52,691 bases of DNA from Acidimicrobiia bacterium. GTDB taxonomy: Bacteria; Actinomycetota; Acidimicrobiia; Spongiisociales; Spongiisociaceae. The position numbers were made by a program, and so were the translations under genes. The stretch lies in the NCBI GenBank assembly GCA_009841105.1, contig VXMM01000018.1:125780-178470 (forward strand), in the 5' to 3' direction. This document shows, piece by piece, positions 1 to 52,691 of this stretch; the first letter of the stretch is position 1; the number at the start of each line of letters is the position of its first letter. A model generated the notes under the pieces. It was not told the origin of the DNA, searched no databases, and saw only the letters and a list, made by a program, of their open reading frames with translations.

Positions 1-113
1 CAGCAAGTCCCTGTCATAGACGCCGCTGGCGGCGCCATATCCCACCGCCGCCTCAGAGACCGACCACGGGACCGCGATTGCTAACGAACGCTCATAGCGT
101 GAACACGCCCTAG
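1..113. repeat. Dispersed repeat, copy 1 (cut by window edge)
   Basis: This stretch matches 15399-15510 in the same orientation. Of the first 70 aligned positions 64 are identical, including an unbroken 30-base core at 21-50. The rest aligns with small gaps, and both copies end in CGCCCTAG. The core contains a tight hairpin (CGCCGC, two-base loop, GCGGCG at 21-34). No reading frame is shared with the second copy, so it is probably a non-coding intergenic element. It begins at base 1 and may extend further left. Confidence 0.8.
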
Positions 114-169
114 CCGAGCGGGAGCCCCTGTCCGCCCTCGATAGCCGCCGGTCTGGCCTCGGATTGGTG

Positions 170-175
170 TAGTCT
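170..175 (+). promoter_or_regulatory. Candidate -10 box for leaderless ftsK mRNA
   Basis: TAGTCT fits the actinobacterial TAnnnT -10 pattern and ends ten bases before the ATG at 186, so transcription would start at or next to the start codon. There is no Shine-Dalgarno sequence before the ATG. The same hexamer sits eight bases before ppk2 (43829-43834). No clear -35 is visible. Confidence 0.45.
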
Positions 176-185
176 GGTCGGCTAC

Positions 186-2672
186 ATGGCCAAGGCGACA
201 TCCACCCGTGGGGACACGGGGCGGAGACGGGTGTCACAGGTACATGCGAATCGCAAGAAGACGGAGCGGCGTAAGTCGCGTTCCGGAGCCCGCGGGGGCG
301 GCGCCGCCCGCCGGGCGTCTGTGCCCAGATCGGCCAAACCGCAAGGGTCCGGGCGCACCCCGCGGCAGGGTCGGCGGACAGACCGGTCCAAACGGGTCTC
401 ACAGGGCCGCCGCGCCGAGTCCCGCGAGTCGATCCCGGCGCTCCTCTACGAGCGCCTCCGCTTCGGGATCGGACGCCAAGCCCACCACTTGATCGGGCTG
501 GGGCTGGCGCTGGCTGGCGTGGTGGTGGCCCTAGCTTTCGTCCAGGCCGCCGGTCCGCTGGGCCAGCACATGCTGGATGGTCTCCGGTTGTTGCTGGGTA
601 TGTGGGTCTACCTGTCGCCGCTGATCCTGCTGGGCCTGGGAGGCGCTCTTCTGCTCGGTAGGTCTCCTGTCGGCCACCGCAGGATCCTCTTCGGGGTGCT
701 GGTTTGGCTAGTGGGGTCGGTGGGGCTTTTCCACCTCATGACCGGCAATCCGGCCCTGGCCGGCGGTACCGAAGGGGTGAAGCAGTCGGGAGGGGTGATC
801 GGTTCGCTGGTCGCTTTCCCGCTGGAGCGGACGATCGGGTTCTGGGGAGCGTTCGTGGTGCTGGTGGGCGTTGCGTCCGGTGGGGTGATGATCACCATGC
901 GGGCCTCCATCGGTGAGGTCCTGGTCGCGTCGGGCGAGTTGTGCGTCTATACGGTGAGGCTGGTCCGCGCATGGCTGGGCGCCGCTCGAGTCCGTTTTGC
1001 CGGTATCGCCGGCGGGTGGGAGGAACGCCGCGGAGCCATGCCTTCCGAGGTGTCGAGAGCTCGGCGGCCGGCCCGTCCGCCGCAGCCCGCTCCGGTGGAC
1101 CTCTCCGGATCGGATGAGGTCGTCAAGGTTCCCAAGCGTCCCGATCCGGGTGCTTCGAAGGCCGCCGGGCAGCGCAAAGCGCCGAAGAAGCCGTCCCCGC
1201 CCGCGCCTCCATCCGGTGCGGATGGCTACCGGTTGCCGCCTCTCGACCTCCTGGATACACCCAAGACCGAGCGTCGGAGCGGGAGAATGGTCCAGGAGAC
1301 CGCCCGCCAGCTCGAAGCGACGCTAAGGGATCATGAGGTCAACGCCCGGCTCACCAACGTGGTCTCCGGGCCGACCGTGACGCGCTACGAGATCGAACTC
1401 GCCCCCGGGGTGAAGGTCGCTCGGGTCACCAACCTCGCCGGCGACATCGCCTACGCGCTGGCGACCCCTGATGTGCGGCTCCTGGCACCCATTCCCGGCC
1501 GGTCGGCGATCGGGGTGGAGGTTCCGAACCGGCACCGCCGGCTGGTTACGCTCGGCCATGTGCTCGCTTCGGAGGAAGCGGCCGGCAACCACCATCCGCT
1601 GGCGGTCGCCCTGGGAGAGGACATCTCAGGGCGTCCCGTGCTGGTCAACCTGGCCGAGCTACCTCATCTGCTCATCGCGGGCGCGACGGGCGCCGGCAAG
1701 TCCTCGTGCATCAACTCGATCGTCACGTCCATCCTGATGCGGGCCAAGCCGGAGGATGTCCGGTTGATCATGGTCGACCCCAAGCGGGTGGAACTCGGCC
1801 AGTACAACGGGGTTCCCCACCTGCTCACCCGGGTAATCACCAAGCCGAAGAAGGCCCTGGAAGCTCTGCAGTGGGCGGTCGGCGAGATGGAGCGGCGCTA
1901 CGAGTTGCTCGCGGACAGCGGGGTGCGGGACATCACGGGCTACCACGAGAAGTACGACGCAGGAGGCCTGGAGCCCTCCAAGTTCGATCGCTTCCCGTAC
2001 GTGGTGGTGGTCGTCGACGAGCTGAACGATCTGATGATGGTGGCGGGGCGCGATGTCGAGTCGGCCATCGTTCGCATCGCCCAGATGGCCCGGGCGGTCG
2101 GGATCCACCTGGTGATCGCCACCCAGCGGCCGTCGGTCAACGTAATCACCGGCGTGATCAAGGCCAACATCCCGAGCCGGTTCGCGTTCTCCGTAGCATC
2201 GCAGGCCGATTCGCGGGTGATCATCGACGTGGTGGGTGCCGAGAAGCTGGTCGGAGTCGGGGACATGCTGGTGATCACCGCCCGCGATCCGCGTCCGCAA
2301 CGGGTGCAGGGAGCGTGGGTGAGCGAGGGTGAAGTCGCCGCGGTCGTCAAGTGGGTGCGAGACCAGAAGAAGGTCGAGTACCGGAAGATCGAGGAGGAAG
2401 TCCGACAATCCAGGCTCCAGGAGGCCACTGATGAGGACGATGGCGAGGACGCCGAACTGATCCGGCAGGCCAGCGAACTCGTGGTGCGCTCGCAACTCGG
2501 GTCCACCTCCATGTTGCAGAGAAAGCTCCGGATCGGTTTCGCTCGGGCGGGGCGGATCATGGACATCCTTGAGACCAGGGGGATCGTCGGGCCTTCCGAG
2601 GGCTCCAAGGCTCGCGAAGTGCTGGTCACCATGGACGAGCTGGAACAGGAACGGGCGAAGGCGCCGGTCTGA
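186..2672 (+). CDS. ftsK: DNA translocase FtsK
   Basis: Septum-anchored ATP-driven DNA pump of the FtsK/SpoIIIE family, which clears chromosome ends at division. The first ~95 residues are a basic Arg/Lys-rich tail. Four hydrophobic membrane segments lie at about 100-245 and a Pro-rich linker runs to about 345. The motor follows, with Walker A (GATGAGKSS) near residue 499 and Walker B (VVVVVDEL) near 604. The last ~75 residues, from DAELIRQASELV, form the winged-helix gamma domain that reads polar DNA signals. At 828 residues it has the usual length for the phylum. The ATG lies just after a TAnnnT box, so the mRNA is probably leaderless. Identification is secure. Confidence 0.97.
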   Translation: MAKATSTRGDTGRRRVSQVHANRKKTERRKSRSGARGGGAARRASVPRSAKPQGSGRTPRQGRRTDRSKRVSQGRRAESRESIPALLYERLRFGIGRQAHHLIGLGLALAGVVVALAFVQAAGPLGQHMLDGLRLLLGMWVYLSPLILLGLGGALLLGRSPVGHRRILFGVLVWLVGSVGLFHLMTGNPALAGGTEGVKQSGGVIGSLVAFPLERTIGFWGAFVVLVGVASGGVMITMRASIGEVLVASGELCVYTVRLVRAWLGAARVRFAGIAGGWEERRGAMPSEVSRARRPARPPQPAPVDLSGSDEVVKVPKRPDPGASKAAGQRKAPKKPSPPAPPSGADGYRLPPLDLLDTPKTERRSGRMVQETARQLEATLRDHEVNARLTNVVSGPTVTRYEIELAPGVKVARVTNLAGDIAYALATPDVRLLAPIPGRSAIGVEVPNRHRRLVTLGHVLASEEAAGNHHPLAVALGEDISGRPVLVNLAELPHLLIAGATGAGKSSCINSIVTSILMRAKPEDVRLIMVDPKRVELGQYNGVPHLLTRVITKPKKALEALQWAVGEMERRYELLADSGVRDITGYHEKYDAGGLEPSKFDRFPYVVVVVDELNDLMMVAGRDVESAIVRIAQMARAVGIHLVIATQRPSVNVITGVIKANIPSRFAFSVASQADSRVIIDVVGAEKLVGVGDMLVITARDPRPQRVQGAWVSEGEVAAVVKWVRDQKKVEYRKIEEEVRQSRLQEATDEDDGEDAELIRQASELVVRSQLGSTSMLQRKLRIGFARAGRIMDILETRGIVGPSEGSKAREVLVTMDELEQERAKAPV

Positions 2673-2727
2673 TCCGCATCGCCGGCGAGGGGCGACTCCA
2701 CTCGACTGGCGGGTGGGCCGGCTCGCG

Positions 2728-2733
2728 TACCAT
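2728..2733 (+). promoter_or_regulatory. Candidate -10 box before the E2 gene
   Basis: TACCAT ends eight bases before the ATG at 2742, again compatible with a leaderless transcript. This supports ATG 2742 over the in-frame TTG at 2733, which would lie inside the promoter. The -35 region is not recognisable. Confidence 0.4.
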
Positions 2734-2741
2734 TGGACCCG

Positions 2742-3926
2742 ATGCCCTACGTCTTCGAACTCCCCGACATAGGTGACGGCCTCACCGAGGCCGAAATCGT
2801 CCGGTGGCACGTTCCGGTGGGTGGTCCCGTGGAGGCCGATCGTGTTCTGGTCGAGGTCGAGACGGCCAAAGCGGTGGTGGAAATCCCTGCTCCCGCCGCG
2901 GGAACGGTCCTGCACCATGGTGCTCGGGAGGGGGAGACCTTGGCGGTCGGAGCGGTGCTCGCAGTCATCGGCCGAGCCGGGGAGGTCTGGCCGGATGGCG
3001 ATCAACCCGGTGATGCAGCAGCTGGTTCGCGGCGGACCACCGGTCCGGAAGGCCGGGGCGGGCGTGGCGCGCAGCATGCGGGGGATGGCTCGGTCAAAGC
3101 ACTGCCCGTGGTCCGGCGACTGGCCAGGGAACACGGCATCGACCTGTCGTCCGTGCGGGGGACCGGTCCGGGCGGGAGGATTACCAAGGATGATGTGATG
3201 GCGGTCGTCGAGGGAGTACCGGCGGAGGATGACGTGGCGCCGCTCCCGGGTGAGCGGGTCCGCCTCTCGATGCTTCGCCGCACCATCGCCGGCCACATGA
3301 CTGCCTCTTGGCGGGAAATACCCCACGTAACCGTATTCCACGACGCCGACGCAACCCGCCTCCTGGCCGGCCGGCGAGCACTGGCGGCCCGCCATGGACG
3401 GAGCATTCCCATGGAGGCCCTCGTGATAAAGGCCCTCGTTCCGGTCCTGGACGAGTTCCGGGTCTTCAACGCAACCCTGGATGGTGACGAGCTGGTGCTT
3501 CACCCATCCCTGGATGTCGGGATCGCTGTGGATACCGATGAAGGTCTGCTGGTGCCGGTAATCCGCCAATCGGAGAAGCTGAGCCTCATGGAGCTGGCGG
3601 CAACCGTTGCCGATCTGGGGGTCAAGGGCAAGGCCCGGTCGCTCGGTCAGGAGCACCTGACCAGCGCCACCTTCACCGTCACCAACATCGGAGCGCTCGG
3701 AGGGGGGAGGGGTACCCCCATCATCCCGCAAGGCACCACCGCCATACTCGCCATAGGTAAGGCGGCCGACACTCCGGTGGTTCGGGACGGCGCGGTGACG
3801 GTGGCGGCGGTGATGCCGCTGTCGCTCGGCTTCGACCACCGGGTGATCGACGGCGGTCTCGCGCAACGTTTCCTCAACAGGCTGGTGGAGAACCTGGAGG
3901 AACCGGCCCTGTTCATGGCCGGCTAG
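2742..3926 (+). CDS. 2-oxoacid dehydrogenase E2 (dihydrolipoyl acyltransferase)
   Basis: Core acyltransferase of a pyruvate, branched-chain or acetoin dehydrogenase complex; it moves an acyl group from lipoate to CoA. An N-terminal lipoyl domain carries Lys43 in VETAKAVVE. A disordered Gly/Arg-rich linker follows, then a peripheral-subunit-binding domain at about 119-155 (LPVVRRLAREHGI). The catalytic domain ends in DHRVIDGG with His366 and Asp370, the expected active-site pair. At 394 residues with a single lipoyl domain it has a standard layout. The E1 genes lie 0.8 kb downstream on the opposite strand, so E1 and E2 are not co-transcribed. No E3 gene is in the window. Substrate class is not decidable from sequence. 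Confidence 0.93.
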   Translation: MPYVFELPDIGDGLTEAEIVRWHVPVGGPVEADRVLVEVETAKAVVEIPAPAAGTVLHHGAREGETLAVGAVLAVIGRAGEVWPDGDQPGDAAAGSRRTTGPEGRGGRGAQHAGDGSVKALPVVRRLAREHGIDLSSVRGTGPGGRITKDDVMAVVEGVPAEDDVAPLPGERVRLSMLRRTIAGHMTASWREIPHVTVFHDADATRLLAGRRALAARHGRSIPMEALVIKALVPVLDEFRVFNATLDGDELVLHPSLDVGIAVDTDEGLLVPVIRQSEKLSLMELAATVADLGVKGKARSLGQEHLTSATFTVTNIGALGGGRGTPIIPQGTTAILAIGKAADTPVVRDGAVTVAAVMPLSLGFDHRVIDGGLAQRFLNRLVENLEEPALFMAG

Positions 3927-3960
3927 CGGTGATCTGCCTACTTCCTTGCGCAACCCGGGG

Positions 3961-4773
3961 GTGAGTACCACCGTCACCGATCCGGCGGTGGTGGACCGCC
4001 GCCACCGGTCACTGCTGGCCGTTCGTGAATCCGAAGTACCGAGCCGGATCATGACCATCTCGGGATGCGAGGGCCGGATCGAGGCCCGGACCCTCTCGAA
4101 GGACATGTCCGGGCCGGCAACCCGTCTCGTCATGCTGAGCTCGGGATGGGGCTCCGGCGTGGTGGGGGCGTTCACCGCCGATGTCGAACTGTTCGTCATA
4201 CGCGGCGATCTGGTGGTGGCGGGAGAGCGTGTGGGCCGTTACGACTACGCAGCCGTCCGATCCGGTGAGGTGATCCCCGGAATCCGGGCTCTCTCGCCCA
4301 CCCTGGCGCTGCTGATGACCTCGGCGCCGGTCCGGTACGACAGTTCCGTCGGCGGGATGCTTTCCAAGCCCCTGATCGGTACGGCCGGCGCATCTCCGTG
4401 GACGCCCGTCAGCGAACTCCCCGGGCGCTTCATCCGCCCACTCGCCGACGGTCTCCACGGTCAGGTGTGGCTGGCGGGGGCTCGTGACTGGACCAACGAG
4501 GGCGGTCCATGGCACTCGCACGGCGGTGCGGAGGAGGTCTTCGTGCTGGACGGAGAGTTCACCATGGCCGAGCGACCGTCAGGCCATGGTCCCCACTCCG
4601 ACCGGCCGGCGGACGAACAGCTCCACCGGTGGGAAGCGGGGACGTACACGTACCGGCTCCCGGGACAACTCCACGGCGGACCGGGCTCCAGGTCGTCAGA
4701 GCTGGCCATCGCCTTCCACCGTATGCAGGGTCCGCGGGACTGTCACTGGACGGACGACGTACCGGTCGCCTGA
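3961..4773 (+). CDS. Two-cupin-domain protein
   Basis: Predicted cytosolic beta-barrel protein of 270 residues with two cupin-like halves. The second half has a complete metal motif: HSHGGAEEVFVLDGEF supplies two His and a Glu, and a later His is in LPGQLHGG. The first half (ELFVIRGDLVVAGERVG) has the fold pattern but lacks the His pair. The function is unknown; relatives include sugar or keto-acid binding and ring-cleaving cupins. GTG 3961 (MSTTVTDP) was preferred; TTG 3946 is the alternative. The gene abuts the convergent E1 beta gene, with the two stop codons adjacent inside the palindrome CCTGATCAGG (4769-4778). Confidence 0.7.
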   Translation: MSTTVTDPAVVDRRHRSLLAVRESEVPSRIMTISGCEGRIEARTLSKDMSGPATRLVMLSSGWGSGVVGAFTADVELFVIRGDLVVAGERVGRYDYAAVRSGEVIPGIRALSPTLALLMTSAPVRYDSSVGGMLSKPLIGTAGASPWTPVSELPGRFIRPLADGLHGQVWLAGARDWTNEGGPWHSHGGAEEVFVLDGEFTMAERPSGHGPHSDRPADEQLHRWEAGTYTYRLPGQLHGGPGSRSSELAIAFHRMQGPRDCHWTDDVPVA

Positions 4774-5772
4774 TCAGGTAAGGCCCATGACCTCCCGGGC
4801 GGCGGCCACGATCTCATCCGATCCGGGAACGACCGCCCGTTCCAGCGGAGGGCTGAACGGGACGGGTGCCTGGGCGGCGCCTACCCGCACCGGGGCGGCT
4901 CGCAACCGGTCGAAGGCCTGGCCCGTGATGGTGCTCGCCAGCTCGGCGCCGAACCCTCCGAACTCCCAGGCCTCGTGCGCCACCACCACCCGACCGGTCC
5001 TGACCACGGAGGACAGCACGGTGTCGAGGTCGAGCGGGACCAGCGACCTGAGGTCGATCAGTTCCGCCTCGATGCCCATCTCGGCTAGCTGGGAGCAGGC
5101 TTTTTCGGCGTGGAGAACCATCACCGAGTAGGTGACGATGGTCAGGTCCGAGCCCCTCCGCCGCACCGCGGCCGAGCCGAGCGGGACCACGTGATCTCCG
5201 ACCGGTACCGGGCCTCGTTTGGCGGTGATCCGCTTGTTCTCCAGGTAGACCACCGGGTCGTCATCCGCGATGGCCGCCCGCAGCAGGCCCCTGGCGTCGG
5301 CCGGGTTGGAAGGGGCGACAACCTTGAGGCCGGGCAGGTGGGTGAACAAGCCCTCCAGGCTGGAGGAGTGCTGGCCGGCCGATGAGCGGAGCACCCCGTC
5401 AGAGGCCCGCAGCACCAGCGGAACCGACACCTGTCCGCCGAACATGTAGCGGAACTTGGCGGCCTGGTTGACGATCTCGTCCATGGCCCCGAGGGTGAAC
5501 TCGACGAAGCTCATCGAGGCCACCGGGCGCAGTCCGGTCACAGCCGTCCCCACGCTGACCGCCATGATGATCGCTTCCGAGATGGGCATGTCGATGACGC
5601 GGTCGGGTCCGAACTCGTCCAGCAAGCCCCGGAACTGTCCGAAGTTGCCGCCCCAGCTGATGTCCTCCCCGAGCACCACCACGCGATCGTCCTCTCGCAT
5701 GGCGTACCCCATGGCATCGACGGTCGCCTGGCCGAAGGTCATCCTCCGCGTCGTACCGTCCCTCCGAGCCAT
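4774..5772 (-). CDS. 2-oxoacid dehydrogenase E1 beta subunit
   Basis: Transketolase-like beta half of a heterodimeric thiamin-diphosphate E1 enzyme, 332 residues. The N-terminus MTFGQATVDAM and VVVLGEDISWGGNFGQ are typical of AcoB/BkdA2/PdhB proteins, as are DMPISEAIIM and the C-terminal swivel domain (VVVAHEAWEFGGFGAELAS). Its ATG shares one base with the E1 alpha stop codon (ATGA, 5769-5772 region), so the two are translationally coupled and should form an alpha2beta2 complex. Whether the substrate is acetoin, a branched-chain oxoacid or pyruvate cannot be told apart here; the neighbouring SDR and dehydratase favour a small oxoacid or acetoin-like compound. Confidence 0.93.
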   Translation of the reverse strand: MARRDGTTRRMTFGQATVDAMGYAMREDDRVVVLGEDISWGGNFGQFRGLLDEFGPDRVIDMPISEAIIMAVSVGTAVTGLRPVASMSFVEFTLGAMDEIVNQAAKFRYMFGGQVSVPLVLRASDGVLRSSAGQHSSSLEGLFTHLPGLKVVAPSNPADARGLLRAAIADDDPVVYLENKRITAKRGPVPVGDHVVPLGSAAVRRRGSDLTIVTYSVMVLHAEKACSQLAEMGIEAELIDLRSLVPLDLDTVLSSVVRTGRVVVAHEAWEFGGFGAELASTITGQAFDRLRAAPVRVGAAQAPVPFSPPLERAVVPGSDEIVAAAREVMGLT

Positions 5773-6752
5773 CACGGGACCCTGGTGAACACGTTCTCTA
5801 GGGCGGTGCCACCATCCGGATAGGGGCTCTCCTCGGCGAAGCGCACCGCGGCGGACACTTCCTCCTCGGCCTCCGCCCATACCGCCTCCGCGAGTCCGGC
5901 CGTCATGAGCTCTTCCTCGGTGAGCGTCCGTTCCCAGCGGAGGATCGGATCCGCCCGGCGTCGATCCTCCACCTCGGCGGACGCCCGGTAGACCTCGGCA
6001 TCGCCCACGTAATGGCCGCCGAAGCGGTAGGTCTCCATGTTCAACAGGGTCGGCCCGCCTCCGTCGCGGGCCCGACCGGCCGCCTCCAAGGACTCCCGGT
6101 ATGTCGCTGCGGGGTCGTTTCCGTCCACCGTGATGCCGGGGATTCCGTACGCGGCGGCCCTTACGGAGAGGTCCTCCACCGACGTGGTCCGGAGCCTCGA
6201 GGTGAACTGGGCATACTGGTTGTTCTCGCACACGAAGACCACCCCCAGGCGGTGGGTGGCGGCGAAGTTGAGGGCCTCGTGGAAGGTTCCCTTGTTGATG
6301 CCCCCGTCCCCGAAGAAGCCCACCGCCACCTGGCGGGTGCCCCGGTAGCGGGCGGAGAGGGCGGCCCCGGCGGCTATCCCCAGACCGCCGGCCACGATCC
6401 CGTTGGCCCCCAACATCCCGACCGAGAAGTCGGCCACGTGCATCGAGCCACCCCGGCCCCGGCAAGCCCCGGTTGCCTTGCCGTAGAGCTCTGCCATGAT
6501 CGGACCGAGTTCCATACCCTTGGCGACGGCGTGGCCGTGGCCGCGATGGGTGGAGGTGATGTAGTCGTCACGGTTCAGAGTGGCACAGACGCCCGCGGCG
6601 ATGGCCTCCTGGCCGATGTAGGTGTGGACGAATCCGGGTAGCTTGCCGGCCTTGAACAACTCCTCGACCCGGGACTCGAACACCCGGATGCGCACCATGG
6701 TCCGGTGGATGCCGAGGGCCATGCCCGGTGACATGGTGTCGGTGAGGCTCAT
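5772..6752 (-). CDS. 2-oxoacid (acetoin-type) dehydrogenase E1 alpha subunit
   Basis: Thiamin-diphosphate-binding alpha subunit, 326 residues. The cofactor motif runs from GDG at 148-150 to NN at 177-178, and the conserved phosphorylation-loop-like segments YITSTHRGHGHAVAKG and CRGRGGSMHVAD are present. The N-terminal stretch MVRIRVFESRVEELF and the length resemble acetoin:DCPIP oxidoreductase alpha (AcoA) more than classical PdhA; that sub-assignment is inference. The gene overlaps the SDR stop codon upstream by four bases and the beta subunit downstream by one base. Confidence 0.92.
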   Translation of the reverse strand: MSLTDTMSPGMALGIHRTMVRIRVFESRVEELFKAGKLPGFVHTYIGQEAIAAGVCATLNRDDYITSTHRGHGHAVAKGMELGPIMAELYGKATGACRGRGGSMHVADFSVGMLGANGIVAGGLGIAAGAALSARYRGTRQVAVGFFGDGGINKGTFHEALNFAATHRLGVVFVCENNQYAQFTSRLRTTSVEDLSVRAAAYGIPGITVDGNDPAATYRESLEAAGRARDGGGPTLLNMETYRFGGHYVGDAEVYRASAEVEDRRRADPILRWERTLTEEELMTAGLAEAVWAEAEEEVSAAVRFAEESPYPDGGTALENVFTRVP

Positions 6753-7501
6753 TGGGCGGTGTATCCGCCGTCGACGGCGATGACCTGGCCGGTGATCATG
6801 GCCGCGGCGTCACCGGCCAGGAACACGACGGGGCCGGCCACGTCCTCGGGGGTGCCCAGCCTTCCCATCGGGGTGCGGGTGAGGAAGAACTCCCTGAGTT
6901 CAGGTTCGGTCTCCCACTGGCGCTGGACCAGGTGGGTCGCGATGTGCCCAGGCGCCACCGCGTTGACCCGGACTCCCGAGGCGGCCCACTCCACGGCCAG
7001 GGTTCTGGTCATCTGGACCACCCCGCCCTTGCTGGCCTGGTACCCGACACTGCCCGGGAAGCCCACCAGTCCACCTATCGAGGCGATGTTGATGATCGAA
7101 CCGCGGCCCTGTTCGATCATGTGCCGTCCAACCGCCTGGCACATGTAGAGGCTGCCCTTGACGTTCACATCGATGACCCGAGCCAGCAGATCGGGTGGAT
7201 AGTCGGCTGCGGTGCCACGGCCCCCGATGCCGGCGCTGTTGACCAGCACGTCGATGGGGCCCAGGCGGGTGCTGACGTCTTCCACTGCCGCCTGGACGGA
7301 CTGCCTATCGGAGACGTCCAGCGTCACGGCTGTCCCACCGACGGTGCCCGCCACCTGACGGTTGGCCTCCTCGGCGGTGTCGGCCCCCACCACTTCGGCG
7401 CCGGCCCCGGCGAGAGCCAGAGCAATCGCCTTGCCCAGGCCACTGGCGGATCCGGTAACCAGCGCCCTGCGGCTGTCGAGACGGAATCCGGGTGCGGTCA
7501 C
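6749..7501 (-). CDS. Short-chain dehydrogenase/reductase
   Basis: NAD(P)-dependent oxidoreductase of the classical SDR family, 250 residues. The Gly-rich dinucleotide motif is TGSASGLG (16-23), NSAG lies at 88-91, and the catalytic triad is Ser141, Tyr154 and Lys158. It ends in VIAVDGGYTAQ as usual. The GTG start overlaps the stop codon of the lipoyl-protein gene. Inside an operon with E1 subunits it probably supplies a 2-oxoacid or diketone by oxidising a hydroxy compound, for example butanediol to acetoin or a sugar acid to an oxo acid; the substrate is inference. Confidence 0.88.
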   Translation of the reverse strand: MTAPGFRLDSRRALVTGSASGLGKAIALALAGAGAEVVGADTAEEANRQVAGTVGGTAVTLDVSDRQSVQAAVEDVSTRLGPIDVLVNSAGIGGRGTAADYPPDLLARVIDVNVKGSLYMCQAVGRHMIEQGRGSIINIASIGGLVGFPGSVGYQASKGGVVQMTRTLAVEWAASGVRVNAVAPGHIATHLVQRQWETEPELREFFLTRTPMGRLGTPEDVAGPVVFLAGDAAAMITGQVIAVDGGYTAQ

Positions 7502-7752
7502 GGGTCGATGTAGGCGAGGGTTGCTCCCACCGGCACTTCGTCATCGGAAGCGGCCGCCAAGATCTCGATGGACCCGGCCGCCGGAGACTCCAGGGCGACC
7601 TCGGCCTTCTCGGTCTCCACGATGACCACCTCCTGGCCCGATATCACGGTGGCGCCCGGCTTGACCAGCCATTCGATCACCACCACTTCCTCGACCACCC
7701 CCATGTGTGGCACGGTCAGGGGTACTCGATGGGAAGGGTCGGGTGCGGTCAT
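7498..7752 (-). CDS. Free-standing lipoyl/biotinyl carrier protein
   Basis: An 84-residue single lipoyl domain. It has the hairpin IVETEKAEVALE with Lys49 as the predicted lipoylation site, and a second-half LPVGATLAYI-type strand. Nothing else is fused to it. The E2 encoded at 2742-3926 already has its own lipoyl domain, so this is an additional swinging arm. It may serve this E1 pair directly, or replace a lost E2 or E3 domain. It overlaps the SDR gene by four bases (GTGA) and lies 63 bases after the MFS gene, so it belongs to the same operon. Confidence 0.85.
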   Translation of the reverse strand: MTAPDPSHRVPLTVPHMGVVEEVVVIEWLVKPGATVISGQEVVIVETEKAEVALESPAAGSIEILAAASDDEVPVGATLAYIDP

Positions 7753-7815
7753 CGGGACCGAGACCTCCGGTGTCCTGGCTCTTGTCGGGCCGATTTTGAC
7801 AGGTCCGGCCCACCC

Positions 7816-8985
7816 TCAGGTGACATGACCGATCGCCGCCCTTTCCACGGCGCGAACTCGGTACCTCCACACCAGCATCATGGTGGTGGCAGCCGCGAAA
7901 TTGAGGGTCAGACCTGCCCACGGCAGGTCATACGTCCCGAACGTGTCCACGACCCATCCGAATACCACCGGCCCTATGGTCAGACCCAGGGCGAAGCCCA
8001 ACACGATCGAGGCGGTGCTCCGACCGGTCTGTTTGGGCTCGGACACCATGATGGCGGCCATCATGCCGACCGACATCCATGAGCCCGTGCTCATCCCAAC
8101 CAGCGCCGCCCCGAGCCAGATCAGGTAGGGCGTGGTGTGAGCGGCCCCCCAGGTGGCGATGAAAGCACCCACCGACATGACGCCGATCGCCATCAGCGGG
8201 ACGGTGGGATGCCGGGCTCGTTCGGCGATCCTTCCCCACAGCACCCGCCACAGGGCGCCGGACGCGCCCGATACGGCGATGACCGTGCCGGCCAGCGTCA
8301 CACTCATGCCCAGTTTCTCCTGGGCGTAGAGCGGAACGAAGGCCAGATACGAGGCCACTCCGATCCCCATGGTGACGCCGTAGACGGACAGCCACCGCAC
8401 CGCCTCGGGAAGGCGGCCGCGGCGTTCGCCGGCGTCCTGTGCCGGAGTCCAGGCGCCGCGTCCGGAGGGCACGATGGCGAGAGTGGCGGCGATTCCCACC
8501 AAAGCCACCAGAGAGGCCAGCACCAGCGCCATCCGCCATCCGAGGCGCGCGGCCGTCACCGGCAGGGTCAACCCGGCGGCCAGGGTCCCGATCTGCACCC
8601 CGGACTGCTTGATCCCCGTTATCCAGCCGCGGGATCCGGCCGGGACGTTGTCGACGATGATGTTGTTGGTGGCCGAGTTCGCCCCCGCGGCCGGCAGTGC
8701 GGCTATCCCGGCGAAACCCAGTAAGGACCAGAAGTCCCAGGCTAAAGCCATGGTCAGCAGCCCGAGGAAGACGAACAGCAGCATCAGGACCTGGGTGTAG
8801 CGGCCGCTCAGGCGGTCGGCCAGCATCCCCAGTGGGATGCTGGTGATCATCATCGCAAAGGCGTGGAAGGTGGCCACCGCTCCGATTTCGGTCCGGGTCA
8901 GACCCAGTTCATCGATGAAGAAACGGGACAGTATCCCGATGACCGGCCCGGGTGTCATCGAGAGGGCCATCGCGCCGGCGAGCAC
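7816..8985 (-). CDS. Major facilitator superfamily permease
   Basis: Twelve-helix inner-membrane transporter. Motif A after helix 2 reads GMLADRLSGRY, and a second copy after helix 8 reads WGRIAERARH. From the first normal start (GTG 8985) it has 389 residues, slightly short. The open frame upstream continues hydrophobically (PPRVSLIGLSAVLAGAMALS), so GTG 8985 cuts into helix 1. No ATG, GTG or TTG lies between it and the upstream in-frame stop; a CTG at 9033 would restore the helix. It is probably the uptake system for the substrate of the downstream dehydrogenase genes. Confidence 0.85.
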   Translation of the reverse strand: MLAGAMALSMTPGPVIGILSRFFIDELGLTRTEIGAVATFHAFAMMITSIPLGMLADRLSGRYTQVLMLLFVFLGLLTMALAWDFWSLLGFAGIAALPAAGANSATNNIIVDNVPAGSRGWITGIKQSGVQIGTLAAGLTLPVTAARLGWRMALVLASLVALVGIAATLAIVPSGRGAWTPAQDAGERRGRLPEAVRWLSVYGVTMGIGVASYLAFVPLYAQEKLGMSVTLAGTVIAVSGASGALWRVLWGRIAERARHPTVPLMAIGVMSVGAFIATWGAAHTTPYLIWLGAALVGMSTGSWMSVGMMAAIMVSEPKQTGRSTASIVLGFALGLTIGPVVFGWVVDTFGTYDLPWAGLTLNFAAATTMMLVWRYRVRAVERAAIGHVT

Positions 8986-9102
8986 CGCGGAGAGCCCTAT
9001 GAGGCTGACCCTCGGCGGTGTTAGCGTGCTCAGGTCCGGTGGATGGTCGATCTCGGAGTCCTCCTCGGTAGCCGGACGGAGGGTACTCCCCGCCGAACGC
9101 CC

Positions 9103-10281
9103 CTAGCGGTTCCCGTCGACCCTCAGCCCGGACACAGCGTCGTCCGGCGTCACTCCCAATCCGGGGGCATCACTCAGGAATAGGCGTCCGTCGATGAGCC
9201 GGGGGAAGGGTTGGGCCAGGCCTTTCCGGAGCGGGTTGGGGTTGCAGTCGACTTCGAGCAGGCCGTCACCACCCGCCGCCGCCAGCAGGTGAGCGGAGGC
9301 CAGGACCCCGATTCCCGCCCCGAGATGGTGGGGGCAGTAGCGGCGACCGGCCGCCAGGACCCGCCCGGCGACCGGCAGGCATCCCGAGATGCCGCCCCAC
9401 TTGGTCACGTCCGGCTGGATGACGGCCAGCGCGCCCGTCTCGATCGCCGTGTCGAAGGCTGCTTCACCGACGAGGTTCTCGCCGCCCGCCAGGGGGATGG
9501 GGGAGCCGTCGGCCAGGTTCCTCCAGTCGGCGTCGGGCCGGTCGGCCGGGATGGGTTCCTCCAACCAGGCCGGCGCGTAGGGGGCGAGCGAGCGGATCAT
9601 CGACCTGGCCTCGCCGGGGGACCACGCCTGGTTGGCGTCCACGGCGATGGTGGTTCCCCGGCCCAGTTCGCTCCGCATCCGATCGAGGCTGGCGAGGTCG
9701 CGCCGCTTCCCGAAGCCGACCTTCAGCTTGAAGGCGCGGTGGCCCTGGGCCCGGGCCGCGGCGGCCTGGCCGGCGGGATTCTCCGGCCCGATCCCGCTGG
9801 CATAGGCCGGCACCCGTCCGCTTCCCGAACCGCCGAGGAACCTCCAGAGCGGCAGGCGGGCCCGCCGGGCTGCCATGTCCCACAGCGCTATGTCGATGCC
9901 GGCGATGCACTGGGCGAAGGGCCCCGGCTCGCCGGCCTGGATGCCCACCAGCCTGAACCCTTCCGATAGGTGATGGAACACGGCCTCGGGCCCCTGCCAT
10001 GGCCTGCCTACGATGGCCGGAGCGAGCACGCATGTGATCAGGTCGGCCCGGTAGCCGGCGGCGGGCTCCGGGAAGTTGCACCACACCTCGCCGTATCCTT
10101 GTATCCCGTCGGCGGACAGGGCAGTGACAATCACCGCCGGGCGGTCTGGCATGCTCCCGAAGGAGGTTCGCACCGGACGGGTGACGGGGGCGCGGTAGAC
10201 ATCGACGGTCAGCGACTCGATGGTGAACAGGTCGACGACGGGGGCGCCGGGGTCGTCGCGGGCGGTGCCGGTGGGACTCAT
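9103..10281 (-). CDS. Enolase-superfamily (mandelate racemase/muconate lactonizing) enzyme
   Basis: A 392-residue acid-sugar dehydratase, epimerase or cycloisomerase of the MR/MLE type, which enolises a carboxylate with a Mg ion. Visible active-site parts are the Lys-x-Lys motif FKLKVG (K185, K187), metal ligands D215 (VDAN), E241 (LEEP) and E268 (GGEN), then QPDVTKWGG and His318/319. The dual KxK plus late Asp/Lys pattern is closest to the MLE and dipeptide-epimerase side. An open frame continues upstream to 10389, but ATG 10281 gives the family N-terminus. It lies upstream of the MFS gene on the same strand and may head that operon. Confidence 0.85.
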   Translation of the reverse strand: MSPTGTARDDPGAPVVDLFTIESLTVDVYRAPVTRPVRTSFGSMPDRPAVIVTALSADGIQGYGEVWCNFPEPAAGYRADLITCVLAPAIVGRPWQGPEAVFHHLSEGFRLVGIQAGEPGPFAQCIAGIDIALWDMAARRARLPLWRFLGGSGSGRVPAYASGIGPENPAGQAAAARAQGHRAFKLKVGFGKRRDLASLDRMRSELGRGTTIAVDANQAWSPGEARSMIRSLAPYAPAWLEEPIPADRPDADWRNLADGSPIPLAGGENLVGEAAFDTAIETGALAVIQPDVTKWGGISGCLPVAGRVLAAGRRYCPHHLGAGIGVLASAHLLAAAGGDGLLEVDCNPNPLRKGLAQPFPRLIDGRLFLSDAPGLGVTPDDAVSGLRVDGNR

Positions 10282-10326
10282 GGGCACGAGTATGGTTACC
10301 GCCGTCGGCAAAGGCCAGGAAGGTTG

Positions 10327-12594
10327 ATGGGTTCCAGAACTGATCGGAGCGGAACGCCCGGTGGCGGAGCGCAGGAAGCGCCGGATCATCCGGAGCCGGG
10401 CTTCGAGGGTGTGATCGGACCGGACTTCCGGGAGTCCGTTCCTTGGTGGCCTCCGATGGCGGACGATGCCCGTGGCAAGCCGGACGTCGTGCTGGTGGTG
10501 CTGGACGATGTGGGTTTCGCCGGTCTCGGGTGCTACGGGGCCGAGGTGGAGACTCCGGTGATGGATGCGCTGGCGGAGCGGGGACTGCGTTTCAACGATT
10601 TCAACGTCACCCCGCTGTGCTCACCCACCCGTGCCTGCGTGCTCACCGGGCGCAACCACCACAGCGTGGGGATGGCCTACCTGTCGAACGTCGACTCGGG
10701 ATTCCCCGGACACCGCGGCAGGGTCACGAAGTCGGCCGGGACCATCGCCGAGGTCCTGCAGGGCGCCGGCTACGCTACCATGGCGATCGGGAAGTGGCAT
10801 CTGGCTCCCCTCGAAGAGACCACCGCGGCCGGTCCGTACGACGAGTGGCCGCTCGGTCGGGGATTCGGCCGCTACTACGGGTTCCTCGACGCCTTGACCG
10901 ACCACTTCTACCCGGACGTGGTCGAGGACAACCACCGGGTGGAACCACCGGGCCGGCCCGAGGACGGCTATCACCTGACCGAGGACCTGGTGGACCACGC
11001 CATCTCTTACGTCCGTGACCAGGTATCGGTCAAGCCCGAGCAGCCCTTCTTCCTGTACGTGGCGTTCGGGACGGCGCACTGTCCCCACCAAGCGCCGCAG
11101 GAGTACCTGGACAAGTACCGGGGCCGCTACGACGAGGGTTGGGACGTGATCCGCGAGCGCCGTTTCGCCCGCCAGAAGGAGCTCGGGATCGTCCCCGAGG
11201 ACGCCGCCCTCGCGCCGCTCAACCCCGGGGTGGAGGAGTGGGACAACCTAACTCGTAACCAGCAGAAGCTGTTCACCCGGTTCCAGGAGGCCTACGCGGC
11301 CATGCTGGACCACACCGACGCCCAGATGGGACGGCTCTTCGACTTCCTCGACTCGATCGAGCGGCTCGACAACACGATCGTCGTGGTTCTTTCCGACAAC
11401 GGGGCCAGCCAGGAGGGCGGGCCCGACGGCGGCGCCGACATCGTGACCTACGAGGAGGACCGGTTCTGCACCGTGGAGTTCAACATGGAGCGGATCGACA
11501 CCATCGGCGGTCCGCATTCGCAGACCAACATCCCGTGGGGATGGGCCCAGGCCGCCAACACTCCGCTCCGCTGGTACAAACAGAACACCTACGCCGGTGG
11601 GGTGCGAACACCGCTGATCGTTTCCTGGCCGGAAGGGTTGGCCGACACCGGTGGGGTGCGCACGCGTTTCGTCCACGCCATCGACATCGCACCCACCATC
11701 CTCGACCTCGTGGAGGTGGCGCCGAAGGCCTCCTACAGGGGGGTGGACCAGATGCCGTACCACGGCGCCAGCATCCGTGACCTGCTCGACGACCCAGGTT
11801 CCCCCGCTCCCCGCGACCGGCAGTACTTCGAGATGATCGGCCACCGGGCCATGTGGGAGGACGGCTGGAAGGCGCTCACCCGGCACCGGCGGAACGAGCC
11901 CTTCGATGACGATCCGTGGGAGTTGTACCACATCGACTCCGACTTCTCCGAGTGTGTCGATGTGGCTGCCGAGCATCCCGAGAAGCTGGCCGACCTGATC
12001 GGGCAGTGGTCCGAGGAGGCGTCCCGATACTCGGTGTTCCCACTCGATGACCGCTATCTGGCGGTGCGGGCCTCGACCTTCCAGACCCCCGGTACGCCGA
12101 GGGCGAGGGACACGTTCAGCTACCTGGGCGGTTCGAGCCGGGTGCCCGGCGCCGCCACTCCGCTGGTGTTCAACCGGGACTTCAGGATCACGGCCCGGGT
12201 CGGGCCGCTCGGACCCGGTGACGAGGGCGTCCTGGTGGCGGTGGGCGACGTGAGCGGCGGCTACGTCCTGTACCTGGCCGGCGGGCGCCTCGTGTTCGAG
12301 TACTGCTACCTGGGTGACCGCCAGACGCTCACCTCATCCGGCCCGGTGATGCCGGGGGCGACCGAGATGTCCTTCGCGTTCGAGAGGACCGGGGACTACC
12401 GGGGCGTCGGCCGTCTGGAAGCCGACGGCCGGGTTCTCGGAGAATTGGAGATGACCTCGATGGCCCGAGGGATGATCTCGTGGGGGTCTCTCAGCGTGGG
12501 CGCCGACACCCTGTCCCCCGTAAGCAGTTCGTACGAGGGCGAGTTCCCCTTCACGGGCAACCTGGAGCAAGTCCACTACGACCTCGGTTCCTGA
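10327..12594 (+). CDS. Type I sulfatase (arylsulfatase)
   Basis: Formylglycine-dependent sulfatase, 755 residues, cleaving sulfate esters. The signature LCSPTRACVLTGR places the modified Cys at residue 98 with Arg102; metal residues include DD in VLDDVGFAG and DNG in VLSDNGAS. The segment before the core (ESVPWWPP) is typical of the large Pseudomonas-like arylsulfatase group, so ATG 10327, preceded by GGAAGG, is preferred over ATG 10456. A C-terminal jelly-roll-like domain of about 150 residues follows. No signal peptide is seen, so it is probably cytosolic. No maturase (formylglycine-generating enzyme) gene is in the window. Confidence 0.93.
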   Translation: MGSRTDRSGTPGGGAQEAPDHPEPGFEGVIGPDFRESVPWWPPMADDARGKPDVVLVVLDDVGFAGLGCYGAEVETPVMDALAERGLRFNDFNVTPLCSPTRACVLTGRNHHSVGMAYLSNVDSGFPGHRGRVTKSAGTIAEVLQGAGYATMAIGKWHLAPLEETTAAGPYDEWPLGRGFGRYYGFLDALTDHFYPDVVEDNHRVEPPGRPEDGYHLTEDLVDHAISYVRDQVSVKPEQPFFLYVAFGTAHCPHQAPQEYLDKYRGRYDEGWDVIRERRFARQKELGIVPEDAALAPLNPGVEEWDNLTRNQQKLFTRFQEAYAAMLDHTDAQMGRLFDFLDSIERLDNTIVVVLSDNGASQEGGPDGGADIVTYEEDRFCTVEFNMERIDTIGGPHSQTNIPWGWAQAANTPLRWYKQNTYAGGVRTPLIVSWPEGLADTGGVRTRFVHAIDIAPTILDLVEVAPKASYRGVDQMPYHGASIRDLLDDPGSPAPRDRQYFEMIGHRAMWEDGWKALTRHRRNEPFDDDPWELYHIDSDFSECVDVAAEHPEKLADLIGQWSEEASRYSVFPLDDRYLAVRASTFQTPGTPRARDTFSYLGGSSRVPGAATPLVFNRDFRITARVGPLGPGDEGVLVAVGDVSGGYVLYLAGGRLVFEYCYLGDRQTLTSSGPVMPGATEMSFAFERTGDYRGVGRLEADGRVLGELEMTSMARGMISWGSLSVGADTLSPVSSSYEGEFPFTGNLEQVHYDLGS

Positions 12595-12619
12595 CCCTCG
12601 CCTTCGCAGTTGTTATCGT
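12591..12619 (+). promoter_or_regulatory. Candidate promoter of the Rieske oxygenase gene
   Basis: CTGACC (12591-12596) and TATCGT (12614-12619) are separated by 17 bases. The -10 ends nine bases before ATG 12629, which would make a leaderless mRNA starting at the second Met codon rather than at ATG 12623. The -35 overlaps the sulfatase stop codon. Confidence 0.4.
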
Positions 12620-12622
12620 CGG

Positions 12623-13927
12623 ATGACGATGCCACCTGCCGTTGCGGCGCCATGGCGCCTTCCGGGGTTCTGGGCCGACATCCGGCCGAAGGTGTGGTCG
12701 GCGGTCGGGCTGTCGCCGGCCGCCTACGCGGACGAGGCCTTCTTCGCTGACGAGCAGACCCGCCTGTTCGGTCGGGCATGGACCGGCGTGGCCCTCGCGG
12801 ACGAACTGTCCCGGCCGGGACGCCTTCTCGTGCGGTCGGTCGCCGGGAAATCGGTGCTGCTCACCCGCTCCGGAGATGGGTTGCGCGGATTCCTGAACAC
12901 CTGCCGTCACCGGGGGACCGAGTTGGCCGATGCCGACTGCGACATAGGGGGTGTCATCAGGTGCCCGTACCACCGCTGGAGCTACTCGACCGAAGGCCGG
13001 CTGGTGGCGGCGCCGCTGTTCGAGGCCTCACCCCCATCGGACTTCGACCCCGCCGACTGGCGTCTCGTGCCCGTACGCGTGGACACATGGGGTCCCATCG
13101 TATTCGTATGCTTCGATGACGAGACCCCACCGCTGGATGTCTGGCTCGGCGACTTGAGCGAGCGGTTGGCCGGTTACCGCTTGGACGAGTGGCAGCTTGC
13201 CGACCTCGACGGGACGACCGCCAGGTTCGACGTGGCAGCCAACTGGAAACTCCTCGTGGAGAACTTCGCCGAGTACTACCACTTACCGTGGGTGCACCCG
13301 AAGCTGGCCAAGGTGTCACGAGTCAAAGACCACTACCGCTACCAGGGTCCGGGGATGTACTGCGGGCAGACCACCACGCCGGTCTCGAGCGACCAGCACG
13401 AGGACTGGGCGGTCTTGCCATCCGCTACCGGCTTGGGCGCCTCCGACGCTGCCAGCGGGAGGTTCGTCGCCGTGTTCCCCAATGTCCTGCTCGCCGTGCT
13501 GCCGAATCATGTCTTCCTCATCCTGCTCGAGCCGTTGAGCGCCGGGCGGACGATCGAGCACTGCACCTTCCTGTTCCCTCCGGGTGCCGTGCCGTCGCCC
13601 GAGGACGAGCAGGGGCGGCACCGGTTTGCCGAGGCGTTCGAGACCACGCGGCGGTTCTGGGTCGACGTGAACGATGAGGACATCGACATATGCGAACGGG
13701 TCCAGCGAGGCGTGTCCTGGGCCGGCGCTCCACCGGGTCCCATGGCGCCTCGCTTCGAAGAACCCCTGAACCGCTTCCACAACATGACGGCCGACCTCAT
13801 GACCATCGAGTCGGTGGCGGATCTGGTGGTGCCGGGCGGAGACCGGCCGGGAGACGTCGATCTCTACGGCACCAAGCCGAACCCAATGCCGCCGCCCATC
13901 GAGGCCGAGGCCGCTCGCTTGGCTTGA
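12623..13927 (+). CDS. Rieske non-heme iron oxygenase, alpha subunit
   Basis: Ring-hydroxylating or demethylating oxygenase of 434 residues. The [2Fe-2S] Rieske site is C94-R-H96 and C114-P-Y-H117. The catalytic Fe site is LLVENFAEYYHLPWVH with Asn214, His220 and His225, and an Asp in the DVNDEDIDICERVQRG segment. The sequence LFGRAWTGVALADEL before the cluster resembles choline/carnitine- and aromatic-acid-type alpha subunits. No beta subunit or reductase gene is adjacent, so electrons must come from elsewhere. ATG 12629 is an alternative start. Confidence 0.9.
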   Translation: MTMPPAVAAPWRLPGFWADIRPKVWSAVGLSPAAYADEAFFADEQTRLFGRAWTGVALADELSRPGRLLVRSVAGKSVLLTRSGDGLRGFLNTCRHRGTELADADCDIGGVIRCPYHRWSYSTEGRLVAAPLFEASPPSDFDPADWRLVPVRVDTWGPIVFVCFDDETPPLDVWLGDLSERLAGYRLDEWQLADLDGTTARFDVAANWKLLVENFAEYYHLPWVHPKLAKVSRVKDHYRYQGPGMYCGQTTTPVSSDQHEDWAVLPSATGLGASDAASGRFVAVFPNVLLAVLPNHVFLILLEPLSAGRTIEHCTFLFPPGAVPSPEDEQGRHRFAEAFETTRRFWVDVNDEDIDICERVQRGVSWAGAPPGPMAPRFEEPLNRFHNMTADLMTIESVADLVVPGGDRPGDVDLYGTKPNPMPPPIEAEAARLA

Positions 13928-13982
13928 TCCCTAGTTAGATTCGGACCGTATCCTGCCAAGAACCCAGCTGATGATTTCGAGT

Positions 13983-14096
13983 ATGGACACTCCCGAACGA
14001 CTCATGTCCGCCGGGCTGCACCGTGGAGGCGGTCGCGTCCGCCTGGCCGATGACGAGCGATACCGGACCGACTCACCGGAAACGCCGGCTTCATGA
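13983..14096 (+). CDS. Possible 37-residue small ORF upstream of the thiolase-like gene
   Basis: A short frame begins at ATG 13983 and ends in a TGA that overlaps the thiolase-like ATG (ATGA, 14093-14096). It is basic and Gly/Arg-rich (SAGLHRGGGRVRLADD). Thiolase-fold proteins of this type usually have a small OB-fold partner encoded next to them, and this could be its remnant, a coupling leader peptide, or chance. No motif is recognisable. Confidence 0.3.
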   Translation: MDTPERLMSAGLHRGGGRVRLADDERYRTDSPETPAS

Positions 14097-15292
14097 GCGA
14101 CACCGTGCTGGTGTTGGGAGCGGGTATGACGCCCTTCGTGGGGTTCCGGGACGACGCCACCGTCCGGGACATGGTGGTGGAGGCGGCCCGTGGGGCCTTA
14201 CTCGATGCCGGTGCCCGGGCGGGGTCGGTCGACATGGGTGTCGCGGCATACGAGAGCGACCACTTCAACCGCCAGATGAGCCTCGGCCACATACTCCAGG
14301 ACAGCGTCGGACTGGTCGGGAAGCCCACGGTCCGGGTGGAGGGTGGCGGCGCGACCGGGGCGCTGGCCATCCGTACCGCAGCGACGGCCATCCGGGCGGG
14401 GGAAGCCCGATCCGTGCTGGTGTTCGGGGGGGAGACCAACGGGAAGTCGGTCGACCGGGCCACGGCCACCGAGATACTCGCCATGTCCGCTGACTTCGAA
14501 TGGGAGACGCCGGTGTTCGGTACCTTCGCCGCTCCCTACGCGCTGATGATCACCGAGCACATGCGAAGGTACGGCACTACGGCCGAGCAGTTCGCCGAGA
14601 TCGCAGTGAAGAACAGGCGCATCGCTCTGGAGAACCCCCGTGCCCACAAGGGTATGTCGATCACGGTGGCGGACGTTCGTGGTTCGCCGCCGTTGTCCGA
14701 TCCCTATCGCCTGTTCGACGCCAGCCTGCTCAGCGACGGCGCCGCGGCCGTGGTCCTGGCCACCCGGGAGTGGGCCGAGAAGCACTCGTCCACCTTCACA
14801 GAGCGTCCTTCGATTGGGATCCTGGGGTCCGGGTCCTCTACCGACCATCCCCGCCTCTCCGACCGGTCCGATGAACTATTCCCCCACTTCGCTGCCAAGC
14901 GGCGGGCGGCCCGAGACGCCTACCGGATGGCCGGCATCGATGACCCGGCTCGGGAGATCGATGTGGCCGAGGTATACGACTCCTTCAGCGGAGCCGAGCT
15001 TCAGGCCTACGAGGATCTGGGTCTCTGCCCGGTGGGGGAGGGAGGCGTGGCGGCTGCCGAGGGCCGTTTCGACCTCGGCGGGCAGGTCTCGGTCAACACT
15101 TCGGGCGGGCTATTGGGACGGGGATCGGCGGTGGGCGCCACGGGGATCGCGCAGGCGGTGGAGGTGGCCAGCCAACTCAGAGGGGAGGTGTCGGGCGCCC
15201 GGGCCGTCCCGGATGCCCGGATCGGAATCACCGACACGCACGCCGGGGTGGGCTCACTGGCGGTGGTCAACGTGTTCGGGCGTACCGCATAA
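14093..15292 (+). CDS. Thiolase-fold protein lacking the nucleophilic Cys
   Basis: A 399-residue protein with the overall thiolase/SCP-x layout: MTPF near the N-terminus, ALMITEHMRRYGTTAEQ, LLSDGAAAVVLATREWA, DVAEVYDSFSGAELQAYEDLGL and the C-terminal GATG. In active enzymes the first-half motif reads near NxxCASG; here it is VEGGGATG with Gly86 in the Cys position. The GHPxGATG motif reads GSAVGATG near 343, so the catalytic His is Ser. The fold is clear, but thiolysis or Claisen chemistry by the normal mechanism is not expected. It could be a scaffold or bind acyl-CoA or a lipid. It is close to the Rieske gene but not overlapping. Confidence 0.8.
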   Translation: MSDTVLVLGAGMTPFVGFRDDATVRDMVVEAARGALLDAGARAGSVDMGVAAYESDHFNRQMSLGHILQDSVGLVGKPTVRVEGGGATGALAIRTAATAIRAGEARSVLVFGGETNGKSVDRATATEILAMSADFEWETPVFGTFAAPYALMITEHMRRYGTTAEQFAEIAVKNRRIALENPRAHKGMSITVADVRGSPPLSDPYRLFDASLLSDGAAAVVLATREWAEKHSSTFTERPSIGILGSGSSTDHPRLSDRSDELFPHFAAKRRAARDAYRMAGIDDPAREIDVAEVYDSFSGAELQAYEDLGLCPVGEGGVAAAEGRFDLGGQVSVNTSGGLLGRGSAVGATGIAQAVEVASQLRGEVSGARAVPDARIGITDTHAGVGSLAVVNVFGRTA

Positions 15293-15398
15293 GACCGAAT
15301 CGTGGTCGGTCTGTGTTGCGGTCGGCGTTCTCTGAACCGCCATCGGCGCCTCTGGCTGCGTCCTGCCTCCTCGACGTACCCTGCGGGTATGCCTTCGT

Positions 15399-15510
15399 CA
15401 GCAAGTCCTTGCCACAGACGCCGCTGGCGGCGCCATATCCCACCGCCGCGCCACAGACCGACCACGGGACCCGCGATAACAAGCGAACGCGCAACCTGAA
15501 TACGCCCTAG
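15399..15510. repeat. Dispersed repeat, copy 2
   Basis: Second copy of the element at 1-113, same orientation, with the identical 30-base core at 15419-15448 and the same hairpin (15419-15432). It lies between the convergent thiolase-like and deaminase genes; its last bases overlap the deaminase stop codon. This position would suit a two-way transcription terminator or a REP-like element. No coding frame is conserved between copies. Confidence 0.8.
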
Positions 15511-16097
15511 CTCCGGCGGGCCATCATCTTCTCGACCACCCCACCGATCGTGATGGTGAACACCTCAAGCGAGATCTTGATCAGTTCCCCCGAGCAGTCG
15601 GCTTGGGCGAAGGTCTGAGGCTCGGCGAGGTGGGCCCAGTGCGGGGCCAGGGTGGTCGGGCCGGTTATACCTCCCTTGCCCGCGTCGGACGCTACGTAGA
15701 GGGTGGTAGTGACAGCCGAGTTGATGATCCTGACCGTGCACATCTCGCACGGTTCGAGCGAGGTAACCAGGGTGTGACCCCTCAGATCCCCTCCGTTCGG
15801 GTGCCCGTCCTCGTACAGGTTCAACGCCGACATCTCAGCGTGGAGGTCGCTCCTGAATCGCGGTGCCAGCATCCGGTTGTGGTCGCTGACCAGAACCCGG
15901 CCGTGGGGATCGAGGATAAGGCAGCCCACCCCGGCGTTGCCCTCGAGTCCGGCCTCGATGGCCTCGTCGATGGCCTGGCGGGCGATGCCGTCATGAGGTC
16001 TCGTTCCGCCAAAGTTCTCGACTCGTTCCCGCAGGTCGAGCAACTGCATCCTCGTTGCTTCCGGGATGGTTCCGGCATCGTCAGGAAGTAAGCTCAT
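15507..16097 (-). CDS. Zinc-dependent cytidine/guanine-type deaminase
   Basis: A 196-residue CDA-fold deaminase. The zinc and proton-shuttle motif is H86-A-E88 and the Cys pair lies in PCEMC (117 and 120), as in guanine, cytosine and tRNA-adenosine deaminases. An N-terminal helical extension of about 45 residues and a helical tail frame the core. It removes an amino group from a nucleobase or similar heterocycle; which one is open. It is divergent from the large catabolic run starting at 16244 and shares its control region, which suggests that it acts on an intermediate or feeder of that pathway. Confidence 0.85.
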   Translation of the reverse strand: MSLLPDDAGTIPEATRMQLLDLRERVENFGGTRPHDGIARQAIDEAIEAGLEGNAGVGCLILDPHGRVLVSDHNRMLAPRFRSDLHAEMSALNLYEDGHPNGGDLRGHTLVTSLEPCEMCTVRIINSAVTTTLYVASDAGKGGITGPTTLAPHWAHLAEPQTFAQADCSGELIKISLEVFTITIGGVVEKMMARRS

Positions 16098-16113
16098 GCT
16101 GTGCTCAGGTTCT

Positions 16114-16179
16114 ACTCCAAGCTCCCGTCGCTTGTCAACCGGCCGTTGCTTGGAGTGAGAGACCGGGCAGTGTCACTCC
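16114..16179. promoter_or_regulatory. Nested inverted repeats in the divergent control region
   Basis: ACTCCAAGC (16114-16122) pairs perfectly with GCTTGGAGT (16148-16156). The end of the second arm is itself part of GGAGTGA (16152-16158), which pairs with TCACTCC (16173-16179). Three related half-sites thus line up in the 146 bases between the divergent deaminase and hydantoinase-like genes. This looks like an operator for a dimeric repressor or activator, or alternatively two exclusive RNA hairpins. No regulator gene lies next to it. Confidence 0.5.
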
Positions 16180-16243
16180 GGGCCGTCAGCACGGTCCTGA
16201 TCCGGGGAGATGGCGAACCGGCAGCGTGAAGGAGCTCAGGCAT

Positions 16244-17857
16244 ATGGCAAGACAACCTCTCGATCTGGTGATAACCAACGGAACCGTCGTGATGGGAGGC
16301 GGACGCTACCGGGTGGCGGTCGGCGTCAAGGACGGCAAGGTGGCCATGCTCGCCCCCGAGGAGCTGATGCCATCCGCCGAACGGACCATCGACGCCCGCG
16401 GGAACTACGTGCTTCCGGGAGTGGTGGACTCCGAGGCCCACCCGGGGTGCTACGTGCCGTTCGAATACGACATGACGACCGAGTCGAGGGCGGCTGCTGC
16501 TGCCGGCATCACCACCTGGGGTATCCAGGCGCCGACCACTCGCTTGGGTACGAAGCCGTTCAAGGAGGTAGTGGCTCGGGCCGATGTGGTCTCGTTCAAC
16601 GAGTCGTTTCCTTCAGGACGGGAAGTGATCAACGAGGTAAGCCACGTCGACGCGTACCTGACCTACATGCTCGAGACCGACGAGCATGCCCGGGAGATTC
16701 CCCAGTACGCCGAGGAGCACGGGGTCACCTCTTTCAAGCTGTACCTGCAGACCCGTTCGATGAAGGGCATGTCGGACGAGGACGACACCAACTGGCCGTC
16801 CCGGCGGGCCGGCCTGGGGGAGGGCATCGACGACGGCACGGTCTACCAGGTGATGGAGGAGGTCGCTCACCTCGGCCATCCGGGGATCGTCCACGTACAT
16901 GCCGAAAACTGGGAGATCGGGCGGGTCTTCGAGGACCGCCTCCTGGGTAGCGGTCGCACCGACTTCGGTGCCTGGACCGATCGCTCACCCGATTTCCTCG
17001 AAGCCCATCACATCCGCTCCTACGCCTACCTCGCCATGCAAACCCCGGGCCATGTTCCCCTCTATGTCCAGCACTGCACCACCAAGCTGTCCTTCGAGGA
17101 AGTGGTCCGGGCCCGCGCCGAGGGCCTGGAGTTGTACGCGCAGACCGGCCCGCCATGGCTCTGGGCCGAGCCCGAGTACGGCTGGCGGATCAACGTCCCG
17201 CTTCGCCGCCGGGACAACATCGAGGCGCTCTGGGTGGCACTGGCCGAGGGCATCGTGGATGCGGTCGGGTCCGATCACGTGGTGGCGTGGGAGCCATCCT
17301 CGTACGAGGCCATGTACGACCCGGTGATCTGGGACTGCCGTACCGGGTTTTCAAGGGTGGAGTTGTTCCTTCCCGTGATGCTGTCCGAAGGGGTCAACAA
17401 GGGGAGGATCAGCCTCGAGCGGGCCGTGCAGGTCAGTTGCGAGAACCCCGCCAAGACCTCCGGCCTCTGGGGAACCAAGGGCTCGCTCCTGCCGGGATTC
17501 GACGCAGACATCGTGATCATCGATCTAGGTCGGGAAGTGAAGGTCGGCAAGGAGCACATCAACACCAGGTCCGGCTGGTCGATCATGGAAGGCCATACCT
17601 TCACCGGCTGGCCCATCATGACCATCCTGAGGGGCGAGGTCAGCGCGGTTTGGGCGGATGATTCGCCCGGGATGCGCCCGGTCGGAGAACCGCGGGGCCG
17701 TTACCTGCCTCGCAAGCTGGGGCCCAAGCATCAGGTGCTGGACTCCAACAGTCCTGCCCGGGTGGCGCCCACCCACCGCTGGCTGGCCGACGACTTCGCC
17801 CGGCCCGGCTTCGCTCCGGAAACCACCAAGTACACCCGTCCGATAGGAGGATTGTGA
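16244..17857 (+). CDS. Hydantoinase/dihydropyrimidinase-like amidohydrolase
   Basis: A 537-residue cyclic-amide hydrolase of the dihydropyrimidinase/allantoinase branch. Putative metal residues: Lys165 (SFKLYLQ, the carboxylated Lys), His217/219 (HVHAEN), His277 (QHCT) and Asp344 (GSDH). The usual first motif Asp-x-His-x-His reads D62-S-E-A-H66, so the first His is Glu. This is a clear deviation and may change the metal or the reaction. The start is ATG 16244 with AAGGAG seven bases upstream; a longer open frame upstream has no family sequence. It is the first gene of the long plus-strand run. Confidence 0.88.
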   Translation: MARQPLDLVITNGTVVMGGGRYRVAVGVKDGKVAMLAPEELMPSAERTIDARGNYVLPGVVDSEAHPGCYVPFEYDMTTESRAAAAAGITTWGIQAPTTRLGTKPFKEVVARADVVSFNESFPSGREVINEVSHVDAYLTYMLETDEHAREIPQYAEEHGVTSFKLYLQTRSMKGMSDEDDTNWPSRRAGLGEGIDDGTVYQVMEEVAHLGHPGIVHVHAENWEIGRVFEDRLLGSGRTDFGAWTDRSPDFLEAHHIRSYAYLAMQTPGHVPLYVQHCTTKLSFEEVVRARAEGLELYAQTGPPWLWAEPEYGWRINVPLRRRDNIEALWVALAEGIVDAVGSDHVVAWEPSSYEAMYDPVIWDCRTGFSRVELFLPVMLSEGVNKGRISLERAVQVSCENPAKTSGLWGTKGSLLPGFDADIVIIDLGREVKVGKEHINTRSGWSIMEGHTFTGWPIMTILRGEVSAVWADDSPGMRPVGEPRGRYLPRKLGPKHQVLDSNSPARVAPTHRWLADDFARPGFAPETTKYTRPIGGL

Positions 17858-17958
17858 GAACGTCCAGTTGGCCCCATAGCCGGCAACGAAACCCAGGCCG
17901 AGACATGGCCGGACGACCCATCCCCGCGGCTTTTGCCACCCTCCTAGGGGGTTGAAGG

Positions 17959-18714
17959 ATGGCTATCTGGGACGACGTCCTCACCGAGACCGATCGGCAG
18001 GTCTTCGCCGCGGCCGGTTGGGGCAGGCGCGCCGGCTACGGCGAGCGGCCCGCCATCATGGTCATCGACGTCAACTACAACTTCTGCGGGGACCGGGCCG
18101 AGCCGATCCTCGAGTCGATCGATCGTTGGCGGTACGCCTGCGGGCCCGAGGCGTGGGAGCGGGGGATCCCTGCCATCCAGGAGATTCTCGACGTGGCCCG
18201 CGCCAAGCGCCTCCCGGTCATCTATACCACCAACCCGCGCCGTCCGGATGGCTTCGACCTCGGGATTTGGTCGCTGAAGAGCACCAGGGCGGAGGACGAG
18301 GTGGATGTGATGGGACACAAGGGCAACGAGATCGTGGCCGAGGTGGCGCCTCGACCCGACGACCTGTTCATCGAGAAGCGTAAGCCGTCCGCCTTTTTCG
18401 GAACGCCGCTGGTGAGCCACCTGACCATGATGAGGGCCGATTCGCTGATCCTGACCGGCACCACCACCAGCGGATGCGTCCGAGCCAGCGCCGTGGATGC
18501 CCTCTCCAACGACTTCAAGGTCACGATCCCACACGAGGCGGTCTTCGATCGCGGCGAGGTGTCCCACAAGATCGCCCTCTTCGACCTGCACATGAAGTAT
18601 GTGGACGTGACCGACCTCGACGACGTTCTCACCTACCTGAAGCGCCTGCCCGTGGGCCTCTTCGACGACGCCTATCCACCGGCTGCGGCAGCCGCGCAGA
18701 GGGAGTCGCTGTGA
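17959..18714 (+). CDS. Isochorismatase-fold cysteine amidohydrolase
   Basis: A 251-residue hydrolase of the isochorismatase superfamily. The triad is Asp37 (VIDVNYNF), Lys142 (EKRKPSAF) and Cys173 (TSGCVRASA), with the preceding non-prolyl cis-peptide region LTGTTT. The longer N-terminus, the AGYGERPAIMVIDV opening and the TTNPRRPDG loop are seen in N-carbamoylsarcosine amidase, maleamate and ureidoacrylate amidohydrolase relatives. It should hydrolyse a linear amide or carbamoyl group to release ammonia, and so could act after ring opening. Its stop overlaps the GTG of the next gene by four bases. Confidence 0.88.
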   Translation: MAIWDDVLTETDRQVFAAAGWGRRAGYGERPAIMVIDVNYNFCGDRAEPILESIDRWRYACGPEAWERGIPAIQEILDVARAKRLPVIYTTNPRRPDGFDLGIWSLKSTRAEDEVDVMGHKGNEIVAEVAPRPDDLFIEKRKPSAFFGTPLVSHLTMMRADSLILTGTTTSGCVRASAVDALSNDFKVTIPHEAVFDRGEVSHKIALFDLHMKYVDVTDLDDVLTYLKRLPVGLFDDAYPPAAAAAQRESL

Positions 18715-19292
18715 GCCTTGACTTTTCCATCAGAAAGGTCATCAGCCAGATCGAGGAGGAGCGGATCCGGGAGGGGATCGCAGCAGATCGGCCGCTCCGA
18801 AGGGCGGTGGTGGCGGCGGCGATCCACAATCCCTACGCCGGGAGCTACCACGAGGACCTGTCGGAGGCCGTCGAGTTCTCGGCCGGCCTGGGCCGACTCC
18901 TCGGGGAGATGGTCATGGATGTTCTGGGAGAGCCGGTGGAGTCCTACGGCAAGGGAGGGATCGCCGGACTCGATGGATCGCAGGAGCACGCGGTCATGTT
19001 CCTGTCGACCGCGTTCGCCAACCCGCTCCGCGAGACCCTCGGCGGGGGAGTTGCCTGGATGTCCTCGGCCACGATCGTGGCGGCGGCAGGAACCCCAATC
19101 ACCATCCCCCTGGCTCACAAGGACGCCCTCTACGTCCGCGATCACTACGACGCCATAACGCTGCATCCCGGTGACGCGCCCCGGGCCGACGAAGTGCTGG
19201 TGGCCGTGGGGGCCGCCAACCGGGGGAGGCTCAACGCCCGGATGGGGGGCCTGGCACCTGAAGAGGTGGTGGGCGAGGACGGCCTGCGGTAA
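18711..19292 (+). CDS. DUF1185 (amino acid synthesis family) protein
   Basis: A 193-residue protein of the small-enzyme-like DUF1185 family, marked by RKVISQIEEERI, RRAVVAAAIHNPYAGSY, ESYGKGGIAG, IPLAHKDALYVRDHYDA and PRADEVLVAVG. The biochemical function is unproven; homologues are common beside amidohydrolase, racemase and isochorismatase-type genes. GTG 18711 is chosen because it overlaps the upstream TGA (GTGA) and matches the family N-terminus. The translational coupling suggests that it works with the amidase just before it. Confidence 0.85.
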   Translation: MSLDFSIRKVISQIEEERIREGIAADRPLRRAVVAAAIHNPYAGSYHEDLSEAVEFSAGLGRLLGEMVMDVLGEPVESYGKGGIAGLDGSQEHAVMFLSTAFANPLRETLGGGVAWMSSATIVAAAGTPITIPLAHKDALYVRDHYDAITLHPGDAPRADEVLVAVGAANRGRLNARMGGLAPEEVVGEDGLR

Positions 19293-19297
19293 CCCTG

Positions 19298-20491
19298 GTG
19301 ACACCCCGCCGGACCGCGATCGTCAACATCGGGACCCTTGTGACGGGCGACCTGGCGAGCCCGGTCGCCGATGCCGAGGCCCTGCTCATAGAGGACGGGG
19401 CGATTACCTCGATCGGATCCGCTGACGGCTATGAGCATGCCGACCAGGTGATCGACGCCAACGGAGCCACCGTCGGCCCGGGCCTGATCGACTCCCACTG
19501 CCACGTCGTGATCGGAGACTTCACCCCTCGCCAGAACGTGGTCGGCTTCCTCAGCTCGTACGTGCACGGTGGGATAACCCAGGTGATCTCGCCCGGTGAG
19601 ATCCACGCGCCGGGTCGACCGCACGATGCCGACGGCGTGGTCGCCTTAGCGGTGTTCGCGCAGCGGTCGTGGAGCAATTACCGGCCCAACGGGATGAAGG
19701 TCAACGGCGGGGCGGTGGTGCTCGAGCCGACTCTCCAACCCGAGCATTTCCGTTACCTGGCGGATCAGGGGGTCCGCCTGGGCAAGTTCGGTTTCGGCCG
19801 GTACGAGGACCCGGCCGACGGATTACCGCAGGTGCGGGCGGCACAAGACGTGGGGATCAAGGTGATGTGCCACTCCGGAGGGGCATCCATTCCGGGTTCG
19901 AAGCCCATCACCACCGATCACCTGATGCTGCTCCGTCCTGACGTGTGCGGCCATATCAACGGGGGTCCGACGTCGCTGGACTACGAGGGGATCATCCGGA
20001 TCGTGTCCACAACCGATCTGGTGCTGCAGATTGTCCAGGCAGGCAACCTGCGGAGCGCAATCCAGGTGGTGGAGGCGGTCCTCGAACACGGGGAGGAGCA
20101 CCGGATGATTCTCGGATCGGACACTCCGACCGGAACCGGTGTCATGCCGCTGGGGGTGCTCAAGACCATGGCCGAGCTCTCCTCCCTCACCGATGCCGAT
20201 CCGTCCACCGTTTGGGCTTGGGCCTCGGGAGTGATCGCCGATGTCTACGGCCTTGATGCCGGGAAGGTGGAGGTGGGCCGGGCCGCCGACCTGGTAATCG
20301 CCGACGCACCTTGGGGGTCGTACGGAGGTGACGCCCTCGGCGCTTTGGCCAGGGGTGACATTCCGGGCATCAGCGCGGTCCTCATCGACGGCCGGATCCG
20401 CGCCCTGCGGAGCCGCAACACCCCCGCCGCCGCCCGGCAGGTGACGGTCACTCCCGAGGTCGGGGAGCTCCCCGGCTCGGCCCACGTATGA
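19298..20491 (+). CDS. Enamidase-like amidohydrolase
   Basis: A 397-residue amidohydrolase that follows, by recall, the enamidase of anaerobic nicotinate fermentation (6-oxo-tetrahydronicotinate to 2-formylglutarate plus ammonia) along its whole length. Matching blocks include NIGTLVTGD, GGITQVISPGE, PGRPHDADG, NGMKVNGGAVVLE, CHSGGASIPG, HINGGPTS, TPTGTGVMPLG and GDIPGISAVLIDG. Metal residues are His67 and His69, His192, His219 and Asp274; Lys163 could be the carboxylated bridge where I remember a Glu in enamidase. No other nicotinate-fermentation gene is present, so the true substrate may be another cyclic enamide. The GTG start lies five bases after the upstream stop. Confidence 0.82.
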   Translation: MTPRRTAIVNIGTLVTGDLASPVADAEALLIEDGAITSIGSADGYEHADQVIDANGATVGPGLIDSHCHVVIGDFTPRQNVVGFLSSYVHGGITQVISPGEIHAPGRPHDADGVVALAVFAQRSWSNYRPNGMKVNGGAVVLEPTLQPEHFRYLADQGVRLGKFGFGRYEDPADGLPQVRAAQDVGIKVMCHSGGASIPGSKPITTDHLMLLRPDVCGHINGGPTSLDYEGIIRIVSTTDLVLQIVQAGNLRSAIQVVEAVLEHGEEHRMILGSDTPTGTGVMPLGVLKTMAELSSLTDADPSTVWAWASGVIADVYGLDAGKVEVGRAADLVIADAPWGSYGGDALGALARGDIPGISAVLIDGRIRALRSRNTPAAARQVTVTPEVGELPGSAHV

Positions 20492-20527
20492 GCGGCTAAC
20501 AGAGAACGAGCACTAGGAGAAACAGGA

Positions 20528-21130
20528 ATGGACCAAGGAACCGAGGTCATGGTTCCGGCCCGGGAGGGTCGGGGCGTTTACATGCGCAAGGGTCAGCTGC
20601 TGGACATAGTCGATGTCGAAGGCCACCAGGTCGGCGACTTGATCGCTTGGTTCCGGAACGATCCCTCCGAGTACCTGTCACCCACGCACACCGTGTCTTG
20701 CAACGCCTCCATCGAGCTGGCCACCGGATCGCAGGTGTTCTCCAACCGCCGCAACCCGGTGTTCACCATCCTCCGGGACGACGTGGAACGCCACGACATC
20801 ATCGTCCCGTGCTGCGACCACGAGCGTTACAAGCGGGACTACGACCTCGACGATCACGACAATTGCCTGGCCAACCTCCACGAGGCGCGTGACCAGCTCG
20901 GGGAGGACTTCGAACTCCACGGCGAGATGGCCTGGAATGTGTTCATGCATAACCGGGTGACCGACCGGGGGGACGTGGTGACCGACCCGGCCGACCACGA
21001 TGCGGGGTCCACGATGACCTTGCTGGCCCATGAGGACCTGGTGGTGCTCCTGTCTGCATGCACCCAGGACCTCACCCCGTGCAACGACTTCAATCCCACC
21101 TCGATGCTGATGAGGCTGCGGGACAACTAG
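20528..21130 (+). CDS. DUF1989 (urea carboxylase-associated family) protein
   Basis: A 200-residue protein of the DUF1989 family found near urea carboxylase and allophanate hydrolase genes. Conserved marks are GRGVYMRKGQLLDIVDVEG, FSNRRNPVFTIL, the Cys pair in PCCDHERY (95 and 96), NCLANL, and the closing ACTQDLTPCNDF. The Cys and His residues suggest a metal or catalytic thiol, but the activity is not established. The start is ATG 20528 with AGGAGAAACAGG upstream. It is followed after 19 bases by the DUF5591 gene; the pair is probably functionally linked. Confidence 0.85.
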   Translation: MDQGTEVMVPAREGRGVYMRKGQLLDIVDVEGHQVGDLIAWFRNDPSEYLSPTHTVSCNASIELATGSQVFSNRRNPVFTILRDDVERHDIIVPCCDHERYKRDYDLDDHDNCLANLHEARDQLGEDFELHGEMAWNVFMHNRVTDRGDVVTDPADHDAGSTMTLLAHEDLVVLLSACTQDLTPCNDFNPTSMLMRLRDN

Positions 21131-21149
21131 AGAGTTCGGGGAGGACCTA

Positions 21150-22184
21150 ATGACCACATCCATCCGGTACGAGCCGGACGCCACCCGTTTGGCTGAGTCG
21201 GCCCGCAAGATCCGCTCTCCCTTCGAGCTCGATCTGTCGCTCCGGTTCTACTCGCCGCAGGCCAACCTCGACGGCATGCAGCATCCGCAGATAGCCGACT
21301 GGCACCACTACATCGGCGAGGAGTGGACGCCGCCGCTCACGCCCGCCGGCGCGCGACGGGTAGCGCTCCTCATTCCCTGCACCAAATACAAGCCCTACTC
21401 GACCAGCCGGGAGCATCGGGCTATCAACGGGGCGCTGCTGGATGCAGGCTGGCATCCCGACGGCGCTTCCACCGCACCGGCGGAACTGGCCGGCTACCTG
21501 GACGACGGAGAGAGCCCAGATCTCCTCCACGACGGACCGCTCCGGCGCGATGATGTCTTCCTGGATCGGTTCGTGCTGTCGGAGCCGATGGCGATCGTGC
21601 CCTATTCCCACATCTACTACTGGCGAGACGCCCCTAGTCCCGCCGCTTGCTACGACGATCCCGGTCTGTTCGAGGCGCGCGGGACGTCGGTGTCGCCCGA
21701 GCGCCCCGACTGCACGGCCACCCCGCTCGGCAACGGGAAGTGGAGGTGGGGTCCGGCGGAACGCCAGGCTTTTGCCGAGACCCACAACTATCTGGCCGGG
21801 ATCATTCGCCGATGCCTGGTCAGGCTGTCGCCCGCCTATGCGGAGATAGGTGCCTGGGTCTCGCCGGGCCTCACCCACCGCAGCTTCCTGGCTGACGACG
21901 CGTTCCGGCGGTTGGAGGGCTTGCCGCAGTCCCGGAAGGGCGCCACGGGGCCGGTCAAGCTGGTCGGGGTCCTGGAAGGCGCTCCCGGCCTGGTCACGAT
22001 GATGCCCACCCAGGATCAACTCGAGGACGCCCGTCGACGCCTGGCGGGAAGGCTGGAGGCGGAAGGTCGTCCGGCCACGCCGGCTGCGGTGCGGGCGGTC
22101 TATGCCCGCGGGGACGGGAACGACACCCCGCTCGGTCTGCCCGAGGCCCTCGCCCATCTCACCGGCTGGCTCGACACCGCATGA
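21150..22184 (+). CDS. DUF5591 (archaeosine-synthase-like) protein
   Basis: A 344-residue protein whose core VALLIPCTKYKPYSTSREHR (71-90) matches the DUF5591 domain of archaeal ArcS, with Cys77, Lys79 and Lys81 as likely functional residues. In Archaea this domain is part of the enzyme that adds lysine to and then reworks preQ0 in tRNA. Here no tRNA-guanine transglycosylase or PUA domain is attached, and the neighbours are catabolic. The flanks (DWHHYIGEEWTPP before the core, a ~100-residue helical tail after) are not recognised. I infer a repurposed amide, nitrile or lyase chemistry. Its stop overlaps the next ATG (ATGA). Confidence 0.7.
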   Translation: MTTSIRYEPDATRLAESARKIRSPFELDLSLRFYSPQANLDGMQHPQIADWHHYIGEEWTPPLTPAGARRVALLIPCTKYKPYSTSREHRAINGALLDAGWHPDGASTAPAELAGYLDDGESPDLLHDGPLRRDDVFLDRFVLSEPMAIVPYSHIYYWRDAPSPAACYDDPGLFEARGTSVSPERPDCTATPLGNGKWRWGPAERQAFAETHNYLAGIIRRCLVRLSPAYAEIGAWVSPGLTHRSFLADDAFRRLEGLPQSRKGATGPVKLVGVLEGAPGLVTMMPTQDQLEDARRRLAGRLEAEGRPATPAAVRAVYARGDGNDTPLGLPEALAHLTGWLDTA

Positions 22185-22864
22185 CCGACGACCTGGAGCG
22201 GCTGCGTAGCGCCGTCGCCTCGACCGCCCGCATGCTGGCTTCCGCCGGGCTGGTCGAGGCCTTCGGGCACGTCTCTGCCCGCACTCCTACCGGGTTTCTC
22301 ATCACCAGCACTAGCCCGCTGTTCGAGGCCACCGCCGATGACGTGATCGGGGTCGAGTCCGGTGTGCCTGCGAGCGGGCCGACCGGCGCAGCCCCACTGG
22401 AGATGCCCATGCATGCCGCCATCTACGATGCCCGGCCCGATGTGGCGGCCATCTGCCGCGGCCACCCGCCGTACGTGGTGACCTGGGGGGTGTCCGACGA
22501 GCCGCTGCCTCTCCTGCACGGGCTGGGTGGCATGGCGGGCCGGACCGTGCGAACGCATCCGGACATCGAGTTGGTCAAGACCGCCGAGTCCGGGGAGTCG
22601 GTGGCCCGCACTTTGGCGGAGGACTCCTGCGTCCTGCTGGCTGCCAACGGGTGCCTCGCCGTGGGCGCCGACCTGCTGGAAGCCGCCACCCGTCTGTGGT
22701 ACCTGGAGGAGAGGGCGCGGGTGGTGGTCCAGGTTCGCAACGCCGGCCTGACCCCGGCAACGGTTCGCGAATACACCTGGGCCCGGCGTCTCCTCGACTC
22801 CGCTCCGGAGCTGGTTAGAGCCCGGGAATGGATGCGCCGGACTTTCGCTCCTGAGCGGGAATAG
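22181..22864 (+). CDS. Class II aldolase/adducin-fold protein with altered zinc site
   Basis: A 227-residue protein of the FucA/AraD aldolase family. The fold marks are AFGHVSAR, PLEMPMHAAIYDARPDVAA and ICRGHPPYVVTW. Typical enzymes hold Zn by a His-x-His and a third His in NHG. Here these read R93-G-H95 and A-N156-G, so two of three ligands appear lost, while Glu74 is kept. It may not be a metal aldolase; decarboxylase or non-enzymatic roles are possible. The four-base overlap with the DUF5591 gene shows tight coupling. Confidence 0.75.
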   Translation: MTDDLERLRSAVASTARMLASAGLVEAFGHVSARTPTGFLITSTSPLFEATADDVIGVESGVPASGPTGAAPLEMPMHAAIYDARPDVAAICRGHPPYVVTWGVSDEPLPLLHGLGGMAGRTVRTHPDIELVKTAESGESVARTLAEDSCVLLAANGCLAVGADLLEAATRLWYLEERARVVVQVRNAGLTPATVREYTWARRLLDSAPELVRAREWMRRTFAPERE

Positions 22865-22878
22865 AGAGGCACTCCATC

Positions 22879-24144
22879 ATGAGCGATCTCGCCGGCAAGC
22901 AACTCGACCACCAACCGGAGATGTCCGCCGACGAGGCCGACGCCTTCAGGAACGACTTCGTCCGCCACCTTTGCCAGACCGTTCCCGGCATCAAGGAGAG
23001 TGTGATCGTGGACGCGGCCGGCTGCTCGCTCAAGACCGCCGAGGGCCGGATCCTTCTCGACATGATCTCGGGCATCGCGGTCTCCAACCTGGGTCACTGC
23101 CATCCGGCGGTGGTCAAGGCCGTGCAGGACCAGGTTGCCCGGTTCTCGCACGTCGACGTGTACGGCCGGTTCACGCTGCCCCCGCAGGTGGAGATCGCCC
23201 GGCGGCTGGCCTCGGTCACGCCCGGCGATCTGGACGTGGCCTTTCTCACTAGTACCGGCACGGAGGCGACGGAGGGTGCCCTGAAGCTGGCCCGCAAGTA
23301 CACGGGCCGTCCCGGGTTCGTGGCGTTCCAGCGTGCGTTCCATGGGCGCACGTTCGGTTCGCTCTCGGTGACCTGGCGGGAGGAGTGGCGCAAGCCCTTC
23401 GAGCCTCTTCTCGAACCGGTGCGTTTCGCTCCATTCGACGACCTCGATGCGGCCGACCGGGCCATAGACGACGCCATCGCCGCCGTGATCGTCGAGCCGA
23501 TCCAGGGCGAGGGCGGGGTGCGCATCCCTTCGGATGGGTTCCTTCCGGGGCTCCGGGAGCTGTGTACCGAACGGGGTGCGTTGCTGATCTGCGACGAGGT
23601 CCAGGGTGGTATGGGGCGATCCGGCAAGTGGTTCTCATGCCAGAACTGGGGGGTGACACCCGATGTGATCACCGTTGCGAAGGCCTTCGGCGGCGGCCTG
23701 CCCCTGGGCGCCTTCATTTCCACCGCCGAGATCTTCTCCACCTTCCTGGACCCGCCGCTGTCCCACCTGACCACGTTCGGTGGGAACCCGGTTTCCTGCG
23801 CTGCCGCCGTAGCCGCCTTCGACGTGATCCGGGGCCAGGGCCTGGTGGAGAGAGCCGCGGAGATGGGGGAGTACCTCCGGGTCGGCCTCCGTTCCGTCCG
23901 CCGGACCCATCCCGGGACGTTGGCAGGCATCCGCGGCATGGGCCTGTGGTGCGCCTTCGACGTCAATCCGGCCCACCTGGCTCAGCCCCTGGTCGAGGAG
24001 ATGGCCCGCCGCGGTGTAGTGGTCGGGTCGATGCTCAACTCGGCCGGAACGGTCCGGGTGGCCCCACCGCTGGTGGTCGAGCAGGAACACATCGACCGGT
24101 TCCTCGGGATCCTGGAAAGCTCCCTGAACACCCTGGAGGGCTGA
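22879..24144 (+). CDS. Class III PLP-dependent aminotransferase
   Basis: A 421-residue omega-aminotransferase of the 4-aminobutyrate/2,2-dialkylglycine decarboxylase branch. PLP-binding parts are GTEAT after LTST, FHGRTFGS, Asp239 in CDEVQGGMGRSG and Lys268 in VAKAFGGGLPLGAF. The glutamate-binding loop TTFGGNPVSCAAA is complete. It would transfer or remove an amino group from an amine or omega-amino acid produced in the pathway. Its TGA shares one base with the next ATG. GAGAGGCACTCC before ATG 22879 is a modest ribosome site. Confidence 0.93.
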   Translation: MSDLAGKQLDHQPEMSADEADAFRNDFVRHLCQTVPGIKESVIVDAAGCSLKTAEGRILLDMISGIAVSNLGHCHPAVVKAVQDQVARFSHVDVYGRFTLPPQVEIARRLASVTPGDLDVAFLTSTGTEATEGALKLARKYTGRPGFVAFQRAFHGRTFGSLSVTWREEWRKPFEPLLEPVRFAPFDDLDAADRAIDDAIAAVIVEPIQGEGGVRIPSDGFLPGLRELCTERGALLICDEVQGGMGRSGKWFSCQNWGVTPDVITVAKAFGGGLPLGAFISTAEIFSTFLDPPLSHLTTFGGNPVSCAAAVAAFDVIRGQGLVERAAEMGEYLRVGLRSVRRTHPGTLAGIRGMGLWCAFDVNPAHLAQPLVEEMARRGVVVGSMLNSAGTVRVAPPLVVEQEHIDRFLGILESSLNTLEG

Positions 24145-25526
24145 TGCCGCCTTCCGTTCCTCCCGGCGAGCAGTTGATCGTCCGGGGCGCCTGGGTGCTG
24201 ACCATGGGACCCGATGGCGCCATCGAAAACGGGGCCGTCCATATCGAGGGTGGCGGGATCACCTCGGTGGGTCCATACCGGGTGTTGAGGAGGCAGCATC
24301 CAGACGTGGCCGTGGTGGGCGACGAGCACAGCATCGTGCTTCCGGGTCTCATCAACGCCCACACCCACCTCTCCGAGGCGCTCGTTCCCGGTATGGGTTC
24401 GGAGCTGAGCCTCTACGAATGGGGCGAACGCCTGGTCACTCCCGTTTCGAGGAACCTCACGGCGGAGATGGCGCGGGAGGGGACCATCCTGAAGGCCGCC
24501 GAGATGATCCGTTCCGGGATCACCTTCGTCAACGACATGTTCGTCCACTCCAATCCCGGCACCCGCGCTTCGCTGGGCGTGGTCGAGGGCCTCGCGGAAG
24601 TTGGTCTTCGTGGAGCGGTCAGCTTCGGCGCGGAGGATGCCCTGGGAGACACTTCCTCAACCCCTCCGATGGCGGTCGAGGAGGTCCTCGAGGAGCATCA
24701 CGACCTGGCGGCTGCGGCCCAGGAGTCCGGTCTGGGGTTCCGGTACGGAATCGGGACCCTGCTCGGGCAGTCCGAAGAGCTGCTAGAAGCCGGAGCGGCA
24801 GCCTGCCGTGAGAACGGCTGGGGGGTTCACACCCATCTCTCCGAGGTACGGGAAGAGGTTGTCCACTCCTCCTTGCGGTGGGGGCGGCGCCCGGTATCGC
24901 AAGCGGCTCACCTGGGCTTTCTCGATGTCCCGCTCCTGGCCGCCCACGCCATCTGGGTGACCCAGGAGGACATCGACATCCTGGCGGGGGCGAGGGCGGG
25001 GATAGCCCACAACCCGGTGGCCAACATGATCCTTGGTTCCGGCGTGTGCCCGCTGGCGCGGCTACAAGCCGCCGGCCTCGAGGTGGGAATCGGAACCGAC
25101 GGGGCGGCTTCCAACGATTCCCAGAACATGCTCGAAGCCGTGAAGATGGCCGCCCTCCTCCAGAAGGTCCACGAACTCGATCCGGCGGTGATCTCCGCCA
25201 AGACGGTGCTGCAGATGGCCACCATCGGCGGCGCCAGGCTGCTGGGCGTGGATGGTCAGGTGGGGAGCCTGGAGGCCGGGAAGCGGGCCGACGTGGTCCT
25301 GCTGCGCGGAACGGTGGAACTGGCCGCCGTCCACGACCCCTACCAGCAGGTGGTCTACTGCGCCGGTCCCGCCTCGGTCAGCGACGTCTGGGTAGAGGGG
25401 CGCAGGGTTCTTGCGGGCCGGTTCTTGACCACCATCGACGAAGCCGCCCAGATAGCCCGGGGGCGGTCGCTGGCCCGCGCGGTGGTCCGGGAGGCGGGGT
25501 TGGCTGGCGTTCACTCGTTCCTATGA
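24144..25526 (+). CDS. Atz/Trz-type metal-dependent amidohydrolase (copy 1)
   Basis: A 460-residue deaminase or dechlorinase-type hydrolase of the AtzB/TrzN/SsnA group of the amidohydrolase superfamily, usually acting on amino-substituted heterocycles. Metal and catalytic residues: His73 and His75 (NAHTHLSE), His229, His231 and Glu234 (VHTHLSEVREE), His268 (AAHAIWV) and Asp319 (GTDGAASND). It resembles the product of 37571-38923 over its length, sharing SNDSQNMLEA and HNPV-NMIL. The start is ATG 24144, which overlaps the aminotransferase stop; the frame continues open upstream without family sequence. Confidence 0.9.
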   Translation: MPPSVPPGEQLIVRGAWVLTMGPDGAIENGAVHIEGGGITSVGPYRVLRRQHPDVAVVGDEHSIVLPGLINAHTHLSEALVPGMGSELSLYEWGERLVTPVSRNLTAEMAREGTILKAAEMIRSGITFVNDMFVHSNPGTRASLGVVEGLAEVGLRGAVSFGAEDALGDTSSTPPMAVEEVLEEHHDLAAAAQESGLGFRYGIGTLLGQSEELLEAGAAACRENGWGVHTHLSEVREEVVHSSLRWGRRPVSQAAHLGFLDVPLLAAHAIWVTQEDIDILAGARAGIAHNPVANMILGSGVCPLARLQAAGLEVGIGTDGAASNDSQNMLEAVKMAALLQKVHELDPAVISAKTVLQMATIGGARLLGVDGQVGSLEAGKRADVVLLRGTVELAAVHDPYQQVVYCAGPASVSDVWVEGRRVLAGRFLTTIDEAAQIARGRSLARAVVREAGLAGVHSFL

Positions 25527-27097
25527 CCCGGGTTGCGGTGATCGGCGGGGGCCACAACGGCCTGGTCTGTGCATGCTTCCTTGCCAAAGCCGGCCTCGAC
25601 GTCACCGTTTTCGAGGCCAACGCGACGGCGGGCGGGTGTATCTGGACCGACCAGCTTGCTTCCGGCTACCGCCTGGAGCGGGGCGCCATCGATCACGGCA
25701 TGATCCTCGGCATCGCTGAAGAGCTGGGTCTGGCCCGGTTCGGCCTGGAGTACGCCTTCCGGGAGGTGTCGGTCGGGGCAGGCTTCGGGGACGGTACGCG
25801 GTTGCTGTTCCACAGGGACCTGTCAACCACCCTGGCGGGTTTCGGCGCCCTCGACCCCCGAGATGTAGAGGGCTACCGGCGGCTATCGGAGCTGGGAACC
25901 GGTCTGCTTGGGATGATGGATGCCTTCACCACCCCGCCGTCGCTGGCCCAGATCGCCGAGCTGGGGTCCGTTGCCGGATTCGACCCGCTCCGGACGGTTT
26001 TGGCCTCAGCCGAGAAGGTGGTCGGTGCCCACATCTCCGATCCACACCTGGCCAATGCGCTAACGATGTACGGGGCGTTGAGCCAAGTCCCTCCATGGCT
26101 GCCCGGTAGCGGCCTGTTCGGCCTGCTGCTGGCCGGTTCGCACGGCCACGGGGCCGGCCGCCCCATCGGTGGCTCCGTCCAGTTGGTCAATGCCCTGGTC
26201 GGTGCCCTCGAGTCGGCTGGCGGGAAGATCCTCACCGACGCAGCGGTGGCGTCGATCCATCGGTCGGGCGCCAAGTCAAGGGTCACCACTGCCTCGAGCG
26301 ATACGGCCACCTTCGACATGGTGGTCTCGGCGCTCGACGTGGCGCGCACCGCCCGGCTTATGGCCGAGCCCGTGCCGGAGCTCGACGAGGCGGCCCGGAC
26401 GGTGACCAGCGGATCGCTCAATGTTGCCGAGTTCAAGGTGGATCTGGCGCTGTCCGCCGAGGCCGAGCCCGGTCGGTTCGGTCACCCCGAGGCGATCTGG
26501 CTGCTGCAGCAACACCCCGGTTCCATGGCCCGGTCGTTCGGCGAGATCGCCGCCGGCAGTTTCCCGTCGGAACCGGCCATGCTCTGGGCCTCTCCCTCGG
26601 CCCTGGACCCGTCGGCCGCGCCCGAGGGAGGCGGCGTAGCCTGGTTGTCGACCTTCGTGCCGGCCCGTCTCAAACAGGGAGAGTGGACCGAGGCGGAGGT
26701 GTCGAGGCATGCAGAGCGCGTGACCGACGGCTACCAGGCCATCACCGGCGTCTCGCTCAGGGACCGGATCGTTGAGAAGCGGGTAACCGGCCCTCAGGAC
26801 TGGGAGAGGCGCACGGGCGCCAGGTTCGGCAATCCCAACCACATCGACATGACCATCGACCAAATGTTCTCACTCCGGCCCGGCGCCGGCCGCGGCTACC
26901 GGACCGCCGTTCCCTGGCTCTACCTGACGGGCGCCGGCACATTCCCGGGCGGGGGCTTGTCGGGTGTGCCGGGTAAGAACGCCGCGCTGACCGTACTCCA
27001 CGACCTGGGCCGCAAGCGTTCCCGGCAGGCCGAGCCGTCCACTATGTCGACGCTGGTCCGCGGTTGGCGAATGTATCGTTCCCTGAGGAAGCGATGA
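25523..27097 (+). CDS. FAD-dependent oxidoreductase, phytoene-desaturase-like
   Basis: A 524-residue flavoprotein. The N-terminal dinucleotide fold is VAVIGGGHNGLVCACFLAKAG, followed by VFEANATAGG. The C-terminal FAD segment is YLTGAGTFPGGGLSGVPGKN. This layout matches NAD(P)-binding phytoene desaturase and carotenoid isomerase-like (RetSat) proteins rather than simple amine oxidases. In this neighbourhood it probably dehydrogenates a C-C or C-N bond of a pathway intermediate and is not a carotenoid enzyme; no carotenoid gene is nearby. The start overlaps the upstream stop by four bases, and its own stop overlaps the next ATG. Confidence 0.87.
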   Translation: MTRVAVIGGGHNGLVCACFLAKAGLDVTVFEANATAGGCIWTDQLASGYRLERGAIDHGMILGIAEELGLARFGLEYAFREVSVGAGFGDGTRLLFHRDLSTTLAGFGALDPRDVEGYRRLSELGTGLLGMMDAFTTPPSLAQIAELGSVAGFDPLRTVLASAEKVVGAHISDPHLANALTMYGALSQVPPWLPGSGLFGLLLAGSHGHGAGRPIGGSVQLVNALVGALESAGGKILTDAAVASIHRSGAKSRVTTASSDTATFDMVVSALDVARTARLMAEPVPELDEAARTVTSGSLNVAEFKVDLALSAEAEPGRFGHPEAIWLLQQHPGSMARSFGEIAAGSFPSEPAMLWASPSALDPSAAPEGGGVAWLSTFVPARLKQGEWTEAEVSRHAERVTDGYQAITGVSLRDRIVEKRVTGPQDWERRTGARFGNPNHIDMTIDQMFSLRPGAGRGYRTAVPWLYLTGAGTFPGGGLSGVPGKNAALTVLHDLGRKRSRQAEPSTMSTLVRGWRMYRSLRKR

Positions 27098-28065
27098 TCG
27101 ACAACGACTGGCAGCTCATCGACCTGATCACCGGGTACCAGCCTGCCACGGCGATCACGACCGCCCATCGGCTGGGCGTGTTCTCGGTTCTCGGGCGCGT
27201 TCCCCGGTCGGCCGGTGACATGGCAGCGGAGTTGGCGGTGGATGCCACCAACCTCGGGGCCTTGCTGGAGGCGTTGGTCGGGATCGGCCTGCTGCGCAGG
27301 GAGGGCGACCGGTTTGTCGCCACGCCCTACACCGCGGAGCGCCTGGGTCCGGGCGGGGAGATGGGCCTCGTAGTGGCTAAGGAAGCAGTGTTCGCCGGGG
27401 CCTGGTCTCGCCTGGACGAGGTGGTGACCGAAGGGCGTCCCGTTATGGAACCCTGGCGATTCCAGCTCGACCGGAATCCGGCGCAAGCGCGGGCCTTCCT
27501 GGAGGCGCTCGATGTTCTCGCCAGGATCGCGGGACCGGCGCTCCACGAACTCGAAGCGCTCGCTCCTGGGAAGCGGGTGCTGGACGTGGGTGGTGGACTC
27601 GGAACCTACGCCCGACTGCTCTCCGAGGCGGGCTCTCGTGTCACCCTGGTCGACTACCCCCTCGTCACCGGCTGGGCAAGCGAGGAGTTGGAGGGCACCG
27701 GAGTGGAGGTGGTCGGGGTGGACCTCTTCGAGCATCCTTCGTGTGGGGTCCCGCCCGGATCGATGGACGCGGCCCTCGTGTCCCACTTGATCCATGACCT
27801 CGCCGAGGACCAGGCGGTGGAACTGCTTCGCAGGGTGCGGTCGGCGATCGCACCGGGCGGCCGCGTCGTGGTCAACGACTTCGCCGGTGACAGCGGTCCA
27901 GGAGCGTTCGGCGCCCTCTTCGATGTCATGATGAGGGTCGAGACCGGTGGAGCGGCCCATTCGAGGGCAACCCTGGAGTCCATGCTGGCCGGGGCGGGGT
28001 TCGAGAGGATCAGGCGGTTGCCGTACGACGATCCCCTCACGGTCTACATAGGCGTCAGGCCATGA
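27094..28065 (+). CDS. SAM-dependent methyltransferase, O-methyltransferase type
   Basis: A 323-residue methyltransferase of the acetylserotonin/caffeate O-methyltransferase (plant/fungal-type dimerising) group. A winged-helix dimer domain covers ~1-95 (AHRLGVFSVLGRVPRSAGDMA), then SAM motif I is VLDVGGGLGTYARLL with acidic VTLVDYP, and later IAPGGRVVVND. It would methylate or recognise a hydroxylated substrate; some relatives are decarboxylases. ATG 27094 overlaps the FAD gene stop (ATGA). This is the last gene of the run; after it GC content drops and a new unit begins. Confidence 0.85.
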   Translation: MIDNDWQLIDLITGYQPATAITTAHRLGVFSVLGRVPRSAGDMAAELAVDATNLGALLEALVGIGLLRREGDRFVATPYTAERLGPGGEMGLVVAKEAVFAGAWSRLDEVVTEGRPVMEPWRFQLDRNPAQARAFLEALDVLARIAGPALHELEALAPGKRVLDVGGGLGTYARLLSEAGSRVTLVDYPLVTGWASEELEGTGVEVVGVDLFEHPSCGVPPGSMDAALVSHLIHDLAEDQAVELLRRVRSAIAPGGRVVVNDFAGDSGPGAFGALFDVMMRVETGGAAHSRATLESMLAGAGFERIRRLPYDDPLTVYIGVRP

Positions 28066-28093
28066 GGTCCTCACCACTGAGACACGCGCTCCT

Positions 28094-28117
28094 TTATTAG
28101 CTGTTAGTTGCTAATAA
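28094..28117. promoter_or_regulatory. AT-rich inverted repeat at operon boundary
   Basis: TTATTAGC (28094-28101) and GCTAATAA (28110-28117) form a perfect 8-bp inverted repeat with an 8-base spacer, in an unusually AT-rich stretch. It lies between the methyltransferase stop and the importer promoter. It could be an operator for the importer or a weak terminator. Confidence 0.45.
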
Positions 28118-28215
28118 TATTTACTGGACACTAATCACAGTAGCTAAGGGTCCGCTAGGCACGGTCACTCCCCACTGAATTCCGATGAGCTCCTAATCCT
28201 GACGACTAGTCGCGT

Positions 28216-28244
28216 TTGACTTATCTCACAAATTGGTGTACCCT
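28216..28244 (+). promoter_or_regulatory. Promoter of the polyamine-type importer cluster
   Basis: TTGACT (28216-28221) and TACCCT (28239-28244) are spaced by exactly 17 bases. A good ribosome site (GGGAGGG) stands before ATG 28298. This is the clearest housekeeping-type promoter in the middle of the window. Confidence 0.6.
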
Positions 28245-28297
28245 TTTGAGATTCGGCGCGCGCGTAAGGCGCACGCGTTGATTGAGGGAGGGTACTC

Positions 28298-29647
28298 ATG
28301 GGGCAAACGGGGAGTCGACCAGCGAAGAGCAGGGCCCGGGTACTCGCCCTGGGGGTAGTGATAGCGCTTATGGCATCCGCCTGTGGCGCGGATGACAGCG
28401 ACGACACGAGTACGTCAGAGTCGCCGACGACGACCCAAGTCGATTCACCGGAGCCGACAGAGGCGTCCCCAGCGACCACAGAAAGCTTGTCATTGCGTGA
28501 TTCTCTTCTGGAAATGCTTCCGGAGGAGGTTCACCCCCTGACCGAAGACATTCCTGACAACCTTTTGCAACTTCTTGTTGACGTGCGCGGTCAGGGACCC
28601 GCGGAGCTTGTCTGGGTCGATGCGGGTGGTGAAGTTCACGAAGGGTGGAGCGAAGCCTTTCTCGACGATTGGGAGGCAATAACCGGTTGGACTGTGATCG
28701 AGTCGGCCCCAGGGCTGGACCTCTCTACTGCAGCGGTGCAGGCGCAAGTCGACTCTGGCGCCACAGAGTGGGACGTGTTCGCCATCTTGGACTACGGAAC
28801 GGCTGAGCGTCTTGCATTAGAAGGCTACTGGGAGCCTATTGATTACAGCCTTTTCGACGTTGCTGCCCTCCCCGACGTAGCCTTCTACTCGGATGAAGAA
28901 GGCAACCTCGTCAGGGGTGGCTCAGGAGGAGCTATTCCATCGCAGGGTTACTACGTGGGTGCCTCAGACTTCGGAATCGTCCTGCAATACAACACCGACG
29001 TGTTTGCGGAAGGCTCCCAACCCGACTCGACACTGGACTTCTTTGACGTAGAGCAGTTCCCCGGCAAACGGTGCGCGTTCAACTTCGCACAGTTCGGCGG
29101 CAACCTCGAGTTCGCCGCTATGGCCAACGGTGCTACGTGGGACGAGGTCTACGACGTACTAGCCACTGAAGAGGGGCTACAGGCAGCCTTCGACCGACTT
29201 GATGACATCTACGACGAGATCGTCTGGGCAAACAGCGGCGCTGATTCCATTCAGTTCCTGCTAGATGGCCAATGCGACCTCGGTATCACATTCAACGGTC
29301 GACCAGCACTTCGCATCAAGCAGGAACCCGGACTGCCGGTGACGATTACTTGGGGTGGAAGCATCATCAACGGTGGACCGTTTGCCATTCCCAAGGGCGC
29401 TCCCAACTACGATGCCGCTCTGTCCGTCTATGCGCTCTCCATGCTGCCCTCCCGGCAGTGTGCGGCACTGAACGCAATCGGCTACGGCGTCGTCATGAAC
29501 GCTGATCCATTCCCGGGTTGCCTCGACGACTTTGGATCCGAGTGGGGACCGCAATACGGAGCGGCTGCCGGACTTGCCGATCCATTCTTCTTCTCCGACC
29601 GACCCGAGGTCGAAGAGGCTTGGGCGGAGTGGCAAAGCGGCCACTAG
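28298..29647 (+). CDS. ABC importer substrate-binding lipoprotein, PotD/PotF-like
   Basis: A secreted, lipid-anchored binding protein of 449 residues. The N-terminus is basic, then a hydrophobic stretch ends in the lipobox LMASAC with Cys29, followed by an acidic Ser/Thr linker. The body follows the spermidine/putrescine/Fe3+ (type 2) binding-protein plan: a YNTDVF-type hinge at QYNTDVFAEG and IPKGAPNYDAAL near the C-terminus. The ATPase and two permeases lie at 32184-34992, separated by an alcohol dehydrogenase and an M20 gene, so one uptake unit is interleaved with catabolic enzymes. The substrate is unknown. Codon use is less GC-rich than in earlier genes. Confidence 0.88.
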   Translation: MGQTGSRPAKSRARVLALGVVIALMASACGADDSDDTSTSESPTTTQVDSPEPTEASPATTESLSLRDSLLEMLPEEVHPLTEDIPDNLLQLLVDVRGQGPAELVWVDAGGEVHEGWSEAFLDDWEAITGWTVIESAPGLDLSTAAVQAQVDSGATEWDVFAILDYGTAERLALEGYWEPIDYSLFDVAALPDVAFYSDEEGNLVRGGSGGAIPSQGYYVGASDFGIVLQYNTDVFAEGSQPDSTLDFFDVEQFPGKRCAFNFAQFGGNLEFAAMANGATWDEVYDVLATEEGLQAAFDRLDDIYDEIVWANSGADSIQFLLDGQCDLGITFNGRPALRIKQEPGLPVTITWGGSIINGGPFAIPKGAPNYDAALSVYALSMLPSRQCAALNAIGYGVVMNADPFPGCLDDFGSEWGPQYGAAAGLADPFFFSDRPEVEEAWAEWQSGH

Positions 29648-29678
29648 GAAGAAAGAGGGTTTCATTACGCAGTTATGA

Positions 29679-30758
29679 ATGCGTAGTGCCACGTTGAAGA
29701 AGGCAATGCGAGCGGCTCTGATGGTCGGGCAAGACGAGCCGCTCGCGATATCCGAAGTTGATTTTCCACGAGTTCCCTCCGATGGCGTGGTCGTCAAGCT
29801 TGATGCTTGCGGCGTATGCAGGACAGACTGGCACATCTGGAAAGGACACTGGGATTGGCTGGGGGTGCACCCACGGTTGCCCTTGATACTCGGGCACGAG
29901 ATGGCTGGGGTTGTTGTGGAGGTGGGGGGCGAGGTCCGGAATCTTCATGTGGGTGATCGAGTTGTCGCGCCGTTCCACTACTCATGCGGCCTTTGTAGTC
30001 AGTGTCAGGCGGGCTTTCAGAACCTCTGTAAGCGTCCCCAGTTTCCTGGATCTTCGCTCCAAGGCGGATTCGCAGAGTATGTGCCCGTCCCACGTGCGGA
30101 AGTGAACCTTCTTGTGTTGCCGGACAGTGTCGATTCACTTGCCGCGAGTACCCTTGGCTGTCGATTCATGACAGCATTTCATGGAACGGTCGAGATTGCC
30201 CAGTTACGGCCAGGAGAGCGGATCGCTGTTTATGGATGCGGTGGGGTTGGTCTGTCTGCAGTGATGATCGCCTCTGCCTTGGGGGCCGAGGTCATTGCAG
30301 TTGACATCGACGATGTGAAGCTCGAGAAGGCCCATGAGGTTGGCGCCAGCTTCAGTGTCAATAGCTCGAGCGAGGACCCAGTCTCAGCAATCAAGGAGTT
30401 CACCAACGGTGGTGTTGAAGTGACGATCGACGCTCTCGGTATAGAGGAGACGGTCCAGAACTCAATCGGCACGCTACGCTTGCGTGGACGTCATGTTCAG
30501 ATCGGACTTACTACGGCTAAGGAGCGAGGTCTGGTCGCGATGCCCATAGATATCATCGTTGCCCAAGAGATCCGGATCGCGGGCTGTCATGGCATGCCGC
30601 GACGGCGCTATCCCGATCTACTGAGGATGGTCGACAAGGGGCTGATCCAACCGGCGTCCCTCATTGGCCAAGAAGTAAGTCTTGAGAATGTGAATTCTGT
30701 ACTTGACGGGATGTCAAGCTTCGAGAACGTCGGGTTCTCAGTAATCACTACATGGTAA
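29679..30758 (+). CDS. Zinc-dependent alcohol dehydrogenase
   Basis: Medium-chain dehydrogenase/reductase of 359 residues. Catalytic zinc residues are Cys47 (GVCRTDWH), His73-Glu74 (GHEMAG) and the later Cys156 region. The structural zinc lobe has Cys103, 106, 109 and 117 (CGLCSQCQAGFQNLC). The NAD motif GCGGVGLSAV lies near 200. The family usually begins near MRAALMVGQDEP, so ATG 29706 is an alternative start giving 350 residues. It would oxidise or reduce an alcohol or aldehyde derived from the imported compound. Confidence 0.9.
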   Translation: MRSATLKKAMRAALMVGQDEPLAISEVDFPRVPSDGVVVKLDACGVCRTDWHIWKGHWDWLGVHPRLPLILGHEMAGVVVEVGGEVRNLHVGDRVVAPFHYSCGLCSQCQAGFQNLCKRPQFPGSSLQGGFAEYVPVPRAEVNLLVLPDSVDSLAASTLGCRFMTAFHGTVEIAQLRPGERIAVYGCGGVGLSAVMIASALGAEVIAVDIDDVKLEKAHEVGASFSVNSSSEDPVSAIKEFTNGGVEVTIDALGIEETVQNSIGTLRLRGRHVQIGLTTAKERGLVAMPIDIIVAQEIRIAGCHGMPRRRYPDLLRMVDKGLIQPASLIGQEVSLENVNSVLDGMSSFENVGFSVITTW

Positions 30759-30783
30759 ACGGGATTGGTAGCAATCTTGTCGT

Positions 30784-30812
30784 CTGACGATCTGTTGAAA
30801 GCGGAGTACAAT
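30784..30812 (+). promoter_or_regulatory. Candidate promoter before the M20-ATPase-permease operon
   Basis: CTGACG (30784-30789) and TACAAT (30807-30812) are 17 bases apart, 50 bases before ATG 30862. The -10 differs from TATAAT at one position. It would drive the overlapping genes 30862-34992 independently of the binding-protein gene. Confidence 0.5.
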
Positions 30813-30861
30813 CCTCTGAAGAGCGACGTCTCGATGAGAAGAGCGACCAGGATGCTAGAGG

Positions 30862-32187
30862 ATGGCTGAGGATCCTCTCAATACGCGACCAAGCAACTTC
30901 CAAGAGAGGACGCTGGGCCTTGTCGAAGAGTTGATCAGGCAAGACACATCGAACCCTCCTGGCAACGAGCATCGAGCGGCACGACCTCTGATGCGGTTTC
31001 TGTTGAACGAAGGGCTTGATGTTGAGTTGATCGAGTCCAGCAGGAGCCGCAGCAGCGTCGTTGCCCGCATGAGGGGCGTTTCGGCAAGTGCTGGGCCGCC
31101 AGGACTTCTGCTGTCCCATCTCGACGTGTCACCTGTGCAACGTTCGTTCTGGTCCACCTCTCCCTTTACCCCCACCGTTCAGAGTGGTTACCTGTGGGGA
31201 CGGGGAGCGATAGACCTGAAGACTCTGGTGGCAGCACATGCTGTTGGTCTGGCAGAGTTTGCGCGTCAGAACCCGTCCCCACACATCGACGTCATGCTGT
31301 TGGCCGCGGCTGACGAGACGCGTGGCGGCAAGGCGGGCATCCGCTGGATTGAGGAGCATCGGTCCGATATCTTGGACTGCGCCTGGGTCTTGGGAGAAGG
31401 TAGTTTCAGCTATCCAACGCTGCTGGGCAGCAAGGATCCCGTTTTCACGTACTGTCCACAAGAAAAGACTGCTCTTTGGCTTGTTGTGGAAGCTCAAGGT
31501 GCAGGTGGGCATTCCTCGGTTCCACGTGAGTCGACTGCTGTGACCAGACTCGTAGGTGCCCTTGCGGCTATCGGGTCTATTCAATCTCCACGCCACGCGG
31601 GCCACATACAGGAGGAGTTCATCGAGGTCATGATGCGTGCGTCTGAGTCCGACCGGAGCAGGGTCGAGACGGCGATTGCAGAATCTCCTGCGTTTTCGGC
31701 GATGTTCACAGACACAGTCAGCATCACGATTGTTGAAGCAGGAATGGAACCGAGTGTTGTGCCATCGGCGGCGAAGGCCACTCTCGATTGTCGACTATTG
31801 CCAGACACGGACCCGAGCCAATTCATTGCCGATCTGGAGGCCGTGATCGCCGAGTTTGGGGTCAGTGTGACTGAGACCTTTCGAGCCGTCAGCGGTGCTT
31901 CTGACCCACGGGGTTTCGTACCCCGAGCGCTGGAACGAGCCCTTGCGGCGACTGTCCCAGGCGCGGCGATGGTTCCGGTGGTCTCAGCGGGCTATACCGA
32001 CTTGCGGATCTTCCGAGCGCGGAACATACCCGCCTACGGGTGTCACACAGCGCCTATCACCCTCGAGGATCGGGCCACTATTGCGGGTCACGATGAAAGG
32101 GTGCCGATCCGCAGCCTTGGGATCGCTGCCGAAGTGATCTTCAACTTCCTCGGCGAGGTCAACGCCGATGCGGCTAAGGCCGCATGA
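30862..32187 (+). CDS. M20-family metallohydrolase
   Basis: A 441-residue member of the ArgE/DapE/CPG2 amidase and peptidase family. Metal residues are His86-x-Asp88 (SHLDVS), Asp118 (GRGAIDLK) and His in AGHDERVP; the base would be Glu152. Normally the base is followed by a metal-binding Glu (DEE); here the motif reads ADETRGG, so Thr153 replaces that ligand. The dimerisation domain starts at ~GAGGHSSVP. It probably deacylates or hydrolyses the amide bond of the imported molecule. Its TGA overlaps the ATPase start. Confidence 0.87.
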   Translation: MAEDPLNTRPSNFQERTLGLVEELIRQDTSNPPGNEHRAARPLMRFLLNEGLDVELIESSRSRSSVVARMRGVSASAGPPGLLLSHLDVSPVQRSFWSTSPFTPTVQSGYLWGRGAIDLKTLVAAHAVGLAEFARQNPSPHIDVMLLAAADETRGGKAGIRWIEEHRSDILDCAWVLGEGSFSYPTLLGSKDPVFTYCPQEKTALWLVVEAQGAGGHSSVPRESTAVTRLVGALAAIGSIQSPRHAGHIQEEFIEVMMRASESDRSRVETAIAESPAFSAMFTDTVSITIVEAGMEPSVVPSAAKATLDCRLLPDTDPSQFIADLEAVIAEFGVSVTETFRAVSGASDPRGFVPRALERALAATVPGAAMVPVVSAGYTDLRIFRARNIPAYGCHTAPITLEDRATIAGHDERVPIRSLGIAAEVIFNFLGEVNADAAKAA

Positions 32188-33317
32188 GCAAGTCCATACC
32201 CTCGACGGAGTCGCGCTCCCTGCAGCCTTCGACGGGCGCCAGGATTGAGATAAGGGGCGTTCGGCACAGTTTTGGGGATGTGCTGGTCCTCGATGAGTTC
32301 GATCTGACTGTCGAACCGGGTGAGTTTCTCACTCTTCTGGGCCCTAGCGGATCGGGCAAGACGACTCTTCTCAGGATTGTTGGCGGACTGACGATTCCTG
32401 ACGAGGGGAGCGTGATCGTCGGGGGTGTTGACATGACACTTCTACCAGCACGGGAGCGTGGAATGGGATTCGTATTCCAGAACTACGCCCTGTTTCCTCA
32501 TATGACAGTCCAGGACAACGTCGCGTTTCCCCTTCAGATTCGCGGCATCTCCTCTGACCAGATCGATCGAGACGTCGAGCGAGCTCTAGATCTGGTCAAC
32601 CTCCAAGGGTTGGGTGCCCGTCTTCCCAGAGAACTGAGTGGCGGCCAGCAACAGCGAGTGTCACTGGCAAGAGCGCTGGTCTTTAATCCCGCGGTTGTCT
32701 TGATGGACGAACCTCTTGGCTCTCTAGATAAGCGATTGCGCCAGTACCTACAGAACTCCATCCGACTCCTTCAGAAGGAGATTGGATTCACGGCGGTGTA
32801 CGTCACTCATGACCAGGAAGAGGCCTTCGCGATGTCAGACCGAATTGTGGTCATGCATGGAGGCACTGTGCGACAATTAGGAGTTCCAGAAACCGTCTAC
32901 CGCTCACCGACGGAGCATTTCGTTGCTGACTTCGTTGGAGACATCAACGAGATTGAGGGCGTCTTGCGTGAGTCCGGTCACGGACTCGTCATCGAAATAG
33001 CTGAAGGCAACACCCTGATGGTGCCGCCATATCTGAGCCGGTCGCTGAGGGAAGGAGACCGCGTGCTTTGCGGCATTCGACCAGAGATGGTACTGATCCA
33101 AGAAGAGCCGATGGGCAGCCCGCGCTTGCAGGCGACCGTAGAGTTGGTGTCGTTCCACGGAAACTCCTATCGAATCCTGTCTCGTCTCAGAGATGGTCGG
33201 CGCTTCATCGTTGAGTCAAGTTCATCACTGTCGGCACCCGCCGAGGGCTCAACTGTCTGGCTCCATTGGGACGAGGAACAGACGATTGTCCTCATCCCGC
33301 CAGACGGGCAACCATGA
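32184..33317 (+). CDS. ABC importer ATPase, PotA-like
   Basis: A 377-residue ATP-binding subunit. Walker A is GPSGSGKTT (53-61), Q-loop FQNYALF, signature LSGGQQQR, Walker B VVLMDEPLGSLD and H-loop VTHDQ. A C-terminal TOBE domain of ~130 residues is typical for spermidine, Fe3+ and maltose importers. It pairs with the permeases directly downstream; four-base overlaps at both ends show translational coupling. Confidence 0.95.
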   Translation: MSKSIPSTESRSLQPSTGARIEIRGVRHSFGDVLVLDEFDLTVEPGEFLTLLGPSGSGKTTLLRIVGGLTIPDEGSVIVGGVDMTLLPARERGMGFVFQNYALFPHMTVQDNVAFPLQIRGISSDQIDRDVERALDLVNLQGLGARLPRELSGGQQQRVSLARALVFNPAVVLMDEPLGSLDKRLRQYLQNSIRLLQKEIGFTAVYVTHDQEEAFAMSDRIVVMHGGTVRQLGVPETVYRSPTEHFVADFVGDINEIEGVLRESGHGLVIEIAEGNTLMVPPYLSRSLREGDRVLCGIRPEMVLIQEEPMGSPRLQATVELVSFHGNSYRILSRLRDGRRFIVESSSSLSAPAEGSTVWLHWDEEQTIVLIPPDGQP

Positions 33318-34192
33318 AGAAACGCGGGTGGCAAAGACGGACTCGGCGGCGTCCACACCGGGACTCCCTTGTTGGCCTGGCCCTATTGTTGCCGTGCCTG
33401 GTAGTCGTTCTGCTCTTTTTTGCTTATCCGCTCATAGGTGTGTTCGTGAGAAGCGTCTCCGACCCGGCGCCAGGCATAAGCAACTACGTTGAGATCTTTT
33501 CGTCACGGGCCTTTCGCAACATCCTGAGACTGACAGTTGAGGTCTCACTCCTAACAACTGTGGGTTGTCTAGTACTCGGATTTCCTGTGGCGTGGTACAT
33601 CACGACCCTCGAGAAGAGAAGAGCACAGCTGTTCCTGGTTCTGAGCACTGCTCCGCTATGGGTGGCGATTCTCGCCCGGCTCTATGCGTGGACAGTGATT
33701 CTTGGGAGAAGAGGACTAATAAATGACTCATTGGCCGTTATGGGACTGGTTCAGGAACCACTCGACCTCCTTTTCAACACTCGGGCGATTCTCATCGGCA
33801 TGATTCACGTGATGCTGCCATTCATGATCCTTGTTCTCTACTCGTCGATGAAGGGAGTAGATGAATCGCTTGTCGAGAGTGCGGACAGCCTCGGGGCGCG
33901 TCCTCGGCAGACCTTCGTACGGATATACCTACCCCTCATTAGCCCTGGGTTGATTGCCGGGTCATTGCTGGTCCTGATCATGTCTATGGGTTTCTTCATT
34001 CTTCCAGCCGTCTTGGGCGGAGGGGGAGATATCACCATTCCCATATATGTGCAGACGCAGATACGTCTCTTCAAGTGGGGGATCGCCAGCGCAATGAGCA
34101 TGATCCTCCTGATCGTAACCCTTGCGCTCTTCGCTTTGCTAACCAAGGTGTTCGATCCCAAGAGTGTGGTAGTTGGAGGTAGCAGGCGTTGA
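33314..34192 (+). CDS. ABC importer permease, PotB-like
   Basis: A 292-residue inner-membrane permease with six predicted helices. The first helix is LALLLPCLVVVLLFFAYPL. The EAA-type loop that contacts the ATPase is ESADSLGARPRQTFVRIYLPL. ATG 33314 overlaps the ATPase stop (ATGA), fixing the start; frame upstream is open but not family-like. Works with the PotC-like subunit that follows. Confidence 0.93.
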   Translation: MKKRGWQRRTRRRPHRDSLVGLALLLPCLVVVLLFFAYPLIGVFVRSVSDPAPGISNYVEIFSSRAFRNILRLTVEVSLLTTVGCLVLGFPVAWYITTLEKRRAQLFLVLSTAPLWVAILARLYAWTVILGRRGLINDSLAVMGLVQEPLDLLFNTRAILIGMIHVMLPFMILVLYSSMKGVDESLVESADSLGARPRQTFVRIYLPLISPGLIAGSLLVLIMSMGFFILPAVLGGGGDITIPIYVQTQIRLFKWGIASAMSMILLIVTLALFALLTKVFDPKSVVVGGSRR

Positions 34193-34992
34193 GGCTGGGC
34201 AAGACAGGGCATCGCGTATTGGCCGTTTTGGGTAACACCGTGGTCGCCTTCCTGATCCTGCCGATTCTGGTGGTGATTCCGTTGTCCTTCACACCGGGGA
34301 CAGTCTTCGACTTTCCGCCGGACGGGCTTTCCCTTAGGTGGTACCAAGACTTCTTCGGCGACGAGCGCTGGATCAGTGCCGCTTGGTTGAGTATCAGACT
34401 TGGTGTGGCAGTCGCCATCACCTCGACGGCGCTTGGCCTGCTCGCGGCCATTGCCCTCACCCGATACATCAAGAAGGGGGCATTCCTGGTGCGCGGTCTC
34501 CTCGTTGCGCCGCTCATCGTTCCGCCGATAGTCACAGCTGTTGCGGTCTTCGACATATACGTGAGGGTGGGGCTCCTCCGCACATTCCTAGGGCTGGTTG
34601 TTGCTCACACGATCCTGGCCCTACCGTTTTCCGTGCTTCTCATCGAGAGTGCGCTCAGAGCCGTCGACTTCGGTCCGTTTGAAGCAGCGCTCAGCCTCGG
34701 CGCCACGAACCGGCGGGCCTGGCGGATGGTCGTACTCCCAGGGATCACTCCCGCTCTCGTGGCTTCTGCCGTCTTCTCATTCCTCATTTCGTGGGATGAA
34801 GTGGTGCTCGTGGTCTTCATCGGCGGAGCGAGATCACAGACACTGCCTCTGCGCATGTTCGAGTTCATTGAGACACAAATCCGGCCCACATTGGCAGCCG
34901 TGTCAAGCCTCATCGTCTATGTGATAGCGGCGGTGTTGACTATCTCCTATCTTCGGTATCGTAGATCGATATCATCCCCTGACCGCACCTAG
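34189..34992 (+). CDS. ABC importer permease, PotC-like
   Basis: Second permease of the same importer, 267 residues. It has an N-terminal helix (VVAFLILPILVVIPLSF), the FPPDGLSLRWYQDFF loop usual in PotC proteins, and the EAA loop EAALSLGATNRRAWRMVVLP. The start is TTG 34189, overlapping the PotB-like stop (TTGA). The C-terminal codons overlap by four bases the end of the convergent flavin monooxygenase gene. Confidence 0.92.
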   Translation: MRLGKTGHRVLAVLGNTVVAFLILPILVVIPLSFTPGTVFDFPPDGLSLRWYQDFFGDERWISAAWLSIRLGVAVAITSTALGLLAAIALTRYIKKGAFLVRGLLVAPLIVPPIVTAVAVFDIYVRVGLLRTFLGLVVAHTILALPFSVLLIESALRAVDFGPFEAALSLGATNRRAWRMVVLPGITPALVASAVFSFLISWDEVVLVVFIGGARSQTLPLRMFEFIETQIRPTLAAVSSLIVYVIAAVLTISYLRYRRSISSPDRT

Positions 34993-36023
34993 CCGCCGGA
35001 TCCTTTGTCATTAAGCAGCGGTATCAGTCGGCGTGAGGTCAACTCGAGATGTTCCATGGCGTCTTCGTGGGGCACACCAGGAAGACGATGCCAGAAGGCC
35101 AAATCATGCCAGGGAGCCTTCTCGTGGGTCGCACGTAGTCTCCGAGCAAGATCCTCCGGTGTACCCACCAGTACGCCCTGCCTGAGCGCCTTTGAAGTCA
35201 TGCCCTCAAGGGCATTCTCATGTCCTGACCACTCGAGATACTTCTGCTGCCGGTAGGCCAGGGCAGGCTGAATCGTTGTGTCCCACGCGCGCTCAGGGTC
35301 GTCGCTCGCCCAAAGGACGACGCCTACTCCGAAAAAGAAACTACGGAGGTCCCTTCTGGAGTGTTGTAGGGCGGGGATCAACTTCTCGGCGTAGAATGCT
35401 GGGAGGTTCCGCTCTGGAGCTATGTAGTCGTATGGAAGGCAGCCATCCGCCATCCGCACGGCCCGGTGCACGGCAGGAGAGGAAAGGCCTCCGTAGTAGA
35501 TGGGCAGGTTGTCTTGAGCGGGGCGAGGACTAATCGGGACCGGCTGTCCATCCTTACCGTCATACAGTACTCCGGTAGTGAGTGCTGTCCGGAGGGCCCG
35601 AAGGGCACTCTCCGCCCTTCGGCCTCTCGTAGATGGAGAAACACCGAAGACGTCGAACTGGGCAGTCCGACCGCCTGCTCCAACACCGAGTTCCAGCCGA
35701 CCTGAAGAAAAGAGATCAACGACAGCAGCCTGTTCGGCAATCATCCGCGGATTGTGTAGAGCTAATGGGATGGCATACGTCATCAGCCTTATGGTGTTGG
35801 TCACAGCAGCGACTGCTGCCAGGACGGTCAGAGGAGCGGCTGCCATCCCGTCGTCGTGCCCATGAGACTCGGGTATGCGAACTGTTCGAAACCCAAGCGA
35901 GTCCGCGAACCTGACCTCCTCCAGACACTGGTCATAGTGCGTCACCCAGTCTTCACATCCAGGACCCGGACGCAGGTCCGTCATGATGCTGAGTGTGAAG
36001 GCAGTCTCGGGTGCCGACAACAT
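34989..36023 (-). CDS. LLM-class (luciferase-like) flavin monooxygenase
   Basis: A 344-residue bacterial-luciferase-type F420 or FMN-dependent oxidoreductase. Marks are the TIM-barrel start FTLSIMTDL, EVRFADSLGFRTVRIPESH, HNPRMIAEQAAVVDLFSSGRLELGVGAG and YYGGLSSPA. Whether it uses FMNH2 or F420 is undecided; F420 is common in this phylum. It is convergent with the importer operon and shares its lower-GC composition, so it probably belongs to the same acquired unit, perhaps attacking a C-S, C-N or C-H bond of the imported substrate. Confidence 0.88.
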   Translation of the reverse strand: MLSAPETAFTLSIMTDLRPGPGCEDWVTHYDQCLEEVRFADSLGFRTVRIPESHGHDDGMAAAPLTVLAAVAAVTNTIRLMTYAIPLALHNPRMIAEQAAVVDLFSSGRLELGVGAGGRTAQFDVFGVSPSTRGRRAESALRALRTALTTGVLYDGKDGQPVPISPRPAQDNLPIYYGGLSSPAVHRAVRMADGCLPYDYIAPERNLPAFYAEKLIPALQHSRRDLRSFFFGVGVVLWASDDPERAWDTTIQPALAYRQQKYLEWSGHENALEGMTSKALRQGVLVGTPEDLARRLRATHEKAPWHDLAFWHRLPGVPHEDAMEHLELTSRRLIPLLNDKGSGG

Positions 36024-36165
36024 GTACAGATTTCGCCTCCTGTTGAGACTCTACCTGTGACGGGGGAAGTCGGAGTCCACCAGAAGTGAGGCGGGCCCTC
36101 CAAAATCGGGTGTTGAGAACTACATCCGCGACAGGAGGATCCCTGGGGAATCTGGTCCTACGCGC

Positions 36166-36381
36166 ATGAGCGAGTTGTTGGTAGGCCTAGGTGAAGTAGA
36201 GCTGTTGGGGATCGACGACACAACCATCAACGACTCATCTACCACCGACCTGGACGTCGCCGACCGGATGGTCTACATGGACGCGGGGGAGTTGGTGGAG
36301 CAGGGTTCGCCCGAGGACCTGATCCGCAGGTTACGGAACAAGAGCCTGAAGAGGATCCTTGGTGCCATGTCCGCCCCGTGA
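36166..36381 (+). pseudogene. Remnant of an ABC transporter ATPase C-terminus
   Basis: The frame encodes VADRMVYMDAGELVEQGSPE from about residue 31, which is the region after the H-loop in GlnQ-type amino acid importer ATPases. The upstream residues (SELLVGLGEVELLGIDDTT) do not match, and Walker A, the signature and Walker B are missing. The 71-residue frame is therefore a broken gene tail. It sits at the right edge of the lower-GC segment. Confidence 0.6.
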
Positions 36382-36457
36382 CAGCGCAAACCACTAGGAT
36401 GCCTGCCCGAGTAGCGTTGTCGGCTGTTACATCCCTGGATCAAGGTGGCGGTGTCGC

Positions 36458-37450
36458 ATGATTCCCATTGCCCAGCAAACCGGAACCGGGTCATCGGCCG
36501 CGTGCGCCGACAGTACGAGCTTCGTGTGCGACACCGTTTACCAGTGGACCGGAAACGAGGCAGTGGCCGGGATCGCGGCCTGGCTGTTGGGACGCGGTTT
36601 GGTCCTGGCCCTGATCCTGGTGGGTGGCTGGTTAATCTCCAGAGCCGTCAAACGGGCGATCGAGCACTTCACGGAACGGATAGGCAGACCGGATCTGCGG
36701 GATGTGGGTCGCGATCCGGCTGCCAACGAGGAAGCGGAGACGGTCCGGGCAAAGGCCCGGGCCGAGACGCTGGCGGTGGTTCTCCGCAGCGTGGCCCAGA
36801 CCACCATATGGGCGCTGACGTTGCTGCTGGCTCTCGGCCAACTCAACATCAACCTCGGGCCCCTGCTCGCCGGCGCCGGCGTGGTCGGTATAGCGATAGG
36901 TTTCGGTGCTCAGTCAGTGGTCAGAGACTTCTTGGCTGGGATATCCATGATGATAGAGGATATCTACAGCGTGGGAGATGACATAGATTTCGGACGGGGC
37001 CGGGGAACCGTGGAGAAGATAAGTTTGCGGTCCACCTCGATACGCACCCGCCAGGGCGTCGTCTGGAATGTTCCCAACGGCAAGCTCGACTTCGTGGCCA
37101 ACTACTCGCAGCTGTGGGCCCGGGCGCAGATCGACGTGGAGGTCCCGTACGACTGCGACCTCCGCGAGGCCATGAAGGTAATCCACCAAGCGGGTCTGGA
37201 GATGTGGGAAGACCCGGAATGGGGCGAGGACGAGCTCTCGGAGGCCCCCGAAGTCAAGGGTGTCCAGAACCTTGCTGAATCGGGAGTCTTCATACGGGTC
37301 AGGGCCAAGACCCGGCCTTCCGTGCAGTGGAGGACCGAGCGGGAGTTGCGCCTACGCATCAAGGAAGCCCTCGACGCCGCCGGCATAGAGATGCCCTTCC
37401 CCCACCGCACCGTGATCATCCGCAGGGATGACCACCAGGGAGGATCCTGA
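36458..37450 (+). CDS. Small-conductance mechanosensitive channel, MscS family
   Basis: A 330-residue tension-gated channel that releases solutes on osmotic downshock. Three membrane segments are visible: one near 40-65 (LLGRGLVLALILVGGWLI), one near 110-130 (TTIWALTLLLALGQL) and the pore-lining helix LAGAGVVGIAIGFGAQSVVRDFLAG. The beta-domain follows (DDIDFGRGRGTVEKISLRSTSIR, VWNVPNG) and the C-terminal alpha/beta domain completes the family length. It stands alone with its own upstream spacer. Confidence 0.92.
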   Translation: MIPIAQQTGTGSSAACADSTSFVCDTVYQWTGNEAVAGIAAWLLGRGLVLALILVGGWLISRAVKRAIEHFTERIGRPDLRDVGRDPAANEEAETVRAKARAETLAVVLRSVAQTTIWALTLLLALGQLNINLGPLLAGAGVVGIAIGFGAQSVVRDFLAGISMMIEDIYSVGDDIDFGRGRGTVEKISLRSTSIRTRQGVVWNVPNGKLDFVANYSQLWARAQIDVEVPYDCDLREAMKVIHQAGLEMWEDPEWGEDELSEAPEVKGVQNLAESGVFIRVRAKTRPSVQWRTERELRLRIKEALDAAGIEMPFPHRTVIIRRDDHQGGS

Positions 37451-37462
37451 CCGTCACCCACC

Positions 37463-37486
37463 CGGAAGGTGCTGAGAGCCCTTCCG
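37463..37486 (+). terminator. Candidate terminator hairpin after mscS
   Basis: CGGAAGG (37463-37469) and CCTTCCG (37480-37486) pair perfectly around a ten-base loop, starting 13 bases after the mscS stop. There is no strong T-run, so termination is only likely. Confidence 0.35.
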
Positions 37487-37570
37487 TTGGCTGGGCGGAG
37501 TTTGCGGACGGGCTGCCGGTACTTGGCTATGGAGTTCGCTCATGATCGGGGCTTGGTGGTGTTTCGATCT

Positions 37571-38923
37571 TCAGGAAGGGGCCAGCAGTGAATGTTGTCC
37601 GAGCTGCGCGCGGCGGGCCAGCTTCCGAGCCAGGGGTCGCGAACCTTCCACAACGTCCACAAGATCGACGTTGGTGACCTCCCCGTTCGCTACCGATCTC
37701 GATCCGGCCACCCACACGTCGGAGACCTCTCGTGGGCCGGCGCAGTAGACGACCTTCTGGAACGGGTCGTGGACATTGGCCAGGGCCGGGGAGGAGCCGT
37801 CGAATACCACCAGGTCGGCCTGCTTGCCCGGTTCTATGGAACCGAGTTCGCCATCGAGGCGGAGGGCTCGGGCGCCCTCGATGGTGGCCATCGCCATCGC
37901 ATCACGAGCGGACAGAGCGGTCGCCTGGAGCCGGTCGACCCGCTGGAGGAGCACTGCCATCTTGATCGCTTCGAGCATGTTCTGGCTGTCGTTGCTGGCG
38001 GGTCCGTCCACGCCGATCCCGACTGCCACACCAAGGCGGCGTAGGGCGGGAACCGGGCACACACCGGATGCAAGGATCATGTTCGAGACCGGGTTGTGAG
38101 CCACCCCCACTCCGTGCTCCGCCAGCAGGTCTCGATCGCTCTCGTCCAACCACACGCAGTGGGCGGCGATGGTGGGACCGTCGAACAGGCCCAGACGAGC
38201 GCACTGCTCGATGGGTGACCGCCCCGTGGCGGCCCTCACCGCTGTCACCTCCTCGCGGACCTCGTGGAGGTGTATGTGGCTTCCGTGGGCTGCGGAGAGC
38301 CTCACAGAGTGCTCGAAGAGTTCCTCCGACTGCGCGCCCATGAGCGCGATCCCGACTCGGAAACGGGACAGGCGGCTCGCTTCGCACGCCTCCCGTAGGG
38401 CGGCATGCTCTTCGAGGATCGCCGACACGGCAACTCCCCTACGGTCGGCGGCGCCGAAGGTGACCACCCCGCGCATCCCCAACTCGTCCAGCGCCCGGAC
38501 GATCCCGGGGGTGACAGGTTTATCGGCCGGGTCGCAGACGTACATGTCACTCGCCACGGTGATTCCGGTCCGGAGCATCTGAATGCCGGCCAGGAGCGTG
38601 CCCACGTAGGCCATCTCGTGGTCGTGATGGGGCGCTGTGGGATTGATCACCGCCTCGATCCACTCCCAGAGGGTGAAGTCCTCGGCGATGCCTGTGAAGA
38701 GGCCTTCCGAGAAGTGTCCGTGGGTATTGACGAACCCGGGTGTGATGATGGAGTGGCGGTCTCCCTGAACCTCATCGTCCGGATGGCGGGCGCTCAGGTC
38801 GGTCCATGTCCCGACTTCGTCGATCAGGTCGCCGACGATACGAACCGCTCCGTCCTCGATCATCTCCGGTGTCGAAGAGGTCAGGACGTAGCCGCCCCGG
38901 ACCAGGATCCCGCGGTCCGTCAC
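37571..38923 (-). CDS. Atz/Trz-type metal-dependent amidohydrolase (copy 2)
   Basis: A 450-residue paralogue of the enzyme at 24144-25526. Metal residues include His68 and His70 (NTHGHFSEG), HIHLHEVREE, AAHCVWL and DGPASND. Compared with copy 1, the metal motif is THGH rather than AHTH, and GIGTDG reads GIGVDG, so the Asp of the usual TDG is kept only as the D of DG. The GTG start (38923) overlaps the nitrilase stop by four bases. In this operon it probably deaminates or dechlorinates an imported heterocycle after, or in parallel with, the nitrilase. Confidence 0.88.
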   Translation of the reverse strand: MTDRGILVRGGYVLTSSTPEMIEDGAVRIVGDLIDEVGTWTDLSARHPDDEVQGDRHSIITPGFVNTHGHFSEGLFTGIAEDFTLWEWIEAVINPTAPHHDHEMAYVGTLLAGIQMLRTGITVASDMYVCDPADKPVTPGIVRALDELGMRGVVTFGAADRRGVAVSAILEEHAALREACEASRLSRFRVGIALMGAQSEELFEHSVRLSAAHGSHIHLHEVREEVTAVRAATGRSPIEQCARLGLFDGPTIAAHCVWLDESDRDLLAEHGVGVAHNPVSNMILASGVCPVPALRRLGVAVGIGVDGPASNDSQNMLEAIKMAVLLQRVDRLQATALSARDAMAMATIEGARALRLDGELGSIEPGKQADLVVFDGSSPALANVHDPFQKVVYCAGPREVSDVWVAGSRSVANGEVTNVDLVDVVEGSRPLARKLARRAQLGQHSLLAPS

Positions 38924-39786
38924 TGCGACGGGGGAGGGGTGTGGAAGTCGTACAGGTCGGTACCCGGCTTCACCAACTCCTCGTAGAGTTCCGGACGGCG
39001 GGCCCTGAGCAGGCCGGGAATGGATGAGAAGCCCTTGGGCTCCACCATCGAGTCGTCGTTCGACCTAAGCCACTCCACCCGTTCCAGGTCAAGGTTGGCC
39101 AGGAGCAGTTCCTCCGTTCCCGAACTCACCACCACGTATTCCGGGCCGGCGATCATCGCGGCGCCCACCTCGTCGCGCCAGATGTTGTTGGTCATGGCTA
39201 CGTAGCAGAGATTCTCCATGGCCCTGGCACGGACGATGGTCTGCCAGTTGTCCGTGAGAGAGGTGAATCCGCCGCCGGCCGGGGACAGGATCAGTTGGGC
39301 GCCTCGTAGGGCCAGCACGCGGGTGGGCTCGGGTATCCACAGTTCCGAGCACACCACGATCCCCATCCGGACCCCGTCAATCTCGATAAGAGCCAGATCG
39401 GGCCCCGGCGCCACCCAGACCCTCGTCTCGTCGGGCGGGAGGGTGGCCGGATGGGCCCGCTCGTAACGCAGCAACAGCCGCCCTCCGCGGTCCACTGCGT
39501 AGACCACCAGGCGGTACTTCCCGTCAGCACACAACTCCATGCGGCTCCAGCACACGGAGATGTTGTTGTCCACCGCGGCGGCCTCCATGGCGTCGGTCGC
39601 CTCGTATGTGTCTCGGGGCTTTCCGAGCACCGGACCCGGGTATCCCTCGGGGAACAGGATCAGGTCGGCCCCGAGATCGGCTGCCCGGGCGGCCAGTTCC
39701 ACCGCCCGGGCAACGTTCACTTCAGCGTCGGGATCCACCACCGTGCGCGGTTGCGCAACGGCGAGCCGGAAGGATCCCGTCGCCAT
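38920..39786 (-). CDS. Nitrilase-superfamily C-N hydrolase with Arg at the Lys position
   Basis: A 288-residue carbon-nitrogen hydrolase. Glu47 (ILFPEGYPG) and Cys146 (GIVVCSELW) occupy the catalytic places. The third residue is normally Lys in a YRKxH motif; here the stretch is RYERAHPATLPPDE, with Arg110 in that place. Activity may be altered, or the alignment may shift by a residue. The start is ATG 39786, four bases after the binding-protein stop. An open frame extends further upstream but only as antisense of that gene. Confidence 0.85.
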   Translation of the reverse strand: MATGSFRLAVAQPRTVVDPDAEVNVARAVELAARAADLGADLILFPEGYPGPVLGKPRDTYEATDAMEAAAVDNNISVCWSRMELCADGKYRLVVYAVDRGGRLLLRYERAHPATLPPDETRVWVAPGPDLALIEIDGVRMGIVVCSELWIPEPTRVLALRGAQLILSPAGGGFTSLTDNWQTIVRARAMENLCYVAMTNNIWRDEVGAAMIAGPEYVVVSSGTEELLLANLDLERVEWLRSNDDSMVEPKGFSSIPGLLRARRPELYEELVKPGTDLYDFHTPPPSQ

Positions 39787-39790
39787 CTCC

Positions 39791-40993
39791 TTACAGCCCG
39801 ATCGAGAAGTCGATGAACTCGTTGGTGACGAGGTCTTCGGGCGCGAGGCCGCTGACGTCGGCCTCGGTGACCTGGCCGATAATCTCCAACAACCCGACGA
39901 CCCGGTCCATGTCGAAGTCGCCGAGGGTGTCGTTATCACCGTTGCCCATGATGCCGAGTTCCAGCATCGTGGACACCGCGAAGTCGGCCACGCCCTGGGT
40001 GTAGATCCATCCGGTGTCGTAGACGTCCACCAATTCCAGGATCAACTGGTTGGTCGGATCCGGGTTGTTCAGGAAGTCCACGTGGGCCTGCTGGATGATG
40101 GGCACCACTTCCCGGAGGCAGTCGGCCCGGTCGGTGGCATCGGCGGCCCGGACACCGAGCGCCTGGAAGTACTCCTCGAAGCCGGTGTCGTGGATCAGTT
40201 GGGTCCTGACGGGCTTGCCCCACTCGGGCACCTCCACCTCGTAGATGTAGGGCTCGGCGGTCGCAAACCCGGCCTCGGCGACCTCGCCGCCGGCGCCGAT
40301 GAACGCGGCCGGCTTGGGCGCGTCGGTCAGGTCCATCTGGGACTCGTCCATGATCCCCTCGGCGATCCACCAGTCCTGGAACACGTCTGGGCGTCCGAGC
40401 AGTATGATCGCCCCTTCGTCCTTGAGGTCGGCGATCTTGTCGACGTTCGGGTATGTCTCCGGGTCCCAGTAGACCGCGAAAGCGCTCTTCTCGAACGTCG
40501 CCATCACGCTCACGACCGGGACGTCCGCATAGGTCGACATGGCTTCGGTCGCCCGGACGAAGCCCATGAAGATGTCCTGGTCCTGGTACAGCAGCGACTG
40601 CACCGGCTGGAAGCCGACCGCGAAGCCGCCGATACGCACCTCGATATCGATGCCGGTGTCCTCGCCGCCCGCGACCAGCGGACCGCGGACGCTCTTGGCG
40701 TCGTTGTTGATCTCGTAACCGGGACCGACCAACTGGTAGATGCCGCCGTGCTCCGACTCGGGTTCCCAGTCGAGCTGGATCACGAGCGGGTCGGGGCAGA
40801 CATCCGCCAGCGTCATCGCGGCAGCCTCTGTCGTAGCAGGTGCTGCGGTCGTGGCCGGCGCTGCGGTGGTAGCCGGCGCCGCCGTGGTGGCGGGGGCTTC
40901 CTCTTCGCCGCCGCACGCCGCTGCCACCAGCGACAGAGCGGCGATCAGAGCGAGCGTGGTTACCGCCCGTCCTCCTATCCGATGTCTTCTCAT
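39791..40993 (-). CDS. ABC importer binding lipoprotein, NMT1/THI5-SsuA-like
   Basis: A 400-residue lipid-anchored binding protein. The lipobox LSLVAAAC gives Cys27, followed by a linker in which Ala-Thr-Thr-Ala-Ala-Pro is repeated three times. The body has the SsuA/ThiY plan: IQLDWEPESEHGGIY at the mouth, then VQSLLYQDQDIFMGFVR. Relatives bind sulfonates, taurine, nitrate or pyrimidine precursors of thiamin. The aromatic-facing LDW-E-H residues and the adjoining deaminase-type genes make a pyrimidine-like ligand attractive, as inference. AGGAGG lies before the start. Confidence 0.87.
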   Translation of the reverse strand: MRRHRIGGRAVTTLALIAALSLVAAACGGEEEAPATTAAPATTAAPATTAAPATTEAAAMTLADVCPDPLVIQLDWEPESEHGGIYQLVGPGYEINNDAKSVRGPLVAGGEDTGIDIEVRIGGFAVGFQPVQSLLYQDQDIFMGFVRATEAMSTYADVPVVSVMATFEKSAFAVYWDPETYPNVDKIADLKDEGAIILLGRPDVFQDWWIAEGIMDESQMDLTDAPKPAAFIGAGGEVAEAGFATAEPYIYEVEVPEWGKPVRTQLIHDTGFEEYFQALGVRAADATDRADCLREVVPIIQQAHVDFLNNPDPTNQLILELVDVYDTGWIYTQGVADFAVSTMLELGIMGNGDNDTLGDFDMDRVVGLLEIIGQVTEADVSGLAPEDLVTNEFIDFSIGL

Positions 40994-41073
40994 GTCGGCC
41001 TCCTTTCCGATCTTCCGTTGCTGTCTGTTGTTGTGGCTCCCGGCCGCGCACGCTCACGGTCGGGTTAGCACGC

Positions 41074-41931
41074 CTACTCGTTCTTGTTCCGCTCGTCAGC
41101 CCACGACGGATCCCAATGGCCGACCGCCCGGCGGCCCAACACGCCGAATATCCAAAAGGCCACCACGCCGAGCAGGCAAGCGGCGATGACCGCGGCCAGC
41201 AGTTCCTCGCTCCTGAGGCGGCGGCTGTAGCGGTCGAGGAGGATGCCCAGGCCGGGCTGGCCCCGACCGAAGAAGAAGTCGCCCACGATCGCGCCGATCA
41301 CCGACAAGCCGGCGGAGGTGCGGAGCCCGGTGAAGATGAGCGGGCGGGCGGCAGGGACCTGGAGCTTCAGAGCCCGGGTCCACCGGCCGGCATTGTGGAG
41401 CGTGAGCAGGTCATGCAGTCTGGGGTCGGCACCCTGCAAGCCCGTCAGGGAGTTGATGATGATTGGGAACAGAGCGATGATCACGCAAACCGTTACCCGA
41501 GACATCAGCCCGAAGCCGAACCAGAAGCCGAGCAGCGGGACCAGAGCCAGGATGGGCACCGTCTGGCATACCACCGCCCAGGGGTAGAGCGAGCGCTCGA
41601 TCCACTTGGCCTGGCTCATCACCAGGGCCATCGAGAACCCCAGGGCGAACGCGATCACCAGCCCGAGCCCGGCGACCATGGCGGTCCGGTACAGGCCGCC
41701 CGTGATCTCCGCCAGAACCTCCCGGTCGAGGATCCCCTCCTGAACAATCTCGTGTGGCGGTGGCAGGAGGAAGCGGCGGTCGGGTTGGAGGACGAAGAAG
41801 GTGATCCCGTACCACAGGAGGATGATGCCAAGGGCCACCAGGGCGGGTGGGATGGCCACCCTGAGGAACTCCCGTGTTGCGGCGAGGCGCCGGCGGGAGG
41901 CGATCCCGGTCTCGTCGGTCCGGTCGCTCAT
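41074..41931 (-). CDS. ABC importer permease, SsuC/TauC-like
   Basis: A 285-residue inner-membrane permease with six predicted helices. The segment PPPHEIVQEG after helix 1 is a hallmark of SsuC/TauC/ThiX proteins. The EAA-loop is LTLHNAGRWTRALKLQVPAARP, and the C-terminal helices include VIGAIVGDFFFGRGQPGLG. It overlaps the ATPase stop by four bases and precedes the binding-protein gene. Confidence 0.92.
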   Translation of the reverse strand: MSDRTDETGIASRRRLAATREFLRVAIPPALVALGIILLWYGITFFVLQPDRRFLLPPPHEIVQEGILDREVLAEITGGLYRTAMVAGLGLVIAFALGFSMALVMSQAKWIERSLYPWAVVCQTVPILALVPLLGFWFGFGLMSRVTVCVIIALFPIIINSLTGLQGADPRLHDLLTLHNAGRWTRALKLQVPAARPLIFTGLRTSAGLSVIGAIVGDFFFGRGQPGLGILLDRYSRRLRSEELLAAVIAACLLGVVAFWIFGVLGRRAVGHWDPSWADERNKNE

Positions 41932-42707
41932 GATGCGTCCGCCAGTGCGGCGGCGACCTGGCCGGCCAGCACTGCGAACTCCGGCTCGTAGCGGATTTCA
42001 GGCTGCCGGGGAAACGGGTACGGGATCTCGAACTCGGCGACGAGCCTTCCGGGCCGCTTGCTCATCACCAGGAGCCGGGAGGCCAGGAATACGGCTTCGT
42101 CCACGGAGTGCGTGACGAAGAGCGCCGCGAAGCGTCGCTCCGAGAACAGAGCGCACAACTCCGCGTTGAGCCGGGCCCGGCTGATCTGGTCCAGCGCGCC
42201 GAACGGCTCGTCGAACAGGAACAGGTCGGGATCGAGCAGCATTGACCGGGCGATGCTGGTGCGCATCTTCATCCCGCCCGACAGGGCCAGCGGGTAGTGG
42301 TCGCGGAACTCTTCGAGCCCTACCAGCGACAGCACCTCGTCGGCGCGCCCCTTGGCCTCCTGCCGGCTCAACCCGTCCAACTCGCCGAGGAAGGTCACGT
42401 TCTGCTCCACCGTACGCCACGGCATCAGCGTGGGCTCCTGGAAGATGTAGCCGACGTTGTCCGAAGACCGGCTCACCGTGCCTTTCGTGGGCTCGATGAG
42501 TCCCGAGCCAAGCCTCAGAACTGTTGACTTCCCGCACCCGGACGGTCCCACGAGGGATACGAACTCGCCCTTCCGGATGGTGAGGCCGATGGGATCCAGG
42601 GCATCGATGGACCCGAAGGACTTGGTCACTTCGGTGAAGGCGATTACCGGATCCAAGGCCAAACGGGTCCTTCCTGCGACACACACCCCCGTGACACGGA
42701 GTAACAC
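41928..42707 (-). CDS. ABC importer ATPase, SsuB/TauB-like
   Basis: ATP-binding subunit with Walker A GPSGCGKST (54-62), Q-loop FQEPTLMPW, signature LSGGMKMR, Walker B LFLFDEPFGALD and H-loop VTHSVDEA; the FQEP and DEAVFLA marks are typical of SsuB/TauB. The first 17 residues from GTG 42707 look non-native. GGAAGG lies six bases before TTG 42662, so the true start may be there, giving 244 residues. First gene of the minus-strand operon that ends at 37571. Confidence 0.92.
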   Translation of the reverse strand: MLLRVTGVCVAGRTRLALDPVIAFTEVTKSFGSIDALDPIGLTIRKGEFVSLVGPSGCGKSTVLRLGSGLIEPTKGTVSRSSDNVGYIFQEPTLMPWRTVEQNVTFLGELDGLSRQEAKGRADEVLSLVGLEEFRDHYPLALSGGMKMRTSIARSMLLDPDLFLFDEPFGALDQISRARLNAELCALFSERRFAALFVTHSVDEAVFLASRLLVMSKRPGRLVAEFEIPYPFPRQPEIRYEPEFAVLAGQVAAALADAS

Positions 42708-42787
42708 GAGGCGATGAACAGTTGACCAAGCCTAGCAATACCGCCCTAGCATCCTCACTTGCAGTCCGGTGACTTCGGAGGAACCCT
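42708..42787. promoter_or_regulatory. Divergent control region, importer operon and deacetylase
   Basis: Eighty bases separate the two divergent starts. GGAGG is visible before GTG 42788. TTGACC (42722-42727) and TAGCAT (42747-42752) are 19 bases apart, a poor promoter at best. I looked for a thiamin-pyrophosphate riboswitch because of the THI5-like binding protein and saw none. Confidence 0.3.
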
Positions 42788-43807
42788 GTGCTCGTCTATG
42801 CCCATCCCGACCACCGTCTGCACAATCCCTCCGAGCCCCACCGTTTCGGAGGAGTGCTCCTGCCTCCGGCGGAGACGGCGGCGCGAGCCGACCGCATCCT
42901 CTCAGCCCTGTCTCGCCTCGAAGCGGTCGAGGTGGTCTGTCCTCCTTCCCTGGACGAGCAGGACCTGCTGCTGGTTCACGAGCCTGACTATCTCGAGTTC
43001 CTGCGTGGGGCGCACTCCCGCTGGCGGGCCGCCACCGGCGCCCCTGCCGATGGCGAGGCTGTGGCCTACATCCGTCCGCTTCCCGGAACTCCCTGGCGGT
43101 CACCCACGCATGTGGACGCGCAGCTCGGCGTCTACTCCAACGACGTCGATCCGATCCTGGAAGGAACCTGGCCGGCAGCGCTCTCGGCGGCGGCGTCAGC
43201 GGTGGCTGCGGCCCGCTCGGTCCATGGCGGGCGCGATGCGGCATACGCCCTCAGCCGGCCCCCCGGCCACCACGCCGGGCCGGCCACCTTCGGCGGCTAT
43301 TGCTATCTCAACAACACCGCGCTGGCCGCCGCATGGCTGGCGGCCCGGGGAGCCAGGGTGGCGATCGTGGATGTGGACACCCACCACGGCAACGGCACCC
43401 AGGCGGTGTTCTGGAACCGGGGGGACGTCCTGACCGTCTCGATCCACGGCGATCCCGAGGTGCACTTCCCGTTCTTCACAGGATTCGCCGAGGAAACGGG
43501 TGAGGGTGAGGGTTTGGGCGCCAACCTGAACCTGCCCCTTCCTAGCGGATCTGGATGGGCCGGGTACGCACCGGCCTTGGAGAGCGCCCGCGAGGCTGTC
43601 ATCACGTTCGGCGCGGATGTGCTGGTGGTGGCTCTGGGAGTGGATACCCATGTCACCGACGGCGTGCTGGCCCTGGGCGAAGAGGACTATCCGCTCCTCG
43701 GGCAGGCGCTGCGTATCGGGTTGCCCACGGTGATCATCCAGGAGGGCGGCTACGGAGAGGGCGTGCTGGAGCACGCAGTCCCCGCGGTGCTGGCCGCGTT
43801 CTCCTAG
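42788..43807 (+). CDS. Acetylpolyamine amidohydrolase / class II histone deacetylase-like
   Basis: A 339-residue zinc deacetylase of the arginase-deacetylase fold. Active-site parts are RPPGHHAGPATFGGYCYLNN, VAIVDVDTHHGNGTQ, a further Asp in LGVDTHVTDG, and Tyr in QEGGYGEG. Bacterial members deacetylate acetylpolyamines or related acetyl amines. It is not in an obvious operon but stands beside importers of amine-like compounds. The start is GTG 42788 with GGAGGAACCCT upstream. Confidence 0.9.
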   Translation: MLVYAHPDHRLHNPSEPHRFGGVLLPPAETAARADRILSALSRLEAVEVVCPPSLDEQDLLLVHEPDYLEFLRGAHSRWRAATGAPADGEAVAYIRPLPGTPWRSPTHVDAQLGVYSNDVDPILEGTWPAALSAAASAVAAARSVHGGRDAAYALSRPPGHHAGPATFGGYCYLNNTALAAAWLAARGARVAIVDVDTHHGNGTQAVFWNRGDVLTVSIHGDPEVHFPFFTGFAEETGEGEGLGANLNLPLPSGSGWAGYAPALESAREAVITFGADVLVVALGVDTHVTDGVLALGEEDYPLLGQALRIGLPTVIIQEGGYGEGVLEHAVPAVLAAFS

Positions 43808-43828
43808 TCGCCGCGCCCCGCCCTTCGT

Positions 43829-43834
43829 TAGTCT
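43829..43834 (+). promoter_or_regulatory. Candidate -10 box for leaderless ppk2 mRNA
   Basis: TAGTCT, the same hexamer as before ftsK, ends eight bases before ATG 43843. No ribosome site is present, in agreement with a leaderless mRNA. Confidence 0.45.
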
Positions 43835-43842
43835 TGGCCGGT

Positions 43843-44673
43843 ATGAGTGTGGATTTTCTGGAAGCGCTCGAGTTCTCGGCGCCGGACCAGGACCGACCCA
43901 AGCTGAAGCGGAAGGTCTACGAGCAGGAGTTGGGCCGGCTCCAGGAGGAGCTGGTCCGGCTGCAGCGCTGGATCAAGCACCAGGGTCTCAAGGTGGTGGT
44001 CATCTTCGAGGGCCGTGATGCGGCGGGCAAGGGCGGTGTGATCAAGCGGATCACGGAACGGCTGAATCCCCGCATCGTGCGGGTCGTAGCTCTCGGCACC
44101 CCCAGCGACCGGGAGAAGACGCAATGGTGGTTCCAGCGATACGTGGCCGAGTTGCCCGCCGCCGGCGAGATGGTCCTGTTCGACCGCAGCTGGTACAACC
44201 GCGGGGTGGTGGAGCCGGTCATGGGTTTCTGCACCGAGGAGGAATACCGCGAGTTTCTCCGTTCGTGCCCCGAATTCGAGCGCATGCTCATCCGCTCCGG
44301 CATCATCCTGATCAAGTACTGGTTCTCCGTGAGCGACGCCGAGCAGGAGCGACGCTTCCAGTCCCGGATCAACGATCCCGTGAAGCGCTGGAAGCTGTCC
44401 CCCGTAGATGTGGAGGGGAGGTCCCGATGGGTGGAGTTCTCCAAGGCCAAGGACATCCTGTTCGCCCACACCGACATCAAGCAGGCGCCCTGGTACGTCG
44501 TGAACGCCGACATCAAGAGGCGGGCCCGCCTCAACTGCATCTCCCATCTCCTGGAGCAGATCCCCTACGAGGATGTGCCCTGGGATGACATCGAGCTACC
44601 CGAGCGCCAGTCGGGCGTCGGTTATGTCCGCCCGCCCATCACGGACCAGACCTTCGTCGAGGAGAAGTACTGA
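43843..44673 (+). CDS. ppk2: Polyphosphate kinase 2
   Basis: A 276-residue PPK2 that transfers phosphate between polyphosphate and nucleotides. The P-loop is FEGRDAAGKGGVIKR, the lid-related region DRSWYNRGVVEPVMGF and Walker B-like ILIKYWFSVS. Single-domain length and the WWFQRYVAELP, KLSPVDVEGRSRWVEFSKAKD segments are typical of one-domain class I enzymes. It stands alone between the deacetylase and an SDR. It would recharge GDP/ADP from polyphosphate or make the polymer. Confidence 0.95.
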   Translation: MSVDFLEALEFSAPDQDRPKLKRKVYEQELGRLQEELVRLQRWIKHQGLKVVVIFEGRDAAGKGGVIKRITERLNPRIVRVVALGTPSDREKTQWWFQRYVAELPAAGEMVLFDRSWYNRGVVEPVMGFCTEEEYREFLRSCPEFERMLIRSGIILIKYWFSVSDAEQERRFQSRINDPVKRWKLSPVDVEGRSRWVEFSKAKDILFAHTDIKQAPWYVVNADIKRRARLNCISHLLEQIPYEDVPWDDIELPERQSGVGYVRPPITDQTFVEEKY

Positions 44674-44751
44674 GCTTCGGCGCGGCGTTCCCGATCTCGG
44701 GGTTTGGAACCGGGCCATCCTGATGGGACGGCCGGTGGGGATGGGGATGTG

Positions 44752-45564
44752 ATGGAAGCCCCGAGCCGCAGCCGATTTGAGCCGGGCGCTGTTCGCCCGC
44801 TCGAGGGCAAGGTCGCCGTGGTGACCGGCGCCAGTTCGGGGATCGGCCGGGCCGTGGCCCGCCGTCTGGCGGTGGAGGGTGCCCGTGTACTGGCGGCGGA
44901 CCTCCGCCCGCATCCCCGTGATGGGTCTCACGAGGACGGCGGCGACGCATCGACTGTCGATCTGATCCGGGCCGCCGGGGGAGATGCGGTCTTCGTGGAG
45001 ACGGACGTGGGCCGGGCGTCCGACATGGAGGCCGCGGCGGCCACCGCCGCTACGGAGTTGGGCGGGCTGGACATCATGGTCAACAACGCGGGGATCTGGC
45101 ACGGCCACCGGACGATCCTCGACGAGACCGAAGCCGAGTTCGACTCGACCATCGCCACCAACCTCAAGGGCGTCTGGCTCGGATGCAAGGTGGCGATCGG
45201 CCACATGGTGCGGACCGGGTCGGGCGGGAGCATCGTCAACATCGCATCGATCGCCGGGTTGGTCGGGTTGGCTGCCGAGCCTGCCTACTCCGCCTCCAAG
45301 GGGGCGGTGATCGGACTCACCCGCCAGCTGGCCATCGACTACGCCGACGAGCGGATCCGGGTCAACGCGGTCTCACCGGGCTTCGTAGAGACTTCCCTGT
45401 CGCGGTCGGTGATGGGGAACAATCCCGAACACGATCTGACCCCCTGGCCCCGCCTAGGAACCGTCTTCGACGTCGCTTCGGCCGTGGCTTTCCTGGCTTC
45501 TGGCGAGAGCGAATGGATGACGGGCTCGGTGCTCACCATAGACGGAGGCTATACGGCGAGGTAG
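44752..45564 (+). CDS. Short-chain dehydrogenase/reductase
   Basis: A 270-residue classical SDR: TGASSGIG cofactor motif, NNAGIWHG, catalytic SIAGLVG...YSASKGA with Tyr and Lys, and LTIDGGYTAR at the end. ATG 44752 is preferred; TTG 44704 upstream gives 16 more residues that look non-native. It is a single gene between ppk2 and the CoA-transferase operon, substrate unknown. It is different from the SDR at 6749-7501, so not a recent duplicate. Confidence 0.87.
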   Translation: MEAPSRSRFEPGAVRPLEGKVAVVTGASSGIGRAVARRLAVEGARVLAADLRPHPRDGSHEDGGDASTVDLIRAAGGDAVFVETDVGRASDMEAAAATAATELGGLDIMVNNAGIWHGHRTILDETEAEFDSTIATNLKGVWLGCKVAIGHMVRTGSGGSIVNIASIAGLVGLAAEPAYSASKGAVIGLTRQLAIDYADERIRVNAVSPGFVETSLSRSVMGNNPEHDLTPWPRLGTVFDVASAVAFLASGESEWMTGSVLTIDGGYTAR

Positions 45565-45870
45565 TCAGGCACGTCACGCCGGCTCTGAATCGCCGCCGGC
45601 GGATAACCCCCGCACGAGTCCCGGATGGACTCTTTGGAGACCTGAGGAATACGCGCCTGGCCGGCCCGAACGATTACCCGAGGGGGCTACGGCACGAACC
45701 TGCTCGACTACCTGGCCAGCCGTCGGGCGTAGGCCTTCCCGACCGACGCCCGGAGTCCTGACCTGATGCCAGGTCGGGACGCGCGGCGCCTAACATGACC
45801 TCCACCCACCTGGTCTCGGGTCCGAGGCGCCTGGCGGCGGGCGGGTTGTTGCCGAACCGAACTTCGAGGT
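45565..45870. other. 306-bp intergenic stretch, no recognised gene
   Basis: Between the SDR and the CoA-transferase no frame with family resemblance was seen on either strand. A short plus-strand tail (GGYGTNLLDYLASRRA before TAG) might be decayed coding sequence but is too short to name. GAGGT lies before ATG 45871 as ribosome site. Confidence 0.4.
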
Positions 45871-46677
45871 ATGGCCGAACACCTGGGTCTCAGCGAAGCC
45901 ATTTCAAGATACGTGCAGGACGGGGACACTGTCGCCCTGGAGGGTTTTACCCATCTCATCCCGTTTGCCGCCGGGCACGAGATCATCCGCCAGCAGAAGC
46001 GGGATCTCACCGTATCGAGGATGACCCCGGACCTCATCTACGACCAGTTGATCGGGGCCGGATGCGTCCGCAAGCTGCTCTTCTCGTGGGGCGGGAACCC
46101 GGGGGTGGGTTCGCTTTACCGCTTCCGGGATGCAGTGGAGAACGGCTGGCCGGTGCCCCTCGAGCTGGAGGAGCACAGCCACGCCGGTCTGACCAACCGC
46201 TACGTGGCCGGGGCCTCCGGGATGCCGTTCACGGTCATGAAGGGCTACCTGGGTAACTCGCTCGGCGAGATCGCTTCCCATGTACGGTTCCTGGACTGCC
46301 CGTTCACGGGTGAGACGGTGGCGGCGGTGCGGGCCCTGAACCCCGACACCGGGATTCTCCACGCGCAACGGGCCGACCGGGCCGGCAATGTCCAATTGTG
46401 GGGGATCTCGGGCGTGTTCCGGGAGGTGGCGATGGCATCCGGGCGGGTCATCGTGACTGTCGAGGAGGTGGTGGACGTGCTGGACCGCCGACCGGGCGAC
46501 TTCGTCATGCCTTCGATGGCTGTCACCGCGGTGTGCGAAGTCCCACAAGGCGCCCGGCCGTCCTACGTGCAGGACTACTACGAACGTGACAACGATCTGT
46601 ATCGCAAGTGGCCCGAGATGAGCAGGGATCGCGACACCTTCCTGGCCTGGCTGGACGAGTCGGTCATGGGCGCGTGA
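45871..46677 (+). CDS. CoA-transferase family I, alpha subunit
   Basis: A 268-residue alpha subunit of a glutaconate/IpdA-type CoA-transferase. It opens with the EAISRYVQDGDTVALEGFTHLIPFAAGHEII glycine-poor loop typical of the IpdA/GctA branch and carries the SWGGNPGVGSLYRFRDA segment. With the beta subunit, which starts three bases after its stop, it moves CoA from acetyl- or succinyl-CoA to an organic acid. The IpdA/B resemblance suggests a cyclic or dicarboxylic acid rather than simple 3-oxoacids; that is inference. Confidence 0.9.
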   Translation: MAEHLGLSEAISRYVQDGDTVALEGFTHLIPFAAGHEIIRQQKRDLTVSRMTPDLIYDQLIGAGCVRKLLFSWGGNPGVGSLYRFRDAVENGWPVPLELEEHSHAGLTNRYVAGASGMPFTVMKGYLGNSLGEIASHVRFLDCPFTGETVAAVRALNPDTGILHAQRADRAGNVQLWGISGVFREVAMASGRVIVTVEEVVDVLDRRPGDFVMPSMAVTAVCEVPQGARPSYVQDYYERDNDLYRKWPEMSRDRDTFLAWLDESVMGA

Positions 46678-46680
46678 AGC

Positions 46681-47445
46681 GTGGTGGAACGGATGCCAAC
46701 CTGGGCCGCGGACGAGATCATGTCAGTGGTGGCCGCCCGTCTCCTCCGGGACGGGATGTCCTGCTTCGTGGGGATCGGCATCCCCAGCACGGTCGCCAAC
46801 CTGGCCCGCAACACCCACGCGCCCAACCTGTTCCTCATCTACGAGGCCGGGGCACTCGGCGCCAAGCCCTACCGCCTGCCGCTGTCGATAGGCGACGGGG
46901 AGTTGGCCGTGACCGCCGACTCGGTGGTGTCGGTGCCGGAGATCTTCAACTACTGGCTCCAGGGCGGGCACATCGATGTCGGCTACCTGTCCGCCGCCCA
47001 GATCGATCGCTTCGGCAACCTGAACACCACCGTCATAGGCCCGGACTACCACGATCCCAAGGTGCGCCTACCGGGGGCAGGAGGCGCACCCGAGATCGCC
47101 GCCCACTGCCACGAGGTGACGGTGATCATGCGCCACGCCAGGCGGGCCTTCGTGCCCAGGGTCGACTTCGTGACCTCGGTCGGTCTCGGTCCGGAGCCCG
47201 ACACCAGATCCCGACTCGGTTTCCGGGGGGCAGGACCGATCAAAGTCATCACCGACCTGGGGATCCTGAGGCCCGACCCGCAGGACAACGAGCTGACCCT
47301 GGTGGCCATCCACCCGGGCGTCGAGGTACGGGATGTCCAGGATCGAACCCAGTGGCCGCTCCGGGTGGCCCCGTCCCTCGAAGTGACGAACGCACCGACC
47401 AGCGAGGAGTTGGCGGCGCTCCGGGACCTCAAGAACCGTTCCTAG
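46681..47445 (+). CDS. CoA-transferase family I, beta subunit
   Basis: A 254-residue beta subunit. The catalytic Glu is expected in LFLIYEAGALGAKP. The segments FVGIGIPSTVANLA, GGHIDVGYLSAAQIDRFGNLNTT and VITDLGILRPD are family marks. The GTG start (46681) is three bases from the alpha stop, so expression is coupled. A strong hairpin follows directly after its stop. Confidence 0.9.
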   Translation: MVERMPTWAADEIMSVVAARLLRDGMSCFVGIGIPSTVANLARNTHAPNLFLIYEAGALGAKPYRLPLSIGDGELAVTADSVVSVPEIFNYWLQGGHIDVGYLSAAQIDRFGNLNTTVIGPDYHDPKVRLPGAGGAPEIAAHCHEVTVIMRHARRAFVPRVDFVTSVGLGPEPDTRSRLGFRGAGPIKVITDLGILRPDPQDNELTLVAIHPGVEVRDVQDRTQWPLRVAPSLEVTNAPTSEELAALRDLKNRS

Positions 47446-47446
47446 C

Positions 47447-47472
47447 GCCATGGATCCGGTTTCGTCCATGGC
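47447..47472 (+). terminator. Candidate terminator hairpin after the CoA-transferase operon
   Basis: GCCATGGA (47447-47454) and TCCATGGC (47465-47472) form a perfect 8-bp stem with a ten-base loop, two bases after the stop codon. No T-run follows, which is common in high-GC actinobacteria. Confidence 0.45.
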
Positions 47473-47759
47473 CGGCTTGACCCCGGCTTGGCTCCGCCGG
47501 AAGGAGGGATTTGCCATCCATCGGACCCCCACTCGTGTCACACCCCCGCCATACGATGCCCGATATCCGTAAGCACCGGCGGTCCGGCCCCGACGTCGAC
47601 CGGAACCGCATGAGGGAAGATATCGTCGAGCTCACCCCGTTCGGGGCATGGCGCAACGCGCTCGACTCCAAGGTGGTGGCGGTGGGGGAGGGCCCGGCGT
47701 GCGGCAGCCGATTGCCACGATTTTCACGTTCTTCTTCCGGCTCGGGACACTAGAGCAAA
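47473..47759. other. Intergenic stretch before the DAO-type oxidase
   Basis: This spacer contains an 80-residue open frame (47511-47753) with the stretch MREDIVELTPFGAWRNALDS that I cannot assign. It has no ribosome site and runs to just before the oxidase start. It may be decayed coding sequence; a real small gene cannot be excluded. Confidence 0.35.
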
Positions 47760-48902
47760 ATGCCGGGCCGGACCTGCGATGTCCTAGTGATCGGCGGGGG
47801 AGTCACGGGTTGCTCGGCGGCCTGGCATCTGGCCGGGTACGGGGCCGAGGTCATGCTGCTGGAGCAGTTCGATCTCAACACCCAGGCTTCGGGGAGGAAC
47901 GCAGGCAGCCTCCACGGCCAGATCCAGCATGGCTCGTTCCTGGAGTTCGGGGAGGAGTGGGCCCGCGGCTTCCTCCCGGCTCTTCGGTTCCTGGCCGACT
48001 CCCTGGAGATGTGGAGGGATCTGAGCGATGTGCTGGACACCGACCTGGAGGTCTCGCTCAACGGCGGATTGCTCATCGCCGAGACCTCCGAGCAGATGAG
48101 CGACATCGAACGCAAGGTGGCCATCGAGCGGTCCGCAGGCGTGGAATCCGACCTCCTCGGGGCGGCAGACCTCCAGCGGATCGCCCCCTACGTGTCCGAG
48201 TCGATGAAGGGCGCTCAGCTCACCCGGGTGGAGGGGAAGGTCAACTCGATGCTGGCGGCGCCCGCGTTCGCCCGCGCCGCCGTGTCCAGGGGAGCGGTCA
48301 TCCGGACCGGTGCGGAGGTGATCGGGATCGAGTGGCATGACGGTTCGTTCACCGTCTTCACGGCGTCCGATCGGGTTACGGCCGGGCGGGTGGTGCTGGT
48401 CACGGGCAACGACCTCAACCGCTTCTCCTCGCTGTGGGGCGGCGATCTCGCCATCTCCGACGATCCGGCCCAGGTCGGGGCGACCGAACCCCTGGCGCCG
48501 ATGGTCCACCACCTGGTCTACTACGCGGGCGGCCAGCTGACCTTCAAGCAGGCGAAGGCCGGAACGCTGCTGATCGGCGGCGGGTGGTCGTCCGACCTCG
48601 ACCCCGTGACCGGCCACAACCGGGTCAGTCCCCAGAACCTGGTGGCGAACATGAGGGTGGCGCTGCGGGTCGTGCCATCGCTGGCCGGCGTCCGCCTGAT
48701 CCGCACCTGGCCGGGAAGGGGTCTGGCCACCCCGGACCTGTCCCCGATAATCGGCCGGGTCGGCCCTCCCGGCCTCATAGTTGGCACCTATCCCCACATG
48801 GGCCTGACCGCGGGCCCTCTCATGGGCCGGGTCCTGGCGCAACTTGCGCTGGACCGCACCCCCGAAATCGACCTGACCCGCTTCGCGCCCGACCGCTTCT
48901 GA
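47760..48902 (+). CDS. DAO-family FAD-dependent oxidoreductase
   Basis: A 380-residue flavoenzyme of the glycine/sarcosine/D-amino-acid oxidase family. The N-terminal FAD fold is VLVIGGGVTGCSAAWHLA, then LLEQFDLNTQASGRNAGSLHG as in sarcosine-type oxidases, and a C-terminal PIIGRVGPPGLIVGTYPHMGLTAGP. It probably oxidises a secondary amine or amino acid to an imine and hydrogen peroxide. It precedes the racemase gene by 94 bases, so the pair may handle D- or N-modified amino acids. ATG 47760 has no clear ribosome site. Confidence 0.87.
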   Translation: MPGRTCDVLVIGGGVTGCSAAWHLAGYGAEVMLLEQFDLNTQASGRNAGSLHGQIQHGSFLEFGEEWARGFLPALRFLADSLEMWRDLSDVLDTDLEVSLNGGLLIAETSEQMSDIERKVAIERSAGVESDLLGAADLQRIAPYVSESMKGAQLTRVEGKVNSMLAAPAFARAAVSRGAVIRTGAEVIGIEWHDGSFTVFTASDRVTAGRVVLVTGNDLNRFSSLWGGDLAISDDPAQVGATEPLAPMVHHLVYYAGGQLTFKQAKAGTLLIGGGWSSDLDPVTGHNRVSPQNLVANMRVALRVVPSLAGVRLIRTWPGRGLATPDLSPIIGRVGPPGLIVGTYPHMGLTAGPLMGRVLAQLALDRTPEIDLTRFAPDRF

Positions 48903-48984
48903 CATCGATCGCCGGCGTTCCCGGCGCAGACTCCGTCGAGAGCCGATGGGGTCTCCACGAGGGATCATGACCGGTGTGGAGCGG

Positions 48985-48990
48985 TAGGGT
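48985..48990 (+). promoter_or_regulatory. Candidate -10 box of the racemase gene
   Basis: TAGGGT ends six bases before GTG 48997, matching the TAnnnT pattern seen before other genes here. This suggests a start of transcription very close to the start codon and a promoter separate from the oxidase gene. Confidence 0.35.
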
Positions 48991-48996
48991 GTCACC

Positions 48997-49641
48997 GTGC
49001 TCGGAACGGTCTGCGTGGTAAACCCGAACAGCTCGGAGAACATCTCCCGGCAGATCGAGGATGCCGTGATCGCCCTCGCGAACGACATGGGAGTCGAAGC
49101 TGAGGTGGTTACCTGCCACGGCGGTCCCGCGGCCGTCGAGTCGGATGAGGACGTGGCCGCCGCGGTCGGCCCCATGCTCGAGACAGCTCTAGCCCATCCC
49201 GCCGATGCATACGTGGTGGCGTGTTTCTCGGATCCCGGGATTTCGGAGTTGCGGAGCGCTATGGACGAGCCGGTCTTCGGAATCGCCGAGTCGGCGGTGC
49301 TGGCCGCCATGTCTCGGGGACGCCAGGTCGGCATCATCTCGGCCCTCGACATCGCCATACCCCGCCACCGCCGCTACTGGGACCGCATCGGCGTGTCGGC
49401 GAGGATCGTGGCCGACATCGCCACAGGCAGGGGAGTGCTGGATCTCGAGAGCGAGGATGCCTACCAGGACGTGCTCGGAACCGGGCGGAAACTGGCCGAA
49501 GCCGGTGCGGAGTCAGTGGTGCTGGGATGCACCGGCATGACCCACCTCCGCACCCGGCTCCAGAACGATCTCGGGATACCGGTCATCGAGCCATGCCGGG
49601 CCGCGCTAACCCTGGCCGCCGCGGCCCTCCGGGACAGATAA
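48997..49641 (+). CDS. Asp/Glu/hydantoin racemase family protein
   Basis: A 214-residue cofactor-independent racemase. The two catalytic Cys are Cys76 (VVACFSDPG) and Cys178 (VLGCTGM), and the N-terminal VCVVNPNSSENIS is typical of hydantoin racemases. It would interconvert hydantoin or amino-acid enantiomers. The hydantoinase-like enzyme at 16244 is far away, so the link is only thematic; the M20 gene at 51192, a possible carbamoylase, is closer. Confidence 0.87.
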   Translation: MLGTVCVVNPNSSENISRQIEDAVIALANDMGVEAEVVTCHGGPAAVESDEDVAAAVGPMLETALAHPADAYVVACFSDPGISELRSAMDEPVFGIAESAVLAAMSRGRQVGIISALDIAIPRHRRYWDRIGVSARIVADIATGRGVLDLESEDAYQDVLGTGRKLAEAGAESVVLGCTGMTHLRTRLQNDLGIPVIEPCRAALTLAAAALRDR

Positions 49642-49998
49642 CTCTCAGCCGGGACCGATCCGCTTCTCCTCCCCTAGGCCCCAAGGGGTGCCGACTGGCG
49701 TGTTCCAAAACCGCCGGCATGTAGCAGTGAAACTCTGCCGACCCTTCATCACGTTGTCTAGCCGCGCCCGTCGGGTCCAAATATAATTAGTAAAGTAACT
49801 TGACAAACTAACTAGGGGAGAGTGATAATCCAGTTCGAGTAGGCGAGATCCGCCCGGCCGTGTGGCTTGCCGTTCATGTATCACGAGGATGGGGATGGCG
49901 TCCGGCACCTGTTACTACCGGTGTGCATCGGGTTATCGGGACAGACCGTTCCCGGCGCGGTCTCACGCCCAGGGCCGAGACCCGGAGGGGTTGGAGCC
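49642..49998 (+). promoter_or_regulatory. Regulatory region of the ROK gene, strong promoter
   Basis: A GC-poor patch carries TTGACA (49800-49805) and GATAAT (49824-49829), 18 bases apart, the best sigma-70-like promoter in the window. TTAGT (49787-49791) and ACTAA (49807-49811) form an inverted repeat across the -35, a likely operator for autoregulation. A TATAAT (49782-49787) is also present. The 5' leader would be ~160 bases to GTG 49999. No gene was seen in this interval apart from a non-native extension of the ROK frame. Confidence 0.6.
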
Positions 49999-51195
49999 GT
50001 GATCGACGGATCTGGCTCCTGGGCACTTCGCCTGCGCAACGGCCAGGCGGTCTTCGACGAGTTCATGGAAGCTGCGCCGTTCCCGATCTCCCGCGCCACG
50101 CTGGCCCGCCGGACCGGCTTGTCGAAACCGACCGTGTCCGCCCTGGTGTCGGACCTCGAGGACGCCGGCGTGGTCAGCCTCATCCCACCCTCCGAAACTT
50201 CTCAGGGTCGGATCGGCCGCCCGGCCACCCCCTACGCGCTGGTTCCGGACGCGGCGCTGGTGGTGGGGGTGGACATGGGGGCCACCAAGATCATCGTGGG
50301 TGTGGCCGATCTGCTGGGGAGGGTCCTTGCCGAGGATCGCATCGAGACCGGCTCCCATGCCAGGGTCGCGGTGGACACGGTCGTGGGTGCCACGACCCGG
50401 CTGCTCGAGACCCTGGGCGGCAAGGACCACCTCCTGGAATCCGGATGCGTGGGGGTTCCCGGCGTGTACCGCCCGCGGCTGGACCGCGTGGAGATGTCCC
50501 CCAACCTCGCAGGGTTCGCCGATCTCCCGATCCGGGCGGAACTGTCCGAACGCCTCGGTGTGCCCGTCACGATCGAGAACGATGTGAACCTGGCGGCGGT
50601 GGCGGAAGCGGAAGCGATGGACGACCTGGGTGGGCTCGACTTCGTCGCCATCTCGGTCGGCACCGGAATCGGGGCCGGGTTGGTCATGGACGGGCGGTTG
50701 TACCGGGGAGGTCACGGAGCCGCCGGAGAACTCGGGTCGATCGACATCTGCGGAGCGGGCGACGACCGGGCGGGCCGGCTCACGTTGGAGGATGTCGCCT
50801 CCGCCCCGGCCATCCGCAGGCGGTTCCGTCAAGCAATAGACACCGGCCTTACCTCCCGCCTCGAGCGCGATGCCGAGGTCTCGGAGATCCTCCTCGCGGC
50901 CTCTTCGGGTGACGAAGCCGCGTCCGAGGCCATCGGCATCGCCGCCGAGGCGATGGCGTCTGCGGTGGCATGGCTGTGCTGGTTCAGCGATCCGGCCCGG
51001 ATCGTGTTCGGGGGCGGGGTGGGATCGAATCCCACCTTCGTCGATGCGGTGCGCTCCAAACTGGACCGTCACCTGGACGAGACACCGGAGCTGGTCGCTT
51101 CGGCACTGGGCAACCGTGCAGCCTTCACCGGAGCGATCTCCACCGCTCGCGCTTCGGTGAGAACCACCTTTGTGCGGGGCCGGCTGGGCCGATGA
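49999..51195 (+). CDS. ROK-family transcriptional regulator
   Basis: A 398-residue repressor of the NagC/XylR group. An N-terminal winged helix (~30-58, ATLARRTGLSKPTVSALVSDLE) is joined to a sugar-kinase-like domain with VGVDMGATKIIVGVAD and GVPGVY. The usual C-terminal zinc motif (CxCGxxGC) is degenerate: GSIDICGAGDDRAGRLTLE has one Cys. GTG 49999 has GGAGGGG eight bases upstream; frame upstream to 49867 is not family-like. ROK ligands are normally sugars, yet the next genes are an M20 hydrolase and an importer lipoprotein, so an amino sugar or amide is plausible. Confidence 0.9.
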   Translation: MIDGSGSWALRLRNGQAVFDEFMEAAPFPISRATLARRTGLSKPTVSALVSDLEDAGVVSLIPPSETSQGRIGRPATPYALVPDAALVVGVDMGATKIIVGVADLLGRVLAEDRIETGSHARVAVDTVVGATTRLLETLGGKDHLLESGCVGVPGVYRPRLDRVEMSPNLAGFADLPIRAELSERLGVPVTIENDVNLAAVAEAEAMDDLGGLDFVAISVGTGIGAGLVMDGRLYRGGHGAAGELGSIDICGAGDDRAGRLTLEDVASAPAIRRRFRQAIDTGLTSRLERDAEVSEILLAASSGDEAASEAIGIAAEAMASAVAWLCWFSDPARIVFGGGVGSNPTFVDAVRSKLDRHLDETPELVASALGNRAAFTGAISTARASVRTTFVRGRLGR

Positions 51196-52478
51196 AGACC
51201 ATGGTGAGGTCACCGGCCGACGAGATCGCCGCCGCCATCGACGAGGAGGAACTGGTCGGGTTGGTTCTGGAGGCGGTGCGGATTCCGAGCGTGACCCCGC
51301 ACGAGACGGACTTCGCCGGATGGGTCAGGAACAGGATGGAGGACGGGCCTTGGAGTCGGGTGCGTCTGGTCGAGGCAGAACCCGGAAGGCCCAACGTATA
51401 CGCCGAGGCGGGGCGGGCAGGGGGACGGTCCCTGGTGCTGGCCGGTCACCTCGACACCGTGCACGCAGACGACTGGACGCGGGAGTGGAGCGGGACCGAC
51501 CGGGCCGATCCCTTCGCCGGAAGCATCGTCGACGGTGAGATATGGGCCCGGGGGGTGACCGACCAGAAGGCGGGGATCTGCTCGATCATCGAGGTCGCCC
51601 GAGCGGTGGACCGGGCAGGTTACCGGCTGTCTGGCCCGCTCACGGCGCTGCTGGTTTGCGACGAGGAGTCCGGCCAGCCCGGTAGCGGGCTCTCGATAGG
51701 AATGCGCGCGGCAGTCTCGCACCTGTTTGACGGCCCCGATCCGGTGCCTGACTTTGCGATCTACACCGAGCCGACCACCGAGGCCATCTACACCGCCCAG
51801 ATGGGATTCCTGATCGCCGACATCACGCTGACCGGCAGATCGGCCTACTTCGGGACGCCCGAACTGGGTGTCGATGCGCTGCGAGCGGGTCACTCGCTCC
51901 TGAGCGACCTATGGGAACGCAACGAGACCCTGCGCGATGGCACGGGCCACGACCTCCTGGGCGGACGGTTCCTGCTGGTCACCTCCGTCGAGTCCGGCGG
52001 GAACATCGCGGTTCCGGGCGACTTCCGGTTGTCCCTTATCCAGAAGCTGCTGCCTGGAGACGACCTCGACTGCCAGGCCGATGCGTTGCGGGAACTGGTC
52101 GCCAGGGTGGCGGATGACCACGGCGTCCTGGCGGAGGTGGTCTTCTCCGCCCCGCGGGATCACCCGGTGGGAGGAACCCCCGATGAGATTTCTCCAGACC
52201 ATCCGGGCGTCCGCGCGTTGATGGAATCGATCGAACACACCACCGGTAGGAGCGCCCGGATCGAGGGCGCTCCTTACTGGTCCGAGAAGCCACTGCTCCG
52301 GGCGGCCGGGATCCCCGGCGTGTACTTCGCCCCCGGAGATATTGCTACATGTCACACCCCATTCGAAAGGCTCCCGATCCAGGAGTTGATCTCCGCGACC
52401 CGCACCCTTGCGCACTTCGTGGCGTCCTGGTGCGGGGTGGAGCAAGCAGGGAGAGGGCGGCCGGAGGAGGAACAATGA
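51192..52478 (+). CDS. M20-family metallohydrolase
   Basis: A 428-residue M20 amidase or peptidase with a complete metal site: GHLDTVHADDW (His, Asp), ARGVTDQKAG (Asp), CDEESGQ (Glu-Glu), YTEPT (Glu) and CHTPFERLP (His). The Glu-Glu pair is intact, unlike the M20 protein at 30862. The dimerisation domain carries GFLIADITLTGRSAYFGTPELGVDA. ATG 51192 overlaps the ROK stop (ATGA), and its own stop overlaps the next ATG, so regulator, hydrolase and importer form one unit. Confidence 0.9.
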   Translation: MKTMVRSPADEIAAAIDEEELVGLVLEAVRIPSVTPHETDFAGWVRNRMEDGPWSRVRLVEAEPGRPNVYAEAGRAGGRSLVLAGHLDTVHADDWTREWSGTDRADPFAGSIVDGEIWARGVTDQKAGICSIIEVARAVDRAGYRLSGPLTALLVCDEESGQPGSGLSIGMRAAVSHLFDGPDPVPDFAIYTEPTTEAIYTAQMGFLIADITLTGRSAYFGTPELGVDALRAGHSLLSDLWERNETLRDGTGHDLLGGRFLLVTSVESGGNIAVPGDFRLSLIQKLLPGDDLDCQADALRELVARVADDHGVLAEVVFSAPRDHPVGGTPDEISPDHPGVRALMESIEHTTGRSARIEGAPYWSEKPLLRAAGIPGVYFAPGDIATCHTPFERLPIQELISATRTLAHFVASWCGVEQAGRGRPEEEQ

Positions 52479-52691
52479 AGACAAGAACCGAGACGACACG
52501 GCTGCGGATGGTCATGGCCACGATGGCGGTGCTCGGCCTATTGGCCGCTGCCTGCGGCGGTGACGAAGCTGCCGAGGAAACCACCACCACGGCCGGGGCT
52601 GCAGCCACCACCCAGGCTCCTGCGACCACCGCGCCTCCTGCGGCGCCGGTGGCTCCTGTGACTCGGGGTCCGGGGGGTGAGGTTGCTACGC
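52475..52691 (+). CDS. Lipoprotein, probable importer binding protein (partial)
   Basis: The first 72 residues of a lipoprotein cut by the window edge. A basic N-terminus, a hydrophobic stretch and the lipobox LGLLAAAC (Cys27) are followed by a Thr/Ala/Pro linker like those of the other two importer lipoproteins. GGAGGAGG stands before ATG 52475, which overlaps the M20 stop. The class of binding protein cannot be seen. Confidence 0.75.
   Translation, partial: MKTRTETTRLRMVMATMAVLGLLAAACGGDEAAEETTTTAGAAATTQAPATTAPPAAPVAPVTRGPGGEVAT

Follow-up and report, generated by a model that had tools for sequence, protein, structure and literature searches.

A stand-alone bacterial ArcS-type (DUF5591) core domain in a catabolic gene island of Acidimicrobiia

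ArcS-type domains are so far known from tRNA and phage DNA modification. Archaeosine synthase ArcS of Euryarchaea (NCBIfam models NF040592 and NF053620) transfers lysine to preQ0 and accepts the free preQ0 nucleoside 5′-phosphate without tRNA (PMC11298593). QueF and QueF-like (QueF-L) proteins attack the same preQ0 nitrile to give a covalent thioimide (PMC5485725), and it has been suggested that phage ArcS homologues may also hydrolyse (PMC6884629). We found no mutational data for ArcS, and our literature search for DUF5591 returned no match. Proteins that consist of the DUF5591 domain without TGT or PUA domains are encoded, as hypothetical proteins, by Sulfolobus virus STSV2 (ORF16, 185 aa, L078:1423-1980) and Vibrio phage nt-1 (VPFG_00169, 226 aa, L079:1333-2013). 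Haloarchaeal plasmids encode TGT-DUF5591 fusions (L048:1447-3450 and L049:1426-3447); the Natrinema fusion gene lies upstream of a DEAD/DEAH helicase gene, possibly in a DNA-modification system.

The window analysed here is a 52,691-nucleotide stretch of an Acidimicrobiia genome (3.05 Mb, 97.5% complete), and the loci closest to it that bear a name come from Acidimicrobiia MAGs. The first-pass annotation had singled out a 344-residue ArcS-type protein devoid of TGT and PUA domains, whose gene was said to follow a DUF1989 gene after 19 bases and to overlap an aldolase-fold gene by four. Both the spacing and the overlap (ATGA) are as described, the motif ALLIPCTKYKPYS is present, and a Pfam search found neither a TGT nor a PUA domain in the protein. 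Since the DUF1989 and 344-codon ORFs are conserved at the amino acid level across genomes, both are real genes and not chance ORFs. They lie in a gene island that appears to be catabolic (Table 1).

Table 1. Genes of the island, with positions in the window, strand and the matches or features recorded for each.
Product	Position	Strand	Remarks
Cytidine/dCMP-deaminase-fold protein	15507..16097	-	PF00383 E 1.8e-13
Hydantoinase/dihydropyrimidinase-like amidohydrolase	16241..17857	+	PDB 1gkr L-hydantoinase E 4.6e-50
Isochorismatase-fold amidase, N-carbamoylsarcosine amidohydrolase-like	17959..18714	+	
'Amino acid synthesis' PF06684/DUF1185 protein	18717..19292	+	PF06684 E 4.9e-56
Enamidase-like amidohydrolase	19298..20491	+	PDB 2vun ENAMIDASE E 1.6e-106
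DUF1989 protein	20528..21130	+	200 aa; PF09347 E 1.4e-40; putative Zn triad C96/C113/C178
DUF5591-like protein	21150..22184	+	344 aa; ArcS core at about residues 66-252, followed by an additional C-terminal region; Cys77 motif PCTKYKPYSTSREH
Class II aldolase-fold protein	22181..22864	+	PF00596 E 3.5e-27
Class III aminotransferase (AT3), acetylornithine/putrescine type	22879..24144	+	PF00202 E 2.9e-110
Atz/Trz-type amidohydrolase, MTA/SAH- or 8-oxoguanine-deaminase-like	24147..25526	+	
Phytoene-desaturase-like FAD oxidoreductase	25520..27097	+	
Methyltransf_2-type methyltransferase (OMT)	27064..28065	+	PF00891 E 1.6e-17
Second Atz/Trz-type amidohydrolase of the island	37574..38923	-	adjoins nitrilase in L011, L012
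Carbon-nitrogen hydrolase, nitrilase superfamily	38923..39939	-	PF00795 E 3.7e-31
ABC transporter	39939..42707	-	SBP 39939-41057, permease 41077-41931, ATPase 41931-42707
Acetylpolyamine-amidohydrolase-like protein (histone deacetylase fold)	42779..43801	+	PF00850 E 3.7e-61; 61% to L012 homologue

The family assignment was assessed by several comparisons. The DUF5591 profile PF17884 matched the window protein over residues 69-96 only, at 23.5 bits against a curated Pfam cut-off of 26 bits, while relatives of the same subfamily exceeded the cut-off (30.7 bits in G165/L020 and 34.5 bits in Rhizobium); the profile search that had been proposed thus places the relatives in the family, but not the window protein on its own score. 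In hhalign, residues 66-252 aligned with positions 2-115 of an archaeal template, the whole core being collinear (probability 95.8%, E 7.9e-9). The template had three rows, AF0587 and two haloarchaeal TGT-DUF5591 proteins, and the latter two were retrieved with a motif fragment of AF0587, which biases the alignment toward the first motif; these haloarchaeal rows are near full-length PF17884 matches (E about 1e-20), independently of that retrieval. By tblastn, the window protein matched an STSV2 protein (E 5e-3), itself a PF17884 member at E 8e-20, and proteins of STSV-type archaeal viruses gave E values of 2e-3 to 6e-2. An AlphaFold model (pLDDT 89.8) searched against viral models with Foldseek had a sole significant match, the DUF5591 protein of Vibrio phage nt-1 (E 1.4e-4, probability 1.00, TMt 0.59). 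Foldseek against the PDB gave no significant match. The uncharacterised archaeal protein AF0587 (PDB 2q07), which has the same core domain, was the only plausible match in a PDB sequence search (E 0.067; E 0.0013 by profile search), with just about 25 residues aligned directly, and was absent from the structural matches listed for both the full model and a poorer core-only model (pLDDT 77). Taken together, these comparisons bear out the ArcS-type identity: the bacterial protein is homologous to ArcS-type proteins over the whole core.

Cys77, Pro82, Tyr83, Ser86, Ser144, Pro151, Pro164 and Tyr168 are invariant across seven diverse sequences that include catabolic bacterial, archaeal ArcS-type and viral proteins. 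The bacterial protein has thus retained the cysteine motif together with the matching S...VP...Y motif; catabolic proteins carry insertions at about residues 97-135 and 170-200 and an added C-terminal region of about 90 residues. With ArcS, it shares a DUF5591 core that bears the PC..KPY..S..H, S...VP and Y motifs collinearly over ~115 template residues. Unlike ArcS, it has no TGT-like N-terminal or PUA domain; the NCBIfam ArcS models covered only about residues 39-96, at 23.5 and 28.2 bits against cut-offs of 440 and 600, and the gene occurs in TGT-less genomes and in a catabolic context. It resembles the viral proteins in being free of TGT and PUA domains, but is about 120-160 residues longer, and the phage nt-1 gene is flanked by genes for deazaguanine modification of DNA (QueD-like and GTP cyclohydrolase I). 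The 344-residue protein is a bacterial stand-alone ArcS core domain in a catabolic context and not an archaeosine synthase; it is conserved and uncharacterised, a catabolic-context variant of a known domain family.

The subfamily is sparse. Relatives were found in 9/10 genomes of the window's genus, in 15 of the 138 genomes of the order and in 3 of 296 of the phylum, in two actinobacterial families (2/201 and 2/199 genomes) and in one class (3/199), and in a single plasmid, from Rhizobium, among 72,556 plasmid records; a scan of viral_contigs with the subfamily profile found no relatives. Carriers of the gene differ in their TGT content: the TGT family (PF01702), recovered in all 14 control genomes, had no match in G022, G308 (Actinocorallia), G311 (Nocardioides) and G724, and was present in G000, G165, G305, G309, G413 and G807, with one TGT in the window's own genome. 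Since G022 is only 90% complete, single absences are not absolute; with four DUF5591 genomes devoid of TGT, a tRNA role is unlikely there, and on the strength of these genomes we rejected tRNA modification by bacterial DUF5591.

The catabolic context that had been proposed was upheld. When the window's genes were mapped onto all loci, DUF5591 recurred in a core whose other members are AT3, an Atz/Trz amidohydrolase, an FAD enzyme resembling phytoene desaturase and an O-methyltransferase-like gene; in G165, G807 and G724 the core is looser, AT3 not being found near DUF5591. Outside the window's own family, most loci have an aldehyde dehydrogenase (ALDH) gene next to DUF5591 or close by; a linked ALDH is absent from the window's own genome, the best paralogue being 34-36% identical. 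Other recurrent companions of the core are an ABC transporter (immediately 5′ of DUF5591 in L016, L018, G968 and G413), a nitrilase-superfamily hydrolase (relatives directly adjoin DUF5591 in G807 and G724), another Atz/Trz enzyme and an acetylpolyamine-amidohydrolase-like gene. Among PDB entries, acetylpolyamine amidohydrolases match the L012 homologue of the last of these (E 1e-83). For the ABC binding protein, the PDB yielded no match and hence no hint of a ligand.

Two exchangeable modules are found upstream of the core. Module I, present in the window, L009, L011, L015, G551, G022 and G165 and in part in L012, L013 and L017 (short contigs), consists of hydantoinase-like and N-carbamoylsarcosine-amidase-like enzymes, the PF06684 protein, the enamidase homologue and DUF1989. 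Its enamidase-like protein is a full-length homologue of the enamidase of nicotinate fermentation, but no other enzyme of that pathway was recognised in the window. Module II, found on the Rhizobium plasmid, in Mycolicibacterium (L016/L041) and in G413, contains an HpaB monooxygenase, an amidase, a PuuE-allantoinase-like enzyme (TIGR03212 E 9.8e-95) and a further Atz gene, to which some loci add an FMO, a flavin reductase and an arylmalonate-decarboxylase/EutA-like protein. Enzymes of kinds that open the ring of a cyclic ureide or amide are present in both modules, a hint, short of proof, that the intermediates are of a similar type; the cyclic-ureide processing is deduced from homologies that are distant and fall far short of equivalog cut-offs.

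Several features of the surroundings may be recorded here. By eye, the hydantoinase-like protein has ExH (VVDSEAHPG) in place of the HxH that normally forms the first metal-binding motif of this superfamily, and the metal site may be altered. A sulfatase gene (9970-12594) and a gene resembling the alpha subunit of Rieske ring-hydroxylating oxygenases (12623-13927) lie upstream of the island. A block 3′ of the operon (28298-34992) with a second ABC transporter (SBP_bac_8/PotD type), an M20 peptidase and an alcohol dehydrogenase is near-identical (97-99%) in L002/L003, and no copy was found at the corresponding position in L004-L006. In Rhizobium CP021373.1 (L065, 95-113 kb), genes for a cytosine deaminase, an allophanate hydrolase, two isochorismatase-type hydrolases and a transporter stand beside the DUF5591 cluster, in what amounts to a broader N-heterocycle/urea-type region.

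The explanation that we favour, tentatively and at somewhat less than even chances, is that the protein is an ArcS-core small-molecule enzyme whose Cys77 would act on a nitrile or amidine carbon during breakdown of an N-heterocycle, both reaction and substrate being inferred. DUF5591 would have left RNA modification for an island degrading an amino-substituted N-heterocycle. The Atz/Trz deaminases would remove exocyclic amino groups to yield a cyclic ureide, whose ring would be opened by the hydantoinase, carbamoyl-amidase, enamidase and DUF1989 module in the window and by the HpaB/FMO, PuuE-like and amidase module in Rhizobium and mycobacteria. Cys77, a putative nucleophile judging from its conservation and by analogy with QueF, would attack the nitrile or amidine carbon to form a thioimidate, and DUF5591 would then add, exchange or hydrolyse an amine; an omega-amino product or co-substrate may be handled by the aminotransferase and aldehyde dehydrogenase. 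With an intact Cys77 motif and adjacent AT3/ALDH genes, the likeliest activity of the bacterial protein is formation or cleavage of a C-N bond at the carbon of a nitrile or amidine, and the aminotransferase would either take up or supply the amine. The AT3/ALDH link could also reflect another part of the pathway. As for the substrate, 7-deazaguanines, pterins and other 2-amino heterocycles would be about equally good matches for the set of deaminases and ureide hydrolases. Pathways for ectoine, nicotinate, thiamine pyrimidine, pterins and creatinine were set aside: on general grounds each suits some island genes, and none was recognised as complete.

A narrower alternative, which we consider rather unlikely, is that the island degrades or salvages 7-deazaguanines (preQ0, preQ1, queuine or breakdown products of archaeosine) and that the 7-substituent is the target of DUF5591, as it is of ArcS. 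Characterised ArcS-core proteins do work in 7-deazaguanine chemistry (PMC11298593; PMC6884629), the phage nt-1 homologue has FolE as one neighbour, and preQ1 breakdown would be a suitable task for Atz enzymes of the guanine-deaminase-like type together with ureide hydrolases and AT3/ALDH. However, no queuosine genes were recognised in the island, the substrate is deduced solely from family membership, and the invariant motif may read the nitrile or amidine and not the deazaguanine ring. Among the papers listed by a literature search, judged by titles and abstract openings, none described queuine catabolism.

The first-pass annotation had also proposed that DUF1989 and DUF5591 together carry out a single amide, guanidine or nitrile reaction, as a complex or as consecutive enzymes. 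The neighbourhood is indeed kept elsewhere: in Acidimicrobiia-type loci, Actinocorallia and a Propionibacteriaceae MAG the two genes are direct neighbours in the same orientation with little space between them, and they share a cluster in G022 and G165, with DUF1989 in the same cluster as DUF5591 in 11/19 representative loci. In the other 8/19, however, DUF5591 occurs without DUF1989, which is missing genome-wide from three whole genomes with DUF5591 (G307, G311 and G413). It is also absent from the Rhizobium plasmid, and Mycolicibacterium G309 has just two distant copies elsewhere (27-33% identity). The core linkage persists without DUF1989 in L014, L016, L018, G968 and G413 and, more loosely, in G807, G724 and Rhizobium. 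On the DUF5591 tree, the DUF1989 label needs four changes, at least three of them forced by well-supported branches. An enamidase gene was found wherever DUF1989 was, given a long enough flank, and enamidase and PF06684 genes are paired without DUF5591 on Thermomicrobium and Agrobacterium plasmids; DUF5591 itself tracks the AT3, ALDH, Atz/Trz, FAD-oxidase and OMT genes. Given the enamidase co-occurrence, the absences and the label changes, DUF1989 is best filed with module I as an accessory of the enamidase module and not as an obligate partner of DUF5591. The pairing is real in several lineages, but that it forms the functional unit is not supported, and we regard a shared reaction as distinctly unlikely.

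The DUF1989 protein belongs clearly to its family (PF09347, 139 bits against a cut-off of 27), and its putative Zn ligands are invariant in 37 aligned copies, as are H89 and H110; their spacing is close to that of the Zn cysteines C263, C279 and C343 of TMAO demethylase Tdm (PMC12560246). It shares the fold and three conserved cysteines with Tdm and with UAAP1/UAAP2 (carboxyguanidine deiminase CgdAB), but is present as a single copy, lacks a GCV_T domain, is coupled to enamidase and falls below the UAAP1/UAAP2 equivalog cut-offs (99 vs 284.7 and 60.2 vs 206 bits). A guanidine pathway was rejected on these scores. DUF5591 itself may still act on an amidine or nitrile.

A role resembling that of uracil-DNA glycosylases (UDGs), in which DUF5591 would be an N-glycosidase or base-binding protein freeing the heterocycle from a sugar, is very unlikely. 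The top structural alignments of the full model, made with VIA, do include Thermus UDG 2d3y (ranked first, Z 5.2, 155 residues, rmsd 3.9), SMUG1 and UdgX; yet a Z of about 5 is typical of common arrangements, tubulins tie with 2d3y, the matches listed for the core-only model include no UDG, and the core has no recognised genes for sugar handling. A fold relationship with UDGs is nevertheless a possibility. We give equally little credit to a non-catalytic role as sensor, chaperone or scaffold of the catabolic enzymes, which would suit a rare accessory gene of no known activity, but not active-site-like residues, including the cysteine, that are invariant across very distant members, nor a gene that stays with the enzyme core through module exchange.

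The island and its two interchangeable upstream modules point to an unassigned N-heterocycle catabolic pathway in Actinomycetota and on a Rhizobium plasmid. That these DUF5591 proteins would be the first ArcS-core enzymes to act on free small molecules in catabolism, making or breaking the amidine of an N-heterocycle and possibly serving an undescribed 7-deazaguanine route, is unlikely as a whole. A stand-alone, patchily distributed bacterial branch that keeps its cysteine motif, is found in TGT-less genomes and is linked to aminotransferase, aldehyde dehydrogenase and deaminase genes would extend ArcS-type chemistry to primary metabolism, and as a soluble protein it would make the ArcS reaction, itself poorly understood, easier to study. 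In bacteria from soil and sponges, a reduced relative of ArcS is encoded in an island that apparently degrades a nitrogen-ring compound.
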